Shown here: positions 1 through 64,000 of the stretch, piece by piece | How the letters are laid out: the number at the start of each line of letters is the position of its first letter | How positions within the stretch are numbered: the first letter of the stretch is position 1 | Virus record (IMG/VR): IMGVR_UViG_3300032288_004964 | Location: 310,001-374,000 of that record | Strand: one strand, 5' to 3' | DNA from: a virus | DNA: 64,000 bases | Position numbers and translations under genes: made by a program | The notes under the pieces: model-generated | Seen by the model: the letters and a program-made list of their open reading frames with translations, nothing else | Told to the model about the DNA's origin: nothing | The model's database searches: none

Positions 1-46
1 GAAAAAGTTTTAAGATTTGTTGTGTTATTTAAGAAATAATAGTATA

Positions 47-748
47 TTATAAAAAATAATTAATCATTTCAGATGTTTTACCACCATTATTAAAAATCTT
101 ACAAAGATTCTTATATTCTATATCATTTACTTTATAAAGTTGTAAATCAGCACCATATAAAGTATTAATATCACCTGTATTTTCGTCTAAATAATCTTCT
201 GACCACATTGATGAGGTTGGTCTAAATCCAGTTACTTCATATAATCTTTTTAGACAATCTATAACTACTGGAAATTTATCTGGATTAAAAAGACCTAAAT
301 TTAGATAGATAACTGAGTAACCAGGAATGGTATTATTTAATATATTCTCTTGTAGTCTTTCAAGATAACTCTTACCAGATCTATTTTTTGATTCTTCAAC
401 CTCCGAAAAATAAACATCATTGTAGTTCTTACTAGCCAATTTAATCATATCATTTGATAAAGGTTTAGATAAATCAATAAACATATTTTTCCAAGTATCT
501 TGAGTGGATTCACATTCTTTATTAATCCAATTCTCTTCAAAACTCATATCATAAAATAATTGATGTCTAATAGGTCTTGTTATATTATCAGTTGTAAAAA
601 ATTGATATCCAGACTCATATAATTTACACTTAGATAGAGACTCCTCATCTGTTAAATCATAGAATAGTTCTTGAATATCCAATTCAGTCGGAAATTCAGA
701 TTCGGTAATAACTGATTCAAATAACTTATATGTTTTTAAATATTTCAT
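47..748 (-). CDS. Tagged putative head-packaged protein, 233 aa
   Basis: No known family recognised. The N-terminus MKYLKTYKLFES is the clearest copy of a tag found on about 25 otherwise different proteins here. Residues 9-11 (L-F-E) fit the (L/I)-x-E cleavage consensus of T4 gp21-type prohead proteases, and the basic/aromatic lead resembles the T4 capsid-targeting sequence MKTYQEFIAE. I infer a protein loaded into the capsid and trimmed there. The body is acidic, soluble and has no membrane segment or obvious catalytic motif. It is the last gene of a tightly packed minus-strand run; its ATG lies 3 nt after the stop of the gene before it. Confidence 0.8.
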   Translation of the reverse strand: MKYLKTYKLFESVITESEFPTELDIQELFYDLTDEESLSKCKLYESGYQFFTTDNITRPIRHQLFYDMSFEENWINKECESTQDTWKNMFIDLSKPLSNDMIKLASKNYNDVYFSEVEESKNRSGKSYLERLQENILNNTIPGYSVIYLNLGLFNPDKFPVVIDCLKRLYEVTGFRPTSSMWSEDYLDENTGDINTLYGADLQLYKVNDIEYKNLCKIFNNGGKTSEMINYFL

Positions 749-751
749 AAT

Positions 752-1198
752 TTAATTTTTAAATTCAGCTCCAAATCCACATTCTACTCCAAAAACTCTA
801 ACTTTAATTTCCACATATGATATTTTATAGTCTATCATATTGTATTCATCATCCATTAAATTTTCATTATTTATGACAACTTTTTCTTTTTGATTTACAT
901 GATGTTTTCTTGGAATATAAATCTCCCAACTACATCTACTATCTTTTAAGTAATTATCAACTCTAAGAATAAATTCCTTAATTTCATTTATATCAAAGAG
1001 CTCTTTATATCCTCTAAACTTGTCTATTGTAATTCTAAACTCAGGATAATATCCAAAACTTTTATAATATGTATCTTCGGTATCTTCTACTTTTACTCTG
1101 AATCCAGTATCTTGAAATTCAAGAGACATATCTATAATATCATTTTTAATATTATCTCCTCTAGATTCAAATAACTTATATGTTTTTAAATGTTTCAT
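752..1198 (-). CDS. Tagged small protein, ILLEL-type paralogue, 148 aa
   Basis: N-terminal tag MKHLKTYKLFES with L-F-E at residues 9-11. After the tag comes a helix with the pattern DIIDMSLEFQDTGFRVKV (residues about 20-38), shared in looser form (D-I-L-L-E-L-x-D-x-G-F) with the genes at 1195, 1706, 2089, 4230, 17564 and 22258. A second shared block, EIKEFILRVDNYLKD, follows near residue 75. This is a paralogous family of small alpha/beta proteins. The start codon overlaps the stop of the upstream gene (ATGA), so translation is probably coupled. Role inferred: internal head protein. No enzymatic residues seen. Confidence 0.8.
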   Translation of the reverse strand: MKHLKTYKLFESRGDNIKNDIIDMSLEFQDTGFRVKVEDTEDTYYKSFGYYPEFRITIDKFRGYKELFDINEIKEFILRVDNYLKDSRCSWEIYIPRKHHVNQKEKVVINNENLMDDEYNMIDYKISYVEIKVRVFGVECGFGAEFKN

Positions 1199-1704
1199 AA
1201 TTTTATCATTAATCTAAAGTTTGTAAAAGAAATATAATCACCAATACCATCAAAATCTTCTTCTTTACTACAACCAGTTAAAAACTCTACGCCACTAGCA
1301 AAAAATCTTAAAGGTGATTTATCTTTATCGGTTCTATATTTAGTTTCTTTATCTATTGGGTCATAAATTGAATATGTTGAATAATACCATTCGGTTAAAC
1401 TAATAATACTATCTTTTATTTCATACCAAAAGAAAAGATTACCTGGATAACCACCTTGTGGATTAACAACTCCTGGTATTTCTCTATTTCCAGCACCCCA
1501 AGGTTTACTAATATAAACTTCTAAATAAATATCAGTTCTTGTCTTATTAAAGTATCTTTCTGGGTCAATCTCTACATCCTTTCTAATTCTACTAATGTTA
1601 ACTTGTAGACCGTTATCTTCCAATTCAAGAAGAATATCATTAACATAATTTTCAAGATCATCAATACTAGATTCAAATATTTTATATGTTTTTAAATATC
1701 TCAT
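1195..1704 (-). CDS. Tagged small protein, ILLEL-type paralogue, 169 aa
   Basis: Tag MRYLKTYKIFES (I-F-E at 9-11) followed by the family helix NDILLELEDNGLQVNI near residues 22-37. The rest is a beta-rich stretch with many aromatic residues and no motif I recognise. It overlaps the downstream gene by 4 nt and begins 1 nt after the stop of the upstream gene, so it belongs to the same transcript. I infer a packaged internal protein, comparable in design to the small T4 internal proteins; this rests only on the tag. Confidence 0.8.
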   Translation of the reverse strand: MRYLKTYKIFESSIDDLENYVNDILLELEDNGLQVNISRIRKDVEIDPERYFNKTRTDIYLEVYISKPWGAGNREIPGVVNPQGGYPGNLFFWYEIKDSIISLTEWYYSTYSIYDPIDKETKYRTDKDKSPLRFFASGVEFLTGCSKEEDFDGIGDYISFTNFRLMIKL

Positions 1705-1705
1705 T

Positions 1706-2092
1706 TTACATTTTATATATTTTTATCATAATAAGACTAGCTTGTCTACCAATCAATTCTATATCTTTATGATCATCAAGATCAATCCATCTGCCATTCT
1801 CATAGAATAATTCAATGTATTCAGGGCCTGAAAATGATATGCTAATACCATATTCTTTTTCAGATATGTATTCTGATATTCTTTCTAATGTGTTTTTAAT
1901 ATTATCTGTTATATCAAATAAATGTGGCCATTTACCATGATCCGATTCTATATCAAAGTATCCTTCACCCCAATGTTTACAAGTTAGCCCTTCATCTTGG
2001 ATATCTAATAACATATCACTAACATCTTGTTCTATTTCTTTTAGATCAGGTTCGATACTTTCAAATATTTTATATGACTTTATATGTTTCAC
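1706..2092 (-). CDS. Tagged small protein, ILLEL-type paralogue, 128 aa
   Basis: Tag MKHIKSYKIFES (I-F-E at 9-11), then the family helix SDMLLDIQDEGLTCKH near residues 25-40 and the second block DNIKNTLERISEYISE near 62-77. It is one of the shortest complete paralogues and probably shows the minimal fold. The start overlaps the stop of the upstream gene (ATGA). No catalytic residues are apparent. Function unknown; head packaging is inferred from the tag. Confidence 0.8.
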   Translation of the reverse strand: MKHIKSYKIFESIEPDLKEIEQDVSDMLLDIQDEGLTCKHWGEGYFDIESDHGKWPHLFDITDNIKNTLERISEYISEKEYGISISFSGPEYIELFYENGRWIDLDDHKDIELIGRQASLIMIKIYKM

Positions 2093-2730
2093 TTTTCTTC
2101 TCTTCTTTTTTTCATTAAATCTTTAATGAATTCTTTTATCTCATCATTACAATCAGGAGTGGGTAAGAAACCATATCCTCTCATTCTTGAGTACCATTTG
2201 ATTTGTCCAATGACATTACCACCTTTACTAACATTATAAGTGTCAGTTTTAGCACCTTTCTTTTTAGGTTGTAAAGTAAACTTTAAGGTTGAAACTTCTT
2301 TTTTAGCCTCAAAAATGTCTTTATCAACCGTATATTTTCTTTGAAATGAAGATATTCTTGGATTATAGTAAATGAAAATATTAATATTGTATAATTCCTC
2401 ACCAGAAAACTCTTTCATAAAGTCATCTATATATAAATAGTCATCAGAATTAGGTATACCAATATCAATTGAATAATCACTATCTTTTAGGTAATCTTTT
2501 ACTCTCAATAAAACATCCATTATATCTTCTAATCTAAAAAATCGGTCTTGATTATCTTTAATATAAACTCTTAAGCAATCTGTAGGATCTATACCATTTT
2601 TATAGTAATTAATATTAGATGTAGTATATTCAATGTCACACAAATCTAATTCTAATAAGATATCTTCAATATCTACTTTTATATCAGAGGATATTGATTC
2701 AAATATTTTATATGTTTTTAAGTATCTCAT
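2089..2730 (-). CDS. Tagged protein, ILLEL-type paralogue with extension, 213 aa
   Basis: Tag MRYLKTYKIFES followed by VDIEDILLELDLCDIEYT and the second family block MDVLLRVKDYLKDSDYSIDI. After the paralogue core there is an extra C-terminal part of about 70 residues with LKFTLQPKKKGAKTDT and a lysine/arginine-rich end (residues about 195-213). The words LKFTLQPK and EFTIQPQR also occur in the gene at 2727, so these two share a further module. Overlaps both neighbours by 4 nt. Function unknown. Confidence 0.8.
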   Translation of the reverse strand: MRYLKTYKIFESISSDIKVDIEDILLELDLCDIEYTTSNINYYKNGIDPTDCLRVYIKDNQDRFFRLEDIMDVLLRVKDYLKDSDYSIDIGIPNSDDYLYIDDFMKEFSGEELYNINIFIYYNPRISSFQRKYTVDKDIFEAKKEVSTLKFTLQPKKKGAKTDTYNVSKGGNVIGQIKWYSRMRGYGFLPTPDCNDEIKEFIKDLMKKRREEK

Positions 2731-3335
2731 CTGTTTACTATTGTTTCATCCGGGAACATCTCTATCAATTTAGATGATAATTCTCTTGTCATTTCAGGTT
2801 CCCAAGCTTTTATACCCCAGTTTTTAGATTCTCTTTGTGGTTGTATGGTAAACTCATAATTTAAAAATCCGCTTTTAACAATACTCATTTTATTTGGAAA
2901 GTATTTATTCCAAGTTATATTATTTTCTCCATGTGAGAATGTTTCACTGTAAACAAATATTTTATTACCTATCATCAAGTGGGTCTTTATTTCTGTTGCC
3001 ATCACTTTTATTTTCAACTCATTACCTTCATCTAAATAATCAAGTGAAAGGTCTTTAGCCATTTGTATTAGTTTCCAGTTTATCTCATCTTTTTTAATAT
3101 CTTCACAAGACAACCAATACTTATCAACTATCTTTTTTTCTTCATCAGAAATACTTTCTATTCCGTTATCTCCATGTACATCATATGGATTCTCATAATC
3201 ATACCCACCTTTTTTCCAAATAGCATACATAAGACCTGTATCTGGATCTAAAACATGACCAATACTATCTAACCTAATAAAGTTATCAGGTATAGTCATA
3301 GAATCATATTCTTCATATAGTTTTAAGTATTTCAT
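2727..3335 (-). CDS. Tagged hypothetical protein, 202 aa
   Basis: The N-terminus MKYLKLYEEYDS is a diverged form of the tag; L-Y-E at residues 6-8 would still fit a prohead-protease site. The body does not belong to the ILLEL family, but its end (YEFTIQPQRESKNWGI) resembles the C-terminal module of the gene at 2089. A TTTAATATATAG box sits 4 nt upstream of the ATG, so this gene may head its own transcript. No enzymatic motif recognised. Confidence 0.8.
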   Translation of the reverse strand: MKYLKLYEEYDSMTIPDNFIRLDSIGHVLDPDTGLMYAIWKKGGYDYENPYDVHGDNGIESISDEEKKIVDKYWLSCEDIKKDEINWKLIQMAKDLSLDYLDEGNELKIKVMATEIKTHLMIGNKIFVYSETFSHGENNITWNKYFPNKMSIVKSGFLNYEFTIQPQRESKNWGIKAWEPEMTRELSSKLIEMFPDETIVNR

Positions 3336-3338
3336 TGT

Positions 3339-3350
3339 CTATATATTAAA
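3339..3350 (-). promoter_or_regulatory. Late-type promoter box
   Basis: Reads TTTAATATATAG on the minus strand, ending 3 nt before the ATG at 3335. The same box occurs close upstream of many tagged genes in this window and is reminiscent of the T4 late box TATAAATA. Inferred, not proven. Confidence 0.5.
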
Positions 3351-4233
3351 AGTTCAGTAAGATTTTAATTGTATAGTCATAAATATCACTATCATCATCA
3401 AATTGTCTATTACCTCTTGAAACATCAAATATAACTTCTTCATAGTCTAAAGTTGGTAAAATAGAAGGTAAAACAGCATCTATATCTGATTCTAACTTTC
3501 TAAGATTCATTTTACCAGTTAAATGAGAATCACTATATCCACCAATATTAATAGTAACACAAGGTTTATACATATCTAATATTTTATCTACTGAATAATC
3601 TTTTTTCTTATTAATATCTGAACTATAGATAGTAACATCTCTTCTTTCATCTCCTTTAAATTTATCACCTAATTTAATACCATAATTATCAATATTAAAG
3701 TTAGCACAATTCCATTTTTTATCAGTTACATAATATTGGTCATCATCTCTTCTAAGAAGAATACTTGGATAACCTCCAATACTTAAAGTTGGATTAACAA
3801 TATCTTTTAATATAGAAATAATAATATTTAATTTATCACTATCTTTTGGTTTTGGAACAGATAGGAGTCCGTTATACTTTCTATTATTTGGTTTATCATG
3901 ATTCTCATAATCACCATAAGCAACACAACACATTGTCCATTTTTTCTTACTCTCAGGTATCTCATCATAGACATCATACATTCTATCATTGATATAATCA
4001 GTATCTACTTTAGACATTGCAATAAACATTCTATCAACTAAATCTTTAATCTTTTCCCAGTATCCTTCGCCAATAAAATGATCTGACCATTTTTTTAATG
4101 ATGATTCACTTACCATTGACTTTTGATTTTGATTCCATTGATATCTTTTTAGATCTTCAAACCAATCATAGATACCATATTTGGAAGATTCTGATTTTTC
4201 TAAAAAAGAATTATATTTTTCTAAATGTTTCAT
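3346..4233 (-). CDS. Tagged hypothetical protein, 295 aa
   Basis: Tag variant MKHLEKYNSFLEKS (F-L-E at 10-12). It is one of the larger tagged proteins and rich in charged and tyrosine residues. A stretch KWTMCCVAYGDYENHD near residue 97 and repeated YPSILLRRDDDQYY-like strands suggest a mixed alpha/beta domain, but I recognise no family. The stop is followed by the next gene without a real spacer, and the start overlaps its own upstream neighbour by 4 nt. Packaging inferred from the tag. Confidence 0.8.
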   Translation of the reverse strand: MKHLEKYNSFLEKSESSKYGIYDWFEDLKRYQWNQNQKSMVSESSLKKWSDHFIGEGYWEKIKDLVDRMFIAMSKVDTDYINDRMYDVYDEIPESKKKWTMCCVAYGDYENHDKPNNRKYNGLLSVPKPKDSDKLNIIISILKDIVNPTLSIGGYPSILLRRDDDQYYVTDKKWNCANFNIDNYGIKLGDKFKGDERRDVTIYSSDINKKKDYSVDKILDMYKPCVTINIGGYSDSHLTGKMNLRKLESDIDAVLPSILPTLDYEEVIFDVSRGNRQFDDDSDIYDYTIKILLNF

Positions 4234-4646
4234 TTTGGAATTACTTTAATATTTACATTTCTAACATCACCAATCATTTCAGAATTCTCATCTAAGAAAT
4301 GACCATCTTTATAATTTAATATGTAAGCAAAATCTTTTTTCTCACCACCAGATACGGTTGCACTTATTCCCCAATTTAGTGATCTCACATAAGAAACAAT
4401 GTGTAGTATTTCATCTTCTATTTCACTTAACTTAAATGAGTCATTATTTATCTTATTGACATCAAGAATGATTCTTCTATCATCTTTATCATTACTTTTG
4501 AATATTGAAGGAACTCCAGGATCTTGACCTAATAATGTTTTAAATCCTTTTTCTTTGAAGTCAATTATAATATCTTCTATAGTTTGCATAATACCACTTC
4601 TCTCATCAGTAGATTCAAATATGTTATATTTCTTTAAGTATTTCAT
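4230..4646 (-). CDS. Tagged small protein, ILLEL-type paralogue, 138 aa
   Basis: Tag MKYLKKYNIFES (I-F-E at 9-11), then QTIEDIIIDFKEKGFKTLL, a clear version of the family helix, and later SEIEDEILHIVSYVRS matching the second block. It sits directly downstream of the 2H phosphoesterase gene and overlaps it by 4 nt, so the two are probably made together. No catalytic residues seen. Confidence 0.8.
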   Translation of the reverse strand: MKYLKKYNIFESTDERSGIMQTIEDIIIDFKEKGFKTLLGQDPGVPSIFKSNDKDDRRIILDVNKINNDSFKLSEIEDEILHIVSYVRSLNWGISATVSGGEKKDFAYILNYKDGHFLDENSEMIGDVRNVNIKVIPK

Positions 4647-5176
4647 ATTTCAAAGATAACTTTTTCACTATTTGGTCTTGAATAAACTATCTTGTTAATA
4701 TTCTTAACTGAGTATTTATAATTAGGATTTACATACTTCTTACCTTCTCCTTTATTTAAATAAGCGATTGTTATATGTGGTTTATAAGTTGGAAACTTAT
4801 CATTATTAGGTAGCTTTGATAACTCATCATGTAATTCTTGTAGACCAGAATCCGAAACAACATTGAATTTCAAAACATCAAATTGTTCATTTTCAAAAAG
4901 ATTTATACCATCTATATCAATATGTAATTCACCATTAAACTTATCTAAAATAGATTTAACTTGATCTTCAGTAACATCTTTTTCAAGTCCATATAACAAT
5001 GTCAGATGTGGATATTCTTGAATACCGTGAGAATCATCACCTCCTGTATAAACATCTTTAGGATCAATAGAATTAGTTAATTCATCCCAATTACTTACAG
5101 GAACTTCAATCATTACACACCCGTATTCATATCCAGATGATTCTTTTATAAATTGTAAATAGTTTTTAATTATCAT
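4643..5176 (-). CDS. Tagged 2H phosphoesterase (2'-5' RNA ligase/Acb1-like)
   Basis: Two H-x-T motifs mark the 2H phosphoesterase fold: YPHLTLLYGL (His57, Thr59) and KPHITIAYL (His134, Thr136), spaced as in the family, within 177 aa. Members cut 2'-5' or cyclic nucleotide bonds; the T4 member gp57B (Acb1) destroys cyclic signals of the CBASS defence. The N-terminus MIIKNYLQFIKES closely matches the T4 capsid-targeting sequence and holds I-K-E at residues 10-12. I infer an enzyme pre-loaded in the virion. The substrate cannot be told from sequence; RNA 2'-5' linkages are an alternative. Lies in the tagged-gene operon. Confidence 0.8.
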   Translation of the reverse strand: MIIKNYLQFIKESSGYEYGCVMIEVPVSNWDELTNSIDPKDVYTGGDDSHGIQEYPHLTLLYGLEKDVTEDQVKSILDKFNGELHIDIDGINLFENEQFDVLKFNVVSDSGLQELHDELSKLPNNDKFPTYKPHITIAYLNKGEGKKYVNPNYKYSVKNINKIVYSRPNSEKVIFEI

Positions 5177-5688
5177 ATACTACCTTGTATTATTATTCTT
5201 TTTTCACCACCTCTATTATTATAAGAGAATTTGAATCCAATTCCAATTTCACTTTGTAATCTTTTTACAGCTACTAAGAAATCTTCAGCTTCTTCTCTTT
5301 CCTTGCTACCTTCTTTAAATTCTTCCTTTTCATCAGACATTGACCAATCATTTTTAGAAAATAATAAAGCTCTATTACTTCCTGAAATAGGGTTTAAATT
5401 ATGTCCTTTAAGCTCTTTAGCCTCCCAAGTTATTTCACCATCTGAATTTATTTCACCAGTCCAATCTAATAAATTTCTTCTATCCGATGGTTGATAAACT
5501 TCCTCTCTAGGTACCATTCTACAATTGAATTGTGGATTTTTCCAAATAGATATACCTGGGTAAGAAACATCTGATATCCAATACCAACCATTATCTTCAA
5601 ATTCTAAGAAACAATTTTTAATTGTATCAAGAACTTGATTATAGATTTGCTCTTCAATATTTTCATTAAATTTTCTAAGATATTTCAT
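5173..5688 (-). CDS. Tagged hypothetical protein, 171 aa
   Basis: N-terminus MKYLRKFNENIEEQ is a weaker tag (I-E-E at 11-13). A following segment TIKNCFLEFEDNGWYWI resembles the ILLEL helix, so it is likely a distant paralogue with a longer middle. The end has GIGFKFSYNNRGGEKR. It is the first gene of the minus-strand run, with an AT-rich box just upstream of the ATG. Function unknown. Confidence 0.78.
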   Translation of the reverse strand: MKYLRKFNENIEEQIYNQVLDTIKNCFLEFEDNGWYWISDVSYPGISIWKNPQFNCRMVPREEVYQPSDRRNLLDWTGEINSDGEITWEAKELKGHNLNPISGSNRALLFSKNDWSMSDEKEEFKEGSKEREEAEDFLVAVKRLQSEIGIGFKFSYNNRGGEKRIIIQGSI

Positions 5689-5691
5689 AAT

Positions 5692-5703
5692 GATATATAT
5701 TTT
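5692..5703 (-). promoter_or_regulatory. Late-type promoter box
   Basis: AAAATATATATC on the minus strand, 3 nt before the ATG at 5688. It would drive the whole tagged operon down to 47. Inferred from resemblance to the other boxes. Confidence 0.4.
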
Positions 5704-5764
5704 ATTTCTATTTTGGTAAAGTGGAAAAGATTAATTATCTTTGATAAAATTAAAAATAATAGAT

Positions 5765-5938
5765 ATGACAGAAAGATTTTCAATGAGAGAAACGCTTAAG
5801 AGTAAGTTCGGTGAAGCTGAAAAAAGTGTTAAAGGAAGTAGAGCAACAAAAAGAGCAACTGAAAAAGTTAAGTCTTCTGATACTGGAAAGTATAAAGTCA
5901 AAATTGTTGATGGTGTTAAGTATATGGTTTTAAAATAA
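5765..5938 (+). CDS. Small basic protein, 57 aa
   Basis: Short lysine/arginine-rich protein beginning MTERFSMRETLKSKFGEAEK. I chose the ATG at 5765 rather than the in-frame one at 5741 because the longer form adds only a hydrophobic stub before the A-rich leader. Pattern EKVKSSDTGKYKVKIVDGVKYMVLK at the end suggests a small beta hairpin. It is the only plus-strand gene in the first 9.6 kb and is closed by a strong hairpin terminator. Possibly a DNA-binding or internal protein; function unknown. Confidence 0.6.
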   Translation: MTERFSMRETLKSKFGEAEKSVKGSRATKRATEKVKSSDTGKYKVKIVDGVKYMVLK

Positions 5939-5940
5939 AA

Positions 5941-5966
5941 AAGAGGTCTATTGACCTCTTTTTTTA
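5941..5966. terminator. Bidirectional terminator
   Basis: GAGGTC (5943-5948) and GACCTC (5953-5958) form a hairpin with a TATT loop, flanked by A and T runs. It sits between convergent genes and can serve both. Confidence 0.85.
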
Positions 5967-6752
5967 TAAATTGTATTTAATATCTACCTTTTTAGGATCT
6001 GAATATAAATTCTTATTATAGTATTGGTCAAATACTTCTCTGTATTTTTGTTCCCATTCTTCTATATTAGGAATATTCATATCTTCCATTTTCTTTCCTA
6101 ATCCAGTTGACATATAAGCTTGTAACTCATCTGGTAAAACATGGTCAGCATAGCCATAATCAGTTATACATTTAAACATTGAATCTTTAACAACCCCGTC
6201 ACATTCACTATTTAATTTAGACATAGCTTCTTTATAATCAGTCAAAGTAAACCACATAGCATGAGCAAATTCATGTTCAAGTAATCTATTTGATAATTCA
6301 TCTACACCTAATAAGTAATATTTACTATCTCCCTCAATTTCTTTTATAGTATTAATAATAGATAACATAATTTTATCATAGTTATTAATTTCATCTTCTG
6401 GTATACCAAACATACATTCTTCTAAAATAGTAGATGGTATATTAAATCCTGACCAATCAGCACCATAAGTAAATTCTTGTTTACCATAATGTTGTTTGTA
6501 AAGATCTTGGAATCTTGAAAATTTGAATTGTTTACTGATTATTTCTTCAAATGCACTTTCATAAAATTCTTGTGGTCTTAGAAATAACATAGCTCTTGAA
6601 TGAGAGTCTTCTACTTTAACTGCCCATATGTGTTCACCAACATGATATAATTCAATAGATTGAAGATATAGTTCCATTTGTGGAGCTAGTAATCTATTAG
6701 GGTCAGTTATTAACTTTTCTAAAAATAATTTATAGGATTTAATTAGTTTCAT
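5964..6752 (-). CDS. Tagged HExxH zinc metallopeptidase, 262 aa
   Basis: The motif LLEHEFAHAMWF at residues 158-169 contains H-E-F-A-H (160-164), the zinc-binding and catalytic signature of metallopeptidases. Glu209 in PDELQAYMSTG, 45 residues later, is a plausible third ligand as in gluzincins. The N-terminus MKLIKSYKLFLEK is the packaging-type tag. I infer a protease delivered with the DNA, which could remove a host protein early or work in head maturation. Signal peptide and membrane segments are absent. The family beyond the motif is not recognised. Confidence 0.7.
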   Translation of the reverse strand: MKLIKSYKLFLEKLITDPNRLLAPQMELYLQSIELYHVGEHIWAVKVEDSHSRAMLFLRPQEFYESAFEEIISKQFKFSRFQDLYKQHYGKQEFTYGADWSGFNIPSTILEECMFGIPEDEINNYDKIMLSIINTIKEIEGDSKYYLLGVDELSNRLLEHEFAHAMWFTLTDYKEAMSKLNSECDGVVKDSMFKCITDYGYADHVLPDELQAYMSTGLGKKMEDMNIPNIEEWEQKYREVFDQYYNKNLYSDPKKVDIKYNL

Positions 6753-6767
6753 AGTTATTTATTTTTT

Positions 6768-7017
6768 TTATAATTCTGATTCATCTTTTAATAAATCAAA
6801 AACAGCCTTAGCGCCTTCAATAAAACTTTCCTTAGATATGTTGAATTTTTCATCTGATTCACCTTCTTGTCTATATACCCAAGCCCATTCTGAAGACATA
6901 TCTTCAAATTATTCCTGTTTTAGTATTTTCAATCCAAATATAGTTATAGTTATCTGCCATGATTTTTGATTGATCAGATGATTCTAAGCTCTCATTAAAT
7001 TTCTTTAAGTGTTTCAT
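6768..7017 (-). pseudogene. Tagged small gene interrupted by a frameshift
   Basis: Starts MKHLKKFNESLESSDQ (diverged tag) and reads open for about 36 codons to a TGA near 6905. The adjacent frame then continues FEDMSSEWAWVYRQEG to DLLKDESEL and a TAA at 6768-6770. The total length of 250 nt equals 83 codons plus one base, so one net base shift joins the two halves into an 83-residue protein. Neighbours are intact and spacing is normal, which argues for one original gene. It may be real decay or a sequencing error near the ATAATTTGAA stretch. Confidence 0.6.
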
Positions 7018-7019
7018 AA

Positions 7020-7325
7020 TTATTCAACTTCATATTTTGTAACTTGTTTCAATTTAACAACATCCTTACCATCAACTAACTGGAATTTAACTTTCTTATC
7101 GTCAAAGTTATACGGATCAGAATTAAATATCTCCATCTGTTCTTCTGTTACTGGATATTCCTCACCCCAAACATCTCTACTATAAACACTCCATTCATAT
7201 CCATCAACACCAAGAGTGCCAACTTTAATTTCGGGATTTTCTGTTTTTATATTCTTCGAAGCGTTCTCTTGTTCATCACGCATTTGTTGGTCATAAAAGT
7301 TTTCAAATATTTTAATGTGTTTCAT
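7020..7325 (-). CDS. Tagged hypothetical protein, 101 aa
   Basis: Begins MKHIKIFENFYDQQ with I-F-E at residues 6-8, a short form of the tag. The rest is an acidic domain with GTLGVDGYEWSVYSRD and no family I know. Lies between the frameshifted gene and the 263-aa gene with spacers of under 10 nt. Function unknown. Confidence 0.75.
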   Translation of the reverse strand: MKHIKIFENFYDQQMRDEQENASKNIKTENPEIKVGTLGVDGYEWSVYSRDVWGEEYPVTEEQMEIFNSDPYNFDDKKVKFQLVDGKDVVKLKQVTKYEVE

Positions 7326-7333
7326 ATATTTAT

Positions 7334-8125
7334 TTATTTTTTAAACTTGTCTAATAATCTTTTGAATTCATATTCAGTTATCTCTTTACTTACAGGTGTG
7401 CCATAAATAGTTGTTGAATATTCAATGAAATTAGCCATTAAATCTTTTATGTTATTACCAAGATTTTTAAGCATACCCTCAAATCCATATTTTTTATAAC
7501 CATTATATGCCATCCAAGCAGACATTACTTCTAATAAAGATAAATCGCTTCCGAATAATCCTTCATTTAAGTGTTTCTTCTTTTTAGATTCTCCTGAGAA
7601 TGGACTCATTAAATGTTTTAAGTTCCAAGAAGGAACAAACCTCTTATTATGTTTCTCAAAGTCTTCATATGATTCAATACCAGAATCAATAGGATTTTGA
7701 ATATATTGAATATTAGCACCTTGCTTATTCATATCAGAGATTCTATTTCCAATATCAGTTTTAGCTGACATCTTCATAACTCTTTTAAGTTGATCTACTG
7801 TGTGTTGTCTTGGTAGTGATTCATTAGTAGGTTCAACATCTGAGAAATCTACCGACCCATCTTCATTAAATATAACAAATCCTATACCATTTTCAATTGG
7901 TAAAGTTCCTAACTCTACTAACTTATTAAAATCCTCAGTTCCAATACTTTCTGGTCCAAATTCCCAAACACGAGAAACACCACCATCTTTTATTACAAAT
8001 TGTATATCAACTTGTCCAGATGATTCAGTTGCCTTATTTTGTCTAATAATTCTTCTAATTCCAGTCTTATTAGAAACATATTCTTTTTCAGCACCGTATT
8101 TAGATCTTGCTCTAACTATTTTCAT
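7334..8125 (-). CDS. Hypothetical protein, 263 aa
   Basis: I start at the ATG whose first base is 8125, overlapping the TAA of the upstream gene (TAATG), rather than the in-frame ATG at 8155 inside that gene. The protein begins MKIVRARSKYGAEKEYVS, so it lacks the tag. Charged N-terminal half, then a lysine-rich hinge KKKKHLNEGLFGSD near residue 185 and a C-terminal part with hydrophobic helices LLEVMSAWMAYNGYKKYG. The hinge contains LNE, which could itself be a protease site. Function unknown; a virion role is possible from context. Confidence 0.7.
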   Translation of the reverse strand: MKIVRARSKYGAEKEYVSNKTGIRRIIRQNKATESSGQVDIQFVIKDGGVSRVWEFGPESIGTEDFNKLVELGTLPIENGIGFVIFNEDGSVDFSDVEPTNESLPRQHTVDQLKRVMKMSAKTDIGNRISDMNKQGANIQYIQNPIDSGIESYEDFEKHNKRFVPSWNLKHLMSPFSGESKKKKHLNEGLFGSDLSLLEVMSAWMAYNGYKKYGFEGMLKNLGNNIKDLMANFIEYSTTIYGTPVSKEITEYEFKRLLDKFKK

Positions 8126-8523
8126 TATTCTCCAAATTCCTTTTTCTCCATCCAATTAGAAAGTTCTTCATCATCCCAAAGTTTTTCTTTTAGATATTTC
8201 ATAACATTTTCTTGTATCATTTCTTCAGCTTTGTAGAAATCTTCAATATCAGATGATTTAATTATTTCTTTAAGAAGTTCATATACTTCATCTAATTTAG
8301 AAAATAATTCGTCATTTTCTTGAAAACTCTCAGCTAAAAACTTCTCACCATCTAATTTATTATTAGAAGGTTTAACAACTCTCATAGAAACATCTGGATC
8401 ACTTAATGATTTATCAGCATCTAATTTCTTATCAGTCTTTGGTTTAACCAATTCCTGCTTCTTCATATCCTTAGAAAGCTTTTGAGCTTTATCATTGATT
8501 GGATGTTTTTTAATATGTTTCAT
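8125..8523 (-). CDS. Tagged-like hypothetical protein, 132 aa
   Basis: Start placed at 8523 (MKHIKKHPINDKAQ); the frame stays open upstream but runs into the nrdB terminator. The N-terminus has the MKHIK lead but lacks the (L/I)-x-E site until FLAESF near residue 69. Very lysine-rich, with an acidic C-terminal helical half. A TTTAATATATAC box lies 22 nt upstream. Possibly a scaffold-like or packaged protein; no domain recognised. Confidence 0.7.
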   Translation of the reverse strand: MKHIKKHPINDKAQKLSKDMKKQELVKPKTDKKLDADKSLSDPDVSMRVVKPSNNKLDGEKFLAESFQENDELFSKLDEVYELLKEIIKSSDIEDFYKAEEMIQENVMKYLKEKLWDDEELSNWMEKKEFGE

Positions 8524-8544
8524 AGTTAATATTATTTTATAAAA

Positions 8545-8556
8545 GTATATATTAAA
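8545..8556 (-). promoter_or_regulatory. Late-type promoter box
   Basis: TTTAATATATAC on the minus strand, 21 nt before the ATG at 8523. Exact match to the consensus seen across the window. Confidence 0.5.
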
Positions 8557-8560
8557 ATAA

Positions 8561-8586
8561 AAACCCCAGTTTTTAGACCGGGGTTT
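8561..8586 (-). terminator. Terminator after nrdB
   Basis: AAACCCC (8561-8567) pairs with GGGGTTT (8580-8586), followed on the minus strand by a T-rich tract. Positioned 23 nt after the nrdB stop. Confidence 0.8.
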
Positions 8587-8608
8587 AACAAAATACAAAA
8601 ATTACCTA

Positions 8609-9574
8609 TTAGAAATCTTCATCTAATTTATCAAAATCAATTTCTTTATCAGAAGTTTTTTGATATTCAGCAACACGCTTCTCAAAGAAGTTACTTTTAT
8701 TTTGTAAAGATAACATCTCCATGAAATCAAATGGATTCTCAGAATTATAAACTTTCTGACAACCTAATTCAACTAACCAAAAGTCAGCAACATATTCAAT
8801 GTATTGTTGCATCAACTTGTCATTCATTCCAATTAATGAAACTGGAAGAGATTCTGTAATAAACTTTCTTTCAATATCAACAGCTGAGCAAATAATTTCT
8901 TTAATTCTATCAGGTGATACCTTATTTTGAATGTGTTTATTGTGTAATAAACAAGCAAACTGACAGTGTAAACCTTCATCTCTTGAAATTAATTCATTAG
9001 AGAAAGCTAACCCTGGCATTAAACCTCTTTTCTTTAACCAGAAGATTGAACAAAATGATCCTGAGAAGAAGATACCTTCAACTGCCGCAAAAGCAATTAA
9101 TCTTTCAGCAAATGAATCAGAACCAATCCATTTCAAAGCCCAATCAGCTTTATTCTTAATAGATTCATAGTTATCAATAGCATGAAATAATTTATCTTTT
9201 TCAGCCGAATCTTTAATGTAAGTATCAATTAATAATGAATAGGTTTCAGAGTGTATATTCTCCATCATTATTTGAAAACCATAAAAAGATTTTGCTTCAG
9301 GGTATTGAACTTCTTTTAGGAAGTTTTCAGCCAGATTCTCATTTACTATACCATCTGATGCAGCAAAGAAAGCTAATATCATTTTAATGAAGTGCTTTTC
9401 ATTATCATTTAATTTTTCATTCCAATCTGTTAAGTCTTGAGCTAAGTCAATTTCTTCCGCAGTCCAAAATGAATGTTGCTGATTTTTGTACATGTCCCAA
9501 ATATCGTGATATTTTAAGGGAAACATTACAAAACGGTCTTTGTTCTCTTGTAATATGTGTTCTGTGTTTTTCAT
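8609..9574 (-). CDS. nrdB: Ribonucleotide reductase class I beta subunit
   Basis: Makes the tyrosyl radical used by the alpha subunit to reduce ribonucleotides to deoxyribonucleotides for phage DNA synthesis. Diiron ligand motifs are all present: [11 protein letters not shown] near residue 38, [17 protein letters not shown] (Glu, His and the radical Tyr) near 104, [14 protein letters not shown] near 161 and [14 protein letters not shown] near 190. Length 321 aa fits R2. The C-terminal [11 protein letters not shown] is the usual acidic tail that docks on NrdA. NrdA is not in this window. It forms a transcript of its own with a terminator. Confidence 0.97.
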
Positions 9575-9607
9575 AATTTAGTTTATTTATTATTATTTAT
9601 ATCGATC

Positions 9608-9643
9608 TATATTTGAATAGTTTAATATCTTTTAGTATATTTG
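9608..9643 (+). promoter_or_regulatory. Two TAnnTTTG promoter boxes
   Basis: TATATTTG occurs at 9608-9615 and again at 9636-9643, upstream of the ATG at 9669. TAnnTTTG is the Bacteroidota -7 element. The second leaves a 25-nt leader. Confidence 0.6.
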
Positions 9644-9668
9644 TATTTATTAAAAAAGTTTAAGTCCA

Positions 9669-10223
9669 ATGAATAGTATAAACGCAAATAAAAAAATGAA
9701 ATGGTCTAAAAACCGGAAGAGATTGCGTGATGCTTTGGAGAGTAATGCTTACGGTAACCAACTGGGTAAAATGTTAGAGAATTTTCAATTACTTAAACCA
9801 GAAGAGTTCTTACAATGCAAAAATAATTTACTAAAATTAGCATTGAAAAATGCCTCAAAAGAATGTGCTGTCTTTCTAATAGAAAAAGAAGCTAGAGCAA
9901 ATATTGAGTTCTGTTTGTTAGAAACCGATTATAATAAAATTGATAAAGTTTATAACTTAATATCTGAATTAAATTCAAAATATGATTTCACAGGGCCTTC
10001 TTTGCCTCAAAAGAAAACTTTAATAGCTAGATTAATTAGTCCTGAAAAAGTCTCAGAAAATTCTGATAGAGTTGATTATCTATTCAAAATGATTTGCGAA
10101 GGATTTTTCACATCAGAAGATGTTATGGAACAAATAGAAATATCTTACAAAGATAAACAAGAACAAAAAAGACATTTTACCTCCCTGTTCAGGGATTTAA
10201 AACTAAGAGAATTAGGAATATGA
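9669..10223 (+). CDS. Hypothetical protein with C-terminal tail motif, 184 aa
   Basis: Basic, helical protein (MNSINANKKMKWSKNRKRLR start) of unknown family. It ends LFRDLKLRELGI, a version of the R-x-x-K-(I/L)-x-x-(I/L) tail shared by about 20 small proteins in this window. First of three genes coupled by 4-nt overlaps. The promoter is of the TAnnTTTG type, suggesting early host-type transcription. Function unknown. Confidence 0.8.
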   Translation: MNSINANKKMKWSKNRKRLRDALESNAYGNQLGKMLENFQLLKPEEFLQCKNNLLKLALKNASKECAVFLIEKEARANIEFCLLETDYNKIDKVYNLISELNSKYDFTGPSLPQKKTLIARLISPEKVSENSDRVDYLFKMICEGFFTSEDVMEQIEISYKDKQEQKRHFTSLFRDLKLRELGI

Positions 10224-10465
10224 GGAATTTATATAAAATGAAATATGAATACTCACGTCAACCTTGGTATAATGGTGATGATGTATTTGAGCTTGACTTT
10301 ATTCATACAGATAGATATTTTTCACAATTTGGAACAGATTGTTCTTGGACTAATTTTAGAACTAAAGAAACTATTAATATCTGGGATATGTGTATGAGAA
10401 AAATAACTGATGATGAAGCTAAGCAATTAGTAAGAGAGTATAATCTAAATCAATTGGGAATATGA
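10220..10465 (+). CDS. Small hypothetical protein with tail motif, 81 aa
   Basis: Tryptophan/tyrosine-rich small protein, starting in the ATGA overlap with the upstream gene. The end LVREYNLNQLGI repeats the tail motif of the preceding protein. No known domain. Same operon as 9669 and 10462. Confidence 0.75.
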   Translation: MRNLYKMKYEYSRQPWYNGDDVFELDFIHTDRYFSQFGTDCSWTNFRTKETINIWDMCMRKITDDEAKQLVREYNLNQLGI

Positions 10466-10881
10466 AATTATATTATGATGGTATAGGATATCCTTGTAAA
10501 TTGAAATCTGAAATGAAAGGTAATAATACTTGGTATAGTATGGAACCAGTAAAAGTTAAAGTAACTTTACCTAAATATATCTATGATAAGATTTTATTAG
10601 ATATCAAATTAGACAATGAGAATGATACTTTAAGGGATATATTTAGATTTAAATTACTACTTCAAAGAGGAGAGTTGTCAAGAAATAAAGATAAGTGGAG
10701 TAGACATTCTCAAGTTGTTCAAAATGAACTTTGGGAATTAGAAACATATTTAGATAGATTAACAATTACTTCTAAATTCAGAAATGGTGATGTTACTGCT
10801 ATATTTGGTTTATCAATATTTTCTGAAATAGAATTAGACAAATCAGATATTAGAGAAATTATATTAAATGAACTTATTTAA
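10462..10881 (+). CDS. Hypothetical protein with tail motif, 139 aa
   Basis: Overlaps the previous gene by 4 nt. Ends SDIREIILNELI, a weaker version of the tail motif. The middle (KVKVTLPKYIYDKILLDIKL) is a regular alpha/beta pattern without a recognised family. The structured RNA at 10883 begins immediately after the stop codon, so the RNA may be its 3' UTR. Confidence 0.75.
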   Translation: MKLYYDGIGYPCKLKSEMKGNNTWYSMEPVKVKVTLPKYIYDKILLDIKLDNENDTLRDIFRFKLLLQRGELSRNKDKWSRHSQVVQNELWELETYLDRLTITSKFRNGDVTAIFGLSIFSEIELDKSDIREIILNELI

Positions 10882-10882
10882 A

Positions 10883-10970
10883 AGCGAAAACACCGAGGAG
10901 CGAATTCGGTGTTCTCTATAGCCTAAACTATACCGGTCCTAAGCTGGGGGATCGCTCTCCCCTCCGGTTC
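10883..10970 (+). ncRNA. Structured RNA with three hairpins and a probable kissing loop
   Basis: Hairpin 1 has an 8-bp stem, AACACCGA (10889-10896) with TCGGTGTT (10906-10913), and a 9-nt loop. Hairpin 2 has stem TATAG/CTATA (10917-10921, 10928-10932). Hairpin 3 has outer stem CCGG/CCGG (10933-10936, 10964-10967) and inner stem GGGG/CCCC (10946-10949, 10959-10962). Loop 1 holds GAGCGA (10898-10903) and loop 3 holds TCGCTC (10952-10957), perfectly complementary. The GC content is far above its surroundings. No known RNA family recognised; it could be a stand-alone RNA, a stable 3' end or a leader element for 11056. Confidence 0.7.
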
Positions 10971-11055
10971 ATACATTATATATAAATAATATAAACTTTC
11001 TTTTTTAAAAATATAAAACATAAGTAAATTAATGTCAAACTAAAAAACAAACAAA

Positions 11056-11367
11056 ATGGTAAAAAATGAAATTAAAGTAGATTTCTCTAACACAGAAGAA
11101 CTAAAAAACATTATTGAGAAAGCTTATTTTACTGAAGGAATGGGTGGAAAAATCCTTGGAAAAAACCACTTCATTAAAATTAATGAATCTGATGATATTC
11201 ATTACACAATCTTCAAAGACATGAATAGTGTGACTGTAAAGTTACACAATCCAGAAATCATTGATGGATCTATGAGATTCATGATTGATGAAACACAAGG
11301 AGAAGTAAGATTGTATCCTATTTCAATCTATTGTATTAAAGAAGAAAACAAGTATATTTTCTACTAA
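11056..11367 (+). CDS. Hypothetical protein, 103 aa
   Basis: Small acidic protein, MVKNEIKVDFSNTEELKN start, with a glycine-rich turn EGMGGKILGKNHF near residue 28. Codon use is more AAC/ATC-rich than its neighbours, as in highly expressed genes. Its 170-nt upstream region carries the structured RNA. No family recognised. A 40-aa membrane protein gene follows immediately. Confidence 0.8.
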   Translation: MVKNEIKVDFSNTEELKNIIEKAYFTEGMGGKILGKNHFIKINESDDIHYTIFKDMNSVTVKLHNPEIIDGSMRFMIDETQGEVRLYPISIYCIKEENKYIFY

Positions 11368-11368
11368 T

Positions 11369-11491
11369 ATGAAAAAACTTTGGAGATACCTATTTGTTGT
11401 TAAACCTGAAACAGGTGAAACACTACCCGTAGGATACTTTATCCTATTCATTATCCTAATAATTGGTGGATATTATATAACTAAAAACTAA
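11369..11491 (+). CDS. Small single-span membrane protein, 40 aa
   Basis: Begins MKKLWRYLFVVKPETGE and has one hydrophobic segment VGYFILFIILIIGGYYI (residues about 21-37). ATG one base after the TAA of the previous gene. It has a short cytosolic N-terminus and a short basic tail. Function unknown; size and topology fit phage inner-membrane modulators. Confidence 0.6.
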   Translation: MKKLWRYLFVVKPETGETLPVGYFILFIILIIGGYYITKN

Positions 11492-11502
11492 AACTAAAAA
11501 CT

Positions 11503-12585
11503 ATGATTCATTACGACTTTAATGACATTCTAATTACGCCTGCTGTAACTTCAAGTATTAGATCAAGAAGTGAAATTAACCAACATCAAACTTTAATGGG
11601 TGAAACTAATTGGTTACCAGTTATTGTATCTCCTATGGATACTGTTATTGGTCTAGATAACTGGGAACTTTATTTAGAAAATAAAATGCCTATTTGCTTT
11701 CCAAGAGGTATTTATCCAAGAACATATCCTGTTCAATTTAGTGAAGATGATAGAGCAATGCTACAATGTTTTAAAGATGTAATCTTTTACTCATACTCTT
11801 TAGATGAAGCAAATGAATTAGTTCAATGGTTAATTAACAATCCTGGAAGTGATTTAGATGGTAATGTCCTAATTGATATCGCAAATGGTCATATGCAGCA
11901 TATGGTTGATTTAGTTAAAGAACTCCGCAGTAGAACAAAAATGAAGATTATGGTTGGTAATATTGCTAACCCTGATACTTATAAAGTTCTTTCCGAAGCA
12001 GGTGCTGATTTTATTAGAGTTGGTATTGGATTTGGTGGTGGTTGTTTAACTGCTATGAATACTGGTGTTGGTTACTCTATGGCATCACTTGTTAAAAAGT
12101 GTGCTGATATTAAAGAACAAATGAGTTCAAATGATGAAAGAGTTGCTAGTATTGTAGCTGATGGTGGATTCCGTGAATATTCTGATATTATTAAAGCTCT
12201 GGCTTTAGGTGCGGATTATGTCATGTTGGGATCTATCTTAAACAAATGTTTAGAATCTTCTGGTGATACTTATTGGAAAGGTATAAAGTTATCACCAGAG
12301 ATTGCTAAATTTCTTTGGAAGAGAAAATTCAAACTTGAAAAGAAATTCAGAGGAATGTCTACTAAAGAAGTTCAAAAGAAATGGGGTAAGAAAAAATTAA
12401 CTACATCAGAGGGTGTGGTTAGAATGAGAACTGTAAAATATACACTTTCGGGTTGGAGAGAAAACTTTGAAGATTATTTAAAATCTACTATGTCTTATAC
12501 TAATAGTCGGACATTAAATGACTTTATTGGGAATGTTAAATGGACAATAATCTCTCAAAGCTCATTTAATAGATTTAATAAGTAA
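11503..12585 (+). CDS. IMP dehydrogenase/GMP reductase family enzyme
   Basis: TIM-barrel purine enzyme: start IHYDFNDILITPAVTSS, substrate loop GIGFGGGCLTAMNTGVGY with the catalytic Cys181, and phosphate-binding VADGGFREYSDIIKALALGADYVMLGS. The T-G-V-G-Y after the cysteine loop is more like GMP reductase than IMP dehydrogenase, and CBS domains are absent. The usual G-x-G-S-x-C-T-T is changed to G-F-G-G-G-C-L-T, so activity or substrate may differ. Likely adjusts the host purine pool during infection. 360 aa is close to the family length. Confidence 0.85.
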   Translation: MIHYDFNDILITPAVTSSIRSRSEINQHQTLMGETNWLPVIVSPMDTVIGLDNWELYLENKMPICFPRGIYPRTYPVQFSEDDRAMLQCFKDVIFYSYSLDEANELVQWLINNPGSDLDGNVLIDIANGHMQHMVDLVKELRSRTKMKIMVGNIANPDTYKVLSEAGADFIRVGIGFGGGCLTAMNTGVGYSMASLVKKCADIKEQMSSNDERVASIVADGGFREYSDIIKALALGADYVMLGSILNKCLESSGDTYWKGIKLSPEIAKFLWKRKFKLEKKFRGMSTKEVQKKWGKKKLTTSEGVVRMRTVKYTLSGWRENFEDYLKSTMSYTNSRTLNDFIGNVKWTIISQSSFNRFNK

Positions 12586-12639
12586 ACTTAATATGATTTA
12601 TTCATATAACTCTAAACAAATAAAAACAAATAAAAACAA

Positions 12640-12828
12640 ATGAAAAAAGGAACAGTAAAATTCTTTAACGAGACCAAGGGTTTCGGTTTTATTAAAGAAG
12701 AAAACGGACAGGACATTTTTGTTCATGTAACCGGATTAAAAGAAGATATTCGTGAAAATGACGAAGTTGTCTTTGATGTAGAAGAAGGAAAAAAAGGCTT
12801 AAACGCTATTAATGTAGCTTTAGCTTAA
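12640..12828 (+). CDS. csp: Cold-shock protein, CspA family
   Basis: 62 aa single-stranded nucleic acid binder. MKKGTVKFFNETKGFGFI contains RNP1 (KGFGFI) and DIFVHV is RNP2. In hosts this family melts RNA structure; in a phage it may act as an RNA chaperone. The 5' leader is A/C-rich with repeated ACAAATAAAA. Followed by a strong terminator. Confidence 0.95.
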   Translation: MKKGTVKFFNETKGFGFIKEENGQDIFVHVTGLKEDIRENDEVVFDVEEGKKGLNAINVALA

Positions 12829-12852
12829 TTAAAATATACTTACAATACAAAC

Positions 12853-12881
12853 AAAAAACCCACCTTATGGTGGGTTTTTTT
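12853..12881. terminator. Bidirectional terminator
   Basis: CCCACC (12859-12864) and GGTGGG (12869-12874) with TTAT loop, A run before and T run after. Serves csp on the plus strand and the structural gene on the minus strand. Confidence 0.9.
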
Positions 12882-12896
12882 ATTATAATGAGTAAT

Positions 12897-13697
12897 CTAG
12901 CGTTTCACCATAAAGAAGAAACTTGAATTTGACATACCATTAACTGATTCTTCAACTTCTTTAACCTCTGCTTGTCCTTGAGATACTAAATCAGCTGAAT
13001 TGATTTTAACAGAACCTGGTAATGTATAATCATATCTACCAGTTAAGTTACCTAATTGTATCTTACTATATCCAACAACATACTTAAAAAATAAATCATC
13101 TCTAAATAAGTTTTCTTGAGGTATGTTAGCATAAGCCTCCATAATAACATCATATTTAACATTAGTTAAAATATGTAATCTATGATTTAATTGGTTAAAG
13201 TTATATTTAAGTGTATATTTATTTAATTGATTTAACATATCAGACATATTATCTAATATAGTTTTGTAAACACCTAACTCACCAATTGTAGTAACATAAG
13301 ATGATAAATAAGGTTGATTAGTAACACCTAAGTTTACTGATAAATTTGGTTGGTTAATACCTAATTGAAAAAGAGAAGATCCTCTTACTTCATAAAGATA
13401 ACTAACAGATTGAATTTCACAAGGAACATTTACATAGTTATATTTTGTAAATTCTTCAGAAAAGAAAGCTTCTTTAACTATAAGAAAATACATCTTTTGA
13501 ACAGCATATTGATAATTACGGTAGAACCAAGGTAAGGCTCTGGTTTCAATAATTTGTCTAACATTATTATCTGGTAGTGTTCTAGGAAGAGCACAGGATA
13601 TAGTTAATTCATTTTGAACTAAGTCTACTAATTCTTCTATTGTATAACCCCCTTGATAAGGAACATAACTATTACCGTATCCATTAACATCTGACAT
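12897..13697 (-). CDS. Neck-like virion structural protein
   Basis: 266 aa. An early segment TIEELVDLVQNEL then LPDNNVRQIIETRALPWFYR, and a later one LFFKYVVGYSKIQLGNLTGR followed by LPGSVKINSADL, match a pattern I associate with neck/head-completion proteins of T4-like phages (conserved K-x-x-x-G-x-x-x-G-x-Y-x-x-x-L-P-G). It would join the portal to the tail. The gene ends with TAG, one of only four TAG stops seen here, with the terminator right after, so TAG acts as a stop. Assignment is by pattern memory only. Confidence 0.55.
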   Translation of the reverse strand: MSDVNGYGNSYVPYQGGYTIEELVDLVQNELTISCALPRTLPDNNVRQIIETRALPWFYRNYQYAVQKMYFLIVKEAFFSEEFTKYNYVNVPCEIQSVSYLYEVRGSSLFQLGINQPNLSVNLGVTNQPYLSSYVTTIGELGVYKTILDNMSDMLNQLNKYTLKYNFNQLNHRLHILTNVKYDVIMEAYANIPQENLFRDDLFFKYVVGYSKIQLGNLTGRYDYTLPGSVKINSADLVSQGQAEVKEVEESVNGMSNSSFFFMVKR

Positions 13698-13750
13698 AAA
13701 AATAATTTCTTTTGTTTATATATTAATTTGGCAACCTCACTTATTATTTG

Positions 13751-13758
13751 TATATTTG
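13751..13758 (+). promoter_or_regulatory. TATATTTG box, leaderless type
   Basis: TATATTTG followed by exactly 4 nt and then the ATG at 13763. With a normal start distance for the Bacteroidota -7 box, transcription would begin at or near the ATG. Confidence 0.65.
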
Positions 13759-13762
13759 AAGT

Positions 13763-13948
13763 ATGAAAACAGGGAAAATAATCATCGGTAAAGTTACATT
13801 TGAGGATATCATGAAAGCTAATAAAAAAGCTTCAAGAGAAATGAATTTAGAGAATTCTACTGGTTGGAACTCTGTTAGAAAAACTCATAAATCTGTTAAA
13901 GATTATACCCGTAAACCTAAGCATAAAAAAAGCTATTCATTTGAATAG
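13763..13948 (+). CDS. Small basic protein, 61 aa
   Basis: Lysine-rich (MKTGKIIIGKVTFEDIMKAN start), ending KPKHKKSYSFE. Leaderless-type promoter. Ends with TAG; the frame beyond runs antisense to dnaJ, so TAG is a genuine stop. Possibly a nucleic-acid-binding early protein; unknown. Confidence 0.65.
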   Translation: MKTGKIIIGKVTFEDIMKANKKASREMNLENSTGWNSVRKTHKSVKDYTRKPKHKKSYSFE

Positions 13949-13956
13949 CCTTCTAT

Positions 13957-15015
13957 TTATACTGTAAAGTTTTTCGATCCTTTTAATTTCTCAAGAGTGT
14001 GTTTCTCATCAAGTTCTATGTTTTTAGGTATTCTAACATATATCTTAACATAAAGATCACCTAATCCATAATGAACATCAGGTATTCCTTTACCATTTAC
14101 TCTATAAATCTTACCGTGTTCTGTTCCAGGTTCAATAGCTATTGTTAAGTCACCATGTGGTGTTTTAACTTTAACATTAGCACCAAGTATAGCATCTAAA
14201 ACCGAAATAGTTTTTTCAATGTTAATATTGTTTCTATCTCTTGTAAAATATGTTTCTTTTATTTCTTCTATTATAATTTGAAGATTTCCAGGTAACCCAT
14301 TTCTAGTGTAGTTACCAAATCCATTCATTGTTAGCTGAATATCATTTGAAACCCCTGCTGGTATTTCTACATCAACTGTTTGTTCTTTTGAAACAGTACC
14401 ATCACCGTGACAATCACCACATTTACTTTTTATTTGCTTACCTGATCCACCACAATCTGGACAAGTTGTAGCTGTTCTAATCTGACCAAATGGTGTGTTT
14501 TGAATAACGGTTCTTTGTCCTACACCATTACAAGGTAAACAATCCTTAACATCTGTTCCTCCTTGACCAGAACATTTTTCGCATCTATCTTGTCTTCTAT
14601 ACTTTAACTTCTTATTAGTACCTTTAAGAATTTCATCTATTGTTAAACTAACTTTAATTCTCAAATCAGAGCCTTTTGTTTGCCTAGGTTGTCTATTATA
14701 TCTTTGACCAAAGATATCACCAAATTGACTAAAAATGTCATCCATGTTGAAACCATGACCTTGTTGACTAAATGGATTTCCTCCACCAAATGGATTACCG
14801 GATGCCGATCCAAATCTATCATAGTTTGATTTTTTTTCAGGATTTGACAATGTGTCATATGCCTCAGCAGCATCTTTGAATTTAGCTTCTGCTTCAGGGT
14901 TATCAGGGTTTTTATCGGGGTGATATTGCATAGCCATCTTTCGATAAGCCTTTTTAATCTCATCATCAGATGCACCCTTATCTACGCCTAGTATGTTATA
15001 ATAATCTTTACTCAT
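13957..15015 (-). CDS. dnaJ: DnaJ co-chaperone
   Basis: Type I J-protein of 352 aa. J domain at residues 1-70 with HPD in [11 protein letters not shown], a glycine/phenylalanine-rich linker ([10 protein letters not shown]), then four zinc-finger repeats: [27 protein letters not shown] and CGDCHGDGT. It stimulates DnaK ATPase and presents substrates. It is slightly shorter than bacterial DnaJ at the C-terminus. Together with GrpE (15881) and DnaK (22913), this gives the phage a full KJE set. Confidence 0.97.
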
Positions 15016-15036
15016 AATTTTTTCTTATATCAAATT

Positions 15037-15351
15037 TTATGCCAATATTTTGGATAAGACTAATTCTCTTTTAATTGATTTAAGTCCATCATCAAATCTT
15101 ATTTGTGTGTAACTGTTATATTTAATCCAGAAATCATCTGGGTGTGTATAACAATCTTTTTTTGTTTTTAATGTTAAGAATGGTAGTTCTTCAACAATCT
15201 CTTTAAATACTGTTAGAATATCAACATCACTATAGTATTCCATTTCTGATAATCTATTACAAAAATAATCCATACAAGGTTGGACATTTCTTTGAACAAC
15301 CTCTAAGTATTTCTTTTCAGTTTTAGATGAATCTATGTACCAATTTAACAT
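15037..15351 (-). CDS. Hypothetical protein with tail motif, 104 aa
   Basis: Helical protein beginning MLNWYIDSSKTEKKYLEV. Ends LKSIKRELVLSKILA, matching the C-terminal tail motif. Lies between dnaJ and the 178-aa gene in the grpE-dnaJ operon and overlaps its neighbour by 7 nt. Function unknown; could be linked to the chaperones only by position. Confidence 0.75.
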   Translation of the reverse strand: MLNWYIDSSKTEKKYLEVVQRNVQPCMDYFCNRLSEMEYYSDVDILTVFKEIVEELPFLTLKTKKDCYTHPDDFWIKYNSYTQIRFDDGLKSIKRELVLSKILA

Positions 15352-15881
15352 CTTATAATATTTTTAATCTTTATATCTCTTTCTCTTTGTAACTTAATAC
15401 TAGCTATTTCTTTTTCAATATCATTACACTCTTTTGTTTTTTCAACTAAATGTGCAATGTAATTATCAACTATTAATGTTAATGTTTCAACTGTTCTATC
15501 TAATTTATCAAAGTGTATTAAAGATGATTTGGTCTTCTTCAACATATCTACTAAGTAATTTAAAAAGTCATCTATATCAAAGTATAACTGAAACAACTCC
15601 AATCTTCTATCTCTTAAAAGAGATGGTGGTGTTATGTAAACTTTTGCCCAAACTCTCCTAATAGAAGGTAGTATTAAATCTAAAGTTTCAGTTTCATCAT
15701 CATTATATAAACAACCCTTAAATTCTTCTGTGTCAAATAAAGTATATTTTTCATTAACAATACTATTTAAAACAGATTCAAATTCATTTACATTTGTAAT
15801 TCCTTCCAAAAGAGTCTTAAAAAGTAGGCTCTTATATTTTGGGTGATTTTTTATCTCTAAAAATGGTATCTTTTCTGACAT
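15345..15881 (-). CDS. Hypothetical protein with tail motif, 178 aa
   Basis: Mostly helical, start MSEKIPFLEIKNHPKYKS. The C-terminus LQRERDIKIKNIIRC is a good copy of the tail motif with two extra residues. The stop of the upstream grpE gene shares a base with its start. No known domain. Confidence 0.78.
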   Translation of the reverse strand: MSEKIPFLEIKNHPKYKSLLFKTLLEGITNVNEFESVLNSIVNEKYTLFDTEEFKGCLYNDDETETLDLILPSIRRVWAKVYITPPSLLRDRRLELFQLYFDIDDFLNYLVDMLKKTKSSLIHFDKLDRTVETLTLIVDNYIAHLVEKTKECNDIEKEIASIKLQRERDIKIKNIIRC

Positions 15882-16357
15882 TACTTACCTAAAATAATTT
15901 TTGGAAAACGGAATGGTTTTCCATTTAATGAATAACCTTTACTAACAACATCAATAATTTTTGATTCACCGATTTCCATAACTTGAATTACTTCATGTAT
16001 ATCTTCATCATATTTTTCAGTTTGAATAACTTCAATGTTGTGTGACTTCAAAAATGTTTCTAATTTCTGAGCAATTAATTTAACACCACTTTTTGCTGAT
16101 TCATCTTTGATATTTTTTAGAGCAATAGATAAATCATTATCCATGTCAAGAATAGATGATATCATAGAAACCTTTGTATTGTTTTTGATATCTTCTTTTT
16201 CTTTAGTCATTCTTCTTTTGTAAGTTTCAAAATCAGCATAAAGTCTAACATACTTATCTTCTGATTCTGTTAGTTTTGCTTCTAACTCTTGATACTTCGA
16301 AAGTAACTCATCAAAAGGAGTTACAATTCTTTCCGCGTTTTCTGTATTTTCTTCCAT
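15881..16357 (-). CDS. grpE: GrpE nucleotide-exchange factor
   Basis: 158 aa. An N-terminal coiled coil (ELLSKYQELEAKLTESEDKY), the GrpE signature LYADFETYKRRMTKEKEDI near residue 40, and a beta-rich end with VVSKGYSLNGKPFRFPKIILGK (compare V-x-x-G-Y-x-x-x-x-R-x-x-R-P-A-x-V in bacteria). It releases ADP from DnaK. In an operon with DnaJ. Confidence 0.93.
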   Translation of the reverse strand: MEENTENAERIVTPFDELLSKYQELEAKLTESEDKYVRLYADFETYKRRMTKEKEDIKNNTKVSMISSILDMDNDLSIALKNIKDESAKSGVKLIAQKLETFLKSHNIEVIQTEKYDEDIHEVIQVMEIGESKIIDVVSKGYSLNGKPFRFPKIILGK

Positions 16358-16359
16358 AA

Positions 16360-16650
16360 TTATTGTAATACTTTTTCTAATTTTTCATTTCTTTCCCACC
16401 ATTTAATATTATCATCAACTGTCCTAACAAAAATAGGATCTAATTTTTGAATGTGATGTAACATCTTTGATTTAAATTTTTCCCAATATTCTTTACCAAA
16501 CATTTCTAAGTTGGTAATTAAAATTGAGTATTGAATAATCTCAGAATCAGTTAAGTAAAGTTGAATACTTGTTCCTAATATTAAACAATTGTAATAATCT
16601 TTTCTTTCATTGAAGTTAAGACTTCCTCCAATAATATCTAAATTAGCCAT
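16360..16650 (-). CDS. Hypothetical protein with tail motif, 96 aa
   Basis: Start MANLDIIGGSLNFNERKDYY; ends KWWERNEKLEKVLQ, a copy of the tail motif. Central aromatic helical region. Two nt from grpE and shares a base with the next gene. Function unknown. Confidence 0.75.
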   Translation of the reverse strand: MANLDIIGGSLNFNERKDYYNCLILGTSIQLYLTDSEIIQYSILITNLEMFGKEYWEKFKSKMLHHIQKLDPIFVRTVDDNIKWWERNEKLEKVLQ

Positions 16651-17135
16651 TAATAATTGAATTTAAGTAGTTTTTTAACATTGTTTGCTCCATAAAATTC
16701 ATAAGTAACATTCTTATCAACAATTTTATGAATCTCTAATTTCTCAATTTCCAGTTTAATAATATCTATGTATTCAACTAAATCTTTAAGAGCCTTTGTA
16801 TATAATAGATTTGGTTCCCAATAGTCAGGAAATTTATCTACAAATTTATCCACCGCATAATCAAATGTTTTCTTTCTAACAAGTAATAAGTCTTTTTCCT
16901 TAATAGATTTATTTGTCAAGAACTCCATTACATAAGTGTTGAATTTATGAATTAAGTTATCAGTTTCAATTACTTTTAACAAACCAATTACAAGTGCATC
17001 TCTTTCAGATATTTCTAACTCTTTATTTTCTTTAAGAATTTTTTCGGCTTCTTTTTCAGAACCAACAATGTAGTAAACATAATGGTCCCAAACACATCTT
17101 TTTACAATATCTTCAGGGTATATTGATATTTTCAT
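16650..17135 (-). CDS. Hypothetical protein, 161 aa
   Basis: All-helical prediction (VIGLLKVIETDNLIHKFNTY, VEYIDIIKLEIEKLEI). First gene of the chaperone operon. The end NNVKKLLKFNY lacks the full tail motif. No family recognised. Confidence 0.75.
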   Translation of the reverse strand: MKISIYPEDIVKRCVWDHYVYYIVGSEKEAEKILKENKELEISERDALVIGLLKVIETDNLIHKFNTYVMEFLTNKSIKEKDLLLVRKKTFDYAVDKFVDKFPDYWEPNLLYTKALKDLVEYIDIIKLEIEKLEIHKIVDKNVTYEFYGANNVKKLLKFNY

Positions 17136-17157
17136 ATTTAAGTATTATTTTTTTAGT

Positions 17158-17177
17158 TATAGGTTATAAGACCTATA
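17158..17177. promoter_or_regulatory. Perfect 7-bp inverted repeat in intergenic region
   Basis: TATAGGT (17158-17164) and ACCTATA (17171-17177) around a 6-nt loop, in the 172-nt divergent spacer between 17135 and 17308. A further ACCTATA copy lies about 15 nt downstream. Could be an operator or an RNA hairpin. Confidence 0.35.
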
Positions 17178-17275
17178 AAGTTTAGGCAATTTACCTATAC
17201 AGAAATTTATTAAAAATATTTAAAAAGTTGATAAAAAAATAGAATATATAATGCACTTTTATTTAATAAATTTCT

Positions 17276-17283
17276 TATATTTG
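17276..17283 (+). promoter_or_regulatory. TAnnTTTG promoter box
   Basis: TATATTTG, 24 nt before the ATG at 17308; the leader is A-rich. Confidence 0.6.
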
Positions 17284-17307
17284 TATAAATAAAAACCGAC
17301 AAAAAAA

Positions 17308-17553
17308 ATGTTAAATCAATTGAAAAAACTTGTAAATTCAGAAGTAGATACCCCTGACGGTGAGGCTACTCTTAATGATGTTTATGTAACTGAGCTTGGT
17401 TACATTATGGCTAAAATTTGGTATCCAAAAAAACAATGTTGGATTAACCATAAAATAGGAGACTTAAAAAATTTACTTAATGAAGTAGATGTAAAAATAA
17501 AGTCTGATTTAACAAAAAAGATACAAATAAAATTAAAAAAAGAGTTAGCTTAA
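17308..17553 (+). CDS. Small hypothetical protein, 81 aa
   Basis: MLNQLKKLVNSEVDTPDGEA start, central beta strands (GYIMAKIWYPKKQCWINHKI) and a lysine-rich helical end. The layout resembles a small SH3-like or KOW-type domain, but this is only an impression. Its stop codon lies inside the terminator hairpin. Confidence 0.7.
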   Translation: MLNQLKKLVNSEVDTPDGEATLNDVYVTELGYIMAKIWYPKKQCWINHKIGDLKNLLNEVDVKIKSDLTKKIQIKLKKELA

Positions 17554-17562
17554 GCTAACTCT
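17541..17562. terminator. Bidirectional terminator, perfect palindrome
   Basis: AGAGTTAGCTT (17541-17551) and AAGCTAACTCT (17552-17562), flanked by A and T runs. It overlaps the stop of the plus-strand gene and reaches to 2 nt before the end of the minus-strand gene. Confidence 0.85.
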
Positions 17563-17563
17563 T

Positions 17564-17998
17564 TTATATTGCTTTGAAAGCAAAAGTAATTGAATCTATT
17601 TTAAAGTTGTCTGGTAATACATCAACTGATTTATAATAGGTATAATTTGGTATTTTTACAACATAAATATATTCTAGTTCTAAACCTAATTCATCTTTAG
17701 AATAAGATTCAGCAAATCTTAAAGTTTCTTTTATTTCATCTATGTTAAATTCTTTTAGAGTTGGTCCATTATGAGTCATAACCCTTTTCTCAATTTTAAC
17801 ATCAATAGTTTTAATAGTATAGTTTTTAGTTTCTAAGTTCCAGGAACCAAAAGAATCAGATTTTGAAAAATCCATTTTTTGAGAAGTAGATTCTTTCACA
17901 CTAACTCTAAATCCTTCATCTTGTAACTCTAAGAATAACTCTTTGAACCAATCAAATTGATTAGACTCAAATATCTTATAATTTTTTAAGTATCTCAT
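17564..17998 (-). CDS. Tagged small protein, ILLEL-type paralogue, 144 aa
   Basis: Tag MRYLKNYKIFES (I-F-E at 9-11) then FKELFLELQDEGFRVSVKES, a clear family helix, and the second block FNIDEIKETLRFAESYSKD. A single-gene unit with its own late-type box and terminators on both sides, far from the main cluster, so the family is dispersed. Packaging inferred. Confidence 0.8.
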   Translation of the reverse strand: MRYLKNYKIFESNQFDWFKELFLELQDEGFRVSVKESTSQKMDFSKSDSFGSWNLETKNYTIKTIDVKIEKRVMTHNGPTLKEFNIDEIKETLRFAESYSKDELGLELEYIYVVKIPNYTYYKSVDVLPDNFKIDSITFAFKAI

Positions 17999-18001
17999 TA
18001 A

Positions 18002-18013
18002 GTATATATAAAA
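18002..18013 (-). promoter_or_regulatory. Late-type promoter box
   Basis: TTTTATATATAC on the minus strand, 3 nt before the ATG at 17998. Confidence 0.5.
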
Positions 18014-18024
18014 TATCTTAAAAT

Positions 18025-18053
18025 AAAAAACCCTACTTAAAGTAGGGTTTTTA
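18025..18053 (-). terminator. Terminator
   Basis: CCCTACT (18031-18037) pairs with AGTAGGG (18041-18047), with A and T runs on the two sides. Ends the gene at 18055. Confidence 0.85.
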
Positions 18054-18054
18054 A

Positions 18055-18354
18055 TTAGTCAAAATAAATTTCTGATTGCTCATCTGTGATTTTTTCACGG
18101 ATTACATCTTGTTGATTCAACTCATCATATAAATCAGAATAATACTCATCATTAGTAGGTTTCATATCAGACGCATTTGATAAGATATAATCTTTCATTT
18201 CTTCTTCAGTCATTCCTTCTAATTCTGGATAATCTTCTACATTTAACTCAACAGATTCGTGACTTACAAAAGTAGAGTAAGATTCTGTCATTCGAACAGA
18301 AATTGTTTTTGGAGATTCTACTTTTTTAGATGTTTCTTTTTTAGTTTTTCCCAT
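18055..18354 (-). CDS. Acidic hypothetical protein, 99 aa
   Basis: Lysine-rich first 15 residues (MGKTKKETSKKVESPKT), then a strongly acidic body with EDYPELEGMTEEEMKDYIL. No family recognised. Single-gene unit bounded by a terminator. Confidence 0.75.
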   Translation of the reverse strand: MGKTKKETSKKVESPKTISVRMTESYSTFVSHESVELNVEDYPELEGMTEEEMKDYILSNASDMKPTNDEYYSDLYDELNQQDVIREKITDEQSEIYFD

Positions 18355-18429
18355 AATTAAATTTTTATTAGTTTATAAATATTATATAAATCACTTTAGA
18401 ATTTGTTTTTTTATGATAAGATTTTTTTG

Positions 18430-18437
18430 TATATTTG
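18430..18437 (+). promoter_or_regulatory. TATATTTG box, leaderless type
   Basis: TATATTTG, then 4 nt, then the ATG at 18442. The box decides the start: the in-frame ATG at 18403 lies upstream of it. Confidence 0.65.
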
Positions 18438-18441
18438 TAGT

Positions 18442-18858
18442 ATGATAAACGAAACAAAGATTAACTCTATTCAAGAAAAGCTTAAAAAAGCTATCGCTCT
18501 TATTGAGAAAGAAGAAAATGTTAAGATTGATTTTGGCTCAATCTCATTTAATGTTGCTCAATATAGAGCCTCAATGACTGTATCATCACTTGATAAAAGT
18601 GAAAAGGTTGAGAAAGTTTATGAATCTGTCTGTCGTAGATTAGGTTTCACTCAGAATATTATTGGAATGAAATTTGAATCCAGTGGTATGATTTATGAAA
18701 TAACTGATATAAAAACAAAAAATAGAAAATATCCAGTTATCGCCAAATCACCAAAGGGTAATTCTTATAAATACTCAGTTGATCATATTAAAAGATTAAT
18801 TGGTGGTGATAAGATTATAAATAGAAATAAAAACTTAGATAAATTACTTGGAGACTAA
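18442..18858 (+). CDS. Hypothetical protein with tail motif, 138 aa
   Basis: Starts MINETKINSIQEKLKKAIAL. Start chosen by the promoter box directly upstream. Has a coiled N-terminal helix and a beta-rich C-terminal half (GMIYEITDIKTKNRKYPVIA), perhaps a small KOW/SH3-like module. Ends NRNKNLDKLLGD, a tail-motif copy. Function unknown. Confidence 0.75.
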   Translation: MINETKINSIQEKLKKAIALIEKEENVKIDFGSISFNVAQYRASMTVSSLDKSEKVEKVYESVCRRLGFTQNIIGMKFESSGMIYEITDIKTKNRKYPVIAKSPKGNSYKYSVDHIKRLIGGDKIINRNKNLDKLLGD

Positions 18859-19087
18859 CATATCATATAAGGTAGCAAATACTAAACTTTATAGAGAATC
18901 TAAAGAACTAAAACTTGAATTTCTTTATGAAACAGGAGATGCTGCTTATTTTTGTTTAGATGATGGTGGTTATCTTTATTATCTAATAGAAACATTTACC
19001 AATGGAAAAATTATGGTATTAGATGAGGATAGTCATGTTTATTATGACAATAATAGAATATTAAACCTTTTAAGATTAAAGGTTTAG
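18848..19087 (+). CDS. Small hypothetical protein, 79 aa
   Basis: Begins with TTG overlapping the previous gene by 11 nt. Acidic and aromatic (DAAYFCLDDGGYLYYLIETF). Ends NNRILNLLRLKV, loosely like the tail motif. Stop is TAG inside a terminator-like hairpin. Unknown function. Confidence 0.6.
   Translation: METNISYKVANTKLYRESKELKLEFLYETGDAAYFCLDDGGYLYYLIETFTNGKIMVLDEDSHVYYDNNRILNLLRLKV
19062..19086. terminator. Terminator-like hairpin between convergent genes
   Basis: TAAACCTTT (19062-19070) pairs with AAAGGTTTA (19078-19086). It overlaps the ends of both flanking genes. Confidence 0.5.
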
Positions 19088-19902
19088 TTAAACTTTTGCA
19101 TATACTTTAACTCATATCTATCTATGAATTTAAGTTTACCACTTTCATGTAGCTCTTTGATTAAATCATCACTTACCCTAACAGGATCAATCATTTCATA
19201 AATATAACCATTTTCTTTACAAAAATCCTCAGCATATTTTCTTTTACATTCAACATTTTTTGAATTAAAAAGATGTTTTGGTTTACATTCTGTTATTTTA
19301 TTCTCTGATGGGATAAAAAAGTCTGGATAGTAATTCCTTGGTTTATTATCCCAATCAATATATTTAATTCTGAATTTTTTACACTCAGCACTTTGAAACT
19401 CTATATTATTCTTTTCAAATGTTATCATACAAGATAATTCTTTAAGACTTTTAAAGAATATATCATTATACCAACCACTCCAACCATTACCACTACCATT
19501 TGGTGATGGTTTACCATACATATTATTTTTAGAACCAGAGTTTCCAATTGAATGTTTCTTTTTATATTCTATCATTTTCTGGTCAGCTGTTTCTTTACCA
19601 TATTTATATACCCATATATCATAAAAACTCTTACCATACATTGGATTATTTTTACCTGATGATATCTTGGACATTTTATCTCTAAACTCTTCTGTTCTAT
19701 ATTTATCTATATTTAGTTTATTAGTTAATACTATTTTATCTATAACCTCTTTACTGTGTGACTTCCTATAGAATGGATTATTCTCACCTTTATTACAACA
19801 TGATCTACAAAGGCTTCTTTTTTCCTTAGCACTAATCATGTTTTTTAAATTTTTATGTTTTACTTCTTTAAAACATTTTGGACACTCTCTAATATATTCC
19901 AT
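19084..19902 (-). CDS. Homing endonuclease-like protein (NUMOD3 and PD-(D/E)XK-like)
   Basis: 272 aa. An N-terminal CxxC pair motif (CPKCFKE and CRSCC), three NUMOD3-like DNA-contact repeats (GENNPFYRKSHS, GKNNPMYGKS, GSKNNMYGKPSP), then a nuclease core YYPDFFIPSENKITECKPK that fits a Vsr/PD-(D/E)XK active site (Asp, Glu, Lys). Such proteins make site-specific breaks and spread as free-standing elements in large phages. It has its own late-type box. No intron is visible around it. Confidence 0.75.
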   Translation of the reverse strand: MEYIRECPKCFKEVKHKNLKNMISAKEKRSLCRSCCNKGENNPFYRKSHSKEVIDKIVLTNKLNIDKYRTEEFRDKMSKISSGKNNPMYGKSFYDIWVYKYGKETADQKMIEYKKKHSIGNSGSKNNMYGKPSPNGSGNGWSGWYNDIFFKSLKELSCMITFEKNNIEFQSAECKKFRIKYIDWDNKPRNYYPDFFIPSENKITECKPKHLFNSKNVECKRKYAEDFCKENGYIYEMIDPVRVSDDLIKELHESGKLKFIDRYELKYMQKFN

Positions 19903-19905
19903 ATA

Positions 19906-19917
19906 GTATATATTAAA
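19906..19917 (-). promoter_or_regulatory. Late-type promoter box
   Basis: TTTAATATATAC on the minus strand, 3 nt before the ATG at 19902. Confidence 0.5.
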
Positions 19918-19957
19918 ATAATGGGTCCTCTTGGTGTGTTTCTTATTTATTTTTTTG

Positions 19958-19965
19958 TATATTTG
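19958..19965 (+). promoter_or_regulatory. TAnnTTTG promoter box
   Basis: TATATTTG, 20 nt before the adk ATG. Confidence 0.6.
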
Positions 19966-19985
19966 TTAAAAATAAATTATTAATT

Positions 19986-20579
19986 ATGAATATTGTTATA
20001 CTTGGGGGACCAGGGAGTGGAAAAGGAACTATCTGTGAAAAACTTGTAGAAGAGTTTAATTATAAAATGGTTTGTGCTGGTGACTTACTTAGAGAAGAAA
20101 AAGCATCTGGTTCAGAATTAGGAAAGCAAATTGCTAAATTGATTGATGCTGGTAACTTAGTTCCTGATAATGTTATAACTGACATTATCTATAATGAATT
20201 TAGGAAACCTATTAGACTTGGTAAATTCTTTTTAGTAGATGGTTACCCAAGAAGTATAAAACAAGCAATTAGTCTAAGTCAAATGATTAATGTTCAAATT
20301 GTTCTTTGGTTAGAAGTAAGTGATGAAACAACTATTAAAAGAAATTTGAATAGAGGTTTAACATCAGGTAGACCAGATGATGCAAATGAAGAAATCATTA
20401 AAAAGAGACTAGAAAATTATAAAGAAATGTCAGTTCCTATTAAAAGGTATTACAATGACTGTATTGTAGAGATTGATGGTGAGGGAACACCAGATGAAGT
20501 TTATCAAAGGATTATAGACACCTTGTTTGAAAATGTAAGAGAACCAAGAGATGTCACTGATATTTTAGATGAAGAGTAA
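19986..20579 (+). CDS. adk: Adenylate kinase
   Basis: Interconverts AMP, ADP and ATP. P-loop GGPGSGKGT at residues 7-15, AMP-binding region GDLLREE, LVDGYPRS near residue 84, and arginines in RGLTSGRPDD. 197 aa with a short lid, the small adenylate kinase class without zinc. Would support phage nucleotide supply beside NrdB and dCMP deaminase. Closed by a terminator overlapping the next promoter. Confidence 0.92.
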   Translation: MNIVILGGPGSGKGTICEKLVEEFNYKMVCAGDLLREEKASGSELGKQIAKLIDAGNLVPDNVITDIIYNEFRKPIRLGKFFLVDGYPRSIKQAISLSQMINVQIVLWLEVSDETTIKRNLNRGLTSGRPDDANEEIIKKRLENYKEMSVPIKRYYNDCIVEIDGEGTPDEVYQRIIDTLFENVREPRDVTDILDEE

Positions 20580-20583
20580 AATG

Positions 20584-20609
20584 AAATCCAGATTTAATCT
20601 GGATTTTTT
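20584..20609 (+). terminator. Terminator after adk
   Basis: AAATCCAGATT pairs with AATCTGGATTT and is followed by a T run. Confidence 0.8.
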
Positions 20610-20618
20610 AATATATAA
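20607..20618 (+). promoter_or_regulatory. Late-type promoter box of the RNA ligase gene
   Basis: TTTAATATATAA, beginning in the terminator T run and ending 4 nt before the ATG at 20623. This supports that start over the upstream in-frame ATG at 20569. Confidence 0.55.
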
Positions 20619-20622
20619 AGTA

Positions 20623-21963
20623 ATGAAACTATTTAGATATAAAGAATTTATAAAAGAAGGGTTAGAAGTTAAAAATTCAATTCCTACTTATGAACAAGCA
20701 TTAGAATTATGTTCTATTGAAGAATCTCCATTTTATGAATCAAAAATGGAAGTAGATGAATATAATGTATCTGTTTTTAATTATAGACTTGCTCAATACA
20801 AAGACTTTTCAAATCCTATTCCTGAAAAGCCAGAATTAAAAGGATTTGAAATGAGAGGTTTAACTTTTATATTTAATAAAGATGGTTCTTTATTTAAAAG
20901 ATATGTGTTGCTTGAAAAGTTTTTTAATTTAAATCAAGTACCAGACTCTTTATACTCTGTTGTTAAAAACTACAAAATTAAGTTTGTTAATAATAAAGAA
21001 GATGGTTCAATTGCTTCTTTTGTTAAACTACCAAATGGTAAAGTTGTTGGTAAATCCAAAATGGGATTTGATAATGACCAAGCTAATGGTATAAATAGAA
21101 TTTACAAAACTAATTCAGATATTAAAAAATTTGTTGATTGGGCTTTAGATAATGATATAGTCCCAGTATTCGAATATGTTGCTCCAAACAACCGTATTGT
21201 TCTAAGATATCCAGGTGAAGAATTAATCTTATTAAGATTAAGAGATAATAAAACAGGTAAGCATATTGATATTAGAGACCACTTGGATAAAGTTGGTAAT
21301 ATTAGAATTGCTCCTTTTGAAGATGAAATTAAAGATTTAGATACATTAATTGAATTAAACGCTACTCAAGTTGATAAAGAAGGTTCTATTGTTACTTGTG
21401 AAGATGAGAATGGTCATGACTTTTTCTTTAAGTTAAAAACACCTTGGTACTGTGAAAGACATGGTTTATTAACAAATGATATTTATAGAGAACATATTAT
21501 TATTAATTATATCTTAGATGATAAGATAGATGATATATTAGGTCAAATACCAGAAGAAGAAGTTGAGGCTCATCAAAGAATTAATAAGATTATTTCTATT
21601 GTCAAAAAAGCAATTTCTGACAAAGTGTCTGAAATTGAAAAATCTTATGATGATTTTATTAAATCAGGTATTTCTAAAAAAGATTATGCTATAAAAAATA
21701 GAGTTGGTAACACTAACTTTGGTTTTGTTATGAATATGGTTAAAGCAAATGATTTAAGAAAGATGTCTAAAGAAGAAATATTAGATATCTATGATAATAT
21801 GGAAGAATATGAAAAGGCATTACAAAGATGTCAACCATATGAAATGGCTAAAGAATGGATTAAAGATTTAACTAAGAGATTAAACCTTTCTAGAGAATGG
21901 CTAAAGAAAAAAGATCCAACTCTTTTCTTTCAAGAACCAGAAGAAAGTGATGATGATAATTAA
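20623..21963 (+). CDS. rnlA: T4-type RNA ligase 1 carrying the packaging tag
   Basis: Seals 5'-phosphate and 3'-OH RNA ends; in T4 it repairs tRNAs cut by host anticodon nucleases. The nucleotidyl-transferase motif KEDGS has Lys125 as predicted AMP acceptor; EYVAPNNRIVL and FFKLKTPWYCERHG match later ligase motifs, and MRGLTFIF and EKFFNLNQ match T4 Rnl1 words. 446 aa against 374 in T4. The start MKLFRYKEFIKEG strongly resembles the T4 capsid-targeting sequence, with I-K-E at 10-12. I infer a ligase delivered with the DNA. Terminator, promoter box and tag together fix the start. Confidence 0.93.
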   Translation: MKLFRYKEFIKEGLEVKNSIPTYEQALELCSIEESPFYESKMEVDEYNVSVFNYRLAQYKDFSNPIPEKPELKGFEMRGLTFIFNKDGSLFKRYVLLEKFFNLNQVPDSLYSVVKNYKIKFVNNKEDGSIASFVKLPNGKVVGKSKMGFDNDQANGINRIYKTNSDIKKFVDWALDNDIVPVFEYVAPNNRIVLRYPGEELILLRLRDNKTGKHIDIRDHLDKVGNIRIAPFEDEIKDLDTLIELNATQVDKEGSIVTCEDENGHDFFFKLKTPWYCERHGLLTNDIYREHIIINYILDDKIDDILGQIPEEEVEAHQRINKIISIVKKAISDKVSEIEKSYDDFIKSGISKKDYAIKNRVGNTNFGFVMNMVKANDLRKMSKEEILDIYDNMEEYEKALQRCQPYEMAKEWIKDLTKRLNLSREWLKKKDPTLFFQEPEESDDDN

Positions 21964-21989
21964 TATATAATAAAAAAATAATAAAATTT

Positions 21990-22208
21990 ATGGCATCACC
22001 GTATACAATAAATCAAACTGACCAAGGAGTTACAATAACTGAATCTACTTCAAAGACTATAAAAGTTGGTAGTTTGACATTGGATGTAGCTAGATTAAAT
22101 AAAGAAAAAACATTACTTCAGCAAAAAATAAATGATATTGATGCTGAAATCTTATTAAAGCAATCAGCAATTGATGAATATAATGCTGCAATAAATCCAA
22201 AAAAGTAA
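21990..22208 (+). CDS. Small coiled-coil protein, 72 aa
   Basis: MASPYTINQTDQGVTITEST start, then a heptad-like helix ARLNKEKTLLQQKINDIDAE. A TTAATATATAAT box lies upstream near 21960. Probably a small virion or scaffold component; no family recognised. Followed by a terminator. Confidence 0.7.
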   Translation: MASPYTINQTDQGVTITESTSKTIKVGSLTLDVARLNKEKTLLQQKINDIDAEILLKQSAIDEYNAAINPKK

Positions 22209-22221
22209 CAAAAATAATTAA

Positions 22222-22246
22222 AAGAGAGTTTTTAACTCTCTTTTTT
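22222..22246 (+). terminator. Terminator
   Basis: AAGAGAGTT (22222-22230) and AACTCTCTT (22234-22242), then a T run which leads directly into the next promoter box. Confidence 0.8.
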
Positions 22247-22254
22247 ATATATAG
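22244..22254 (+). promoter_or_regulatory. Late-type promoter box
   Basis: TTTATATATAG, 3 nt before the ATG at 22258. Confidence 0.45.
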
Positions 22255-22257
22255 TAT

Positions 22258-22668
22258 ATGAAACATCTAAAGAGATATAAAATATTTGAAAATGCTACTA
22301 GCATAATTGATAATGTAAATGATATGTTATTTGAACTTAATGATGAAGGATTTAAGTGTAGAGTATCTGAGGGGCTAACACCAGATTTATTACCACCAGT
22401 TATTATTAATAATGTTCCAATGGGTTATAAATTAGTTAAAACTCATGATGTAATACTTGTAAATTTTTCTCAAGACAAACCGGGCTTTGATTTTGATGAT
22501 ATTAAAGAAGTATATTGGAGAATAAAATCATATCTTGAAGATAATGGATATATTGAAGATGGTGATAGTCTCCAAGATAGACTCAAAGATAAAGAAGAAG
22601 AAAATAAAAAAATCATGGGTGCCGGTAAACTACTATCAGTTGTAAGCTCATTTACAAAACCTATATAA
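22258..22668 (+). CDS. Tagged small protein, ILLEL-type paralogue, 136 aa
   Basis: Tag MKHLKRYKIFEN (I-F-E at 9-11), family helix NDMLFELNDEGFKCRVSEG, second block IKEVYWRIKSYLEDNGY. A plus-strand, dispersed member of the paralogous family, directly downstream of the RNA ligase and coiled-coil genes. Packaging inferred. Confidence 0.8.
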   Translation: MKHLKRYKIFENATSIIDNVNDMLFELNDEGFKCRVSEGLTPDLLPPVIINNVPMGYKLVKTHDVILVNFSQDKPGFDFDDIKEVYWRIKSYLEDNGYIEDGDSLQDRLKDKEEENKKIMGAGKLLSVVSSFTKPI

Positions 22669-22669
22669 G

Positions 22670-22813
22670 ATGAAAAAGAAGAAAAGAAGAATTAAGAGAT
22701 TTACAGAATTCACTAAAATAAGTGATAAGCCTTATTCATTTGTTCCTTTAACAAATAGTCAAAGTCCTGCTCCCGCTTCAAATATTAATATTAAAGTTAC
22801 TCAACTTTCTTAA
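22670..22813 (+). CDS. Very basic short protein, tag-like, 47 aa
   Basis: MKKKKRRIKRFTEFTKIS start: strongly basic lead, then a tag-like F-T-E at residues 11-13. The rest is polar and proline-rich (QSPAPASNIN). Begins 1 nt after the preceding stop. Possibly a packaged DNA-binding peptide. Confidence 0.5.
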   Translation: MKKKKRRIKRFTEFTKISDKPYSFVPLTNSQSPAPASNINIKVTQLS

Positions 22814-22866
22814 TTTACATTATACAATGTTTATGTTTAACAAAAACTTTTAAGTGTCAAAAAACT

Positions 22867-22883
22867 TTGGCACGGTTTTTGAT
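22867..22883 (+). promoter_or_regulatory. Sigma54-like promoter upstream of dnaK
   Basis: TTGGCACG, 4 nt, TTGAT. The GG (22869-22870) and the G at 22881 are 10 bp apart, as in -24/-12 promoters (consensus TGGCACG-N4-TTGC). Only the last C of GC is changed to A. A start near 22894 would leave a short A-rich leader before the ATG at 22913. Confidence 0.5.
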
Positions 22884-22912
22884 ATAATAAAAACTAAAAA
22901 CAAAATTTATAT

Positions 22913-24802
22913 ATGGCAAAAGATGTAATTATTGGAATTGACTTAGGAACTACTAACTCATGTGTGGCAGTAGTTGAAGGTGGTGAACCAATTGTAATCA
23001 CCAACTCAGAAGGTAAAAGAACAACTCCATCAGTTGTTGGGTTTACTGAAAATGACAGAAAGATTGGAGACCCTGCTAAGCGTCAGGCGGTAACTAATCC
23101 AACAAAAACTGTTTATTCTATCAAAAGATTTATCGGGAAAGATTTCTCAAACTGTACTGATGAGGTAACAAGAGTACCTTATCAAGTTGTTAAATCTGGT
23201 AGTAATGTACCAGGTGTTAAGATTGATGATAGAACTTATACACCTCAAGAAATTTCAGCTATGATTCTTCAAAAGATGAAGAAAACTGCTGAAGATTATT
23301 TAGGTTATGAAGTAAAAAGAGCTGTTATTACAGTTCCTGCTTACTTCGGTGACGCTGAAAGAACTGCAACTATTGAAGCTGGTGAAATCGCTGGTTTGAA
23401 AGTTGAGCGTATTATCAATGAACCAACTGCTGCGGCGTTAGCTTATGGTTTAGATAAGAAAAGTTCAGATTCTAAGATTTTAGTATTTGACTGTGGTGGT
23501 GGTACACATGACGTATCAGTTCTTGAAATCGGTGATGGAGTTTTTGAAGTTAAATCTACTGATGGTGATACTCACTTAGGTGGTGATGACTTTGATAATG
23601 AAATCATTAACTGGATGGTAGAAGAATTCAAATCAGAACATGGTATGGATTTATCTAAAGATCCAATGGGTCTACAGCGTCTTAAGGATGCTGCAGAAAA
23701 GGCTAAGATTGAACTTTCATCAACTTCTCAGAGTGAAATCAATCTTCCTTATATCACAGCTAAAGATGGAATGCCTTTACACTTTGTTAAAACCCTAACA
23801 AAAGCTAAATTTGAACAAATGACCTCTAAACTTGTTGATAGAGCTATCGCTTGTGCTAAATCTGCTTTGAAGAGTGCTAAGTTAAAACCATCTGATATTG
23901 ATGAAGTTATTCTTGTTGGTGGTTCTACAAGAATTCCGGCGATTCAAGAAGCTGTTGAAAAATACATTGGTAAGAAACCAAACAAATCAGTTAACCCGGA
24001 TGAAGTTGTTGCCTTAGGTGCGGCTATTCAAGGAGCTGTTTTAACTGGTGGTATTACTGATGTTCTCCTTTTAGATGTTACTCCTCTTTCATTAGGTATT
24101 GAAACTATGGGTGGTGTAATGACAAGATTGATTGAGTCTAATACAACTATTCCGACCCGTAAGTCAGAAACATTCTCAACTGCATCAGACAATCAACCAT
24201 CTGTAGAAATTCATGTTCTACAAGGTGAAAGACCGATGGCTAGAGATAACCGTTCTCTTGGTAGATTCCATTTAGATGGTATCATGCCAGCTCCAAGAGG
24301 AGTACCTCAAGTAGAAGTAACTTTAGATATTGATGCTAATGGTATCTTATCTGTATCTGCTAAAGATAAAGCTACTGGTAAAGAAAACAAAATCCGTATT
24401 GAAGGAGGTTCTCAATTATCTAAAGAAGAAATTGAGAAAATGAAAATGGAAGCTGAAGCTAATGCTGAATCTGACCGTCTTGAAAAAGAAAAGGTGGATA
24501 AAGTTAATATGGCTGATAACTTAATCTTCCAAACTGAAAAACAAATCAAAGAATTCTCTGATAAGTTAACAGAAGAAGATAAATCAAAGCTTAATGCTGA
24601 TTTAGAAGAAGTTAGAAAAGCTCACTCTGATAAAGATGTTGAGAAGATTGATGAATCAACTAAGAAGTTAAATGAGACTTGGTCTCAAATTTCTACAAGA
24701 TTGTATCAACAATCACAAGAAGCTCCACAAGAACCACAATCTAATAGCACCGACACTGGTAATGGCGATGTTGAAGATGTAAACTTTGAAGAAGTTAAGT
24801 AA
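22913..24802 (+). CDS. dnaK: DnaK (Hsp70) chaperone
   Basis: Full-length 629 aa Hsp70: [19 protein letters not shown] at the start, ATPase motif [14 protein letters not shown] near residue 195 (normally D-L-G-G-G-T-F-D), [25 protein letters not shown], linker [16 protein letters not shown], substrate domain and helical lid, and a C-terminal end [16 protein letters not shown] like the bacterial EEVK tail. Folds and remodels proteins with DnaJ and GrpE, both encoded here. The sequence is Bacteroidota-like and was probably taken from a host. Codons are richer in C and G than its neighbours. Confidence 0.97.
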
Positions 24803-24814
24803 TTCAAAGTAATT

Positions 24815-24843
24815 AAAAAACCCAGTCAATGACTGGGTTTTTT
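24815..24843. terminator. Terminator after dnaK
   Basis: CCCAGTC (24821-24827) and GACTGGG (24831-24837) with A and T runs on the two sides; also serves the convergent gene. Confidence 0.9.
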
Positions 24844-24846
24844 ATT

Positions 24847-25138
24847 TTACATACTATCATATCCACCACCGGTGTCTCTTAACATCCTATCACCAACTTC
24901 TCTGTTAGTAAGAGTATCGCTATCCGTATCTAAGTAACACATAGTATCACAATAAGGATAATGATCCCAACTACCATCTTTTAATTGAACTATTATTTTA
25001 GGACTACTTAATAATTCTGAACCATTTGTAATTGTTTCACTTGGTTCCATAGATTGTGATTTCTTATACCACCAACCATTCTTTTCAGCAAATTGTTTAA
25101 ATAAATCAACATCAGAATCAAATCTTGTGTAAACTATC
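24847..25138 (-). pseudogene. C-terminal part of the frameshifted tagged gene
   Basis: Reading from about 25135, this frame gives VYTRFDSDVDLFKQFAEKNG and onward to GGGYDSM. It continues naturally from MD at the end of the upstream frame (GRAILWDATINGKAGKFMD), a pairing I associate with a phage family reading roughly G-R-A-x-x-W...M-D-R-V-Y-T. The shift corresponds to one extra or two missing bases in GATAGTTTAC; loss of AG from an AGAG repeat would explain it. Confidence 0.6.
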
Positions 25139-26080
25139 CATAAATTTACCTGCTTTACCATTAATAGTAGCATCCCAAAGAATTGCTCTACCTTTTATCT
25201 TATCAGATGTATATTTCTCACCGTCAATTTTTCCATCATCAGAATATAAAATTACTAATGAAACTTGTGGGTTATAACAATAGATATCAAAATATTCTGA
25301 TGTTTCTACATCAGCCATACAAGAGTTGTTTAATGTCCCACCACCTTTAACATAATTATCAATTTCATACCAATAAGCAATTTTCTTACCTTGAATAATA
25401 TCAAATTGTTTAAGAGCGTCTTTAGCAAAATCATAAGTTGCTTTATAAGTATTTGTAAAATCTTCAATGTCTTTATCAGTAAATGTTACTTTAGCTTTTG
25501 TTAGAATAGCTCTAACTAATCTACCTATTTTAATTGGGTTTCTTGATGTTGACCATATCTTAAAATCTTCAGTATCAGCTTCTTCAACTGCTACTTTATT
25601 AATAACACCAATTCTTGGATTAGTTGTTCCATATTCTTGGAACATAATATAGATATTACCGGATTGTCTACTAACTGTTTCTGCTAAAATAGTTCCAATA
25701 GTCCCTGTTTCAGGTGCCCAACATCCGTATTTTTCTTTATCATATCCAAGCCTTTCAAATATTTTATCATTTCTACTACTAGTTGTTAAATATTTACCTG
25801 ACTCGGTAACTTCCCAAGTTTGTGGTTTATCCTTTGTTAGTTCTTGAACTTTTCTATCAGGAGTAAAACTAACTGAATCTTTCTCATCTGTTATATCAAT
25901 GTAGTTTTGAACAATTCCATCAACATCTTTTGAATAAAGATCAAGTAACTCACTAGCCAATTTATTAGACTTCATTCTAGTTAAAAGGTTAATAAATTTT
26001 TTTGAATAAACTACCTTAGATTCTAAAAGAAGATCATAAACTACTTTTTCAGAAAGGTATTGGTTATATTTTAATATCAT
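25118..26080 (-). CDS. Tagged hypothetical protein, N-terminal 320 aa of a frameshifted gene
   Basis: Tag MILKYNQYLSEKVV with L-S-E at 9-11. The body includes WEVTESGKYLTTSSRN and GGGTLNNSCMADVETSEYFD, the latter typical of a widespread uncharacterised phage protein family. This frame ends at HKI*, but the neighbouring frame continues a plausible C-terminal 90 residues. The intact product would be about 415 aa. A late-type box lies upstream. Packaging is inferred from the tag. Confidence 0.75.
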   Translation of the reverse strand: MILKYNQYLSEKVVYDLLLESKVVYSKKFINLLTRMKSNKLASELLDLYSKDVDGIVQNYIDITDEKDSVSFTPDRKVQELTKDKPQTWEVTESGKYLTTSSRNDKIFERLGYDKEKYGCWAPETGTIGTILAETVSRQSGNIYIMFQEYGTTNPRIGVINKVAVEEADTEDFKIWSTSRNPIKIGRLVRAILTKAKVTFTDKDIEDFTNTYKATYDFAKDALKQFDIIQGKKIAYWYEIDNYVKGGGTLNNSCMADVETSEYFDIYCYNPQVSLVILYSDDGKIDGEKYTSDKIKGRAILWDATINGKAGKFMDSLHKI

Positions 26081-26101
26081 AATTAAATTTATTTTATTAA
26101 G

Positions 26102-26113
26102 GTATATATTAAA
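26102..26113 (-). promoter_or_regulatory. Late-type promoter box
   Basis: TTTAATATATAC on the minus strand, 21 nt before the ATG at 26080. Confidence 0.45.
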
Positions 26114-26169
26114 TTCACAAAATTCAAATATTAGTTTTTAATCTAATATATTTTATTAATATATAAATT

Positions 26170-26430
26170 ATGAAAAAAATTCTTATACGTGTTATGAAAA
26201 ATAAAATAGTTCAATTAATTAAAATACTTGGTGTAGGAATAAATGAATTGGTTATGGAAATCAATTTAGACTGTGGTTCTTTTGAATCTATTGAGTGGAA
26301 TAAAGATGAAGATAAGATATATTTACACATCTTTGAAGATGATGATGTGGATATCACATTTGACTTTGATGAGTTATCAGAGGAAGACCAATTAAAACTT
26401 TATCAAATATTAGCAATTTTTTATAATTAA
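26170..26430 (+). CDS. Small acidic protein, 86 aa
   Basis: Basic first helix (MKKILIRVMKNKIVQLIKIL), then a strongly acidic second half (WNKDEDKIYLHIFEDDDVDI). TTAATATATAAA lies 3-4 nt before the ATG. Ends EEDQLKLYQILAIFYN. Unknown function. Confidence 0.65.
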   Translation: MKKILIRVMKNKIVQLIKILGVGINELVMEINLDCGSFESIEWNKDEDKIYLHIFEDDDVDITFDFDELSEEDQLKLYQILAIFYN

Positions 26431-27506
26431 AGATTATTAATCATTTGAATCATTTCCTTTTGAGGAAATAAATTATTATTTAACCCATCTAATTGTATAG
26501 ACCATCTTCTTTTCAAGTAAGTAATTAACTTTCTTAAACTGTCTATTTGTTCATCTGTATATTTCTCCCAGAATTTAGATCCTTCAAATTCGTTATCTAA
26601 TTCAATAACTTCATCTTTAGATATTAATTGATGTGATTGATTATAATAGTTTCCATCTTCTCCAATTACTAATGGTCCAGAATTACAAACTTGAATAGAA
26701 ATAGTTTTTGAGTTTAATTCAATATCTTTGTTATTAAAACAATAAGCCCAATATCTATCATCAAAAGCTTTTAATATAATACCATTACAATCAACCTCAA
26801 TATCAAAAGATTTTCTACCTATCACAAAGTGATTAGCTTCTTTCAGACCGGTATTAAAGTTTTTAATAACTAAATCAGGTCTTGGTCCACTATTTGTATT
26901 GTGTAAGTAAATAGATTCTTTTCTTGTTTCTTCTTTATTATAAGACTCATCTGATAAAATATAATCATATATTCTAAAGTTATCTTCACCAATATAAGAT
27001 GGTATTCTAAATATTTTATCAATAGATTCTTTTTTTAGTCTTGCTTCTTCTTCTAATTGTTGAGCTATTCTTCTTTCCTCGAGAATTTTATTATTTATTT
27101 CTTCAGCTTTTAATCTTTTTTGTTCTAATAAAAGTCTTTTTCTTTCTTCTACTATTTTATTTTTTTCAAGTATCTTGGCTAAGTATTCTTTTTTTCTTTC
27201 CTCAATAATATTAGCTTTCTCTTGTTCAATTAAACTAAGCTCTTCTTGTTCTTTTTTAATTCTTTCTTTTTCGGATTCTTTTACTTTATTATTATAAAAT
27301 ACAATCTTCATCCAAGTCTTTGAATCAATAGTTCCATTAACATCAAGTCCTATCTCTTGTTGGAATTTATTAACAGCATCTAATGTTGTTTGACCAAAAG
27401 AACCAGTAATTCTATCTGTAAAAAATCCAGACTCTTTTAAGTTTACTTGAATAAAACTAACATCAGTTCCTTTCATATTGGGTGATAATACTCTTTTAAA
27501 TTCCAT
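26427..27506 (-). CDS. Peptidoglycan-binding protein with amidase_2-like domain
   Basis: 359 aa. Residues 1-70 form a PG_binding_1 domain (NMKGTDVSFIQVNLKESGFF, then FGQTTLDAVNKFQQEIGLDV). A charged coiled coil spans about 75-150. The C-terminal domain looks like an N-acetylmuramoyl-L-alanine amidase: IYLHNTNSG (first zinc His), ANHFVIGRK, KTISIQVCNSGPL and YTDEQIDSLRKLITYL. The usual last H-x-x-x-x-x-x-K-x-D-P-G zinc region is not evident, so catalysis is uncertain. Could be an endolysin or a cell-wall-binding tail component. Confidence 0.7.
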   Translation of the reverse strand: MEFKRVLSPNMKGTDVSFIQVNLKESGFFTDRITGSFGQTTLDAVNKFQQEIGLDVNGTIDSKTWMKIVFYNNKVKESEKERIKKEQEELSLIEQEKANIIEERKKEYLAKILEKNKIVEERKRLLLEQKRLKAEEINNKILEERRIAQQLEEEARLKKESIDKIFRIPSYIGEDNFRIYDYILSDESYNKEETRKESIYLHNTNSGPRPDLVIKNFNTGLKEANHFVIGRKSFDIEVDCNGIILKAFDDRYWAYCFNNKDIELNSKTISIQVCNSGPLVIGEDGNYYNQSHQLISKDEVIELDNEFEGSKFWEKYTDEQIDSLRKLITYLKRRWSIQLDGLNNNLFPQKEMIQMINNL

Positions 27507-28023
27507 CTTTATTTTCTTTATTTATTGCATATCTCATAGAATTCTGCTTATCTAAATAAGCTTTTATATCAGCATATGTTACTTGTCCTGGGTTATTAGT
27601 AAGCTTATCAGCATTACCAACTGGTTTAGGCTCAGCCTTTTTAATTTCAGCTTCTTTTAATCTCTCTGAGTATTCTGTTTCTATCTTCTTAATAATGTGA
27701 CCAATAAAAAAATCAACTCCTTTTTCTTCAATCATCTTTTTATCAAAGTCAAAAACAAATTCTTCTTCATTGTAATAAACAGCCATAACATCTTCTTTGA
27801 TATAATGGTCTAAATAGAATTTAATATCACCAATATTACCTTGTCCAAAAATAGTTGTTTTGTAAGAAGTGTTGTAGAAGTTGGCAAAACTATCTTTATC
27901 ATTTAATATTCTATTGCCATTTTTATCAACGGTATTTACTATACCAAGATTAATCTTGAAATATCTAGATCTTCTCTTGAATTCGTTAATAATTTTAAAA
28001 TTTGTTACAATGTTATAAGCCAT
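27496..28023 (-). CDS. Hypothetical protein, probably virion-associated, 175 aa
   Basis: Begins MAYNIVTNFKIINEFKRRSR, overlaps the amidase-like gene by 11 nt. Middle part with GQGNIGDIKFYLDHYIKED; lysine/glutamate-rich C-terminal linker. Its coupling to the peptidoglycan-binding gene suggests a shared role in cell entry or lysis. No family recognised. Confidence 0.75.
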   Translation of the reverse strand: MAYNIVTNFKIINEFKRRSRYFKINLGIVNTVDKNGNRILNDKDSFANFYNTSYKTTIFGQGNIGDIKFYLDHYIKEDVMAVYYNEEEFVFDFDKKMIEEKGVDFFIGHIIKKIETEYSERLKEAEIKKAEPKPVGNADKLTNNPGQVTYADIKAYLDKQNSMRYAINKENKDGI

Positions 28024-28053
28024 AAACTATTTATTAAAAAAATAGTTCTTCAT

Positions 28054-28608
28054 TTAGGTTTCTATTTCAAATTCTTCATTATCTTCACCAAGCTCATCAT
28101 CTAATTCAATTTTTAGATTAACTAAAAACTCTTCATTGATATCCTTAATATCAACAGTTTTTCTGATTGGTGGTCCAATGATTTCAACTTTGTCTAAATC
28201 ATACTTTTTGAACTTTATTGTACATTTTTCAATGTCCTTAAATGAAAAATCAACATTTGGATCTTTAGGCATTCCATCTTTAATATCAATTGTAAATATC
28301 AAACAATAAGCTGCCATGTCATCTGTAAACCAAACTGTATAAGAATCATACATTCTAGAGTATTTAGAAATTTCAGAACTTTCTAATCTAACTCCTAAGT
28401 CTCTAAAGCTTACTTTATTTTCTTTAGATTCTTCTTTAGCTTGTTTAATAGACTTTGGTTTAGATTCTTTTGACTCTTCACTCTCTGGTTGATCTTCAAA
28501 CATCTTATCAATCTTTCTCTTAATAAAACCTAAGGCATCTGATATGTATTCTTCAGGAGTGTCATTCAATTCTTCATTGATAAAATCTATAAACTTTCTA
28601 ATTTTCAT
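28054..28608 (-). CDS. Tagged hypothetical protein, 184 aa
   Basis: N-terminus MKIRKFIDFINEELND is among the best matches to the T4 capsid-targeting sequence, with I-N-E at 10-12. A charged linker EESKESKPKSIKQAKEESKE follows near residue 43, then a beta-rich domain of about 110 residues. Late-type box 3 nt upstream of the ATG. Packaged protein inferred. Confidence 0.78.
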   Translation of the reverse strand: MKIRKFIDFINEELNDTPEEYISDALGFIKRKIDKMFEDQPESEESKESKPKSIKQAKEESKENKVSFRDLGVRLESSEISKYSRMYDSYTVWFTDDMAAYCLIFTIDIKDGMPKDPNVDFSFKDIEKCTIKFKKYDLDKVEIIGPPIRKTVDIKDINEEFLVNLKIELDDELGEDNEEFEIET

Positions 28609-28611
28609 ATT

Positions 28612-28623
28612 GTATATATTAAA
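28612..28623 (-). promoter_or_regulatory. Late-type promoter box
   Basis: TTTAATATATAC on the minus strand, 3 nt before the ATG at 28608. Confidence 0.5.
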
Positions 28624-28661
28624 TAATTATTCTTATTTATTAATTTGTTGTTAATTTTTAG

Positions 28662-28669
28662 TATATTTG
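28662..28669 (+). promoter_or_regulatory. TATATTTG box, leaderless type
   Basis: TATATTTG, then 4 nt, then the ATG at 28674. A TTTG about 20 nt upstream is a plausible -33 element. Confidence 0.65.
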
Positions 28670-28673
28670 TAGT

Positions 28674-29600
28674 ATGGGTAATATAGGATATTGTTGTATT
28701 AATATCTCTCTAAATGAGGGTAAGAGTAAGAAAGAACAAATAACTGTCAATAGAGGAATGACTAAGAAAACATTTGAGACCAAAGGTCTTGGATATGTAT
28801 CTGAATTAGCAGTACAGAATATTAATGATCTTGAGAAAATACTTCAATGGAATTTTAGAAACAATATTCTTGTTTATAGAATGTCAAGTGACATGTTCCC
28901 ATGTATTGGCTTCTATAAATTGGAAGATTTGCCAAACTTTAAGCTTATATCTAATAAATTAAAATTAATAGGCGATTACTCAAAATCCAAAGGAATGAGA
29001 CTTTCCTTTCACCCAACTCACTTCTGTATTCCAGCTAGTGAAAACCCAATTGTTGTAAAAAATGCTATTGATGAATTAGATAAACATGCTCAAATAATGG
29101 ATATAATGGGGTTAGACCAGACACATTATTACCCAATTAATATACATGTTAACACAACTAAACCAACAAGAGAAGAAGCCGCTGAGAGATTTTGCCTTCA
29201 ATTTTATAATCTAAGTGAATCTTGTCAAAAAAGATTAGTAGTTGAAAATGATGATGGTCCAAATCAATATTCAACTAAAATTTTATATGATTTGATTTAT
29301 AAAAAAATAGGAATTCCGATTACACATGATTTTCACCATCATAATTACGGACCTCAGGATATCTCACAAGAAGAAGCAATTAGACTTGCTTGTTCTACCT
29401 GGGGTGATATAACACCAATGACTCATATGAGTTCACCAAAAACATTAGAAGATAACTCAGGAAAACAAACAGCACATGCAGATTACATTTATGAGGAAAT
29501 TAAAACATTTGGTCTTGACTTTGATACAGAGATTGAGGCGAAAGCTAAAGACCTCGCAGTTATTAGATACAGAAATCAATTTAAAGTTCTTAAAGGGTGA
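28674..29600 (+). CDS. uvsE: UV damage endonuclease (UvdE family)
   Basis: 308 aa TIM-barrel nuclease that nicks DNA 5' to UV lesions. Family words: MGNIGYCCINISL start, GMRLSFHPTHFCIPASE near residue 105, NIHVNTTKPTREEAAERF, RLVVENDDG, ITHDFHHHNYG and PMTHMSSPK, carrying the metal-binding His, Glu and Asp residues. Leaderless-type promoter suggests early expression. It provides light-independent repair for phage DNA. Confidence 0.93.
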   Translation: MGNIGYCCINISLNEGKSKKEQITVNRGMTKKTFETKGLGYVSELAVQNINDLEKILQWNFRNNILVYRMSSDMFPCIGFYKLEDLPNFKLISNKLKLIGDYSKSKGMRLSFHPTHFCIPASENPIVVKNAIDELDKHAQIMDIMGLDQTHYYPINIHVNTTKPTREEAAERFCLQFYNLSESCQKRLVVENDDGPNQYSTKILYDLIYKKIGIPITHDFHHHNYGPQDISQEEAIRLACSTWGDITPMTHMSSPKTLEDNSGKQTAHADYIYEEIKTFGLDFDTEIEAKAKDLAVIRYRNQFKVLKG

Positions 29601-29826
29601 TCATGTCTTAATAAGACACTATACACATAAAAGAATAGAAGGTAAGATTGTTAAGATAACTTATAGTAAATGTAAATCTAATTCTAAATATTTTATACTA
29701 TATAGGGTTGAATTTATAAGTGGTCCACAAGATGAAATTATTAAGTATGACTTTTCTGACTTTGAATTAGAACATATAGATAAAGATAAAGAAAGAGATT
29801 GGAAATTAAATCAAATATTGAAATAA
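29533..29826 (+). CDS. Small protein with tail motif, start uncertain
   Basis: The convincing part begins about 29578 with LKFLKGDHVLIRHYTHKRIE, an SH3/KOW-like strand pattern, and ends KERDWKLNQILK, an excellent tail-motif copy. No ATG lies near the domain start; I give an in-frame TTG at 29533 inside uvsE. Other options are the ATG at 29476, or a +1 shift from the end of uvsE, whose last residues QFKVLKG occupy the same bases. Function unknown. Confidence 0.55.
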   Translation: MRRKLKTSQLLDTEINLKFLKGDHVLIRHYTHKRIEGKIVKITYSKCKSNSKYFILYRVEFISGPQDEIIKYDFSDFELEHIDKDKERDWKLNQILK

Positions 29827-29831
29827 ATTGA

Positions 29832-30473
29832 TTACTGTTTAAGCACACTTAGACCTGGATTTTCTCTCAGAGCATTCTCTACAGCATTGTCTACACTATT
29901 CTGGTCGCGATGTATTACTATATCATATTGTGAGCTTACAAGTTTCTTGGTATCTTCTATAACACTTGATACATTTGTAGCGGGTTCAGAAGATGTGACT
30001 TCATCCTTTCCTGAATATTCTTTAGTAGTCCATCCTTTTCCATCTGCCTTACTCACTAAAATCTTATCTGGTATATTATCATAATCATGTTTTGTAATAT
30101 GTAGGACGCCTTTGTATTTTAAATCCAACTGATTTCCGTACATCTTATCTTCATCATATAAAGCAGTTCCCGATACTGGTCTTCCATCTTTTCCCTTTCT
30201 AGGACACGCCGCATAGAATGCGTTTGGTCTGTGTGGTGTAGCAAAAGCTATTCCTTTCTCGATATCATATATCTCATGTCCTTCAGGGGTAGAGTCTCCG
30301 ACATTTTGACCTGGTCTAAGTGGGGATGTACCTTGGATCTTACCACCCGTTCCTATAAGTGAGTAGTCACTTCTCTTCCATAAGTCGCCTTTCCTATCTA
30401 TAGGATCTATTCTATATACATAATTGGGATAGTTGATACTCTCAAATATTCTGAATGATTTTATATGTTTCAT
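29832..30473 (-). CDS. Tagged protein of foreign-looking composition, 213 aa
   Basis: Tag MKHIKSFRIFES (I-F-E at 9-11). The body is unlike the other tagged proteins: glycine/proline-rich, with YVYRIDPIDRKGDLWKRSDY and IAFATPHRPNAFYAACPR. The DNA is clearly richer in G and C (CG-containing codons) than its neighbours, suggesting recent acquisition. An R after a beta strand, as in YVYRID, is also seen in ADP-ribosyltransferases, but the remaining motifs are not clear, so I do not assign a function. Confidence 0.7.
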   Translation of the reverse strand: MKHIKSFRIFESINYPNYVYRIDPIDRKGDLWKRSDYSLIGTGGKIQGTSPLRPGQNVGDSTPEGHEIYDIEKGIAFATPHRPNAFYAACPRKGKDGRPVSGTALYDEDKMYGNQLDLKYKGVLHITKHDYDNIPDKILVSKADGKGWTTKEYSGKDEVTSSEPATNVSSVIEDTKKLVSSQYDIVIHRDQNSVDNAVENALRENPGLSVLKQ

Positions 30474-30477
30474 ATTA

Positions 30478-30489
30478 GTATATATTAAA
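30478..30489 (-). promoter_or_regulatory. Late-type promoter box
   Basis: TTTAATATATAC on the minus strand, 4 nt before the ATG at 30473. Confidence 0.5.
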
Positions 30490-30504
30490 AATATAAATTA
30501 AAAC

Positions 30505-30515
30505 TTAATATATAC
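30505..30515 (+). promoter_or_regulatory. Late-type promoter box
   Basis: TTAATATATAC, 3 nt before the ATG at 30519. Back-to-back with the box at 30478, so both tagged genes are divergently transcribed. Confidence 0.5.
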
Positions 30516-30518
30516 TTT

Positions 30519-30881
30519 ATGAGAAAAATGAGTCAATTAATAAAGGAAAGTGCAGAGTATGTAGGAGTTGGTTGTCAAAGTCTTAACTCTGAGTTAATAT
30601 TCCTAACAGAAGGTGGCCATCAAGTAGGAAGTCTTGTAATTATCTACAATGAAAATACCGCTTCTATTTTTTCAGTAGAAGTTCTAAATAAACATAGAGG
30701 AAAAGGATATGGTAAGAAATTAGTAGTTGAGGCTATTAACAGAGCTAAGTCTAAAGGATCATTGTCATTAGAGTTAAACACTGAAACTGATAACACAGTT
30801 GCTAATAATCTTTATAAATCATTAGGATTTGAACTAAATGGATTAAAAGATGATTTTAATAATTATAGAAAAATATTATAA
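30519..30881 (+). CDS. Tagged GNAT-family N-acetyltransferase, 120 aa
   Basis: Acetyl-CoA binding motif NKHRGKGYGKKLVVEAI (R60-x-x-G-x-G) and the terminal NTVANNLYKSLGFELNG pattern are typical of GNAT enzymes. The N-terminus MRKMSQLIKES fits the packaging tag, with I-K-E at 8-10. It is compact, about 25 residues shorter than a typical GNAT. Target unknown: a host protein, tRNA or antibiotic-like small molecule are all possible. Delivery from the virion is inferred. Confidence 0.8.
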   Translation: MRKMSQLIKESAEYVGVGCQSLNSELIFLTEGGHQVGSLVIIYNENTASIFSVEVLNKHRGKGYGKKLVVEAINRAKSKGSLSLELNTETDNTVANNLYKSLGFELNGLKDDFNNYRKIL

Positions 30882-30887
30882 ATAAAA

Positions 30888-30911
30888 AGAGAGTCAAATG
30901 ACTCTCTTTTT
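30888..30911. terminator. Bidirectional terminator
   Basis: AGAGAGTC (30888-30895) and GACTCTCT (30900-30907), loop AAAT, with A and T runs. Confidence 0.88.
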
Positions 30912-31382
30912 TTATTTACTTTTAGAAATTTCTTTTTCTTTTCTTTCCTTTTCTAATTCTTCTGGATGAAGTAATCCTCTACCATATATTTTGAATCTTT
31001 CATTATATCTTGTTTTAACTCTATCTGAAATAGGTATTGGAGAACCTTCTTCATCTAGCTTAACAAATACCATTTTTGTTGAGCAAACTATTTCTTGTTT
31101 ACCTGTGTGAACATTATGTTTTCTTGCTTCAAGATTAATAGTTACTGATGTGTTTCCAAATTTCTCAACTGAGGCATAAATCTTAATAAGATTTCCAACC
31201 TTAACGGGATTTTGAAAAACTACTTCTTCAATTTTCTTTGTTACCATTTTAGCTGAATCACATATCTGACAAGAATAAGCTGCTGCTGCCTCATCTAAAA
31301 AGGCCATCATTGATCCACCAAATAAATTTCCATGTACACCTAGGTCTAAGGCCATACATATTTTTGTTGTTACTAATTCCAT
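30912..31382 (-). CDS. Acyl-CoA thioesterase, hotdog fold
   Basis: 156 aa. GVHGNLFGGSMMAFLDEAAAAYS with the catalytic-type Asp/Glu, FQNPVKVGNLIKIYASVEK and CSTKMVFVKLD match the YciA/BFIT-type acyl-CoA thioesterases that release fatty acids from CoA. The C-terminus is a lysine/glutamate tail. A metabolic gene taken from a host; with PlsY (56069) it points to interference with host lipid synthesis. Confidence 0.85.
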   Translation of the reverse strand: MELVTTKICMALDLGVHGNLFGGSMMAFLDEAAAAYSCQICDSAKMVTKKIEEVVFQNPVKVGNLIKIYASVEKFGNTSVTINLEARKHNVHTGKQEIVCSTKMVFVKLDEEGSPIPISDRVKTRYNERFKIYGRGLLHPEELEKERKEKEISKSK

Positions 31383-31384
31383 AA

Positions 31385-31888
31385 TTATTTTAATATTTCT
31401 TCTATTTTCATATCTCTTTCTTCATACTTTTCAGTTATATCTGCTAATCTAACTGTATATTTTGAAGTCATTGTTTCTAAGTTTACAAACTTAGTAATTG
31501 AAAACATTACAAGTTTTCTAAATTTCTTTTCATTGAAAAAATTATCTAATTCATCATCACTATTAAAGTCAAAGTTACTAACCCTATAAGCCTTTGATAC
31601 AAGATTACTACCTTCTATTTTAAAGATATTAAAAGATATTAGTGTTGATATAAATGATATTTTCTGCCAATGTTTATCTAAAAATGTTCCTAACCAAAGA
31701 GTTGGATCAACTGTAGCAACTCTAACATTAGTGTTCTCATGTCCCATTCTTTTGCTATTATCTAAAAGAAGTTTTAGACCTTCCATATTATACTCTGAAA
31801 ATGGATAAATTGATATACTTTTTGGATCAAGACTAATCTGTGGATCACTAGCTGACCAAATATTATGTTTTAATAGTTCCTCAAACAT
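31385..31888 (-). CDS. Hypothetical protein with tail motif, 167 aa
   Basis: MFEELLKHNIWSASDPQISL start; DPTLWLGTFLDKHWQKISFI in the middle. Ends KYEERDMKIEEILK, one of the best tail-motif copies. Overlaps the dCMP deaminase stop by one base. Function unknown. Confidence 0.78.
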   Translation of the reverse strand: MFEELLKHNIWSASDPQISLDPKSISIYPFSEYNMEGLKLLLDNSKRMGHENTNVRVATVDPTLWLGTFLDKHWQKISFISTLISFNIFKIEGSNLVSKAYRVSNFDFNSDDELDNFFNEKKFRKLVMFSITKFVNLETMTSKYTVRLADITEKYEERDMKIEEILK

Positions 31889-32301
31889 TATAAATCATAT
31901 TTTTTTATTTCTATCCCAGCTTCTTTTAAGAAGTCTAAACCTGATGTATCTTTATAGTTTTCAAGATAAACTAACCTTTTTATTCCAGATTGTAGTATAA
32001 GTTTAGAACATTCTTTACAAGGTGAATGTGTTTGATATAAAGTACCACCTTCACAGGAATGTCCGTGTTTAGCACATTTTAAAATAGCGTTAGCTTCTCC
32101 GTGTATAACATACCAATTAGTATCACCATCACCATTTTCACAAGAGTTATCAAATCCGGTTGGTGTGCCATTATATCCATCGGATATAATCATGCCGTTT
32201 TTAACTATTAAAGCACCTACTTGTTTTCTGGTGCAATGTGATAGTTTAGCCCACTCTGTAGCCATTTTAAGATAAACTATATCATACTTCTCTTGTTTCA
32301 T
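31888..32301 (-). CDS. Deoxycytidylate (dCMP) deaminase
   Basis: Converts dCMP to dUMP for dTTP synthesis. Zinc motifs VIHGEANAILKCAKHG (His, catalytic Glu) and HSPCKECSKLILQSG (two Cys) are intact; CTRKQVGALIVK and DGYNGTPTGFDNSCE are also typical. 137 aa, ComE/T4 cd type. Works with NrdB and adenylate kinase in nucleotide supply. Confidence 0.95.
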   Translation of the reverse strand: MKQEKYDIVYLKMATEWAKLSHCTRKQVGALIVKNGMIISDGYNGTPTGFDNSCENGDGDTNWYVIHGEANAILKCAKHGHSCEGGTLYQTHSPCKECSKLILQSGIKRLVYLENYKDTSGLDFLKEAGIEIKKYDL

Positions 32302-32440
32302 CTGGGAACATTTTTTTTATTTTTTCTTTTCTTATATCTTGTTTTTCTAACCCAATCATTTTCATAATCCAATCTGTTGAAAAGTATTTTTTACTGTATA
32401 TACTTAACATATCTTTTATTAAATCTAATCTACTTTTCAT
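32282..32440 (-). CDS. Mini-gene with tail motif, 52 aa
   Basis: MKSRLDLIKDMLSIYSKKYF start; ends QDIRKEKIKKMFPDETREV. The piece IRKEKIKxxFPDE is almost identical at the ends of the two next genes. Overlaps the dCMP deaminase start by 20 nt. The first 35 residues resemble nothing I know. Confidence 0.65.
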   Translation of the reverse strand: MKSRLDLIKDMLSIYSKKYFSTDWIMKMIGLEKQDIRKEKIKKMFPDETREV

Positions 32441-32618
32441 CAAATATTCTTTTTATTTTATTCTTTCTAATATTGGTCCTATATTTTCTAATAGCTCCTA
32501 TAAAAGCAGATTGTGGATATATTCTACCATTATTGTGTGTATTATCAAATGTTTGTAGAATACCTTTTAAGACAATTACCTTTTCATTAATATTAACTAA
32601 TTTATCTTCTTCACTCAT
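32430..32618 (-). CDS. Mini-gene: prohead-protease-like fragment plus tail motif, 62 aa
   Basis: VIVLKGILQTFDNTHNNGRI followed by YPQSAFIGAIRKY resembles the N-terminal segment of phage prohead proteases (pattern N-x-N-G-R-x-Y-P). It stops before any catalytic part and ends NIRKNKIKRIFDEK. Could be a duplicated fragment, a regulator, or chance resemblance. Overlaps both neighbours. Confidence 0.65.
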   Translation of the reverse strand: MSEEDKLVNINEKVIVLKGILQTFDNTHNNGRIYPQSAFIGAIRKYRTNIRKNKIKRIFDEK

Positions 32619-32796
32619 CTGGAAATAATCTTTTTATTTTTTCTTTTCTGATATTAGCTCTTTCATCTTTAAGTAGATTATTGATAACACTACCAACCAT
32701 TGGATTAGTAACAAACCAATCACCGGATCCTCTTCTTGATTTATCAGCAATCATAGATGATGCTTTTAATAATTTATCAAGTAAGTCTTTCTGCAT
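32611..32796 (-). CDS. Mini-gene: capsid-like fragment plus tail motif, 61 aa
   Basis: SSMIADKSRRGSGDWFVTNP resembles a conserved strand of T4-type major capsid proteins (pattern R-R-G-x-G-N-x-x-V-x-x-x-x-V). Then SVINNLLKDE and the tail NIRKEKIKRLFPDE. Too short to be a capsid protein. Third of three consecutive mini-genes with the same ending. Confidence 0.65.
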   Translation of the reverse strand: MQKDLLDKLLKASSMIADKSRRGSGDWFVTNPMVGSVINNLLKDERANIRKEKIKRLFPDE

Positions 32797-33568
32797 GATT
32801 AATTTTAGTTTTTACATTCCAATCTCTTGGTAAATACTGACATTGATTATTTTCTAAAAAGTGACTTCTCCACATTTCCACAAAAGATTGTATATCAGTT
32901 ATTTGACTCATAACAATTTGCCCATGAGTTTTATTCAAAATAGTTGTTCTAACCTCTGAAATCTCATTTAGCTTTTTCTTAGATAGTCTTTTGATAGAGA
33001 ATCTATTTTTTAATTCTGACTTTAAATACTTAATTCTTTTTGTAGGAATTTTACTTAAATCTTCTTTGAGTAAAGTCATTGCCATTTTACTAAACTTAAT
33101 AAATTCTTTATCCTGAGTTGTTTCTCCATTAACTGGAGCATTATACTCATTTGCTAAAAAGTCTTTTAATTTATCCGCTTGTCTTTCATATCTTTCGTGA
33201 CATTGAACACAAAGTGAAAGAACATCATGAAAGTTATGTGATTTAAGACTTATTGGAAAGTATTTGCGATAACAATAAGGAACAACGTGATGTCTAGTTA
33301 AGTATTCTTCAGATCCGCAGCAAACGCACTTGTTGCTCATTTCTGTTAATCCAAATTCTTTATTATGATTACCTAATCCTTGTGGTTGAAACTTTAACTT
33401 AATAGTTAAAGGTTTTTCTTTGATGATATCTGCTAAATTTCTATTAAGATACCAATTAGCTTTTTTATCATCACATCTAAACATAAGAATACCACCAGGT
33501 GAAAACACCTGGCAGTTTCCATAAATCTTTCGGTTTTTAGTTGCTCCGTATGATGATATTAAACTCAC
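32777..33568 (-). CDS. HNH endonuclease-like protein
   Basis: 263 aa. HNH core CVCCGSEEYLTRHHVVPYCY then LSLCVQCHERYERQAD, with two CxxC zinc pairs and the catalytic His-His. An N-terminal domain of about 75 residues precedes it. Overlaps nusG by 4 nt and the mini-gene by 20 nt, so it is embedded in an operon and not an obvious insertion. Function: DNA cleavage, either homing-type or processing of host DNA. Confidence 0.85.
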   Translation of the reverse strand: MSLISSYGATKNRKIYGNCQVFSPGGILMFRCDDKKANWYLNRNLADIIKEKPLTIKLKFQPQGLGNHNKEFGLTEMSNKCVCCGSEEYLTRHHVVPYCYRKYFPISLKSHNFHDVLSLCVQCHERYERQADKLKDFLANEYNAPVNGETTQDKEFIKFSKMAMTLLKEDLSKIPTKRIKYLKSELKNRFSIKRLSKKKLNEISEVRTTILNKTHGQIVMSQITDIQSFVEMWRSHFLENNQCQYLPRDWNVKTKINHAERLT

Positions 33569-34122
33569 GACTTTTTGTCAATCTGTAATATGCCTAGTTC
33601 TACTGGTGTTTTTCTACCAAATATTAGAACTGATACTTTAACTTTTTTATCTTTAATTTCTTCAATTGTTCCAAAGAATCCATTGAAAGGTCCATCAAGA
33701 ACTTTTACTTCTTCTCCTACAACAAAAGTAGCTTCTGGTTCTAGTTCTTCTTTTGATTCTTCATGTTTACCTAACATGCTATTTACTTCAGCTTGTGAAA
33801 GAGGTTGAACTCCACCAGCTCTATTAGTTAAGAATCCTTGAGCACCATTAACTCCTTTTAGGAAATATTTCAATTCACCAATTGCGTTGGTTTCAATAAA
33901 AATGTATCCAGGAAAAAGAACTTTTTCTCTCATTACCTTTTTACCATTCTTTAGAAAAAAGCTTTTCTCAATAGGAACAATAACTTGACCTACCTTTCCA
34001 AAAAGATCTCCTTTTTCTGCTTCTTTAATTAATCTCTCAGATACACTTTTTTCTCTGTTAGATTGTGCTCTAACTACATACCATTTCATTGTAGTTTGTT
34101 TTTCCATAGTTGCTGTATTCAT
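33565..34122 (-). CDS. nusG: NusG-like transcription factor
   Basis: NGN domain at about residues 11-110 (MKWYVVRAQSNREKSVSERL, LFPGYIFIETN) and a C-terminal KOW domain (GEEVKVLDGPFNGFFGTIEE, GRKTPVELGILQI). 185 aa. It may start at the internal ATG giving MKWYVV. Host NusG couples RNA polymerase to termination and translation; a phage copy could redirect the host enzyme. Upstream of the HNH gene. Confidence 0.92.
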   Translation of the reverse strand: MNTATMEKQTTMKWYVVRAQSNREKSVSERLIKEAEKGDLFGKVGQVIVPIEKSFFLKNGKKVMREKVLFPGYIFIETNAIGELKYFLKGVNGAQGFLTNRAGGVQPLSQAEVNSMLGKHEESKEELEPEATFVVGEEVKVLDGPFNGFFGTIEEIKDKKVKVSVLIFGRKTPVELGILQIDKKS

Positions 34123-34133
34123 TTGTTTATATT

Positions 34134-34529
34134 TTATTTGTTATTCTTTTCTAAGTCTTTATACCATTTCAATTCTTCTTTGATAAAATCTGGATGATTT
34201 TCTATTAAATAATCCAAATCAATATCTTTAATCTTTAGTTTCAATAGTAAAAGTTTATAATCCTTTTCAGGAATTTCAGACTTATTAGATTTTTCTGACT
34301 TAGACCAAAACCAATATGGGTAGGGTTTGTCTTTCATAAAATGATACCATAAATCTAAAGAGGATACTTTATCTATTAATTTAAGATTCAAAAGTTGAGC
34401 TCTTTCAGGATATTTCTTTGCAAAATATCTATTAAAGATAAAGAAAAATTTCTCTTTATCCTCATCTTTTATTTTTTCCCAAGGTGCTTTTCTAAACATA
34501 GCATTGGCAACATCTATCAATTCAGCCAT
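34134..34529 (-). CDS. Possible clamp-loader small subunit-like protein, 131 aa
   Basis: MAELIDVANAMFRKAPWEKI start, then KFFFIFNRYFAKKYPERAQL and DLWYHFMKDKPYPYWFWSKS. I associate this word set with small replication proteins of large T4-like phages that sit in the place of gp62. It lies next to the FEN-type RNase H gene, which fits a replication role. No zinc or nucleotide motif; assignment is tentative. Confidence 0.6.
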   Translation of the reverse strand: MAELIDVANAMFRKAPWEKIKDEDKEKFFFIFNRYFAKKYPERAQLLNLKLIDKVSSLDLWYHFMKDKPYPYWFWSKSEKSNKSEIPEKDYKLLLLKLKIKDIDLDYLIENHPDFIKEELKWYKDLEKNNK

Positions 34530-34530
34530 A

Positions 34531-35514
34531 TTATCTTAATAAATTACTACCAGAGTAACCATTTTCCATTTTATCAATAATTTCCTGTGGTAAATTATGT
34601 AATCTCAAATCAATAAGTTTCATATTACCTTTAATATTTTCTACAATAGATTCAATTTGAGTTTTACTTAATTTCTTTTTCTCACAAATTAAATCAGCTA
34701 TATTCTCATATAAATCTGGATCACTTAAATTAAGTTCACCAAACTCTAAAATATAATCATTGTATATTGATTGAGCTCCTTTACCACCAATACCTCTTTT
34801 TCTACCATTCTTAGTTACAGACCAAACAGAACCAATATTATCACTTTGGTCACCAGATATAATCTTAACCATAAGAGATTCTACAGGGTCAATTTCATTA
34901 ACCTCATATTTACTAATAAACTTATCCATTAAGTTTAAAAAGTCAGAGTTATCATTTAAGTTAAATATATCATCACTTGGAAGTTTAGATACTTTATTTA
35001 AGAATATTTGATAATTCTTTGGTAAGAATAGTTTTTCTCGGTTATACATCTCATTAGTCATTATATTGACAAAAAGAGGGTCTAGGCCGTAGTTTACAAT
35101 TTGTTTGATATCATAGTCATTTGATACTATAATAGTTGACCTTCCTTCTTTATTTGCTTTAGTTACTAAAAAAGAAATCCAGTCATCACCTTCAACATGT
35201 GGTGCTTCTAATACTTTTACGAATCCTCTTAAAGATTCTTTAAATTCACCATAAGCACTATAAACAAAGTTCCAATCAATATCAGAATCTTTTTTACGAG
35301 TAGACTTATAGCCAGTTGTATATTGTTTTCTCCAAGATTTCTCTTTAGAGTCAGATACAAAATAAACATTAGTAAATGGATACCATTTTCTATAATTATT
35401 AACAGATGATTCTAATGACTTATGTAGTGCTCCGAAAAGTAAATTATTTTTGTGTAAAGTGAATGCGTTTTTAGATAGTAAAAAATTACCATCAATTATT
35501 AAATCTACTAACAT
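34531..35514 (-). CDS. rnh: RNase H / FEN-type 5'-3' exonuclease (T4 Rnh-like)
   Basis: Removes RNA primers and 5' flaps in lagging-strand synthesis. PIN/FEN metal motifs: VDLIIDGNFLL at the start, WRKQYTTGYKSTRKKD, EAPHVEGDDWISFL near residue 132, STIIVSNDYDIKQIVNYG, MVKIISGDQSDNIGSV, followed by the helix-hairpin region GIGGKGAQSIYNDY. 327 aa, near T4 Rnh (305). All carboxylates look conserved. Confidence 0.88.
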   Translation of the reverse strand: MLVDLIIDGNFLLSKNAFTLHKNNLLFGALHKSLESSVNNYRKWYPFTNVYFVSDSKEKSWRKQYTTGYKSTRKKDSDIDWNFVYSAYGEFKESLRGFVKVLEAPHVEGDDWISFLVTKANKEGRSTIIVSNDYDIKQIVNYGLDPLFVNIMTNEMYNREKLFLPKNYQIFLNKVSKLPSDDIFNLNDNSDFLNLMDKFISKYEVNEIDPVESLMVKIISGDQSDNIGSVWSVTKNGRKRGIGGKGAQSIYNDYILEFGELNLSDPDLYENIADLICEKKKLSKTQIESIVENIKGNMKLIDLRLHNLPQEIIDKMENGYSGSNLLR

Positions 35515-35555
35515 TAGCTATTTTATTTTAATATATATAGAAAAAAATAACAAAT

Positions 35556-36458
35556 ATGTTGTTAACAAAGTTAATTAATATTACAATGAATAGAGGAAAT
35601 TTAGGATACTATAATAAAGTTATGTTGAATAAATATAAAATCGGAGAAATTATTGAAGTACCAATTAATTTAATTCCTAAAAGTTCATATGTTGTGGTGG
35701 ATGTTCTATGTGATATTTGCAAAAAAGAATCAACTACAACATATAGAAACTATAATGATTGTCTTAATTATGGATTCTACTCTTGTGGTAAGTGTAAACA
35801 TATTAAGAGAAAAATGACAAATAAAATAAAACATGGTATTGATAATTATCAAAATGTTGATAAGATAAAAAGTACGATGATTGATAGATATGGCTATTAT
35901 AACAATAATAGAGATAAATCTAAAAAAACTTGCATTGATAAATATGGAGAGGATAATGTTTCTAAAGTTGACTCGGTTAAACTAACAAAATCTAAAACAA
36001 ATATCGATAATTGGGGAGTTAGTAATGTATTTCAATCTAATGAGATAAAGATGAAGTCCAAAAAGACAATGCTTAGTAAGTTTGGAGTTGAACATGCAAA
36101 TCAAGATTTTAATACCTTTAATAAGGCTCAGATATCTGGATATAAAATAAAAAAATATGGTGGTATTTATTATAGAGGTAAAAATGAACTAGATTTTATA
36201 AAATATTGTGAACTTAGAGGTATTAAAGTTGAAAATGGTCCGTCCGTTAAATTTAAGATTGATAATAAGTTAAAAGTATATCACTCTGACTTCTATATTA
36301 GAGATATTAATTTAATATGTGAGATTAAATCAAAATATACATATGATTATAATAAAAGTATAAATGATTTAAAGAGAGATGCTTGTATAGAACAAGGGTA
36401 TAAATTTATATTTATAATTGATATGAATTATACTGAATTTAATAATATTAACCAATAA
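35556..36458 (+). CDS. Homing endonuclease-like protein
   Basis: 300 aa. A zinc-like CDICKKES...CGKCKH element near residue 52, then repeats of the type KYGEDNVSKVD / NWGVSNVFQSN / KFGVEHANQD, seen in putative homing endonucleases of large phages, and a C-terminal nuclease-like core YHSDFYIRDINLICEIKSKY (Asp, Glu, Lys of a PD-(D/E)XK site). Plus-strand gene alone in a minus-strand region, converging on 36448, as expected for a mobile gene. Confidence 0.7.
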   Translation: MLLTKLINITMNRGNLGYYNKVMLNKYKIGEIIEVPINLIPKSSYVVVDVLCDICKKESTTTYRNYNDCLNYGFYSCGKCKHIKRKMTNKIKHGIDNYQNVDKIKSTMIDRYGYYNNNRDKSKKTCIDKYGEDNVSKVDSVKLTKSKTNIDNWGVSNVFQSNEIKMKSKKTMLSKFGVEHANQDFNTFNKAQISGYKIKKYGGIYYRGKNELDFIKYCELRGIKVENGPSVKFKIDNKLKVYHSDFYIRDINLICEIKSKYTYDYNKSINDLKRDACIEQGYKFIFIIDMNYTEFNNINQ

Positions 36459-36846
36459 GTTTTCTTATGTTGCTTTCTCTTTTCAACTTTAAATCCTGAT
36501 ATGAATTATCAATGATTTTATCTAAAGCATCCTTTTGTAATCTTATATTTACATCAGTTATAATCTTTGCATATTTTTTTGCAAATTCAATATTCTCATC
36601 TTTATATTCATTGTAATCATCTCGTGATAAAATCACTAATCCTGTTTCTGGACAAACACAAAAATGAATTCTTTGTGTTAATATTGATAAGCCAAGTGCA
36701 TTGTTTGTTCTGCTTATCATTTTTGTATCTATGTCGATAGAATAATAAAACTCTTTCTTTTTCTTATCAGTATAGATATCTATTTCTATTTCTTCTAATC
36801 TATACTCAATTAAATCATCAATAAATTCTGATAATTTATTTATCAT
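36448..36846 (-). CDS. Hypothetical protein with tail motif, 132 aa
   Basis: Start placed at 36846 (MINKLSEFIDDLIEYRL), 4 nt after the upstream stop; the longer reading from 36873 would overlap the upstream gene by 23 nt. Mixed alpha/beta. Ends LKRESNIRKLIG, a variant tail motif. Function unknown. Confidence 0.75.
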   Translation of the reverse strand: MINKLSEFIDDLIEYRLEEIEIDIYTDKKKKEFYYSIDIDTKMISRTNNALGLSILTQRIHFCVCPETGLVILSRDDYNEYKDENIEFAKKYAKIITDVNIRLQKDALDKIIDNSYQDLKLKRESNIRKLIG

Positions 36847-36850
36847 GTAA

Positions 36851-37252
36851 TCAGTCACTAATAATAGAATCAATTTTTCTATCTCTTTCTAAGATTAAAA
36901 ACTTTCTTTCTAAAAAAGTTGATATTTTGTCTGGTAAACTAACACCTTGTTTAAGTAATTCGTCATAATATGGTTTTCCCAAAACATTTATACAAGCTAT
37001 AATCGATACCACATTACTATCTTTATATCCTTCAATTTCAACATCTTCTCCTAAAATATGATATGTGCTTTTTGCTGATATTCCTTGTAAAGTAGTATAG
37101 GTTGATCCTGCTGTAGTTATTGTACCAGAAGTTATTGTAGATGATCCAGATCCATATATTCCATATGCACCATATGCAACACTTGATCCAGTTAGACCAT
37201 ATCCTATAGCTGATGTGTGCACATTATTTCCGTTGATATTTACAAATCCCAT
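36851..37252 (-). CDS. Glycine/serine-rich protein with tail motif, 133 aa
   Basis: First half is low-complexity and repeat-like (SAIGYGLTGSSVAYGAYGIY, then GSGSSTITSGTITTAGST), as in fibre or filament proteins. Second half is a small folded domain ending FLILERDRKIDSIISD, a tail-motif copy. An unusual mix: a fibre-like N-terminus with the tail otherwise found on small soluble proteins. Confidence 0.7.
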   Translation of the reverse strand: MGFVNINGNNVHTSAIGYGLTGSSVAYGAYGIYGSGSSTITSGTITTAGSTYTTLQGISAKSTYHILGEDVEIEGYKDSNVVSIIACINVLGKPYYDELLKQGVSLPDKISTFLERKFLILERDRKIDSIISD

Positions 37253-37281
37253 ATCAATTATATAATTGAGATTAGAAAAGT

Positions 37282-38865
37282 TTATACCACTCTTAGATAT
37301 CTAGGTGTATCAAACTTATCGGTTTGTATTGAAAGTGCGTATCTTAAAATCTTAGTTACTACATCATTAGATTCTTTGTGACTTATCTCATGTAATTGAA
37401 TTATAGAAAGAACAACTTGTAAAGATTGTACTCTTGAGATTAACTTCTTTTCGCTATTAGAAATATCTTTCCCTCTTGTTATTGGTCTAACAATAATTAA
37501 ATTACCTTCTGTTTGTTTCTTAATCTTATTAATAGTAGATATTAAACTTTTAACTAAAGATTTTAGTTGGTCAATATTTAAAGCTGATAACTCCTGATAG
37601 GTTTGTAATTTTTGAATCTTTAATCCTGATTGTATCTTAGAATCCAATATTCTTTTAATTGCTTTGAATGATACTTTACCATGTCTTGAAGAAGAACCTT
37701 CAACTTCACCATCAATGTTTTGATCTTTGCTAGTATCAGATGAATCAAAATTTATATTTCTGTCTTTAACATCAACATCTTTATCATTTCTGTGTTTCCA
37801 AATTGAAGTAGTTGATATTTTAGAAGATATTCCTCTCATATCAGATCCAACCATAAATGATTTAATGAAAAAGTCCGGTAATTCTTTACCTAATTCAGAA
37901 TTAGTAATAATCTTAAAACTTCCAGATACTTTCTTTAATGAAAGTGGAATTAACATTTTAGAATCAAAGTATTTATTCAATACCATATTGAGTTCATTTA
38001 TTGTTTCAGCAGAATTGATATCAGTTAGAATTCTTTCTTTATCAATAAAACTAATCATATAAACATCAGCTGGACAATATTTAGTTATATTTATATCAGT
38101 AAAATCTTCAATTTTTGATAATTCTTTATACTTATTGTAAATAGCTACATAAGGTGAGTCAGATCCACTATAACCAACATGGTATATAGAGTAAACTTTA
38201 TTAATATCTATAAAATTACCTGTCTTAGACCATAATTTATTAGGTATTCTAAAAAATGTTTCTAACCAGTTAGGATCTTGTAAAAAGTCATCTATTAGAT
38301 TTTCATCTATTTTAAAACCTCTCATATCATCTTCTTTCATCACCGAATCTGGTAAATGAACTAAGTTGGATGGATAATTTACAAACTTATTAAAAAATCT
38401 TAGTAGATTTGATGAACTTAAATAAGATTCAGGAAAAGCTTGCTTTATTGCTAAAAATATACACTGAACTGATTCAAATTGTTTTACCAATCTACCAGCA
38501 CCAGCAGAACCAAACTCTCTTGTTTTCTTAAACTGATTTAATCTAAATTCATCACCATCTTCATCTTTGAAGACTGGTTCATATCTATTACCCTTTGTAA
38601 AGTATTTCTTAGCTTTATCAGTATCATATTTTCCATCAGTAGTTATATTATCAACCACATCAGATGGTTCTACCCAATTACCCTCTTCATCTTTCATTTT
38701 ATCTACTTCAATATTTTTATTATTGTTAGTAGTAAATGAAGGATCTTCTTTTAGTTTTCTAACTAAAACATCACCTCTTTTTTCATCATCTCTTACTTTA
38801 CCTAGTTCAGCAAGATTTAATTCTACTTCTTCTAAGAAGCTTTTATAATTTGGTATTTTTTTCAT
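37282..38865 (-). CDS. Tagged large hypothetical protein, 527 aa
   Basis: Tag MKKIPNYKSFLEEVEL. The body contains FGSAGAGRLVKQFESVQCIF near residue 117, KYCPADVYMISF near 263 and MLIPLSLKKVSG, words I associate with an uncharacterised protein found in many large myophages. It is the largest tagged protein here and may be the most abundant internal protein, or an injected enzyme. A long charged insertion (KHRNDKDVDVKDRNINFDSS) follows near residue 357. Late-type box and inverted repeat at the start. Confidence 0.78.
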   Translation of the reverse strand: MKKIPNYKSFLEEVELNLAELGKVRDDEKRGDVLVRKLKEDPSFTTNNNKNIEVDKMKDEEGNWVEPSDVVDNITTDGKYDTDKAKKYFTKGNRYEPVFKDEDGDEFRLNQFKKTREFGSAGAGRLVKQFESVQCIFLAIKQAFPESYLSSSNLLRFFNKFVNYPSNLVHLPDSVMKEDDMRGFKIDENLIDDFLQDPNWLETFFRIPNKLWSKTGNFIDINKVYSIYHVGYSGSDSPYVAIYNKYKELSKIEDFTDINITKYCPADVYMISFIDKERILTDINSAETINELNMVLNKYFDSKMLIPLSLKKVSGSFKIITNSELGKELPDFFIKSFMVGSDMRGISSKISTTSIWKHRNDKDVDVKDRNINFDSSDTSKDQNIDGEVEGSSSRHGKVSFKAIKRILDSKIQSGLKIQKLQTYQELSALNIDQLKSLVKSLISTINKIKKQTEGNLIIVRPITRGKDISNSEKKLISRVQSLQVVLSIIQLHEISHKESNDVVTKILRYALSIQTDKFDTPRYLRVV

Positions 38866-38866
38866 C

Positions 38867-38890
38867 TAACATATATATTAAATATGTTAG
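38867..38890 (-). promoter_or_regulatory. Inverted repeat over a late-type box
   Basis: CTAACATAT (38867-38875) and ATATGTTAG (38882-38890) flank a TTTAATATATAT box, 1 nt before the ATG at 38865. It could be an operator or a terminator for 38897. Confidence 0.45.
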
Positions 38891-38896
38891 ACGGAA

Positions 38897-39421
38897 TTAT
38901 AAAATTTTACTAATTTGTATATCTCTATAAAGACCTGTAAAAGATTCTCTTATATCTTCATCATATTCATAGAAATTTCTATTTCCGTAAAAGTCATAAT
39001 GTTCTCTATTTACTTTTTTCTCAATTTTATCATATGCTTCTTTGACTAAATCAAAACAGTCTTCTTTTTCAGTCCATTTAACCATATTATAAATCAAATC
39101 AAAACCAATGTCATTAAATCCTCTAAAGAAGTATTTATTAGAATAGTTATTAAAATAGTTTTCAATTATTACTTTATTTAAATTTTCAATCCTTTTTGGT
39201 ATTGATAATAAAGGTGTTGTGAAATAAAACTCACAACCTAAACACATTAAATGTTTTGTTAATTTCAAAATAGCATTATGAACTTTAGAATCTAAGAAAA
39301 CATATACAATATCATCTTTAATAAAACATACAGGCACATGTTCATATTTCTTAAACATAAGAAATTTTCCTTTAATAGTCCAGGACTTATTATTATCAGG
39401 TATTAAATCACTTAATTCCAT
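38897..39421 (-). CDS. Hypothetical protein with tail motif, 174 aa
   Basis: MELSDLIPDNNKSWTIKGKF start. Ends SFTGLYRDIQISKIL, a tail-motif copy. Contains KHLMCLGCEFYF with a CxxC. Overlaps 39408 by 14 nt. Function unknown. Confidence 0.75.
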   Translation of the reverse strand: MELSDLIPDNNKSWTIKGKFLMFKKYEHVPVCFIKDDIVYVFLDSKVHNAILKLTKHLMCLGCEFYFTTPLLSIPKRIENLNKVIIENYFNNYSNKYFFRGFNDIGFDLIYNMVKWTEKEDCFDLVKEAYDKIEKKVNREHYDFYGNRNFYEYDEDIRESFTGLYRDIQISKIL

Positions 39422-39734
39422 ACTCTTTTATTATTTTCAAAAATAATCTCTTATTATATTCCCTAGTTTCTAACTTTCTACTATCTCTATAAGACTCCTT
39501 TGATCTATTTGGGGAATACTTAATTTTATATTTTGAATCCCATTTAGTTGTAACATGTGTTTTGAATCTATGAGCATCTTTAGATCCTATGTAATCTTTT
39601 ACATTACCAGGATCATGACCATATTCGTTTACATCTTGGAAGTATCTCCAGTAAGAGCGTATTTTAATAGTAGTCTTAATTCTACTAATTACTATTTTTT
39701 CTTCCATATGTCTTCGCCAGGCACGATCTCTCAT
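39408..39734 (-). CDS. Basic hypothetical protein, 108 aa
   Basis: Start chosen at the ATG at 39734 (MRDRAWRRHMEEKIVI), 6 nt after a TATATTTG box; a TTG at 39743 is in frame but lies inside the promoter. Very arginine/lysine-rich, probably nucleic-acid binding. Ends RLFLKIIKEYGIK, loosely like the tail motif. Confidence 0.7.
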   Translation of the reverse strand: MRDRAWRRHMEEKIVISRIKTTIKIRSYWRYFQDVNEYGHDPGNVKDYIGSKDAHRFKTHVTTKWDSKYKIKYSPNRSKESYRDSRKLETREYNKRLFLKIIKEYGIK

Positions 39735-39740
39735 ACCCAA

Positions 39741-39748
39741 CAAATATA
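39741..39748 (-). promoter_or_regulatory. TATATTTG box, near-leaderless
   Basis: TATATTTG on the minus strand, 6 nt before the ATG at 39734. Confidence 0.6.
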
Positions 39749-39755
39749 AGGAAAA

Positions 39756-41600
39756 TTATTTTAATAGTTCAGTTTTTCTTAGATCGGAGCTTTTACCAAA
39801 CCAAATATCAAGTGATTTATCTGATACTTCATCTTTGGTAATAAGAGTCATTCTTGGTGAGTTAATAATATCTTGATACTCATCATCAACAAGTGCTGCT
39901 AAACCTTTCTTATACTTAATATCAAATTGTTTCAAATCATTCTTTTCAACAAATTCATTATATTCAGTTTGAGTATAAAAAAGAACTTTCTTTTTAGTTT
40001 TTGATTTAGGAATAGCAACTACAATAGGAGTTTCAACTTTATAAATCATTCTTCTATCAAACATATCAGGCCAATACTTATGAAAGAAGTTTAATAATAA
40101 ACTAGCAATAGAGTTACCATCAACATCAGCATCAACATAGAAAAGTATTCTACCATATCTCAAATCTCTTAAATCTACTTTCTGTCCTAACTTTAAACCA
40201 ATAGCTGCCATTAAATTAACAACCTCTTCGTTTAAAACTAGTTTTTGATTAGTCATCTCAGACACATTTACAAATTTACCTTTAAGTGCAAAAGCACCCA
40301 TAGTTTCCGGTGTTCTATATTTTCTAAAAGCAGAGATAGCTGAATCACCTTCAAATAAACCAATAGAACATTTCCAACGGTCTTTACCTTTAGCATCAAT
40401 AAGTTTCTCAACTTTAATCTTACCAAGTTTTTTATTTAAATCTCTTTGGAGTTTTGAATCTTCAGCATTTTTCTTTTGTTGAATCCAATCTAATATTGAA
40501 TTAACAATCTCAGATTTTAAAATTGATTGAATTAACTTTGTTGGTACTTCAAATGTAGAACCAAAATCTTTAACCTCAGTAATTAACTTTTCTTTTGTTT
40601 GAGAAGAGAATGATGGATTAATTACAGTAGAATCTAAAAATAGAAACATATGATTTCTTAATTCACCTGGTTTAACATCTACCTTATGTTTTTTCTGAAA
40701 ATACTCTATTAAAGAAACTTGTATTTGTCTCATAACATATTCAACATGTGTTCCACCATCATAAGTATCAGTAGAGTTAGCAAATGAAACTTGTTGAAAT
40801 CCATTTTCAGAAAGTGCAATACCTACTGACCAAGTTTTATCTTTTTTAGATTCATAAAAGTAAGTAGGAGTATATAATTTAATATAATCTTCAAATGCTT
40901 TGAAGTTAATTAATTTACCATTAAAATAAACTTTAAGATTAGTATTACAGGCTGCAATATCATAAACTCTTTTTTCAAGCATTTTGAAATGATCATCATC
41001 TATTCCTTTAAGTTCAAATTTATCAAAATCTACTAAATAATTAATTTCTGTAAATCCTTTGCTACTTTTTTTAATTTTAGCAGGTGTTCTTTTTCTCATA
41101 TTATTAGAGAAAGTTTGTGTGTAATGATTTAAACCATCACAAGTAGTTACTGTAAACTCCTTTGAATATATGTTTGTAAGAGTAGAACCTACACCATTTG
41201 TACCAGCCCAAGATCTTTCTTCACTATCATCAAAGTTAGAACCTGCTTTAAGATTAGAAAAAATCATTTCGGGAATCCATTCTTTGTGTTGTGTGTGTTT
41301 TACAACAGGAATACCACCGTTATCCCAGATGTTTATATAATTTGTTTCCCTATTAATATCTACTTTAATAGTATTTAATTTAGATTCTTTTCTTTTACTT
41401 TCATCAACTGAGTTAGTAACAATCTCATCAAATATTTTTAATAAACCAGGATTATAGGTTACTTCTTTTTGAATCATCTTATCTTCTTCAATAATCCATT
41501 TATTTGCTTTGTGTGGCTTAATTGAGCCAATATACATACCAGGTCTTAATATAACATGGTCAATGTCATCTAACTTTTGAAACTTTTTATCTACTGACAT
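39756..41600 (-). CDS. Type II DNA topoisomerase, ATPase/toprim subunit (T4 gp39 type)
   Basis: 614 aa GyrB-like subunit. GHKL ATPase motifs: FDEIVTNSVDES (Asn for Mg), INIWDNGGIPV, and the ATP lid GTNGVGSTLTNIYSKE; toprim motifs CSIGLFEGDSAISAFRKYR and FYVDADVDGNSIASLLLNFF. With the partner subunit at 42398 it relaxes DNA during replication. It is longer than T4 gp39 (about 515 aa) and shorter than GyrB. Confidence 0.95.
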   Translation of the reverse strand: MSVDKKFQKLDDIDHVILRPGMYIGSIKPHKANKWIIEEDKMIQKEVTYNPGLLKIFDEIVTNSVDESKRKESKLNTIKVDINRETNYINIWDNGGIPVVKHTQHKEWIPEMIFSNLKAGSNFDDSEERSWAGTNGVGSTLTNIYSKEFTVTTCDGLNHYTQTFSNNMRKRTPAKIKKSSKGFTEINYLVDFDKFELKGIDDDHFKMLEKRVYDIAACNTNLKVYFNGKLINFKAFEDYIKLYTPTYFYESKKDKTWSVGIALSENGFQQVSFANSTDTYDGGTHVEYVMRQIQVSLIEYFQKKHKVDVKPGELRNHMFLFLDSTVINPSFSSQTKEKLITEVKDFGSTFEVPTKLIQSILKSEIVNSILDWIQQKKNAEDSKLQRDLNKKLGKIKVEKLIDAKGKDRWKCSIGLFEGDSAISAFRKYRTPETMGAFALKGKFVNVSEMTNQKLVLNEEVVNLMAAIGLKLGQKVDLRDLRYGRILFYVDADVDGNSIASLLLNFFHKYWPDMFDRRMIYKVETPIVVAIPKSKTKKKVLFYTQTEYNEFVEKNDLKQFDIKYKKGLAALVDDEYQDIINSPRMTLITKDEVSDKSLDIWFGKSSDLRKTELLK

Positions 41601-41622
41601 TAATTTAATTTAAAGATTTTGA

Positions 41623-41634
41623 GTATATATAGTA
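41623..41634 (-). promoter_or_regulatory. Late-type promoter box
   Basis: ACTATATATACT on the minus strand, about 22 nt before the ATG at 41600; deviates from the consensus at the left end. Confidence 0.35.
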
Positions 41635-41656
41635 AAATTCTGGATTTGTTTTAAAA

Positions 41657-42361
41657 TTACAATTTAGAAATAACAGGATCATTATTATCAACACCTTTAA
41701 TTGGAATTGGTGGATTTACATCAAAATTCTTATTAATAAAAGTCTTTAACTTATTTTCTATAAAGTGGTCAGGAACCTCACCATCTGGATTCATTAATTC
41801 CATTTCTAAACTAAGTTCTGTTGAAAATCTATCTAAAACTTCTGGCTTAATAGCCTCAACTAATCTATCAGAAACAACAAAAGCTCTTGTAAATCTATCT
41901 TTAAGTGGAACTTCTCCTTCTGGTAATTTCATATAAATATCTATCATCTTCTTCAAAAAGTCTGTATATTTTGAATGCGGGTTTATATAATTAAATATTG
42001 GATCAAATACTCTACGAAACATTCTAGATGTACCAAATACAATTCCAACAATTGCTACTATTGGAAAGAATGGAACAAGAGCTAATGGTATAGCAGATGG
42101 TAGAATATTAAATATACCTTTTTTTATGTCTGTTTTTCTTTTAGCATCAATAGCATCTTTAAAGATAGCATTTAACATACCAAATGTAAACTTTTCACCT
42201 TTTTCATTTAAGTAATGGCCAAGATGACCATTTTTTGCTAAGTGAACTTGTTTGTTTAATTCATCTTCATCACTAACTCCCATTTCAATTAACTTAGCTC
42301 TGATATTTCTATCATATCTTTCTAAAATTAAAAAATGGTTATATCTCTTTAATGTGCGCAT
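41657..42361 (-). CDS. Tagged protein with a membrane segment, 234 aa
   Basis: Start taken at 42361 (MRTLKRYNHFLILERYD, tag with I-L-E at 12-14) rather than 42370. A hydrophobic stretch FNILPSAIPLALVPFFPIVA and onward (about residues 85-112) predicts one or two membrane spans, unusual among the tagged proteins. If packaged, it might insert in the host membrane on ejection, for example as part of a DNA-entry channel. Lies between the two topoisomerase genes. Confidence 0.75.
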   Translation of the reverse strand: MRTLKRYNHFLILERYDRNIRAKLIEMGVSDEDELNKQVHLAKNGHLGHYLNEKGEKFTFGMLNAIFKDAIDAKRKTDIKKGIFNILPSAIPLALVPFFPIVAIVGIVFGTSRMFRRVFDPIFNYINPHSKYTDFLKKMIDIYMKLPEGEVPLKDRFTRAFVVSDRLVEAIKPEVLDRFSTELSLEMELMNPDGEVPDHFIENKLKTFINKNFDVNPPIPIKGVDNNDPVISKL

Positions 42362-42380
42362 AAAAAACAAAATAAACTTT

Positions 42381-42393
42381 TTATTATATATAA
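42381..42393 (+). promoter_or_regulatory. AT-rich late-type box
   Basis: TTATTATATATAA, 4 nt before the ATG at 42398. Weaker match than most. Confidence 0.35.
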
Positions 42394-42397
42394 AACT

Positions 42398-43741
42398 ATG
42401 GTAACAGAAAAAAGTATTACAGAATTCTTATCCAATGAGTACAAAGAATTTGCGATGTATTCAATTGAAGGCCGTGCTATTCCTTCGGTTATTGATGGTT
42501 TTAAACCAACTCAAAGAAAAATTATACACGGATCATCTCAGATTTGGAAAACAGGAAATGAAAAAACCTTAAAGATATTTCAACTATCTGGATATATTGC
42601 AGCAAATTGTTTTTATCATCACGGTGATGCGTCATTATCAAATGCCATTATTAATATGGCCCAGAGATTTAAGAACAATGCCCCTCTTTTAGAAGAAGAA
42701 GGTCAGTTTGGTTCTTTAAGATCACCACAAGCTGGTGCTCCTCGTTACATAGGTACTAAATTATCTGATAACTTTAGACTAATCTATAAAGACTTTGACC
42801 TATTAGATTATAAAGAAGAAGAAGGTGAGTCAATTGAACCTAAATACTTTTTACCTATTGTTCCAGCTGTTTTATTAAATGGTTCATCAGGTATTGCTGT
42901 AGGATTTGCCTCTAATGTTTTAAATAGAGATATTAAGTCTATTATAGATGCTTGTATTAAAGTTTTAGCTGGTAAAAATCCAGGTGAAGTTAAACCATCT
43001 TTAAATGAGTTTACTGGAGAATTTATACAAGATAAAGAAAATAACAAAAGATGGATTATTAGAGGTAGATTTGAAAGAGCTAATACAACAACTGTTAAAA
43101 TTAGTGAACTTCCTCCTTCAATGACTTATGAGAAGTATGAGGAAATATTAGATAAGTTAGCGGATGATAAACTAATTGTCTCTTATGATGATAATTGCAA
43201 AGATAATATTGATTATGTTATTAAATTCACCAGAGCAGATTTAGAGAAATTAGATGATGAAAAATTAGTTAAGTTATTGAAACTTGAAGAATCATCAACT
43301 GAGATTTTCTCAACACTAGATGAGAATGGTAAATTAAAAATATTTGAAAATACATCTGATATTATTAAATACTTTGTTGATTTTAGATTAACTTATTACC
43401 ATAAAAGAAAACAATTCCTCTTAGACAAAATGAATCGTGACCTTAAAATATTAGGTAACAGAGGTAGATTTATTAAAGCGATTCTTGATGGTAAGTTAAA
43501 AGTAAATAATGTTCCAAAGGTTCAAATTATTGAAGGAATTGAAGCAATGAGTTTAGATAAGATAGATGATTCTTATGACTATCTTTTAAGAATGCCTATC
43601 TACTCTTTAACAAAAGAAGTATTTGATAAATTAAAAGAAGATTTTTCAGCTAAGAAAGAAGAAATAAAAGCTTTAGAAGCAACTGATCCTAAAGATATGT
43701 ATGTTCAGGATTTAACTGAATTAAAAAAGAAATTTAAATGA
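42398..43741 (+). CDS. Type II DNA topoisomerase, DNA-cleavage subunit (T4 gp52 type)
   Basis: 447 aa GyrA/ParC N-terminal-like subunit. AIPSVIDGFKPTQRKIIHGS, YHHGDASLSNAIINMAQRF, and the catalytic tyrosine in SPQAGAPRYIGTKLS, then LPIVPAVLLNGSSGIAVGFA. Size matches T4 gp52 (about 440 aa); the C-terminal DNA-wrapping domain of GyrA is absent. Divergent from its partner at 39756. Confidence 0.95.
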   Translation: MVTEKSITEFLSNEYKEFAMYSIEGRAIPSVIDGFKPTQRKIIHGSSQIWKTGNEKTLKIFQLSGYIAANCFYHHGDASLSNAIINMAQRFKNNAPLLEEEGQFGSLRSPQAGAPRYIGTKLSDNFRLIYKDFDLLDYKEEEGESIEPKYFLPIVPAVLLNGSSGIAVGFASNVLNRDIKSIIDACIKVLAGKNPGEVKPSLNEFTGEFIQDKENNKRWIIRGRFERANTTTVKISELPPSMTYEKYEEILDKLADDKLIVSYDDNCKDNIDYVIKFTRADLEKLDDEKLVKLLKLEESSTEIFSTLDENGKLKIFENTSDIIKYFVDFRLTYYHKRKQFLLDKMNRDLKILGNRGRFIKAILDGKLKVNNVPKVQIIEGIEAMSLDKIDDSYDYLLRMPIYSLTKEVFDKLKEDFSAKKEEIKALEATDPKDMYVQDLTELKKKFK

Positions 43742-43887
43742 GACCACATAGAACTTGGTTTAAAATAATATTTAATCCTATTTTAAGAAAGTTTGGATGG
43801 TCTATTGTTAGTGTATTTGATGGTGATGAATTAAAAGGATATCAATTAAGAAGATACCCAGAAAACTGCGAAGTGTTAAAAAAATAG
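43738..43887 (+). CDS. Small basic protein, 49 aa
   Basis: MRPHRTWFKIIFNPILRKFG start, overlapping the gp52-type stop by 4 nt (ATGA). Ends with tandem stops TAG TAA, so amber readthrough would add only one residue. Function unknown. Confidence 0.6.
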   Translation: MRPHRTWFKIIFNPILRKFGWSIVSVFDGDELKGYQLRRYPENCEVLKK

Positions 43888-43898
43888 TAAACTAACTT

Positions 43899-44264
43899 AT
43901 GAATCAAAGATCAATTAATCTTTCACCTTGGAAAGAAATATCTATTACTAGAAGAATGCAACATCATACTATGATTGATGTTGCTACAATCATTATTGGT
44001 TATAATGATTATTACTTTTATATCCAAGATGATATTGAGAAGATAATTGATGTTAGTTGTATGCCTAACTATATTAAAGAAGATTGGGTTAATTATAATA
44101 AAAAAGAATTAACAATTAATATAGTAGAAGACCATATAAAAAAGTATGTTGATTTAAGAGATTCTGAAATTTATTTAGAAGTACCTAATCAAACTTATGA
44201 TGATATTATAAATGAGCTACAATCAATTAAAAGAGATTTAATAATTAAAAAGATTATTATTTAA
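43899..44264 (+). CDS. Hypothetical protein with tail motif, 121 aa
   Basis: MNQRSINLSPWKEISITRRM start; NELQSIKRDLIIKKIII end is a tail-motif variant. Mixed alpha/beta, no known family. Part of the plus-strand run after the topoisomerase. Confidence 0.75.
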   Translation: MNQRSINLSPWKEISITRRMQHHTMIDVATIIIGYNDYYFYIQDDIEKIIDVSCMPNYIKEDWVNYNKKELTINIVEDHIKKYVDLRDSEIYLEVPNQTYDDIINELQSIKRDLIIKKIII

Positions 44265-44274
44265 TTTATTTCCT

Positions 44275-44282
44275 TATATTTG
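44275..44282 (+). promoter_or_regulatory. TATATTTG box, leaderless type
   Basis: TATATTTG, then 4 nt, then the ATG at 44287. Confidence 0.65.
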
Positions 44283-44286
44283 TAAT

Positions 44287-44457
44287 ATGGAAAATTTACA
44301 AAGAGAAAGAGTGAGTCTTAATGAGTTTGCTCCGCTTAATACAAAAGACTGCCAAAACATGTGTGAAAGAGATGTACTTATGACTAAACAGGGTCCAGTT
44401 ATTATATGTCACGCCTGTAAAAGAATTGTAATGGATAATAGAAATCAAATTAAATAA
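44287..44457 (+). CDS. Small zinc-ribbon-like protein, 56 aa
   Basis: MENLQRERVSLNEFAPLNTK start. Two cysteine pairs, DCQNMC and CHAC, suggest one zinc site. Begins directly after a leaderless-type promoter; the rhomboid gene starts 4 nt after its stop. May bind RNA polymerase or nucleic acid; unknown. Confidence 0.65.
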   Translation: MENLQRERVSLNEFAPLNTKDCQNMCERDVLMTKQGPVIICHACKRIVMDNRNQIK

Positions 44458-44461
44458 TAAT

Positions 44462-45061
44462 ATGTTCCAATCATCAAAAACCGTTAAACAACTATTTTAT
44501 ATCAACTTTATAGTTTTCATTATTGGAATTCTATTACAATTAGTTGGTTTTCCATTCTATAAGGTATTTGCCTTGTATCCACCCGGCAGTCCAAACTTTG
44601 AAATATATCAGTTTATAACTTATATGTTTTTACACTCTGGTATATTACACATAGTTTTTAATATGTTAGCACTGGCTTCTTTTGGTCATATAACTGAGGA
44701 TTATTTTGGTAGAAACAAATTCATTTTATTTTATTTAACAACTGGTATAGGTGCAACCTTATTACATCTTTTAATGACTAATAGTCAATTACCAATGGTT
44801 GGTGCGTCTGGTGCTATTTATGGTATATTAGTAGTATCAGCTTTAATAAGTCCAAATGAGAAAGTAAGTATATTTCCAATTCCTATTGGAATTAAGTTAA
44901 AGTATTTAATATCTTCTTTATTTGTGATGGAAATACTTTTAGGGTTTCTATCAACAGGTGATGGTGTTGGGCACTTTGCACATGTAGGCGGTGGATTAAC
45001 AGGTATTTTATTTTATTTAATTAGCAGAAAATTTTCACCAAAAAAGAAAAGATGGTCATGA
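44462..45061 (+). CDS. Rhomboid-family intramembrane serine protease
   Basis: 199 aa with six predicted membrane helices. Active-site motifs GASGAIYGI (Ser116) and GHFAHVGGGL (His174), plus the conserved MFLHSGILHIVFNMLAL. Cleaves membrane proteins within the bilayer. In a phage it could release or destroy host surface or signalling proteins. Directly coupled to the phosphatase gene and upstream of the T9SS-type genes. Confidence 0.92.
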   Translation: MFQSSKTVKQLFYINFIVFIIGILLQLVGFPFYKVFALYPPGSPNFEIYQFITYMFLHSGILHIVFNMLALASFGHITEDYFGRNKFILFYLTTGIGATLLHLLMTNSQLPMVGASGAIYGILVVSALISPNEKVSIFPIPIGIKLKYLISSLFVMEILLGFLSTGDGVGHFAHVGGGLTGILFYLISRKFSPKKKRWS

Positions 45062-45636
45062 AAAAATTATTAATATTAGATATGGATGAAACTCTATTAC
45101 ACACAGAGACTTCCAGAGAGATTGATTACTTACCTGAAGGATCATATGATTTTAAGTTTCCTTTAGGAGGAGGTGGTTGGTCAAATGATGAACATTGGTA
45201 CTTCACACTTAAAAGACCTTTTTTAGATGAATTTATGAAATATGCCTTTGATAACTTTAAGGTTGCTATCTGGACAGCAGGTGGATCCGATTATGCTTCA
45301 GAAGCTATTTCAAGAGCTGGAATTGATAAAAGTAAATTAGAATTCTTTTGGACTCGTGAAAGATGTACTATGAAATATGATTTTGAAACAGGATTTAGTT
45401 ATGGTGTTAAGAATTTAGAAAAAGTTCATAAATCACTTGGATGGGATTTGAATAATGTCTTAATTGTTGATGATGTTCAAAAAACAGCAATTAATAATTA
45501 TGGTAACTTAATTCATATTAAAGAGTTCTACAATGATAGAAATGATATTGAGTTAAAAAAACTAATGAACTATTTAGATAGAATTAAAGATTCTCCTAAT
45601 TTTAGGAGTATTGAAAAAAGAGGTTGGTCTAATTAA
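45058..45636 (+). CDS. HAD-family phosphatase, FCP1/NLI type
   Basis: 192 aa. Start at the ATG overlapping the rhomboid stop. MKKLLILDMDETLLHTE carries D8-x-D10-x-T, FKVAIWTAGGSDYASEA the second motif, and NVLIVDDVQKTAINNYGN the metal-binding Asp pair. This class removes phosphate from proteins. Substrate unknown. Confidence 0.88.
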   Translation: MKKLLILDMDETLLHTETSREIDYLPEGSYDFKFPLGGGGWSNDEHWYFTLKRPFLDEFMKYAFDNFKVAIWTAGGSDYASEAISRAGIDKSKLEFFWTRERCTMKYDFETGFSYGVKNLEKVHKSLGWDLNNVLIVDDVQKTAINNYGNLIHIKEFYNDRNDIELKKLMNYLDRIKDSPNFRSIEKRGWSN

Positions 45637-45637
45637 A

Positions 45638-45669
45638 AATATATCTAAAATTTTTAGATATATTTTTTT
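45638..45669 (+). terminator. Terminator
   Basis: AATATATCTAAAA pairs with TTTTTAGATATATT, followed by a T run. Confidence 0.8.
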
Positions 45670-45680
45670 TACATTTTTGA

Positions 45681-45693
45681 TTATTATATATAC
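45681..45693 (+). promoter_or_regulatory. Late-type box upstream of the first T9SS-type gene
   Basis: TTATTATATATAC, about 58 nt before the ATG at 45752, leaving a real leader unlike most late-type genes. Confidence 0.4.
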
Positions 45694-45751
45694 TATGTAA
45701 TCTCAATCCAGAGTATATAGGGTTAGAGACAAAAAAATCATAATTAAAATT

Positions 45752-47440
45752 ATGAAAAATTTATGTCTTTTATTATTATTTATAATTATTTCACCTAAAA
45801 TTGGTAAATCTCAAATGTGTAATACCACTCCAACAAATATGGGTGGTTTAACACTAACGGGCACTTGGCAAAATGCCGCTGCCGCTTCCGGTGCTAAAAG
45901 ATACTGGACATTTAATGCGACTGCTGGATGTACCTATGACTTTAGTTCTTGTAATAGTATAAATACAAATGATACTTATTTAAGATTATACTCTGGTACA
46001 AATCCACTGACTGCTGTTTTACAAACTTCTAATGATGATAATGGTCCTTGGTGTACTGGTACAAAAGCTTCTATTTCTTGGGTTTGTCCAACAACTGGTG
46101 CTTATTCTATATTATTGACAAATTATTCTTGTGCTAACATATCTTCAAACTCTATTTTAAGTTATAGACAAATATGCGCACCTCCTTATAATCCATGTTT
46201 AACAATACCATCAATTAATTGTGGTGTTTTAACTAATTTATCTGTATCATCTGGTAATGGTATATACAATCCGCCATCAACTACTTGTGGTTTCTCAACA
46301 CCTGGTAAAGAATATATCTACTCATTTACACCAACTGTAACTGGTAACTATCAAATATCACAACCTACAAGTTTTGGATATATTGATTACTTTTATAAGT
46401 TAGCATCTGGTGGTTGTAATGGTACTGGTTGGACTTGTATAGATGATATCTCAAATGCCAATGTTGGTAATGCTAATGTAAATATTGCTTTAACATCTGG
46501 TGTTACATATTATATCTTATTAGATCCAGAATCTACCGCTGGTGGATCAGTTTCTTTTAGTATAACTTGTCCAGCTCCTGTAATACCCCCTGCTAATAAT
46601 GACTGTTCTGGTGCTATATCTATAGCATCCTTACCTTATAGTAGTGGTATTGTTTCAAATAATAATGCAACAGATGATGTGCCAACTTCAACATCTGGTT
46701 GTAGTACACAAGGATCAAATGTTTGGTATACTGTAGTTGGTAATGGTAATAACTTAACAGATACAACTTGTAACGCTTCTACTAATTTTGATACTGAGGT
46801 AAGAGTTTATACTGGAAATTGTTCGTCATTAAATAGTATGGTTGAAGTTACTTGTAATGATGATTATTCATCTTGTGCTAGTAGTGGTCTGCAATCAAGT
46901 GTTAGTTGGTGTTCTCAAGTAGGTATAACTTATTATATTTCGGTTGGGTATTTTGCGTCTGGTGTTGGTTATGGTAATTATGTTTTGAGTGTAACAGATG
47001 GTGTTTCTTGCTCACCATTACCAATAGAATTAATTAGTTTTACTGGAAATTTAACAGAAGATAATAGTGTTTTATTAAAATGGACAACTGAAACAGAAAG
47101 AAATAATAATTACTTTCTTGTTGAAAAATCATTAGATGCTGTTAATTGGTCTAATGTATCAAGAGTACAAGCTGCTGGAAATTCACTGTATAGAATAGAT
47201 TATTCAACTATTGATAATAGTCCTACTATTGGAGTTAATTATTATAAATTAACACAAGTTGATTATGATGGTCAAAGAGAATCTTTTAATATCATAGCGG
47301 TAGAGCTAGTAATAGATATGGAAAAATGTTCAGATACATTTTATGATTTAATGGGTAGAGTAATAGATATTACAATTGCATCACCTGGTGTTTATTTACA
47401 AAAGTGTAATGGTGGGTATAAAAAGATAATTAAAAGATAA
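45752..47440 (+). CDS. Secreted repeat protein with T9SS type A-like C-terminal domain
   Basis: 562 aa. Signal peptide at residues 1-20 (MKNLCLLLLFIIISPKIGKS). Three cysteine-rich beta-sandwich modules of PPC-like type follow (about 22-150, 150-275, 278-425; the third begins NNDCSGAISIASLPY). Then LPIELISFTGNLTEDNSVLL and WTTETERNNNYFLVEKSLD, a typical Bacteroidota domain beside T9SS sorting signals, and an end YDLMGRVID...SPGVYLQKC...GGYKKIIKR resembling the type A sorting domain. I infer export across the host outer membrane by T9SS. Very unusual cargo for a phage. Confidence 0.85.
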   Translation: MKNLCLLLLFIIISPKIGKSQMCNTTPTNMGGLTLTGTWQNAAAASGAKRYWTFNATAGCTYDFSSCNSINTNDTYLRLYSGTNPLTAVLQTSNDDNGPWCTGTKASISWVCPTTGAYSILLTNYSCANISSNSILSYRQICAPPYNPCLTIPSINCGVLTNLSVSSGNGIYNPPSTTCGFSTPGKEYIYSFTPTVTGNYQISQPTSFGYIDYFYKLASGGCNGTGWTCIDDISNANVGNANVNIALTSGVTYYILLDPESTAGGSVSFSITCPAPVIPPANNDCSGAISIASLPYSSGIVSNNNATDDVPTSTSGCSTQGSNVWYTVVGNGNNLTDTTCNASTNFDTEVRVYTGNCSSLNSMVEVTCNDDYSSCASSGLQSSVSWCSQVGITYYISVGYFASGVGYGNYVLSVTDGVSCSPLPIELISFTGNLTEDNSVLLKWTTETERNNNYFLVEKSLDAVNWSNVSRVQAAGNSLYRIDYSTIDNSPTIGVNYYKLTQVDYDGQRESFNIIAVELVIDMEKCSDTFYDLMGRVIDITIASPGVYLQKCNGGYKKIIKR

Positions 47441-47567
47441 TAATTAAAACAAAAATAAATATTAAAAATATACAAATTATATTATATTAATTTTTCTAGA
47501 TTTAAGATATTATGAGGTATCGAATTTCAATCTATATGATATAATTATATTAAATTAAACCCAAATT

Positions 47568-50264
47568 ATGAAAAAATTGCTTTTAATAGCAACATTCTTG
47601 ATTACAAGCCTGTTGTCTTATTCTCAAGCACCTGCTAATGATAATTGTAGCGGTGCTCAAAGTCTCGGAACACTTCCAACACCAGCCGCCTGTCCAAGTG
47701 GTATTGGTTCATCGGTCAATGTTTCAGGTACAAATATTAATGCGACAGGACCATTGCCATATACAACATTATTAGGATGTCAGACTGGTGGTAATCAGCC
47801 TGGTCCAGCTTTAGATGTATGGTACTCTTTTGTTGCATCAGGTAATCAAGTTAATATAAATATAACACCTGGTTCTGCTCCATTTTTAGCAAGTCCGGCT
47901 ATTACACTTTGGACAGGATCTTGTGGGGCTTTAGTAGGATTTAACTGTGATAATAATGGAACTTTAACTGGTAATAATTCAGTTACATTTCAACCCATGA
48001 CACCTGGTCAAACATATTACATACAAATAAGTGGTATGAATGCTACTAATCAGGGAAATTTCAACTTATCTGTGAATTCTTCTAATGATTGTAATAATTG
48101 TTTACAAGTTGCTAATCTAACAGTTAGTCCTGCTCCCACAAATGGAACTTACCCACCAAATACAACAGTTAATTTTTGCTATAATATTTCTTCTTTTACT
48201 CAAGTAAGTTCCAATTGGTTACATGGAGTAATACCTACTTTTGGGTGTGGGTGGAATTTATCTACACTTACTACAACACCTGCCGCATCTTGTTCTGGTA
48301 GTGGAACTTGGAGTTGGTATCCATCTTGGACCAGTTCAGCAAATGGTTCTACTTGGGGACCTGGATTTGCTTATGATTATAATACATCTCCTGGCAATCC
48401 TGGTAATAACTTTGGTGATAACTGTTCAACTCCTAATTGGAACTTTTGTTGGTCTATTAAAACAAAAGCTGTTTGTAGTCCAACTTGTACAAACTTAAAT
48501 ATTAATATCAATACAACCGGTGATGGTGAGTCTGGATCTTGGACATCAGTAGCTTGTCTAGGTGATCCAAACTATCAATTTGCAGCAGTTATGTCTTGTT
48601 GTAGTTCAACTGCATCCAGTACAAATCCAACTTGTTTTGGTGGTTCTAATGGTTCAGCAACTGCTATTCCTGGTTCAACCGGTGTTCCTCCATTTACATA
48701 TTCTTGGAATACAGTTCCCACACAGACTACACAAACTGCTACTAATTTAAGTGCTGGGGCATATACCTGCACAGTTACTGATTTTAATGGATGTACTTCT
48801 ACTTGTAATGTTACTATTTCAAATCCTCCTCAAATTTTAGTACCAGTAACACAATCAAATGTAACTTGTTTCGGCGGTTCTAATGGATCAGCAACTGCTA
48901 ACCCATCTGGTGGAGTTGGTCCTTATACTTATTCTTGGAATACAGTTCCTACACAAACTACACAAACTGCTACTAATCTAATACCTGGTACATATACTGT
49001 AACTGTGGCAAGCTCAAATGGTTGTATAAAAACAAACACAGTTAGTATTACTCAACCAACGGCAATAGTTGTAACTACTTCAACTACCAGTGCTTCTTGT
49101 GGTAATTCAAATGGTTCAGCAACTGCTAACCCATCTGGTGTTGGTCCTTATACCTATTCTTGGAACACAACACCAGTTCAAACTACACAAACGGCAACAA
49201 ATATACCATTTGGTAGTTATACTGTTACTGTTACAAATAGTAGTGGATGTACTGGGACAACAACTGCTAATGTACCATCAACTGGTAGTGTAAGTGCTAC
49301 TTCAACATCAACACCAACAAGTTGTTTTGGTAGTTCAGATGGTTCTGCCACTGCTAATGGATTTGGAGGTACTTTATATACATATCTTTGGAATACAACA
49401 CCACCTCAAACAAGTCAAACAATTACTGGATTACCAGCGGGCGTTTATACTTGTACTATATCAAGTGCTGCTTGTAATGCAACAACAACTATTATAGTTA
49501 CCGAACCACCTATTATAAATGTAACATACTCAACTACTCCATTATCTGGGTGTGTACCATTAGCAGTAACATATAATAATACAACTCCAGGTATATCAAA
49601 TTGTAGTTGGAATATAAATGGTGTGATTACTAATAGTTGTAATGTTACTCAAGTATTTACATCAGGTGGAACATATAACTCAACACTAACTGTAACTGAT
49701 GCTAATGGTTGTTCAAATTCAACAGGTCCAATAGTTGCTAATGCTTACCCTATTCCATTTGCTTCTTTTTCTCCAAATCCATCAGTAACTAATTTATTAT
49801 CACCAACTATTACATTTGATAATATGAGTTCGGGTGGTAGTTATTTTTGGAATTTTGGTGATGGTAACACATCAAGTAGTCTAAATCCTACAAACACATA
49901 TGCTGATACAGGAACATATGTGATTAATCTAACAGTAACTAGTCAATATGGTTGTTCTGATTCAACCTATTCTACAATACATATAACTGATATTCTCTCT
50001 GTTTATATACCTAATGCTTTTACACCTAATGGTGATGGTAAGAATGATTCATTTTTACCAATTATTTTAGGATTTGATAAATATGAATATTGGATATTTG
50101 ACCGTTGGGGTGAAATGATATTCAATACAAATTCTGGTAGATCTTGGGATGGAACTTATAAAGGTAAATTAGTTCAACAAGATGTTTATATTTGTAAGTT
50201 AGTAGTTTATGATTTAAATAAGAAAAAGTATGAATATACTAATCACATTTCTTTAATTAGATAA
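47568..50264 (+). CDS. SprB-repeat adhesin-like protein with T9SS type B C-terminal domain
   Basis: 898 aa. Signal peptide 1-20 (MKKLLLIATFLITSLLSYSQ), a PPC-like domain starting NDNCSGAQSLGTLP, a second module at about 175-345, four SprB-type repeats (CFGGSNGSATA...YTYSWNT...QTTQTATNL) at about 352-648, a PKD domain with YFWNFGDGNTSSSLNPTNTY near 760, and the gliding-motility/T9SS type B domain: SVYIPNAFTPNGDGKND, YEYWIFDRWGEMIFNTNSG, RSWDGTYKGK, end NHISLIR. A host-type surface adhesin encoded by a phage. Likely displayed on the infected cell. Confidence 0.9.
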   Translation: MKKLLLIATFLITSLLSYSQAPANDNCSGAQSLGTLPTPAACPSGIGSSVNVSGTNINATGPLPYTTLLGCQTGGNQPGPALDVWYSFVASGNQVNINITPGSAPFLASPAITLWTGSCGALVGFNCDNNGTLTGNNSVTFQPMTPGQTYYIQISGMNATNQGNFNLSVNSSNDCNNCLQVANLTVSPAPTNGTYPPNTTVNFCYNISSFTQVSSNWLHGVIPTFGCGWNLSTLTTTPAASCSGSGTWSWYPSWTSSANGSTWGPGFAYDYNTSPGNPGNNFGDNCSTPNWNFCWSIKTKAVCSPTCTNLNININTTGDGESGSWTSVACLGDPNYQFAAVMSCCSSTASSTNPTCFGGSNGSATAIPGSTGVPPFTYSWNTVPTQTTQTATNLSAGAYTCTVTDFNGCTSTCNVTISNPPQILVPVTQSNVTCFGGSNGSATANPSGGVGPYTYSWNTVPTQTTQTATNLIPGTYTVTVASSNGCIKTNTVSITQPTAIVVTTSTTSASCGNSNGSATANPSGVGPYTYSWNTTPVQTTQTATNIPFGSYTVTVTNSSGCTGTTTANVPSTGSVSATSTSTPTSCFGSSDGSATANGFGGTLYTYLWNTTPPQTSQTITGLPAGVYTCTISSAACNATTTIIVTEPPIINVTYSTTPLSGCVPLAVTYNNTTPGISNCSWNINGVITNSCNVTQVFTSGGTYNSTLTVTDANGCSNSTGPIVANAYPIPFASFSPNPSVTNLLSPTITFDNMSSGGSYFWNFGDGNTSSSLNPTNTYADTGTYVINLTVTSQYGCSDSTYSTIHITDILSVYIPNAFTPNGDGKNDSFLPIILGFDKYEYWIFDRWGEMIFNTNSGRSWDGTYKGKLVQQDVYICKLVVYDLNKKKYEYTNHISLIR
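48624..49515 (+). repeat. Four tandem SprB-type coding repeats
   Basis: About 220-nt units inside the 898-aa gene. The first three are close at DNA level (GGTTCAGCAACTGCTA and CTACACAAACTGCTAC recur); the fourth is diverged. Recombination could change copy number. Confidence 0.8.
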
Positions 50265-50271
50265 TTTTTCT

Positions 50272-50279
50272 TATATTTG
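50272..50279 (+). promoter_or_regulatory. TATATTTG box, leaderless type
   Basis: TATATTTG, then 4 nt, then the ATG at 50284. Confidence 0.65.
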
Positions 50280-50283
50280 TAAA

Positions 50284-50652
50284 ATGAGAAAAGAGAGTAT
50301 TATTGAAATGATTGATAAAAGAATTGTAGATTCTTATGTTCAAGGTATTGCAACATCTTCTATTATAGAAGATATGAGTACTCGTATTAGAAATATGTCT
50401 ACCGTTGTTAAAATGGAAGGACTTGATTTATCAACTCTTCTTCAAAAAGAATTTGAAGAATTAGATAATGAGGATATTAAAGTAAGAGCAAAATATAGTG
50501 TATTTTATATTAAACACTCTACTCAAAGAATTAAAGATTTAAATTGGTTGGATTCTAAAAAGAAATCTTTTTTTGGATACTCAAATTCACAAATATTTAA
50601 GTTAATAAAACTAAAGGAAAAACTTTTAGTGAAACATAGTATGCCGTTTTAA
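50284..50652 (+). CDS. Hypothetical protein, 122 aa
   Basis: Helical, MRKESIIEMIDKRIVDSYVQ start, RIKDLNWLDSKKKSFFGYSN near residue 78. No tail motif at the end. Leaderless-type promoter. Function unknown. Confidence 0.75.
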   Translation: MRKESIIEMIDKRIVDSYVQGIATSSIIEDMSTRIRNMSTVVKMEGLDLSTLLQKEFEELDNEDIKVRAKYSVFYIKHSTQRIKDLNWLDSKKKSFFGYSNSQIFKLIKLKEKLLVKHSMPF

Positions 50653-50685
50653 TAAACAAAGTTTCATTTTTTTCATAAAATAAAA

Positions 50686-51252
50686 ATGAAATTCTATTTA
50701 AACAAACCTATTATTTCCGAACAGGAAAAACTATCTTGGGAAAAAGGTGATTTACCTAAAATGACATTATCTCAATATGAAATAATGGAAGGTAGTCTTG
50801 ATGATATTGAACAACATATTATCAACTTTATAAAAAAATCATTTTCTGATATAAAGGAAGCTTTAGAAATAAATGAGTTTGAAGAAGCTTCTATAATAAT
50901 GCCAGCTTTACAAATGTGTTCAGTTGATGAAATAGATGTTATTGATATGAATATAGAAATAACAAATACAGAAGAAGATAGCTTACAATGGGCTCTAAAG
51001 AATTTATCAAATGGTTTAACTGATGAATTAGAAGAAGTTGAAGAAGATGAAGAAGTTGAAGAAGATATAGATGATGTGGGTGAAGTTATAATAGATGATA
51101 CTGAGCAAGAAGAAACAGAAGAATCAGTAGAAGAAGATGCTGTTGAGCATATCTATGAAGAAACTGAGAACCCAACAGATGATGAGATATCTGAAATGGA
51201 AATGGATATAATCAGAAAGAGTCTTTTAGGAGATGAAGATAAAACCATGTAA
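50686..51252 (+). CDS. Protein with long acidic tail, 188 aa
   Basis: A folded N-terminal part (MKFYLNKPIISEQEKLSWEK, about 1-115), then a Glu/Asp-rich stretch EELEEVEEDEEVEEDIDDVG covering about 118-175. Acidic tails of this kind can mimic DNA or bind basic proteins; no specific function can be assigned. Confidence 0.75.
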   Translation: MKFYLNKPIISEQEKLSWEKGDLPKMTLSQYEIMEGSLDDIEQHIINFIKKSFSDIKEALEINEFEEASIIMPALQMCSVDEIDVIDMNIEITNTEEDSLQWALKNLSNGLTDELEEVEEDEEVEEDIDDVGEVIIDDTEQEETEESVEEDAVEHIYEETENPTDDEISEMEMDIIRKSLLGDEDKTM

Positions 51253-51305
51253 CATCATGATGATATTTCTATAATAAATACTGACGAAAATTGACATCGG
51301 ATTTT

Positions 51306-52034
51306 TTATAGTCTGATCCATTCTCTGAATCTAATTACAGATTCATGTAATGTTTCAACAAAATTAAACTCTTTAAGGAAAGTTGAGTATTCATCTTTAT
51401 ATCCTTTTTTAGTTTCATCAAACTTATCTTTAGTAAATTGCCAATTAAATGATAATTGATTTGGTGTTTTAAATCCAAAGAAACCTAATACTTCTTTTTC
51501 AAGTTTTACAGCTTCTTCACCATTCCAATTGTGACCTACCGCAACTATACCACACTCTTTATCTTTTAATAAATTAGATTCACCTAAAGTAGCATGTCTA
51601 TTTTCTAACCAAGTTAACCTTTCAATTAACTGAGTATAGATAGCATTCATCTTACCCCAACGGATTGAGCCGAAAAAGATAACTATATCAGCATCATAAA
51701 TAGCATTTGCTACTTTGTGCATTTCATCTGATTTATTATTAACAGAAGCCCAACATCTAATAAACTTATTAGGATTATTACTCTTTAAAATAGAATCTTT
51801 GATACCACAAGTATTTCCTTTATGTGTTGATACATTACCCTCACAAGGAAATATTTTAAGCTTACTGACATTTATTATATCAACATTATCTAATCTCTTT
51901 TTAAGTTCATCTGCTATAATAGATGATTTAGGAAGTTCTTTTTCACCTTCCCATCTATTAGATGTGGTTAGAAAAACAATCTTTTTACCTTCTTGTTTCT
52001 TTAAATAATTATATAATCTTTTAAGCTTATCCAT
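51306..52034 (-). CDS. Flavodoxin-fold NAD(P)H-dependent oxidoreductase-like
   Basis: 242 aa. KKIVFLTTSNRWEGEKELPK and SSIIADELKKRLDNVDIINV form the first beta-alpha unit with a phosphate-binding loop; DADIVIFFGSIRWGKMNAIY then TQLIERLTW is the flavin-contact region of the NADPH-dependent FMN reductase/iron-sulfur flavoprotein family. A cysteine-containing insertion FPCEGNVSTHKGNTC lies between. Late-type box 4 nt upstream. Redox role unknown. Confidence 0.75.
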   Translation of the reverse strand: MDKLKRLYNYLKKQEGKKIVFLTTSNRWEGEKELPKSSIIADELKKRLDNVDIINVSKLKIFPCEGNVSTHKGNTCGIKDSILKSNNPNKFIRCWASVNNKSDEMHKVANAIYDADIVIFFGSIRWGKMNAIYTQLIERLTWLENRHATLGESNLLKDKECGIVAVGHNWNGEEAVKLEKEVLGFFGFKTPNQLSFNWQFTKDKFDETKKGYKDEYSTFLKEFNFVETLHESVIRFREWIRL

Positions 52035-52038
52035 TAAA

Positions 52039-52050
52039 GTATATATAAAT
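52039..52050 (-). promoter_or_regulatory. Late-type promoter box
   Basis: ATTTATATATAC on the minus strand, 4 nt before the ATG at 52034. Confidence 0.45.
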
Positions 52051-52082
52051 TTTTAATATATAAATAAAATCAAAATATTAAG

Positions 52083-52181
52083 ATGAAAAATAGAATAAGA
52101 AAATTTAACGAGTCAGATGAAAACTTTTATAGTATATCTGATGAAAACGGAAATATGTCGTCCGGTAAGTTGATTTTATGA
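52083..52181 (+). CDS. Tag-bearing peptide, 32 aa
   Basis: MKNRIRKFNESDENFYSISD start has a diverged tag (F-N-E). A TTTAATATATAA box lies upstream near 52051. It may be a minimal packaged peptide or the remnant of a longer tagged gene. Confidence 0.4.
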   Translation: MKNRIRKFNESDENFYSISDENGNMSSGKLIL

Positions 52182-52223
52182 AAGATAAATAATTTATACC
52201 TTAAACAATACTAAACAAACTTT

Positions 52224-52790
52224 ATGAAACATTTAAAATATTTTGAAGCTAAAAAGAAAAATTATCAGGAATTACTAGATGAGTATGCTGAAGATATCAT
52301 CAGAGTTTTACCTTTATATTATAATAATTTCTCAACTGATACTTTACATAATTATATTGATGAGTTAATATGGGAATGTAGAGAAGCGGATAGATTAAGA
52401 GGAGATGATGAAGTTTTAAGTGAAGAAGTTGTAAGAGTTTTGATAGATGAAATTAAAGAAGTAGCAGGTAGTTGGTCTTCATCAAAATTACTTGATATTT
52501 ATTATGATTGTTTACCTCATGTTAAACATATAAATAAAGATAAGGTTGAAGTATTAAAAGAGATATTTCTTGACTATTCAGATGAGGGTGGTGAAATATT
52601 AATAAGTAAGACAGCTAAATTCCGTGATGAAAGATATGAAGTGAGATTAGAGTTGGAAAATGTATTTTTAAAAATAAACTTTGAAGAAGTTTTTGGTAGA
52701 GTTAAAGAATTTATGGGAATTGAAAGTTACCATATTACAGGAACAAAAGATTTAATAACAATTGAATTTTGGAAACCTTTACCAAAATAA
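52224..52790 (+). CDS. Tagged hypothetical protein, 188 aa
   Basis: Short tag MKHLKYFEAKKKNYQE (Y-F-E at 6-8). The body is acidic and helical at first (IDELIWECREADRLRGDDEV), beta-rich at the end. Strong terminator follows. No family recognised; packaging is less certain because the cleavage site is atypical. Confidence 0.7.
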   Translation: MKHLKYFEAKKKNYQELLDEYAEDIIRVLPLYYNNFSTDTLHNYIDELIWECREADRLRGDDEVLSEEVVRVLIDEIKEVAGSWSSSKLLDIYYDCLPHVKHINKDKVEVLKEIFLDYSDEGGEILISKTAKFRDERYEVRLELENVFLKINFEEVFGRVKEFMGIESYHITGTKDLITIEFWKPLPK

Positions 52791-52816
52791 AAAACCCACT
52801 TTAGAGTGGGTTTTTT
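52790..52816. terminator. Bidirectional terminator
   Basis: ACCCACT (52794-52800) and AGTGGGT (52805-52811), loop TTAG, with A and T runs. Confidence 0.9.
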
Positions 52817-52817
52817 A

Positions 52818-53792
52818 TTAGTTAATCATATTATTATCTACTCTTTCTTTTAATTTCTGAATTGCTCTTGTTAATTCTCCTCCTACTTGAACAATAACTG
52901 GGTGGTTAAAGTCTGATAGTGAATTTGCTATATTAGCAATATTTCTAACCTCTGCCTCAATTCCTTTTAGTTCAGCTTCTAAATCTGAGTAAATTTTACT
53001 TTTATTAGCTTCAGTAATTTCATTCATTTTAGATTCTAATTTAGATTCTAATTCTTTAACCTTTTTGAATCCAGATTCTAGTTCTTTTTCTCTCTTAGAA
53101 AGGTCAGCTAAATCTGAATCAATCTTAGATTGAAGTTCTGCATATTTAGAATCATATTCTTTAGCTGATGAAAGTGCAGTTCTATCAAGATTTCTTTCTC
53201 TCTCATTTAACTCTTGAGTTTTATCTTGTAAATCTAATTCTTTTTCAGTTATAGTTCTTGTTCTAGATCTTAACTCATCATCTTTCTTTTCAATAACTTT
53301 AAGATCCAATTTATATTCGTCTTCTCTTTTCTCAACTCTTTTAACTCTGATATCAAGTTCATCTTCTTTATCCTTGATTCTTCTTTCTCTTGAGTCTAAA
53401 TCTGTTTCTCTTCTATCAAGGTCTCTTTTAAATGTATTTAATTCAGACTCTCTTTTTTCAACATCCTTCATTAAGGTAGGATCGGTGGATGGTCCACTTG
53501 ATTGTTGAATAGAAGACATAACCATCTCTTCAAAAAATGGAATTAATTTTTTACCAAGTTGAGCTGGTTGAGGCATTTTATTAACTTTCATGAAAGTCAT
53601 TAATTCTGCTTTCCAATCTATGATTTCGAAAAATTCGGGGTTATTATCAATAATTGCTTTATCAATAGGTATTAATTCACTTTTAACTTTATGAATATAC
53701 TCTTCTAAAATAGTTCCAGACTTAAGGATAAATATTTTCTTATCAGGACTTAAATACTGAAAATCATTTATTACTTTATGTTTAATTTTCAT
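52818..53792 (-). CDS. Long coiled-coil protein, 324 aa
   Basis: A folded N-terminal domain (MKIKHKVINDFQYLSPDKKI, about 1-95), then a near-continuous coiled coil at about 110-275 with repeated RRETDLDSRERRIKDKEDEL-like heptads. Structural or scaffold role is likely: a head scaffold or tail rod are possibilities. TTTAATATATAA lies upstream at about 53814. Confidence 0.75.
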   Translation of the reverse strand: MKIKHKVINDFQYLSPDKKIFILKSGTILEEYIHKVKSELIPIDKAIIDNNPEFFEIIDWKAELMTFMKVNKMPQPAQLGKKLIPFFEEMVMSSIQQSSGPSTDPTLMKDVEKRESELNTFKRDLDRRETDLDSRERRIKDKEDELDIRVKRVEKREDEYKLDLKVIEKKDDELRSRTRTITEKELDLQDKTQELNERERNLDRTALSSAKEYDSKYAELQSKIDSDLADLSKREKELESGFKKVKELESKLESKMNEITEANKSKIYSDLEAELKGIEAEVRNIANIANSLSDFNHPVIVQVGGELTRAIQKLKERVDNNMIN

Positions 53793-53851
53793 TTCAAAAA
53801 ATGTATTTTGTTTTATATATTAAAAAATGTTGATTTTGTTTATTTTTTTAG

Positions 53852-53859
53852 TATATTTG
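53852..53859 (+). promoter_or_regulatory. TATATTTG box, leaderless type
   Basis: TATATTTG, then 4 nt, then the ATG at 53864. Confidence 0.65.
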
Positions 53860-53863
53860 TGTA

Positions 53864-54334
53864 ATGGAAAAAAACCAGTTAAATAACTTAATTAGATTCT
53901 GTTTTAATTTCCATAGAAGTATGGATTGTGACTGGACTATGCAACATCCAAGTTATATTTTAGAGAAGTGGAATAAGTATATTGGTGTTAAACCTAATAA
54001 GTTAGAATTATATCCATCTAATGACCTGACTATCAAGTGGTTAAAAACTTGGAATGTTAGTAATAAAGATTGGGAAGAGTTAAAAGAGATTGTTACTTTT
54101 ATTCAAGTTGTTAATATGAGAGCACTTGTTGTATCTAGTGGAAATAAAGGTAATAGATTTATACAATGGTCACCATCTGAACTATTAGATGAATTTGAAA
54201 GATTGATTGGTGATAAAAATAAAATAAACAAAGATGAATATAAAGGTTTGCATGAACTAGTTGATAGAGAAGTTGAATATTGGCTATGGCAAACAGATAA
54301 CAAAAGAGATTATAATTTAAATTTATTAGTATAA
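53864..54334 (+). CDS. Hypothetical protein with tail motif, 156 aa
   Basis: MEKNQLNNLIRFCFNFHRSM start; helical, tryptophan-rich. Ends NKRDYNLNLLV, a tail-motif variant. The last base of its stop codon is the first base of P1 of the RNase P RNA, so the two may share a transcript that must be processed. Confidence 0.78.
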   Translation: MEKNQLNNLIRFCFNFHRSMDCDWTMQHPSYILEKWNKYIGVKPNKLELYPSNDLTIKWLKTWNVSNKDWEELKEIVTFIQVVNMRALVVSSGNKGNRFIQWSPSELLDEFERLIGDKNKINKDEYKGLHELVDREVEYWLWQTDNKRDYNLNLLV

Positions 54335-54543
54335 GTAAGAGAACCTATCGCTGGTGAAAACTGGAGGAAGTTCGCGACTACAGAACCTAACACGGGAGAA
54401 TAAGTAGAGAAATTGAAAGTTCGTTTGTACCGAGGAAGTAGCAACACATACAGATCTAGAGTGTCGGTTCCTCTATGATGATCGGGTTGTGGCATAGATA
54501 AATGATAGGATAGAACAGAATCGTGGCTAAGCTCAACTTTACT
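54334..54543 (+). ncRNA. rnpB: RNase P RNA, compact phage version
   Basis: P1: AGTAAG (54334-54339) with TTTACT (54538-54543). P2: CCTATC (54344-54349) with GATAGG (54504-54509). P3: CTGGT/ACTGG around a GAAA tetraloop (54351-54364). P4: CGCGA (54373-54377) with TCGTG (54521-54525). Conserved regions: GGAGGAAGTTCGCGAC (CR-I, compare GAGGAAAGUCCGGGC) and GGCATAGATAAATGATAG then ACAGAATCGTGGCTAAG (CR-V, compare ACAGAACCCGGCUUA). About 210 nt against 350-400 in bacteria, so the specificity domain is reduced. It would cut tRNA 5' leaders with host protein P. Confidence 0.85.
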
Positions 54544-54590
54544 GATAAATTTTATAAAACAAAATATAAACAATAAAAAAACAAAACAAA

Positions 54591-54871
54591 ATGAAAACAA
54601 TTAAATTTTTACTATTGGCTCTTGCCATCACATCACTAACTTCTTGTTTGGTTGGAAAGTTAAAATCACTTATCATCAAACATCTGGTTATAACTGGTTT
54701 AATAATAGAGGTGAAACTAATCATTTTGTAACTAGTGTCCAAGTACTAGATAAAAACCCAATCGGTCACGCTTTTGGTAACAACACAGATGATAAAAAAT
54801 CAAATTGTGATTGTAAAGTAAGTGGTAAGGTAATAGATACCATTTATGTAGTGATTGATAAAACTAAATAA
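54591..54871 (+). pseudogene. Lipoprotein gene with a frameshift
   Basis: MKTIKFLLLALAITSLTSC is a clear lipoprotein signal with lipobox LTSC. The frame then goes out of phase at TGTTTGG; in the next frame FGWKVKITYHQTSGYNWFNN continues to VIDTIYVVIDKTK and the stop at 54871. One missing T in a T run would restore a lipoprotein of about 93 aa. Sequencing error or recent inactivation. Alternatively the downstream part could start at TTG 54644. Confidence 0.65.
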
Positions 54872-55632
54872 TGAAAGAAAATAATAATAATTTCAGTAAT
54901 GAAATAAGAGACCTGCGATTAGCAGTTCTAATAGATGCAGACAATGTTCCGTATTCTAATGTAAAACAAATGTTTGAGGAGATTGCAAAATATGGAACTC
55001 CGACATTTAAAAGAATTTATGCAGACTGGACTAAACCAACCGTATCTGGTTGGAAAACCGTTCTGCTTGAAAATGCAATCACACCAATTCAACAATACAG
55101 TTACTCTACTGGTAAAAATTCAAGTGATAGTGCTATGATTATTGATGCGATGGATATACTTTACTCTGGTAAAGTTGATGGATTTTGTATTGTATCAAGT
55201 GATAGTGACTTCACAAGACTTGCTACAAGATTAAGAGAAGCTGGTATGAAAGTAATTGGTATTGGTGAAAAGAAAACACTAAAACCATTTATTGTTAGTT
55301 GTGATAAGTTTATTTACTTTGAAATCTTAAAAGCAAATAAAAATGTAACTGAAGGTGCTGTTGCTGCGGCTACTGAGACAACATCTAAAGTAGATAAAGA
55401 ATTAATTCATTTAATTAATGATAGTATTTCTGACTTAGCTGATGAAACAGGATGGGCCTTCTTAGGTATGTTAGGAACTTTAATCTTAAAAAAGAAACCA
55501 GATTTTGACTCAAGAAACTATGGATTTGAGAAACTACTTCCATTCTTAAAGAGTCTAAAGAAATTTGAGATTGATGAAAGGGAAACTGGTAAAGGTAAAA
55601 CAAAACATGTTTATATAAAAACTATTTCATAA
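54871..55632 (+). CDS. NYN-domain (PIN-like) RNase with OST-HTH-like C-terminus
   Basis: 253 aa. RLAVLIDADNVPYSNVKQMF (metal-binding Asp) near residue 16, SSDSAMIIDAMDILYSGKVD and FCIVSSDSDFTRLATRLREA are the NYN/LabA signature. Residues about 170-250 (LADETGWAFLGMLGTLILKK then FEKLLPFLKSLKKFEID) resemble an OST-HTH/LOTUS RNA-binding domain. Members are RNA nucleases or RNA-binding proteins. It lies after the RNase P RNA and next to other RNA-linked features. Confidence 0.88.
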   Translation: MKENNNNFSNEIRDLRLAVLIDADNVPYSNVKQMFEEIAKYGTPTFKRIYADWTKPTVSGWKTVLLENAITPIQQYSYSTGKNSSDSAMIIDAMDILYSGKVDGFCIVSSDSDFTRLATRLREAGMKVIGIGEKKTLKPFIVSCDKFIYFEILKANKNVTEGAVAAATETTSKVDKELIHLINDSISDLADETGWAFLGMLGTLILKKKPDFDSRNYGFEKLLPFLKSLKKFEIDERETGKGKTKHVYIKTIS

Positions 55633-56054
55633 TGTTAAATAATAAAAATAAACAAATAATTGATACACTTATTGAAGTAACTAAAAGTGGTGACTTGGTG
55701 TGGATAGAAACTGATTCTACTTCTGATAAAAGAAAACATCAAAGGGATATGCACGCCTTTGGTGAAGATGGTACTAAATATGAAACTCAAGTTAGATTTC
55801 ATATTGTCAATTCTACTTTCGTGTTAGAATCTAGTCCTTCTTTGTGGATTAAAAATAAAGACTTACCGGGTGGTTCTTATTACATATATGGAGGTAGTAA
55901 TGATCTTACTTCCTTAAGAGATGTTATTAAAGAAAAATATTGCTCAGATATGAATCCTATGATTCAAGATTTAGAAGACCAACTTGAGCAAATATGTAAA
56001 GGTATTTCTATTTCTACTTATAGAGATAATAAGATAAATAAGATAATAGATTAA
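55632..56054 (+). CDS. Hypothetical protein with tail motif, 140 aa
   Basis: Starts in the TAATG overlap with the NYN gene. WIETDSTSDKRKHQRDMHAF near residue 24. Ends STYRDNKINKIID, an excellent tail-motif copy. Function unknown. Confidence 0.75.
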   Translation: MLNNKNKQIIDTLIEVTKSGDLVWIETDSTSDKRKHQRDMHAFGEDGTKYETQVRFHIVNSTFVLESSPSLWIKNKDLPGGSYYIYGGSNDLTSLRDVIKEKYCSDMNPMIQDLEDQLEQICKGISISTYRDNKINKIID

Positions 56055-56065
56055 TTGATATATAC
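56055..56065 (+). promoter_or_regulatory. Late-type promoter box
   Basis: TTGATATATAC, 3 nt before the plsY ATG at 56069. Confidence 0.45.
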
Positions 56066-56068
56066 AAA

Positions 56069-56692
56069 ATGGATTTAAGTATAACAATATTAGTATTATT
56101 TTTAACAATAGTTCCTTTATTTATCGCTTACTTTCTTGGTTCAATACCAACATCGGTTTGGATAAGTAAATGGATATATGGAATTGACATCAGAGAATTT
56201 GGAAGTAAAAATGCAGGTGCTACAAACACTCTTAGAGTATTAGGCAAATGGGCAGCAATTCCTGTTTTAGTCATAGATATTTTAAAAGGATTCTTTGCAG
56301 TTTATATAACACATTATACTATTATGATGGATAATACAGCTGTCATGTGTTTATTAGGACTTTTTGCTATTATTGGTCATATATTTCCAATTTTTGCTAA
56401 ATTTAGAGGTGGTAAAGGAGTTGCTACAACATTAGGTGTTTCAATTGCTTTATTTCCAATAGCTACTTTGATATCTATTTTTGTATTTTTAATATCTGTT
56501 ATTTATTATAGAATTGTATCATTATCATCAATCATCGCTAGTCTTTTACTTCCAATATTTGTTTACTTCTTAACGGATAATCAAACTTTAGTAGACTTTT
56601 CAATGTTTATACCTGTTTTGTTTATAATAACACATCATAAAAATATTAAAAGAATAATTAATAAATCAGAACCTAAATTTACCTTACTATGA
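56069..56692 (+). CDS. plsY: Acyl-phosphate:glycerol-3-phosphate acyltransferase PlsY
   Basis: 207 aa integral membrane enzyme making lysophosphatidic acid, the first step of phospholipid synthesis. Three conserved loops: YFLGSIPTSVWISKW (motif 1), FGSKNAGATNTLRVLGK (motif around the phosphate site), and IFPIFAKFRGGKGVATTLG (motif 2), plus FIITHHKNIKRI at the end. Six to seven hydrophobic helices. A host-derived metabolic gene; it could expand membrane during infection. Confidence 0.95.
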   Translation: MDLSITILVLFLTIVPLFIAYFLGSIPTSVWISKWIYGIDIREFGSKNAGATNTLRVLGKWAAIPVLVIDILKGFFAVYITHYTIMMDNTAVMCLLGLFAIIGHIFPIFAKFRGGKGVATTLGVSIALFPIATLISIFVFLISVIYYRIVSLSSIIASLLLPIFVYFLTDNQTLVDFSMFIPVLFIITHHKNIKRIINKSEPKFTLL

Positions 56693-57021
56693 GTAGTTGG
56701 AGTGAAAGATTCTTAAAGCCTTGTCCTTATTGTAATGGTAAGATTACAGATCACTCTTATGATAGAAGAATAGTTTTCAAGTGTATTCCTTGTAATCTAT
56801 ATAAAGATTATCCAGGTTTACTACAAACTAAAGTAAGTCCTGTTCCTGTTCCTTATGTAGATAAAGATGGTAGTCCAGTAGATCCAAAAGATGTTAAGAA
56901 TCAAGAATATTACCACCAAAATGCTAATGAGGAAGCAATTGATGAATTTAATAAATGGGTAGATAAAGAAAATCTACAAAAAACTAGAGAAGAAAAACTA
57001 ACAAAAATATTTAATACATAA
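56689..57021 (+). CDS. Zinc-ribbon protein with tail motif, 110 aa
   Basis: MSSWSERFLKPCPYCNGKIT has CxxC, and KCIPCNLYKDYPG a second CxxC, giving a zinc ribbon at about 12-46. Ends KTREEKLTKIFNT, a tail-motif variant. Overlaps plsY by 4 nt. Probably nucleic-acid or protein binding. Confidence 0.75.
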   Translation: MSSWSERFLKPCPYCNGKITDHSYDRRIVFKCIPCNLYKDYPGLLQTKVSPVPVPYVDKDGSPVDPKDVKNQEYYHQNANEEAIDEFNKWVDKENLQKTREEKLTKIFNT

Positions 57022-57026
57022 ACCCA

Positions 57027-57260
57027 ATGAAAAAACTAATAATCTTATCACTGTTTTTTGGAGCTTGTAGTAGTCCAAAAATTAAAGAGGTTGTGCCTCA
57101 TGTTGTAACAAGTATTGATACTGATCAGGTATTTGATCCAGTTACTCAACAATATCAAAATATGTATATCATTAAAATAGATGATAGTATTAAAACAAGT
57201 GTTTCAAGAAATCCGTATAAAGTAGGAGATACCGTTAACTTCCTTTATTATGGTTATTAA
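57027..57260 (+). CDS. Small lipoprotein, 77 aa
   Basis: MKKLIILSLFFGACSSPK: signal sequence with lipobox FGAC, cleavage before Cys14. The mature part is a beta-rich domain of about 60 residues (MYIIKIDDSIKTSVSRNPYK). Would sit in the host cell envelope; possible roles include superinfection exclusion or lysis, neither shown by sequence. Confidence 0.75.
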   Translation: MKKLIILSLFFGACSSPKIKEVVPHVVTSIDTDQVFDPVTQQYQNMYIIKIDDSIKTSVSRNPYKVGDTVNFLYYGY

Positions 57261-57296
57261 TTAAACTTTATTATTATTTTATTCTAAAATGTAATA

Positions 57297-58115
57297 ATGG
57301 AAATTAATAAAATATACCAAGGAAACTCCTTAGACCTACTTAAACAGATGCCTGATAACTCAGTTGATCTTGTTATCACATCACCTCCCTATGCTGACTT
57401 AAAAGTTTACATAGATAATCCAGGAATACTCGCAGATGATTATGTAGAATGGTTTTTACCATTTTGTAATGAGATATGTAGAGTTATAAAACCAACAGGT
57501 TCTTTTATTCTAAATATTAATGATAAAGTAGAAAATGGATTTAGACATCCTTATGTTTATGATCTAATATCAGCAATTCACAAGAAAACAGATTTAAAAA
57601 TGTTTGAAAGATTATTTTGGAATAAAATGAAAGGTCTTCCAAATAGGAGTAGATTTGGTGATAGAGTTGAATATATATTCTGGTTTGCTAAAGAAAAAGG
57701 ATTTCAGTTTTATATAGATGAAATGAGAACCGAGTATGCTCAGAAATCTATTGAGAGAATGAAGAATCCTCTTAAAAAGAGATTTGCTAGAGATAAAGAT
57801 AATCAAGATGCTAATGATTATAAGGATTGGGAACCAAATCCAAAAGGAGCTCTTCCAACTACATTGGTTAGTATATCATCTGAGTCTAAAAGAATTGCTG
57901 ATAATCATGTAGCGGTTTATCCAGTAGAATTAGTTAAATACTTTATAAAAGGAGCAACTAAAGAAGGTGATTTAGTTTTAGATCCGTTTATGGGTACTGG
58001 AACAACTGGACTAGCTGCTAAGTTACTAAATAGAAATTGGATGGGATTTGAAATGCAAAGTGATTATATATCGCTTGCTGAAAAAAGAATAGGTGATTAT
58101 GTGGAGAATATCTAA
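57297..58115 (+). CDS. DNA methyltransferase, beta class (N4-cytosine or N6-adenine)
   Basis: 272 aa. Catalytic motif IV VDLVITSPPYADLK (S-P-P-Y, residues 29-32) precedes motif I LDPFMGTGTTGLAAKLLNR near 229, the beta-class order; NRNWMGFEMQSDYISLAEKR completes the fold. S-P-P-Y is common in N4-cytosine enzymes. No partner endonuclease is adjacent, so it probably protects phage DNA or changes regulation. Confidence 0.93.
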   Translation: MEINKIYQGNSLDLLKQMPDNSVDLVITSPPYADLKVYIDNPGILADDYVEWFLPFCNEICRVIKPTGSFILNINDKVENGFRHPYVYDLISAIHKKTDLKMFERLFWNKMKGLPNRSRFGDRVEYIFWFAKEKGFQFYIDEMRTEYAQKSIERMKNPLKKRFARDKDNQDANDYKDWEPNPKGALPTTLVSISSESKRIADNHVAVYPVELVKYFIKGATKEGDLVLDPFMGTGTTGLAAKLLNRNWMGFEMQSDYISLAEKRIGDYVENI

Positions 58116-58365
58116 GGAAACAAGTAAGATTAAATCAATTAAAAGAGGTGACTATGATGTTGATAGTGTAATTGTTATACCTGGTGTATGTTCTTATGAG
58201 AATGTTTATACAAAGCAAAACTTTTTATATTTCTCAAATAGTGATTATAATAAAACAATATCTGTTGAGTTTGTATCAGAGGGTGATCTTGATAGATTCT
58301 TTACTCAGATATTTAGAGATAATAAATTAAATCAAATATTAGGTGATACTAAAGATAAAAAATAA
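58093..58365 (+). CDS. Small hypothetical protein with tail motif, 90 aa
   Basis: Overlaps the methyltransferase end by 23 nt (or 17 nt from the second ATG at 58099). RGDYDVDSVIVIPGVCSYEN beta pattern. Ends QIFRDNKLNQILGDTKDKK: the tail motif followed by nine extra residues. Function unknown. Confidence 0.7.
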   Translation: MIMWRISKETSKIKSIKRGDYDVDSVIVIPGVCSYENVYTKQNFLYFSNSDYNKTISVEFVSEGDLDRFFTQIFRDNKLNQILGDTKDKK

Positions 58366-58373
58366 TTTTATGG

Positions 58374-58667
58374 TTGAAAGTTTATTGTAAAAGAACCTAT
58401 CTCGATACAAATCAAAACTTCTTTAAGATAAGAGGTAAAGGTTATGGTGAAAGTTATGCTAAGTGGGAAAAGAATAAGTATTATTCAATAAGACTACCAC
58501 AAGATATAGAAAGAAAAATGGGCATTTTCTATTATATACAAACCGAAGTAAATGAAGATAGTTATTCACCAATAAAGAAAAAAGAATTTGAAAAGTACTT
58601 TATAGATATAGATGAATTAAGAAATAATAAAATAGAACAAATATTAAATGGAACCTCTGAAATTTAA
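58374..58667 (+). CDS. Small hypothetical protein with tail motif, 97 aa
   Basis: Probably starts at TTG 58374 (MKVYCKRTYLDTNQN); the ATG at 58370 is out of frame and hits a stop after 6 codons. End DELRNNKIEQILNGTSEI is a strong tail-motif copy, nearly the same as at 61797. Both proteins share a layout (K-x-Y-C-K-x-T..., K-W...Y-x), so they are likely paralogues. Confidence 0.65.
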   Translation: MKVYCKRTYLDTNQNFFKIRGKGYGESYAKWEKNKYYSIRLPQDIERKMGIFYYIQTEVNEDSYSPIKKKEFEKYFIDIDELRNNKIEQILNGTSEI

Positions 58668-59169
58668 CATACAAAATGTAATTTGTATACCAATAAAATC
58701 AATGAATGAGCAACAATTGTTTGCTGTTTCTGAAACATATACAATTGCGTTTACCGCCTTAATGTCTTTCAAAAAAGATGGATTTGAAAAAATCTGGCTT
58801 GAGAAAGATGGTGATTATGCTATTGCATTTGAAATTGATGGTGAGTTTTCAATAAATCCTATGTACTGTCCTATTACAAAAAAGAATAGAGATTCTATAC
58901 TTAAGGTTAAACCAATTAAGTCACCTAAGATGCCAAAGGATGAGAGATCGGTTGGAGCTTATAAGTATTATTTATCTAAAGGATTTGATGTTAAAACTAA
59001 GAGTTTAGATAGAAAAGTTGAATACTTAGATAATGTCGAAGATGTTGAAGAAATTAATGAAGAGATAATTTTAGATGTTGATATTATTTTGGATAAGATA
59101 TCTAAATTAGGTGTCGGGTCTTTGAGTAAAGAAGAAAAGGAATTCTTAGATAATAAAAGCAAAAGTTAA
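58648..59169 (+). CDS. Hypothetical protein, 173 aa
   Basis: Overlaps the previous gene by 20 nt. Mixed alpha/beta domain, then an acidic linker and an end ILDKISKLGVGSLSKEEKEF plus LDNKSKS, a short helical motif common at the C-termini of Bacteroidota proteins, including rhomboid proteases. This suggests a host-derived C-terminal module. Confidence 0.72.
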   Translation: MEPLKFNIQNVICIPIKSMNEQQLFAVSETYTIAFTALMSFKKDGFEKIWLEKDGDYAIAFEIDGEFSINPMYCPITKKNRDSILKVKPIKSPKMPKDERSVGAYKYYLSKGFDVKTKSLDRKVEYLDNVEDVEEINEEIILDVDIILDKISKLGVGSLSKEEKEFLDNKSKS

Positions 59170-59221
59170 TCAATTAAACTTTTGTAATTAAATAAAATAC
59201 AACTTATTAATATTATTAAAA

Positions 59222-59971
59222 ATGAAATTTAGATATTTATCAGATACCGAAATACTTAGGTGGAATAAGAGATTAGATAATAGTGGATATTCAGTATATC
59301 CGAAACCTAATAATAAATCAGCTGAGCCATATATTTGTTTCAAACAAAAAGTAGGATATCAAAATAATGCTATGGGTAGTCAGTTTGTAATTACTACTGA
59401 TCCTTTTATGAGATATGACTTTGTATTCTCAATATCTAGTAATAGAATTGATAATTTTTTTGAGATTTTTAATAAACTATCTAAAATTCCTTTTGGTAGT
59501 AAATCAATTTATGTAGATTTGAATAATGAAAAAATTACTGATATTAAATTTACCGATGATATTATTGAAAGTAAAGAAGAAACAAAACATAAAGTATCCG
59601 ACAAGGAATATATTAGATATACTTACCACTTTGCTGGTAAGTTATCTAGTATTATGGCTTATGTTATGTATTTAGAAGATGCTATTAATTTCCTAAGTGA
59701 GATATTTGGATATAATGAAGATGGATCAGAAGTTTGTTTGTTAAAATTTCCAATAGGTACACAAGTTTCAACATTGAAAGATAAATCAACAGATTATTTA
59801 GTTTTAGATTATGTTTATAGAAAAATGGATGGTAAGTATTTCATTAGTTATGTTGCTAGTGAAATGATTAAAAGTAATGGTAACTCTATAACATATGGTG
59901 AGGTTTTAAACTTCAATGAGAAGGATTTATGTTATAGTAGAAATAGTAGAATAGATGATATATTAAATTAA
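59222..59971 (+). CDS. Hypothetical protein with tail motif, 249 aa
   Basis: MKFRYLSDTEILRWNKRLDN start; ends YSRNSRIDDILN, a tail-motif variant. FPIGTQVSTLKDKSTDYLVL in the middle is a beta-barrel-like pattern also common in small tail-motif proteins. No family recognised. Confidence 0.75.
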   Translation: MKFRYLSDTEILRWNKRLDNSGYSVYPKPNNKSAEPYICFKQKVGYQNNAMGSQFVITTDPFMRYDFVFSISSNRIDNFFEIFNKLSKIPFGSKSIYVDLNNEKITDIKFTDDIIESKEETKHKVSDKEYIRYTYHFAGKLSSIMAYVMYLEDAINFLSEIFGYNEDGSEVCLLKFPIGTQVSTLKDKSTDYLVLDYVYRKMDGKYFISYVASEMIKSNGNSITYGEVLNFNEKDLCYSRNSRIDDILN

Positions 59972-60084
59972 TGAAAGAACTAGAAGATATATTTAATACA
60001 GAGGAATTTAAATCACTTCCTTGGATTAAAAGATTTTGGATAAGAGTTAAAGTAGCTTTTATACAAACTATAAATATGATGTAA
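59971..60084 (+). CDS. Small basic amphipathic protein, 37 aa
   Basis: TAATG overlap with the previous stop. MKELEDIFNTEEFKSLPWIK start, then a hydrophobic/basic helix RFWIRVKVAFIQTI. Unknown; may be membrane-associated. Confidence 0.5.
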   Translation: MKELEDIFNTEEFKSLPWIKRFWIRVKVAFIQTINMM

Positions 60085-60114
60085 AAAAAATTAGGTTAAT
60101 ACTAATTTTATTTT

Positions 60115-60122
60115 TACATTTG
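60115..60122 (+). promoter_or_regulatory. TAnnTTTG promoter box of the tRNA
   Basis: TACATTTG, 9 nt before the first base of the tRNA. Confidence 0.6.
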
Positions 60123-60131
60123 TAGATAATT

Positions 60132-60203
60132 GCAGGTATAGCTCAGTGGTAGAGCAGGATTCTCTAAAAGTCTTTGTCGTGGGTTCGATCCCCGCTACCC
60201 GCA
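60132..60203 (+). tRNA. tRNA with anticodon CUA (amber-reading)
   Basis: Cloverleaf: acceptor GCAGGTA/TACCCGC (one A-C mismatch at 3-70), D stem GCTC/GAGC, anticodon stem GGATT/AGTCT with two wobble pairs, loop CTCTAAA so positions 34-36 are C-U-A, T arm GTGGG-TTCGATC-CCCGC. Discriminator A73; CCA is not encoded, as usual in Bacteroidota. Anticodon CUA pairs with UAG. The body resembles tRNA-Gly, but identity elements are mixed, so the charged amino acid is unknown. Confidence 0.88.
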
Positions 60204-60219
60204 CTAAAATAAAACAAAC

Positions 60220-60627
60220 ATGAAAAAAATCATAACAATTCTGTTCTTATCATTTACCTCTGTTATTTTTGCAAAGGGTAATGATTCAATCTTTGAAAAA
60301 TCACCAATATTATTTTCAAAGTCAAATTTTAATTACAATACTCAAAAGATTAATCTAAAAATGAGTATGTATAAAGACTATAGTTCATCTGATAAGAGAA
60401 CTGCTGGTTTAGTTTTAATGTTAGCTGGTTTAGCATTCACAACCGCTTCAATACTTGAAAGTGATGCTGCTTATGGTACTTGGACTAACAATCCTCAACC
60501 TGGTAATCCATACAATCAAACTTATACTACAAAACCTTTTATTCAACAATTCCCACGTAATATAATGTTAGTAGTTGGTATTGGATTTACATTCTCTGGT
60601 TTTGGTGTTATGGCTAGTAATAAGTAA
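60220..60627 (+). CDS. Exported protein with membrane segments, 135 aa
   Basis: Signal peptide MKKIITILFLSFTSVIFAKG, then two hydrophobic segments AGLVLMLAGLAFTTASILES (about 63-82) and NIMLVVGIGFTFSGFGVM (about 114-131). Between them is an asparagine/proline-rich loop. Probably an envelope protein of the infected host. Function unknown. Confidence 0.75.
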   Translation: MKKIITILFLSFTSVIFAKGNDSIFEKSPILFSKSNFNYNTQKINLKMSMYKDYSSSDKRTAGLVLMLAGLAFTTASILESDAAYGTWTNNPQPGNPYNQTYTTKPFIQQFPRNIMLVVGIGFTFSGFGVMASNK

Positions 60628-60686
60628 TGAAGAATTTAAATAATTTTTTAATTGAATAGAAATTAGATAAAGGGAGGGAAGGCATA

Positions 60687-60697
60687 AGAATATATAC
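60687..60697 (+). promoter_or_regulatory. Late-type promoter box
   Basis: AGAATATATAC, 3 nt before the ATG at 60701. A purine-rich AGGGAGGGAAGG lies just upstream. Confidence 0.45.
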
Positions 60698-60700
60698 ATT

Positions 60701-61408
60701 ATGGAACATTTTGTATATATTCATAAAAACCCTGTAAATGAAGAGGTATTTTATATTGGTCAAGGAACAAGACATAGAGATAAAAATGAAAGAGCTTATT
60801 CTAAAAGGTCAAGAAGTAAATGGTGGTATAATTATGTTAATAAGTATGGAATGCCTATAGTTGAGATAGTGGCTACCAATCTCAGTAAAGAAGATGCTGA
60901 TAAATTAGAAATAGACTTAATAAAGTCATATGGTAGAAAAGATATAAATGAAGGTACTTTGGTTAACCTAACCGATGGTGGTGATGGTAGTGGGAAAAGA
61001 TCTTTAGAATATTGTGAACAATTATCATTGAGAATGAGAGGAGAGAATCATCCTATGTGGGGTAAAAAACACAATAAAAATTGGGTAGAAAATAACTCTA
61101 AATCGAAAATTGGTAAAAAGTTATCAGAGGAAACTAAAAAGAAAATGTCTGAATCAAGAAAAGGTCAGAAAAGAACAGATGAAACCAAAAGAAAAATGTC
61201 TGAATCATTATCAGGTGATAGAAATCCTATGTATGGAAGAACTGGTGATAGAAATCCAGCTTCTAAATTAACTTGGAATATAGTTAAAGAGATAAGAGAT
61301 TCATATAAAGAAGGTAATACTTCTATAAGAAAACTAGCTAAAAAATATAATGTTTCAAACATAACAATTGAAAATGTTATTAAACATAGAACTTGGAAGG
61401 AATTATAA
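60701..61408 (+). CDS. GIY-YIG homing endonuclease
   Basis: 235 aa. A GIY-YIG variant core HFVYIHKNPVNEEVFYIGQG at residues 3-22 with the conserved Arg and a later Glu (ADKLEIDLIKSYG), then NUMOD3 DNA-contact repeats (GENHPMWGKKH, GDRNPMYGRTGDRNPAS) and a C-terminal helix-turn-helix (SIRKLAKKYNVSNITIENVI). A free-standing mobile gene. It may have inserted upstream of the truncated reading frame at 61427. Confidence 0.9.
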   Translation: MEHFVYIHKNPVNEEVFYIGQGTRHRDKNERAYSKRSRSKWWYNYVNKYGMPIVEIVATNLSKEDADKLEIDLIKSYGRKDINEGTLVNLTDGGDGSGKRSLEYCEQLSLRMRGENHPMWGKKHNKNWVENNSKSKIGKKLSEETKKKMSESRKGQKRTDETKRKMSESLSGDRNPMYGRTGDRNPASKLTWNIVKEIRDSYKEGNTSIRKLAKKYNVSNITIENVIKHRTWKEL

Positions 61409-61426
61409 AAACTAATAGATAAAGAA

Positions 61427-61504
61427 ATGAATCAAGCTTATGAACTTGGATCTGTATCAAAACAAGATTATCGCAACTATAAATTAGAGAAGTTAGGAAT
61501 TTAA
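61427..61504 (+). pseudogene. Remnant carrying only the tail motif, 25 aa
   Basis: MNQAYELGSVSKQDYRNYKL then EKLGI: essentially a bare copy of the C-terminal tail. In the same frame as the GIY-YIG gene after its TAA, so it is probably the 3' end of a gene disrupted by the mobile element. A genuine mini-peptide is possible. Confidence 0.4.
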
Positions 61505-61797
61505 TGGCATACGGTGATGGTGATATTATAAAAACTAAATTCCTTTGTAAAACAACATGTAGTGGTGGTTCCTATGGTAATATCAAAGAAAGATTTATTA
61601 AAGGAAAATGGTATGATGGTGAATATGAAACTTGGTGGTTTGAAGGTGGTTATAAAATGAATGGTGGTCACCGAAAATACTGGGCTATAAATGAAGGTGG
61701 TGTTAGAGAAGATATTGGAAAGTCTATGTTCAAAATAATTTTTGAAACAGATACAAATGAATTAAGAGATAATAAAATAGAACAAATATTAAAATAA
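61504..61797 (+). CDS. Small protein with tail motif, 97 aa
   Basis: MAYGDGDIIKTKFLCKTTCS start, tryptophan/glycine-rich beta domain (EYETWWFEGGYKMNGGHRKY), end NELRDNKIEQILK, a textbook tail-motif copy. Likely paralogue of 58374. Overlaps its upstream and downstream neighbours by one base each. Confidence 0.75.
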   Translation: MAYGDGDIIKTKFLCKTTCSGGSYGNIKERFIKGKWYDGEYETWWFEGGYKMNGGHRKYWAINEGGVREDIGKSMFKIIFETDTNELRDNKIEQILK

Positions 61798-62183
61798 TGG
61801 AAGAAAAAGATAATAAAATTGTAGTAAGTAATGAGTTTGTAGATATCTACCGAAACTTCAATATAGGTAATCAAGTTGATAAAATGAAAGCTCTAACTAA
61901 AAGAGAGTTGTATTTACTTTTAACTTTGTGTTTAGATAAACATTCTGATGAAAATCCAACGGTTAATAGTAATTTCAAAGACTTTAAAGAACAATGTCTT
62001 GAGATATTTGATGTTCAAGATGAAAAAACAACTGAGAATCAAATACTTTTAGATTTAATTAAAGAAAGTGGGGACCAATATATTGAAACAGATGATATTG
62101 TAGATTCTAAAGGTGATAAACTACCTGAACCTTATACTAAGGAAGAAATTAGAGATATTAGAATTGGTATCATCGGAAAATAA
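61797..62183 (+). CDS. Hypothetical acidic protein, 128 aa
   Basis: MEEKDNKIVVSNEFVDIYRN start; helical, acidic, no tail motif (ends RDIRIGIIGK). Coupled to the preceding gene. Function unknown. Confidence 0.72.
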   Translation: MEEKDNKIVVSNEFVDIYRNFNIGNQVDKMKALTKRELYLLLTLCLDKHSDENPTVNSNFKDFKEQCLEIFDVQDEKTTENQILLDLIKESGDQYIETDDIVDSKGDKLPEPYTKEEIRDIRIGIIGK

Positions 62184-62205
62184 TTGTTATTTAAAATAAT
62201 TTTTG

Positions 62206-62213
62206 TATATTTG
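62206..62213 (+). promoter_or_regulatory. TAnnTTTG promoter box
   Basis: TATATTTG, 18 nt before the ATG at 62232, preceded by T-rich DNA. Confidence 0.6.
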
Positions 62214-62231
62214 TAATTCAAATAAAATAAT

Positions 62232-63440
62232 ATGACTGAACAAGAAACTAAAACTGAAGAAGTAAAAGAACCAATTATCGGAGAATTTAAACCTAAGCGT
62301 AAATTCCTAAACTTTGTATCTGCCGTAAATGGTGCTAAAATCCGTTTTATAAGGGATATTGCCTTCTTAAAGGCTGAAAAACTATCAGGTATTCTTGATG
62401 GTGTAGTATTTAAAATTACAATCTGTGATGAAGGTACAATTAACTTTGAAGAAGTTGATACTAACCGTTGTGATAAAGCAATGATTCAAAGATTTGTTGA
62501 TGAACTTAGTGAAACTCCAACTACTGGATACGCACAAAAATTTGTAGTATCTGGATTTGAGTTCACAGATGTTGATGGTAGTCGTTGCTACTTAGAAGTA
62601 GAAGAAAAGAAACCTATTGATAAATTAAAAGCTTTATTTGATAAGCCAGAAGTATCTGAAAAGGGTTTATCTATTTTAGACCAATTATTTGGATCTGATG
62701 ATTTAGATTTAACTGAAGATGATGTTGAGATTATTGTTGAGGCAAATGAAAACCCACCAGCTCCGAATGAAGAGTTAAAAGGTGCGGCTGAATCATATAT
62801 GGAAGAATCATTCCGTAAGATGAATGAAGGAAAAGTTTTAGAACTTAAATCACGAATTGAAGATAAGCAAAAAGAGATTATTCAATTCAACCGTGAGATT
62901 TCTCAATCTGAGAAGAAATTAAAAGAATCTACTGAACAATTAGGAGTTCTTGAGACTCGTTTAGAAACAATGTCACCTGGTGATGAACCTAATGGTTTTG
63001 TATTCTATGTATCAGAAGAACAAAAGAATGAGTTAGGATTAGATGAAAATACAAAGGCTATTGCTGATAAGATTGCTGATCTAATGAGTCTTAAAAAAGA
63101 TGTTCTTTTTGATTACTTAACAGGTGGTTTTTATAAAATAAAAATCGCTAAGAAAGATGATATTACTAATCAAGATTTTCAATTAGATAAAGATATCTAT
63201 GAGAAGATATCAACTCTTGATGTAACTGGTAAAATGACCGTTGTTGATGGATCATTTGAATACCGTGGAACATTAAATTGGCATCAATTAGTTTCAAAGA
63301 TGTTAAGAAAAGGATTTGAACAAGATCCTGATTTTGATAAACTTTGTCAATCTAATTCATATGAGAGTAAGGAAGAATTAAAAGATGATCATAGCTGTGA
63401 TGATGCTGGTTGTGGTGATGGTGGTTGTTCAATTAAATAA
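62232..63440 (+). CDS. Coiled-coil protein with cysteine-rich end, 402 aa
   Basis: An N-terminal beta-rich domain with RKFLNFVSAVNGAKIRFIRD, an acidic stretch DDLDLTEDDVEIIVEANENP, a coiled coil at about 195-245 (LKSRIEDKQKEIIQFNREIS), a second folded domain and a cysteine-rich end CDDAGCGDGGCSIK that may bind a metal. Its C-richer codons suggest high expression. No family recognised. Confidence 0.8.
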   Translation: MTEQETKTEEVKEPIIGEFKPKRKFLNFVSAVNGAKIRFIRDIAFLKAEKLSGILDGVVFKITICDEGTINFEEVDTNRCDKAMIQRFVDELSETPTTGYAQKFVVSGFEFTDVDGSRCYLEVEEKKPIDKLKALFDKPEVSEKGLSILDQLFGSDDLDLTEDDVEIIVEANENPPAPNEELKGAAESYMEESFRKMNEGKVLELKSRIEDKQKEIIQFNREISQSEKKLKESTEQLGVLETRLETMSPGDEPNGFVFYVSEEQKNELGLDENTKAIADKIADLMSLKKDVLFDYLTGGFYKIKIAKKDDITNQDFQLDKDIYEKISTLDVTGKMTVVDGSFEYRGTLNWHQLVSKMLRKGFEQDPDFDKLCQSNSYESKEELKDDHSCDDAGCGDGGCSIK

Positions 63441-63449
63441 ATAAAATAA

Positions 63450-63911
63450 ATGTTAGGATATAATTTAAAATACCGTTATAAAAGAATTCGTGTTTATTGG
63501 AGACAATGGCAAATGTCTATCAATGATACAATGACTGCAGATAAGAGAAAACTAACTCCCTACGAGGAAAAGGCTATTCGCCTTTGGAGATTATGTCTTA
63601 AAGATGAAGATACTCAAATGGCTTATAATACACATGGTGTTAGACAAATTGAGAAAGAACATCTTTTCATTATGTTTCAACCAGGTGGTAATCAAGATTA
63701 TATTATGACTATCATGGATGTAAATAATGATAGTAGAAGTTTATATGAGTTTCACATTCCTCAGAAAGATTCTGATGATGTTTGTGAGTATTTTGACTTA
63801 GAAATGGAAAAGCGAATGAGAAAAGTTGAAAATAATAAAAGAAGTATTATTGAGACTGATATTGATAAGTTGCTAGCACAAGAAGAAAAAAATATCAAAA
63901 AAGTATCATAA
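63450..63911 (+). CDS. Hypothetical protein, 153 aa
   Basis: MLGYNLKYRYKRIRVYWRQW start; YEEKAIRLWRLCLKDEDTQM in the middle and a charged helical end. Ten bases after the stop of the preceding gene. Function unknown. Confidence 0.75.
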   Translation: MLGYNLKYRYKRIRVYWRQWQMSINDTMTADKRKLTPYEEKAIRLWRLCLKDEDTQMAYNTHGVRQIEKEHLFIMFQPGGNQDYIMTIMDVNNDSRSLYEFHIPQKDSDDVCEYFDLEMEKRMRKVENNKRSIIETDIDKLLAQEEKNIKKVS

Positions 63912-63935
63912 TTTTGATATTTATAAAAATCTCCT

Positions 63936-63943
63936 TATATTTG
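63936..63943 (+). promoter_or_regulatory. TAnnTTTG promoter box
   Basis: TATATTTG, 22 nt before the ATG at 63966. Confidence 0.6.
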
Positions 63944-63965
63944 TAAAACAAATTAAAATATTAAA

Positions 63966-64000
63966 ATGGTAATAAAAAACATACACGAAAAGCTTTTAGC
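63966..64000 (+). CDS. Start of a gene cut by the window end
   Basis: Reads MVIKNIHEKLL and continues beyond the window. Supported by a promoter box and an A-rich leader; nothing can be said of function. Confidence 0.5.
   Translation, partial: MVIKNIHEKLL

Follow-up and report, generated by a model that had tools for sequence, protein, structure and literature searches.

In phage T4, the internal proteins and Alt (Alt, IPI, IPII, IPIII) carry a capsid-targeting sequence (CTS), which lies at the extreme N-terminus, spans about 10 residues, and has the form Y-x-x-F-(I/L)-x-E↓(A/S), the arrow marking the cut (PMC9026906, PMC3012670). The N-termini of ipII and ipIII both read MKTYQEFIAE↓A. Residues 4 and 7 of the CTS direct targeting, and residues 8 and 10 direct processing; the protease has the specificity L/I-x-E, and Asp at residue 10 blocks processing (PMC9026906). 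The phage analyzed here has the position, length, and consensus of the CTS in common with T4, as well as a T4-type head module with an S77 protease and a tag joined to bodies that are unrelated to one another (PMC9026906, PMC3012670).

Two other systems are comparable in part. In phage P1, the N-terminal residues of the protein DarB are enough to direct a reporter to the inside of the capsid; P1 differs in having no separate scaffold system and a single protein for which this has been shown, and it is likened here by description (PMC9024508). SPN3US and phiKZ are also giant phages with many packed head proteins, whose propeptides are cut by a gp21-like protease. However, cleavage there follows A-x-E, the propeptides are mostly long, about 80% of head proteins are uncut, and no short tag common to dozens of proteins has been described (PMC10052503). 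Literature searches revealed no description of the present tag in huge phages.

Tagged genes in the window and in the record

The window, a stretch of 64,000 nt, is part of a 385-kb T4-like phage record. The tag is an N-terminal tail of 8 to 13 residues, typically M-K-x-(L/I)-K-x-Y-x-x-F-(I/L)-x-E, with the shorter forms MKxLKxYKxFE↓S, MKxLKKFNE, and MKxLKxFE (Table 1). The original prediction placed at least ten consecutive minus-strand tagged genes between 47 and 8523. There are in fact 12 consecutive tagged ORFs, but the run holds only from 47 to 7325; two ORFs at 7334-8523 (MKIVRARSK... and MKHIKKHPIND...) are without a good tag. Tags are also present at the other positions named (17564, 20623, 22258, 25118, 28054, 29832, 37282, 41657, and 52224), except that 30519 has only a weak variant (MRKMSQLIKES). 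The count for the window is therefore 22 rather than the 25 or so first supposed.

Table 1. Tagged genes and associated features of the window (↓, predicted cut)
Position	Strand	Feature	Tag	Remarks
47..748	-	tagged protein	MKYLKTYKLFE↓S	LR745206 orthologue without tag
752..1198	-	class A body family	MKHLKTYKLFE↓S	
1195..1704	-	class A body family	MRYLKTYKIFE↓S	AF2 model: disordered tag, alpha/beta body
1706..2092	-	tagged protein, only with GTG start (VKHIKSYKIFES)	VKHIKSYKIFE↓S	
2089..2730	-	tagged protein	MRYLKTYKIFE↓S	in L221 and L222, tag joined directly to its C-terminal domain
2727..3335	-	degenerate tag	MKYLKLYEEYDS	L220 orthologue, MKYLKLYE↓NF
3346..4233	-	tagged protein	MKHLEKYNSFLE↓K	
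4230..4646	-	tagged protein	MKYLKKYNIFE↓S	
4643..5176	-	2H phosphoesterase (2'-5' RNA ligase/LigT; weak Acb1)	MIIKNYLQFIKE↓S	LR745206 and L218 versions also tagged
5173..5688	-	tagged protein	MKYLRKFNE↓N	
5964..6752	-	tagged protein	MKLIKSYKLFLE↓K	
7020..7325	-	tagged protein	MKHIKIFE↓N	
17564..17998	-	class A protein	MRYLKNYKIFE↓S	
20595..20622	+	late-promoter-like motif AATATATA near RNA ligase ATG		predicted leaderless mRNA
20623..21963	+	T4 Rnl1-like RNA ligase	MKLFRYKEFIKE↓G	alignment of the body with T4 Rnl1 starts at residue 24
22258..22668	+	class A protein	MKHLKRYKIFE↓N	
25118..26080	-	tagged protein	MILKYNQYLSE↓K	
28054..28608	-	tagged protein	MKIRKFIDFINE↓E	
29832..30473	-	tagged protein	MKHIKSFRIFE↓S	
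30519..30881	+	GNAT acetyltransferase	MRKMSQLIKE↓S	weak tag
37282..38865	-	tagged protein	MKKIPNYKSFLEE↓V	tag by eye
41657..42361	-	tagged protein	MRTLKRYNHFLILE↓R	tag by eye
52224..52790	+	tagged protein	MKHLKYFE↓A	

A comparison of N-termini across the record confirmed the excess: 62 longest-ORF starts lie above the profile threshold, versus 3.5 +/- 1.8 with shuffled N-termini. At a false discovery rate of about 5%, 68-81 of the 384 genes are tagged, about a fifth of the proteins. The profile misses some tags visible by eye, such as MKHISNFKLYLES, and its lower-scoring matches include false positives, such as MNIKEKFLE. Simple patterns give the same picture. Genome-wide, M-K-x-x-K-x-[FY] occurs within the first 18 residues 26 times (0.1 expected from interior windows), and [FY]..[FY][ILMV].E occurs at the N-terminus 20 times (1.4 expected) in this record and 49 times (2.2 expected) in the relative LR756501.

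The tag, the scaffold, and the predicted cut

The record contains T4-type head genes (Portal_T4, 9e-56; Gp23, 2.7e-28; T4-type terminase, 3.9e-21). A search for the gp21-type protease that the original prediction called for yielded an S77 candidate, in which the prohead protease is fused to the scaffold in one protein. Its Peptidase_S77 match (5.6e-4) is below the Pfam cut-off (19.9 versus 27 bits), and the protein is homologous to the annotated proteases of PTm1 and MA9V. The fusion holds about 11 copies of a tag-type motif with the repeat unit Y-S-E-Y-(I/L)-A-E. The pattern Y.[EQND][FY][IL].E occurs 26 times in the proteome: 10 copies are N-terminal, another 10 lie in a single protein, within its scaffold part, and the other 6 are elsewhere. 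Among 80 IMG/VR relatives, every protease-scaffold protein has 10-13 repeats (11 in 61 of them). The capsid protein likewise carries a tag-type cleavage motif, placed where the T4 protein is cut; the MCP sequence SINE↓NA is present in all IMG/VR relatives among the matches listed.

The Y-x-x-F-(I/L)-x-E form of the tag fits the targeting and processing residues of the T4 CTS, including aromatics that correspond to Tyr4 and Phe7 (PMC9026906), so the proposed resemblance to the T4 sequence holds for this form. The aromatic spacing is present in tag classes A and B and absent from class C, the KFNE form. The final residue is nearly always Glu and hardly ever Asp (class A, Glu in 9/9; class C, 13/15). 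After an N-terminal Y-x-x-F-(I/L)-x, this record has 23 E and no D, versus 31 E and 25 D in the interior control; LR756501 has 50 E and 2 D. Most tags had been said to contain (L/I)-x-E, which overstates the case: in 78 tags, P3 is L or I, as in classes A and B, in only about half (41/78; I 28, L 13) and F or Y in 30/78. As class C has F/Y instead of L/I at P3, cleavage of this form is uncertain.

The tag is likely a capsid-targeting sequence of the T4 type. Because it resembles the repeat of the phage's own protease-scaffold, the tagged proteins would be built into the prohead together with its scaffold core. There the tag would be cut after Glu by the gp21-type protease, in the same way as the capsid protein and the repeats of the scaffold; the mature bodies would be set free inside the head alongside the DNA and delivered to the host at infection. 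We infer core binding, cleavage, retention in the virion, and ejection, and also that the cargo serves for immediate tRNA repair and for counter-defence. Dozens of ready-made proteins are probably carried by the particle into the next cell. The reading of the tag as a head-targeting signal, made in the original prediction, is supported by the T4-type head module, the tag-like motif in the protease-scaffold and capsid protein, the near-exclusive Glu, the modularity of the tag, and the match to the T4 determinants.

In a variant of this reading, which is unlikely, the tag does lead to the prohead core, but many of the tagged proteins help to build the head or are broken down inside it and do not reach the next cell. 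In T4, L/I-x-E is the cut site of the core proteins gp22 and gp67 too, and these are mostly lost from the head (PMC9026906); in phage PAU tags cluster at the head genes, an annotated scaffold protein included. However, the majority of the tagged bodies that have an annotation belong to enzymes (RNA ligase, CCA-adding enzyme, NUDIX-kinase, GNAT, 2H phosphoesterase), for which a scaffold role is unlikely. A basic, aromatic tag could also bind other partners and address proteins elsewhere, for example to a replication compartment or the membrane. This is highly improbable, since the tag has no hydrophobic stretch and copies of its motif cluster in the scaffold. Nor is there support for an address to a phage nucleus, as a search of the record for a tubulin homologue found none.

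Bodies, promoters, and codon use

Genome-wide, tagged bodies match 27 Pfam families, with one protein per family. The cargo includes GNAT and a tRNA-repair set composed of RNA ligase, NUDIX-kinase, CCA-adding enzyme, 2H/Acb1-like phosphoesterase, and NFACT-R. A PDB sequence search with the 2H phosphoesterase gave no match, and PADLOC gave weak matches only. The tag is a modular unit that orthologues exchange while the E↓S/G junction stays fixed: 30 NFACT-R variants swap tag forms at this junction, with one exception, and the orthologues of the RNA ligase in LR756501 and of 47-748 in LR745206 begin at the body and have no tag.

The bodies had been said to differ, which is true genome-wide but not throughout the run. 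Several of its genes (47-8523), together with 17564 and 22258, have related bodies that make up a diverged family, class A, with 13-31% identity to 1195-1704. This family is too diverged for a profile scan of IMG/VR, and an AlphaFold model of 1195-1704 (pLDDT 61) had no PDB fold match at E <= 0.001. Small paralogue clusters exist elsewhere in the genome. Such families would be expected if the tag were simply the most conserved stretch of a domain that has been duplicated, and had no part in targeting. The 27 Pfam families with one protein each, and the presence of the tag in some orthologues and its absence from others, refute this as a full explanation, and we give it very little credence; it does explain part of the uniformity in the 47-5688 run.

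A late-promoter-like motif lies within 19 nt of the ATG in 31/81 tagged and 27/303 untagged genes (OR 6.3, p = 2e-9), and in the tagged genes that have it, it is mostly at exactly -12/-13. A test that left out the 10 nt adjoining the ATG missed this association, and T4 late promoters of the TATAAATA type are not enriched upstream of tagged genes. A motif only 12-13 nt before the ATG predicts a leaderless mRNA for many tagged genes. The conserved 5' ends might then be nucleic-acid elements, that is, a late promoter directly next to the ATG and, within the coding region, an enhancer of translation for leaderless mRNAs, with the peptide as a by-product. The codons of class A tags are indeed less diverse in the record than expected (5.3 versus 8.1 bits), and thus part of the class A uniformity is recent duplication. 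However, synonymous codon use is as free in class B tags as elsewhere in the genome (4.77 versus 4.80 bits; 6.30 versus 6.04 in LR756501), 31/81 tagged genes are operon-internal (gap <12 nt) and still keep the tag, untagged genes such as MASFNFSDF... also have the promoter motif, and the preference for E over D is an amino-acid property. The tag as a DNA element is rejected for class B and partly true for class A; as a general account it is very improbable.

Relatives and comparison with known systems

Uncultured huge-phage relatives carry the tag on about 150 genes (635 kb) and 113 genes (735 kb); the excess over shuffled sequences is 138 versus 6.9 in LR745206 and 100 versus 6.5 in LR756501. 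PTm1 has no clear excess (3 versus 1.2 shuffled); its protease-scaffold is similar yet it has no tags, which counts against the targeting reading. A Bacteroidota host is suggested only by the nearest cultured relatives, and a literature search found no virion proteomics for this clade. It is about an even call that the clade's huge phages load 80-150 proteins per head, the tRNA-repair set included, through a scaffold-mimicking address with interchangeable forms, from late, often leaderless mRNAs, with counter-defence acting at entry.

If the targeting reading is true, sequence alone predicts which unknown proteins of huge phages ride in the particle and are the first to act during infection, and the four-protein T4 system widens into a route that delivers the products of about a fifth of the genes. 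It would also hint at why tRNA-repair and anti-signalling enzymes are packed into huge heads, and would offer many natural tags for loading capsids with proteins.

The cultured Sphingobacterium phage PAU, which has its own tag form, makes the packaging reading directly testable. About 20 PAU proteins encoded around the head genes begin with the variant MKT(L/I)(T/S)(K/Q)L(Y/F)E↓(A/S) (excess over shuffled, 17 versus 1.5), with Glu in 19/20 and mostly A or S as the next residue. Two of them, gp142 and gp154, are annotated 'internal capsid protein'. PAU differs in its consensus, in a separate scaffold gene, and in tags that are clustered rather than genome-wide. Compared with the four tagged proteins of T4, this clade has about 80-150. 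Unlike T4, the present phage has several interchangeable tag forms, a scaffold that is fused to the protease and built of about 11 tag-like repeats, and a promoter motif that abuts the start codon. Finally, its cargo consists of recognizable enzymes, whereas the T4 internal proteins are small and basic.

Extent of the N-terminal tag

The window belongs to a linear record of 385,333 bp (28.7% GC), the remainder of which was read in stretches and in which 384 ORFs were called. The original prediction described consecutive minus-strand genes that share a short N-terminal tag, and such a run is indeed present: twelve consecutive tagged ORFs occupy 47-7325 on the minus strand, one of them tagged only from a GTG start (VKHIKSYKIFES) and another with a degenerate tag. 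Ten more lie elsewhere in the window; the tag itself is thus upheld, and the predicted count of about 25 genes becomes 22. With interior protein windows as the control, M-K-x-x-K-x-[FY] was observed 26 times in the N-terminal 18 residues of ORFs in the record versus 0.1 expected, and [FY]..[FY][ILMV].E at N-termini 20 times versus 1.4. The whole-genome comparison of N-termini that had been suggested yielded 62 tagged genes from longest-ORF starts only, versus 3.5 +/- 1.8 for shuffled N-termini, and a profile aligned on the last Glu of the tag gives 68-81 at an FDR of ~5%. Tagged genes are distributed across the entire record, on both strands.

The closest capsid proteins are those of the uncultured huge phages LR745206 (635 kb, 72%), LR756502 (642 kb), and LR756501 (735 kb, 53%). 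Full genomes of LR745206 and LR756501 were read for tags: LR745206 has them on ~150 of its 751 genes and LR756501 on 113 of its 831. The cultured phage PAU has ~20 proteins near its head genes with MKT(L/I)(T/S)(K/Q)L(Y/F)E↓(A/S) (the arrow marks the predicted cleavage junction), including gp142 and gp154, which are recorded as 'internal capsid protein'. Tenacibaculum phage PTm1 shows no clear tag excess (3 versus 1.2 expected). The literature searched, which covered few subscription papers, did not describe a tag of this kind for any huge phage.

Other repeated peptides were also seen. In LR756501, 86 predicted proteins together contain ~100 copies of the octapeptide DPYGEE(D/N/E)W (loci L040-L076; e.g. 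11314-11850, minus strand, and 619760-620383, plus strand), at any position and frequently C-terminal. Among its carriers are a small second protease paralogue and a protein with scaffold repeats, and the codons of the octapeptide vary (76 distinct DNA versions among 95). Zero copies were found in LR745206, PTm1, PAU, and the present record. The octapeptide appears to be another dispersed peptide tag. In another phage contig, six adjacent genes (L223:2536-8416) have the common N-terminal tag M(N/T)(N/H)(K/R)EKLYLAKxA, an analogous system unrelated to the tag described above.

Proposed cargo and modularity of tagged proteins

A scan of 82 tagged proteins matched 27 Pfam families, one protein apiece. 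The claim that the bodies differ therefore holds genome-wide, but several genes of the 47-7325 run, together with those at 17564 and 22258, form a common body family (13-31% identity). Class A tags (MKxLKxYKxFE↓S) of the record have a lower codon variety (5.3 versus 8.1 bits), and therefore recent duplication contributes to this class; the shared body family is consistent with this. In class B tags (Y-x-x-F-(I/L)-x-E), synonymous variation equals the genome average.

Tagged proteins by predicted function, and other genes of the window
Feature	Window position	Basis or remark
T4 Rnl1-like RNA ligase, tagged	20623-21963	aligns with T4 Rnl1 from residue 24
CCA-adding enzyme, tagged		alignment to solved enzymes starts at residue 18
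NUDIX + P-loop kinase, tagged		Pfam scan of tagged proteins
2H phosphoesterase, tagged	4643-5176	weak Acb1 similarity
NFACT-R, tagged		RqcH-like
GNAT, tagged		
Methyltransferase, tagged		
HAD-like, tagged		
DnaJ, host-like chaperone	13957-15015	by eye
GrpE, host-like chaperone	15881-16357	by eye
DnaK, host-like chaperone	22913-24802	by eye
tRNA, CUA anticodon	60132-60204 (+)	tRNA-Pyl-like (ARAGORN)

In LR745206, too, the tag is present on the RNA ligase, CCA-adding, 2H, and NFACT-R proteins. Such a set could mend cleaved tRNA and destroy cyclic-nucleotide signals, activities that would be useful to a phage at entry. Among the remaining genes of the window, the three host-like chaperones all fall within 13957-24802, and the CUA-anticodon tRNA is a possible amber suppressor; TAG is the stop codon in only 32 of the 384 called genes.

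Sequence comparisons indicate that tags and bodies are separable. Thirty variants of the NFACT-R gene adjoining the capsid gene have one body and differing tag forms (MKHINNFKLYLE↓S, MIKNFNSFNE↓S, MKHLKQFE↓S, MRNLKKFNNFLKE↓G), joined at a constant junction with the single exception of FFE↓K. The RNA ligase orthologue of LR756501 and the LR745206 orthologue of 47-748 are untagged and begin at the body, and at two IMG/VR loci the tag is fused straight to the C-terminal domain of 2089-2730. The AlphaFold model of 1195-1704 shows residues 1-12 as one of its least ordered segments.

A promoter-like motif

The sequence AATATATA(G/C) lies 24-37 nt upstream of the portal, protease, capsid, sheath, terminase, and large fibre-like genes, and because it precedes structural genes, we infer that it is a late promoter. 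Before tagged genes of the record it is mostly exactly 12-13 nt from the ATG (e.g. 20595-20622 in the window), a spacing from which leaderless mRNAs are predicted. It is found <=19 nt from the ATG in 31/81 tagged versus 27/303 untagged genes (OR 6.3, p = 2e-9), and the association recurs in LR745206 (p = 3e-11), with a weak replication in LR756501 (p = 1e-3). An ORF of the record (G000:C1:235740-236348, plus strand) has, by eye, the look of an ECF-type sigma factor and is a candidate late-gene controller.

Head module, junction residue, and the T4 system

The proposed likeness to T4 capsid targeting is borne out by the N-terminal position of the tag, the Glu at its junction, and the head module. 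Together, these features support a tag that would work like the T4 system, with packaging and ejection as predictions only. The head genes of the record encode a T4-type portal, a Gp23 capsid protein, and a T4-type terminase. A search for a gp21-type protease elsewhere in the genome, also suggested earlier, led to a 712-aa protein with an S77 protease domain (a weak match, 5.6e-4) ahead of a scaffold-like region; the PTm1 annotation also includes a protease-scaffold fusion. LR756501 has a second, stand-alone prohead-protease domain (11314-11850, minus strand). The scaffold part of the 712-aa protein contains ~11 copies of Y-S-E-Y-(I/L)-A-E-(N/H), and 10-13 repeats are present in every copy of the protein in 80 IMG/VR relatives. 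The 26 occurrences of Y.[EQND][FY][IL].E in the proteome divide into 10 in tags, 10 in the scaffold, and 6 elsewhere, with a similar division in LR745206 and LR756501; from this concentration, the tag appears to resemble a single scaffold unit.

When the residue after N-terminal Y-x-x-F-(I/L)-x was counted with no requirement for Glu, the record had E 23 times and D 0 times, versus 31 E and 25 D in protein interiors. The corresponding counts in LR756501 were 50 E and 2 D, and 19/20 PAU tags have E at the junction. About 40% of tags show no clear fit to the L/I-x-E rule. In the T4 tag, residues 4 and 7 are responsible for targeting and residues 8 and 10 for processing, which is blocked by Asp at 10 (PMC9026906). 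The LR756501 consensus, M-(I/V)-K-x-Y-x-x-F-(I/L)-N-E↓(A/S/N), is very near to T4 MKTYQEFIAE↓A, and where T4 gp23 has FLTE↓AEI, the capsid protein of this clade has F/Y-HSINE↓NAY in the IMG/VR relatives whose rows were examined.
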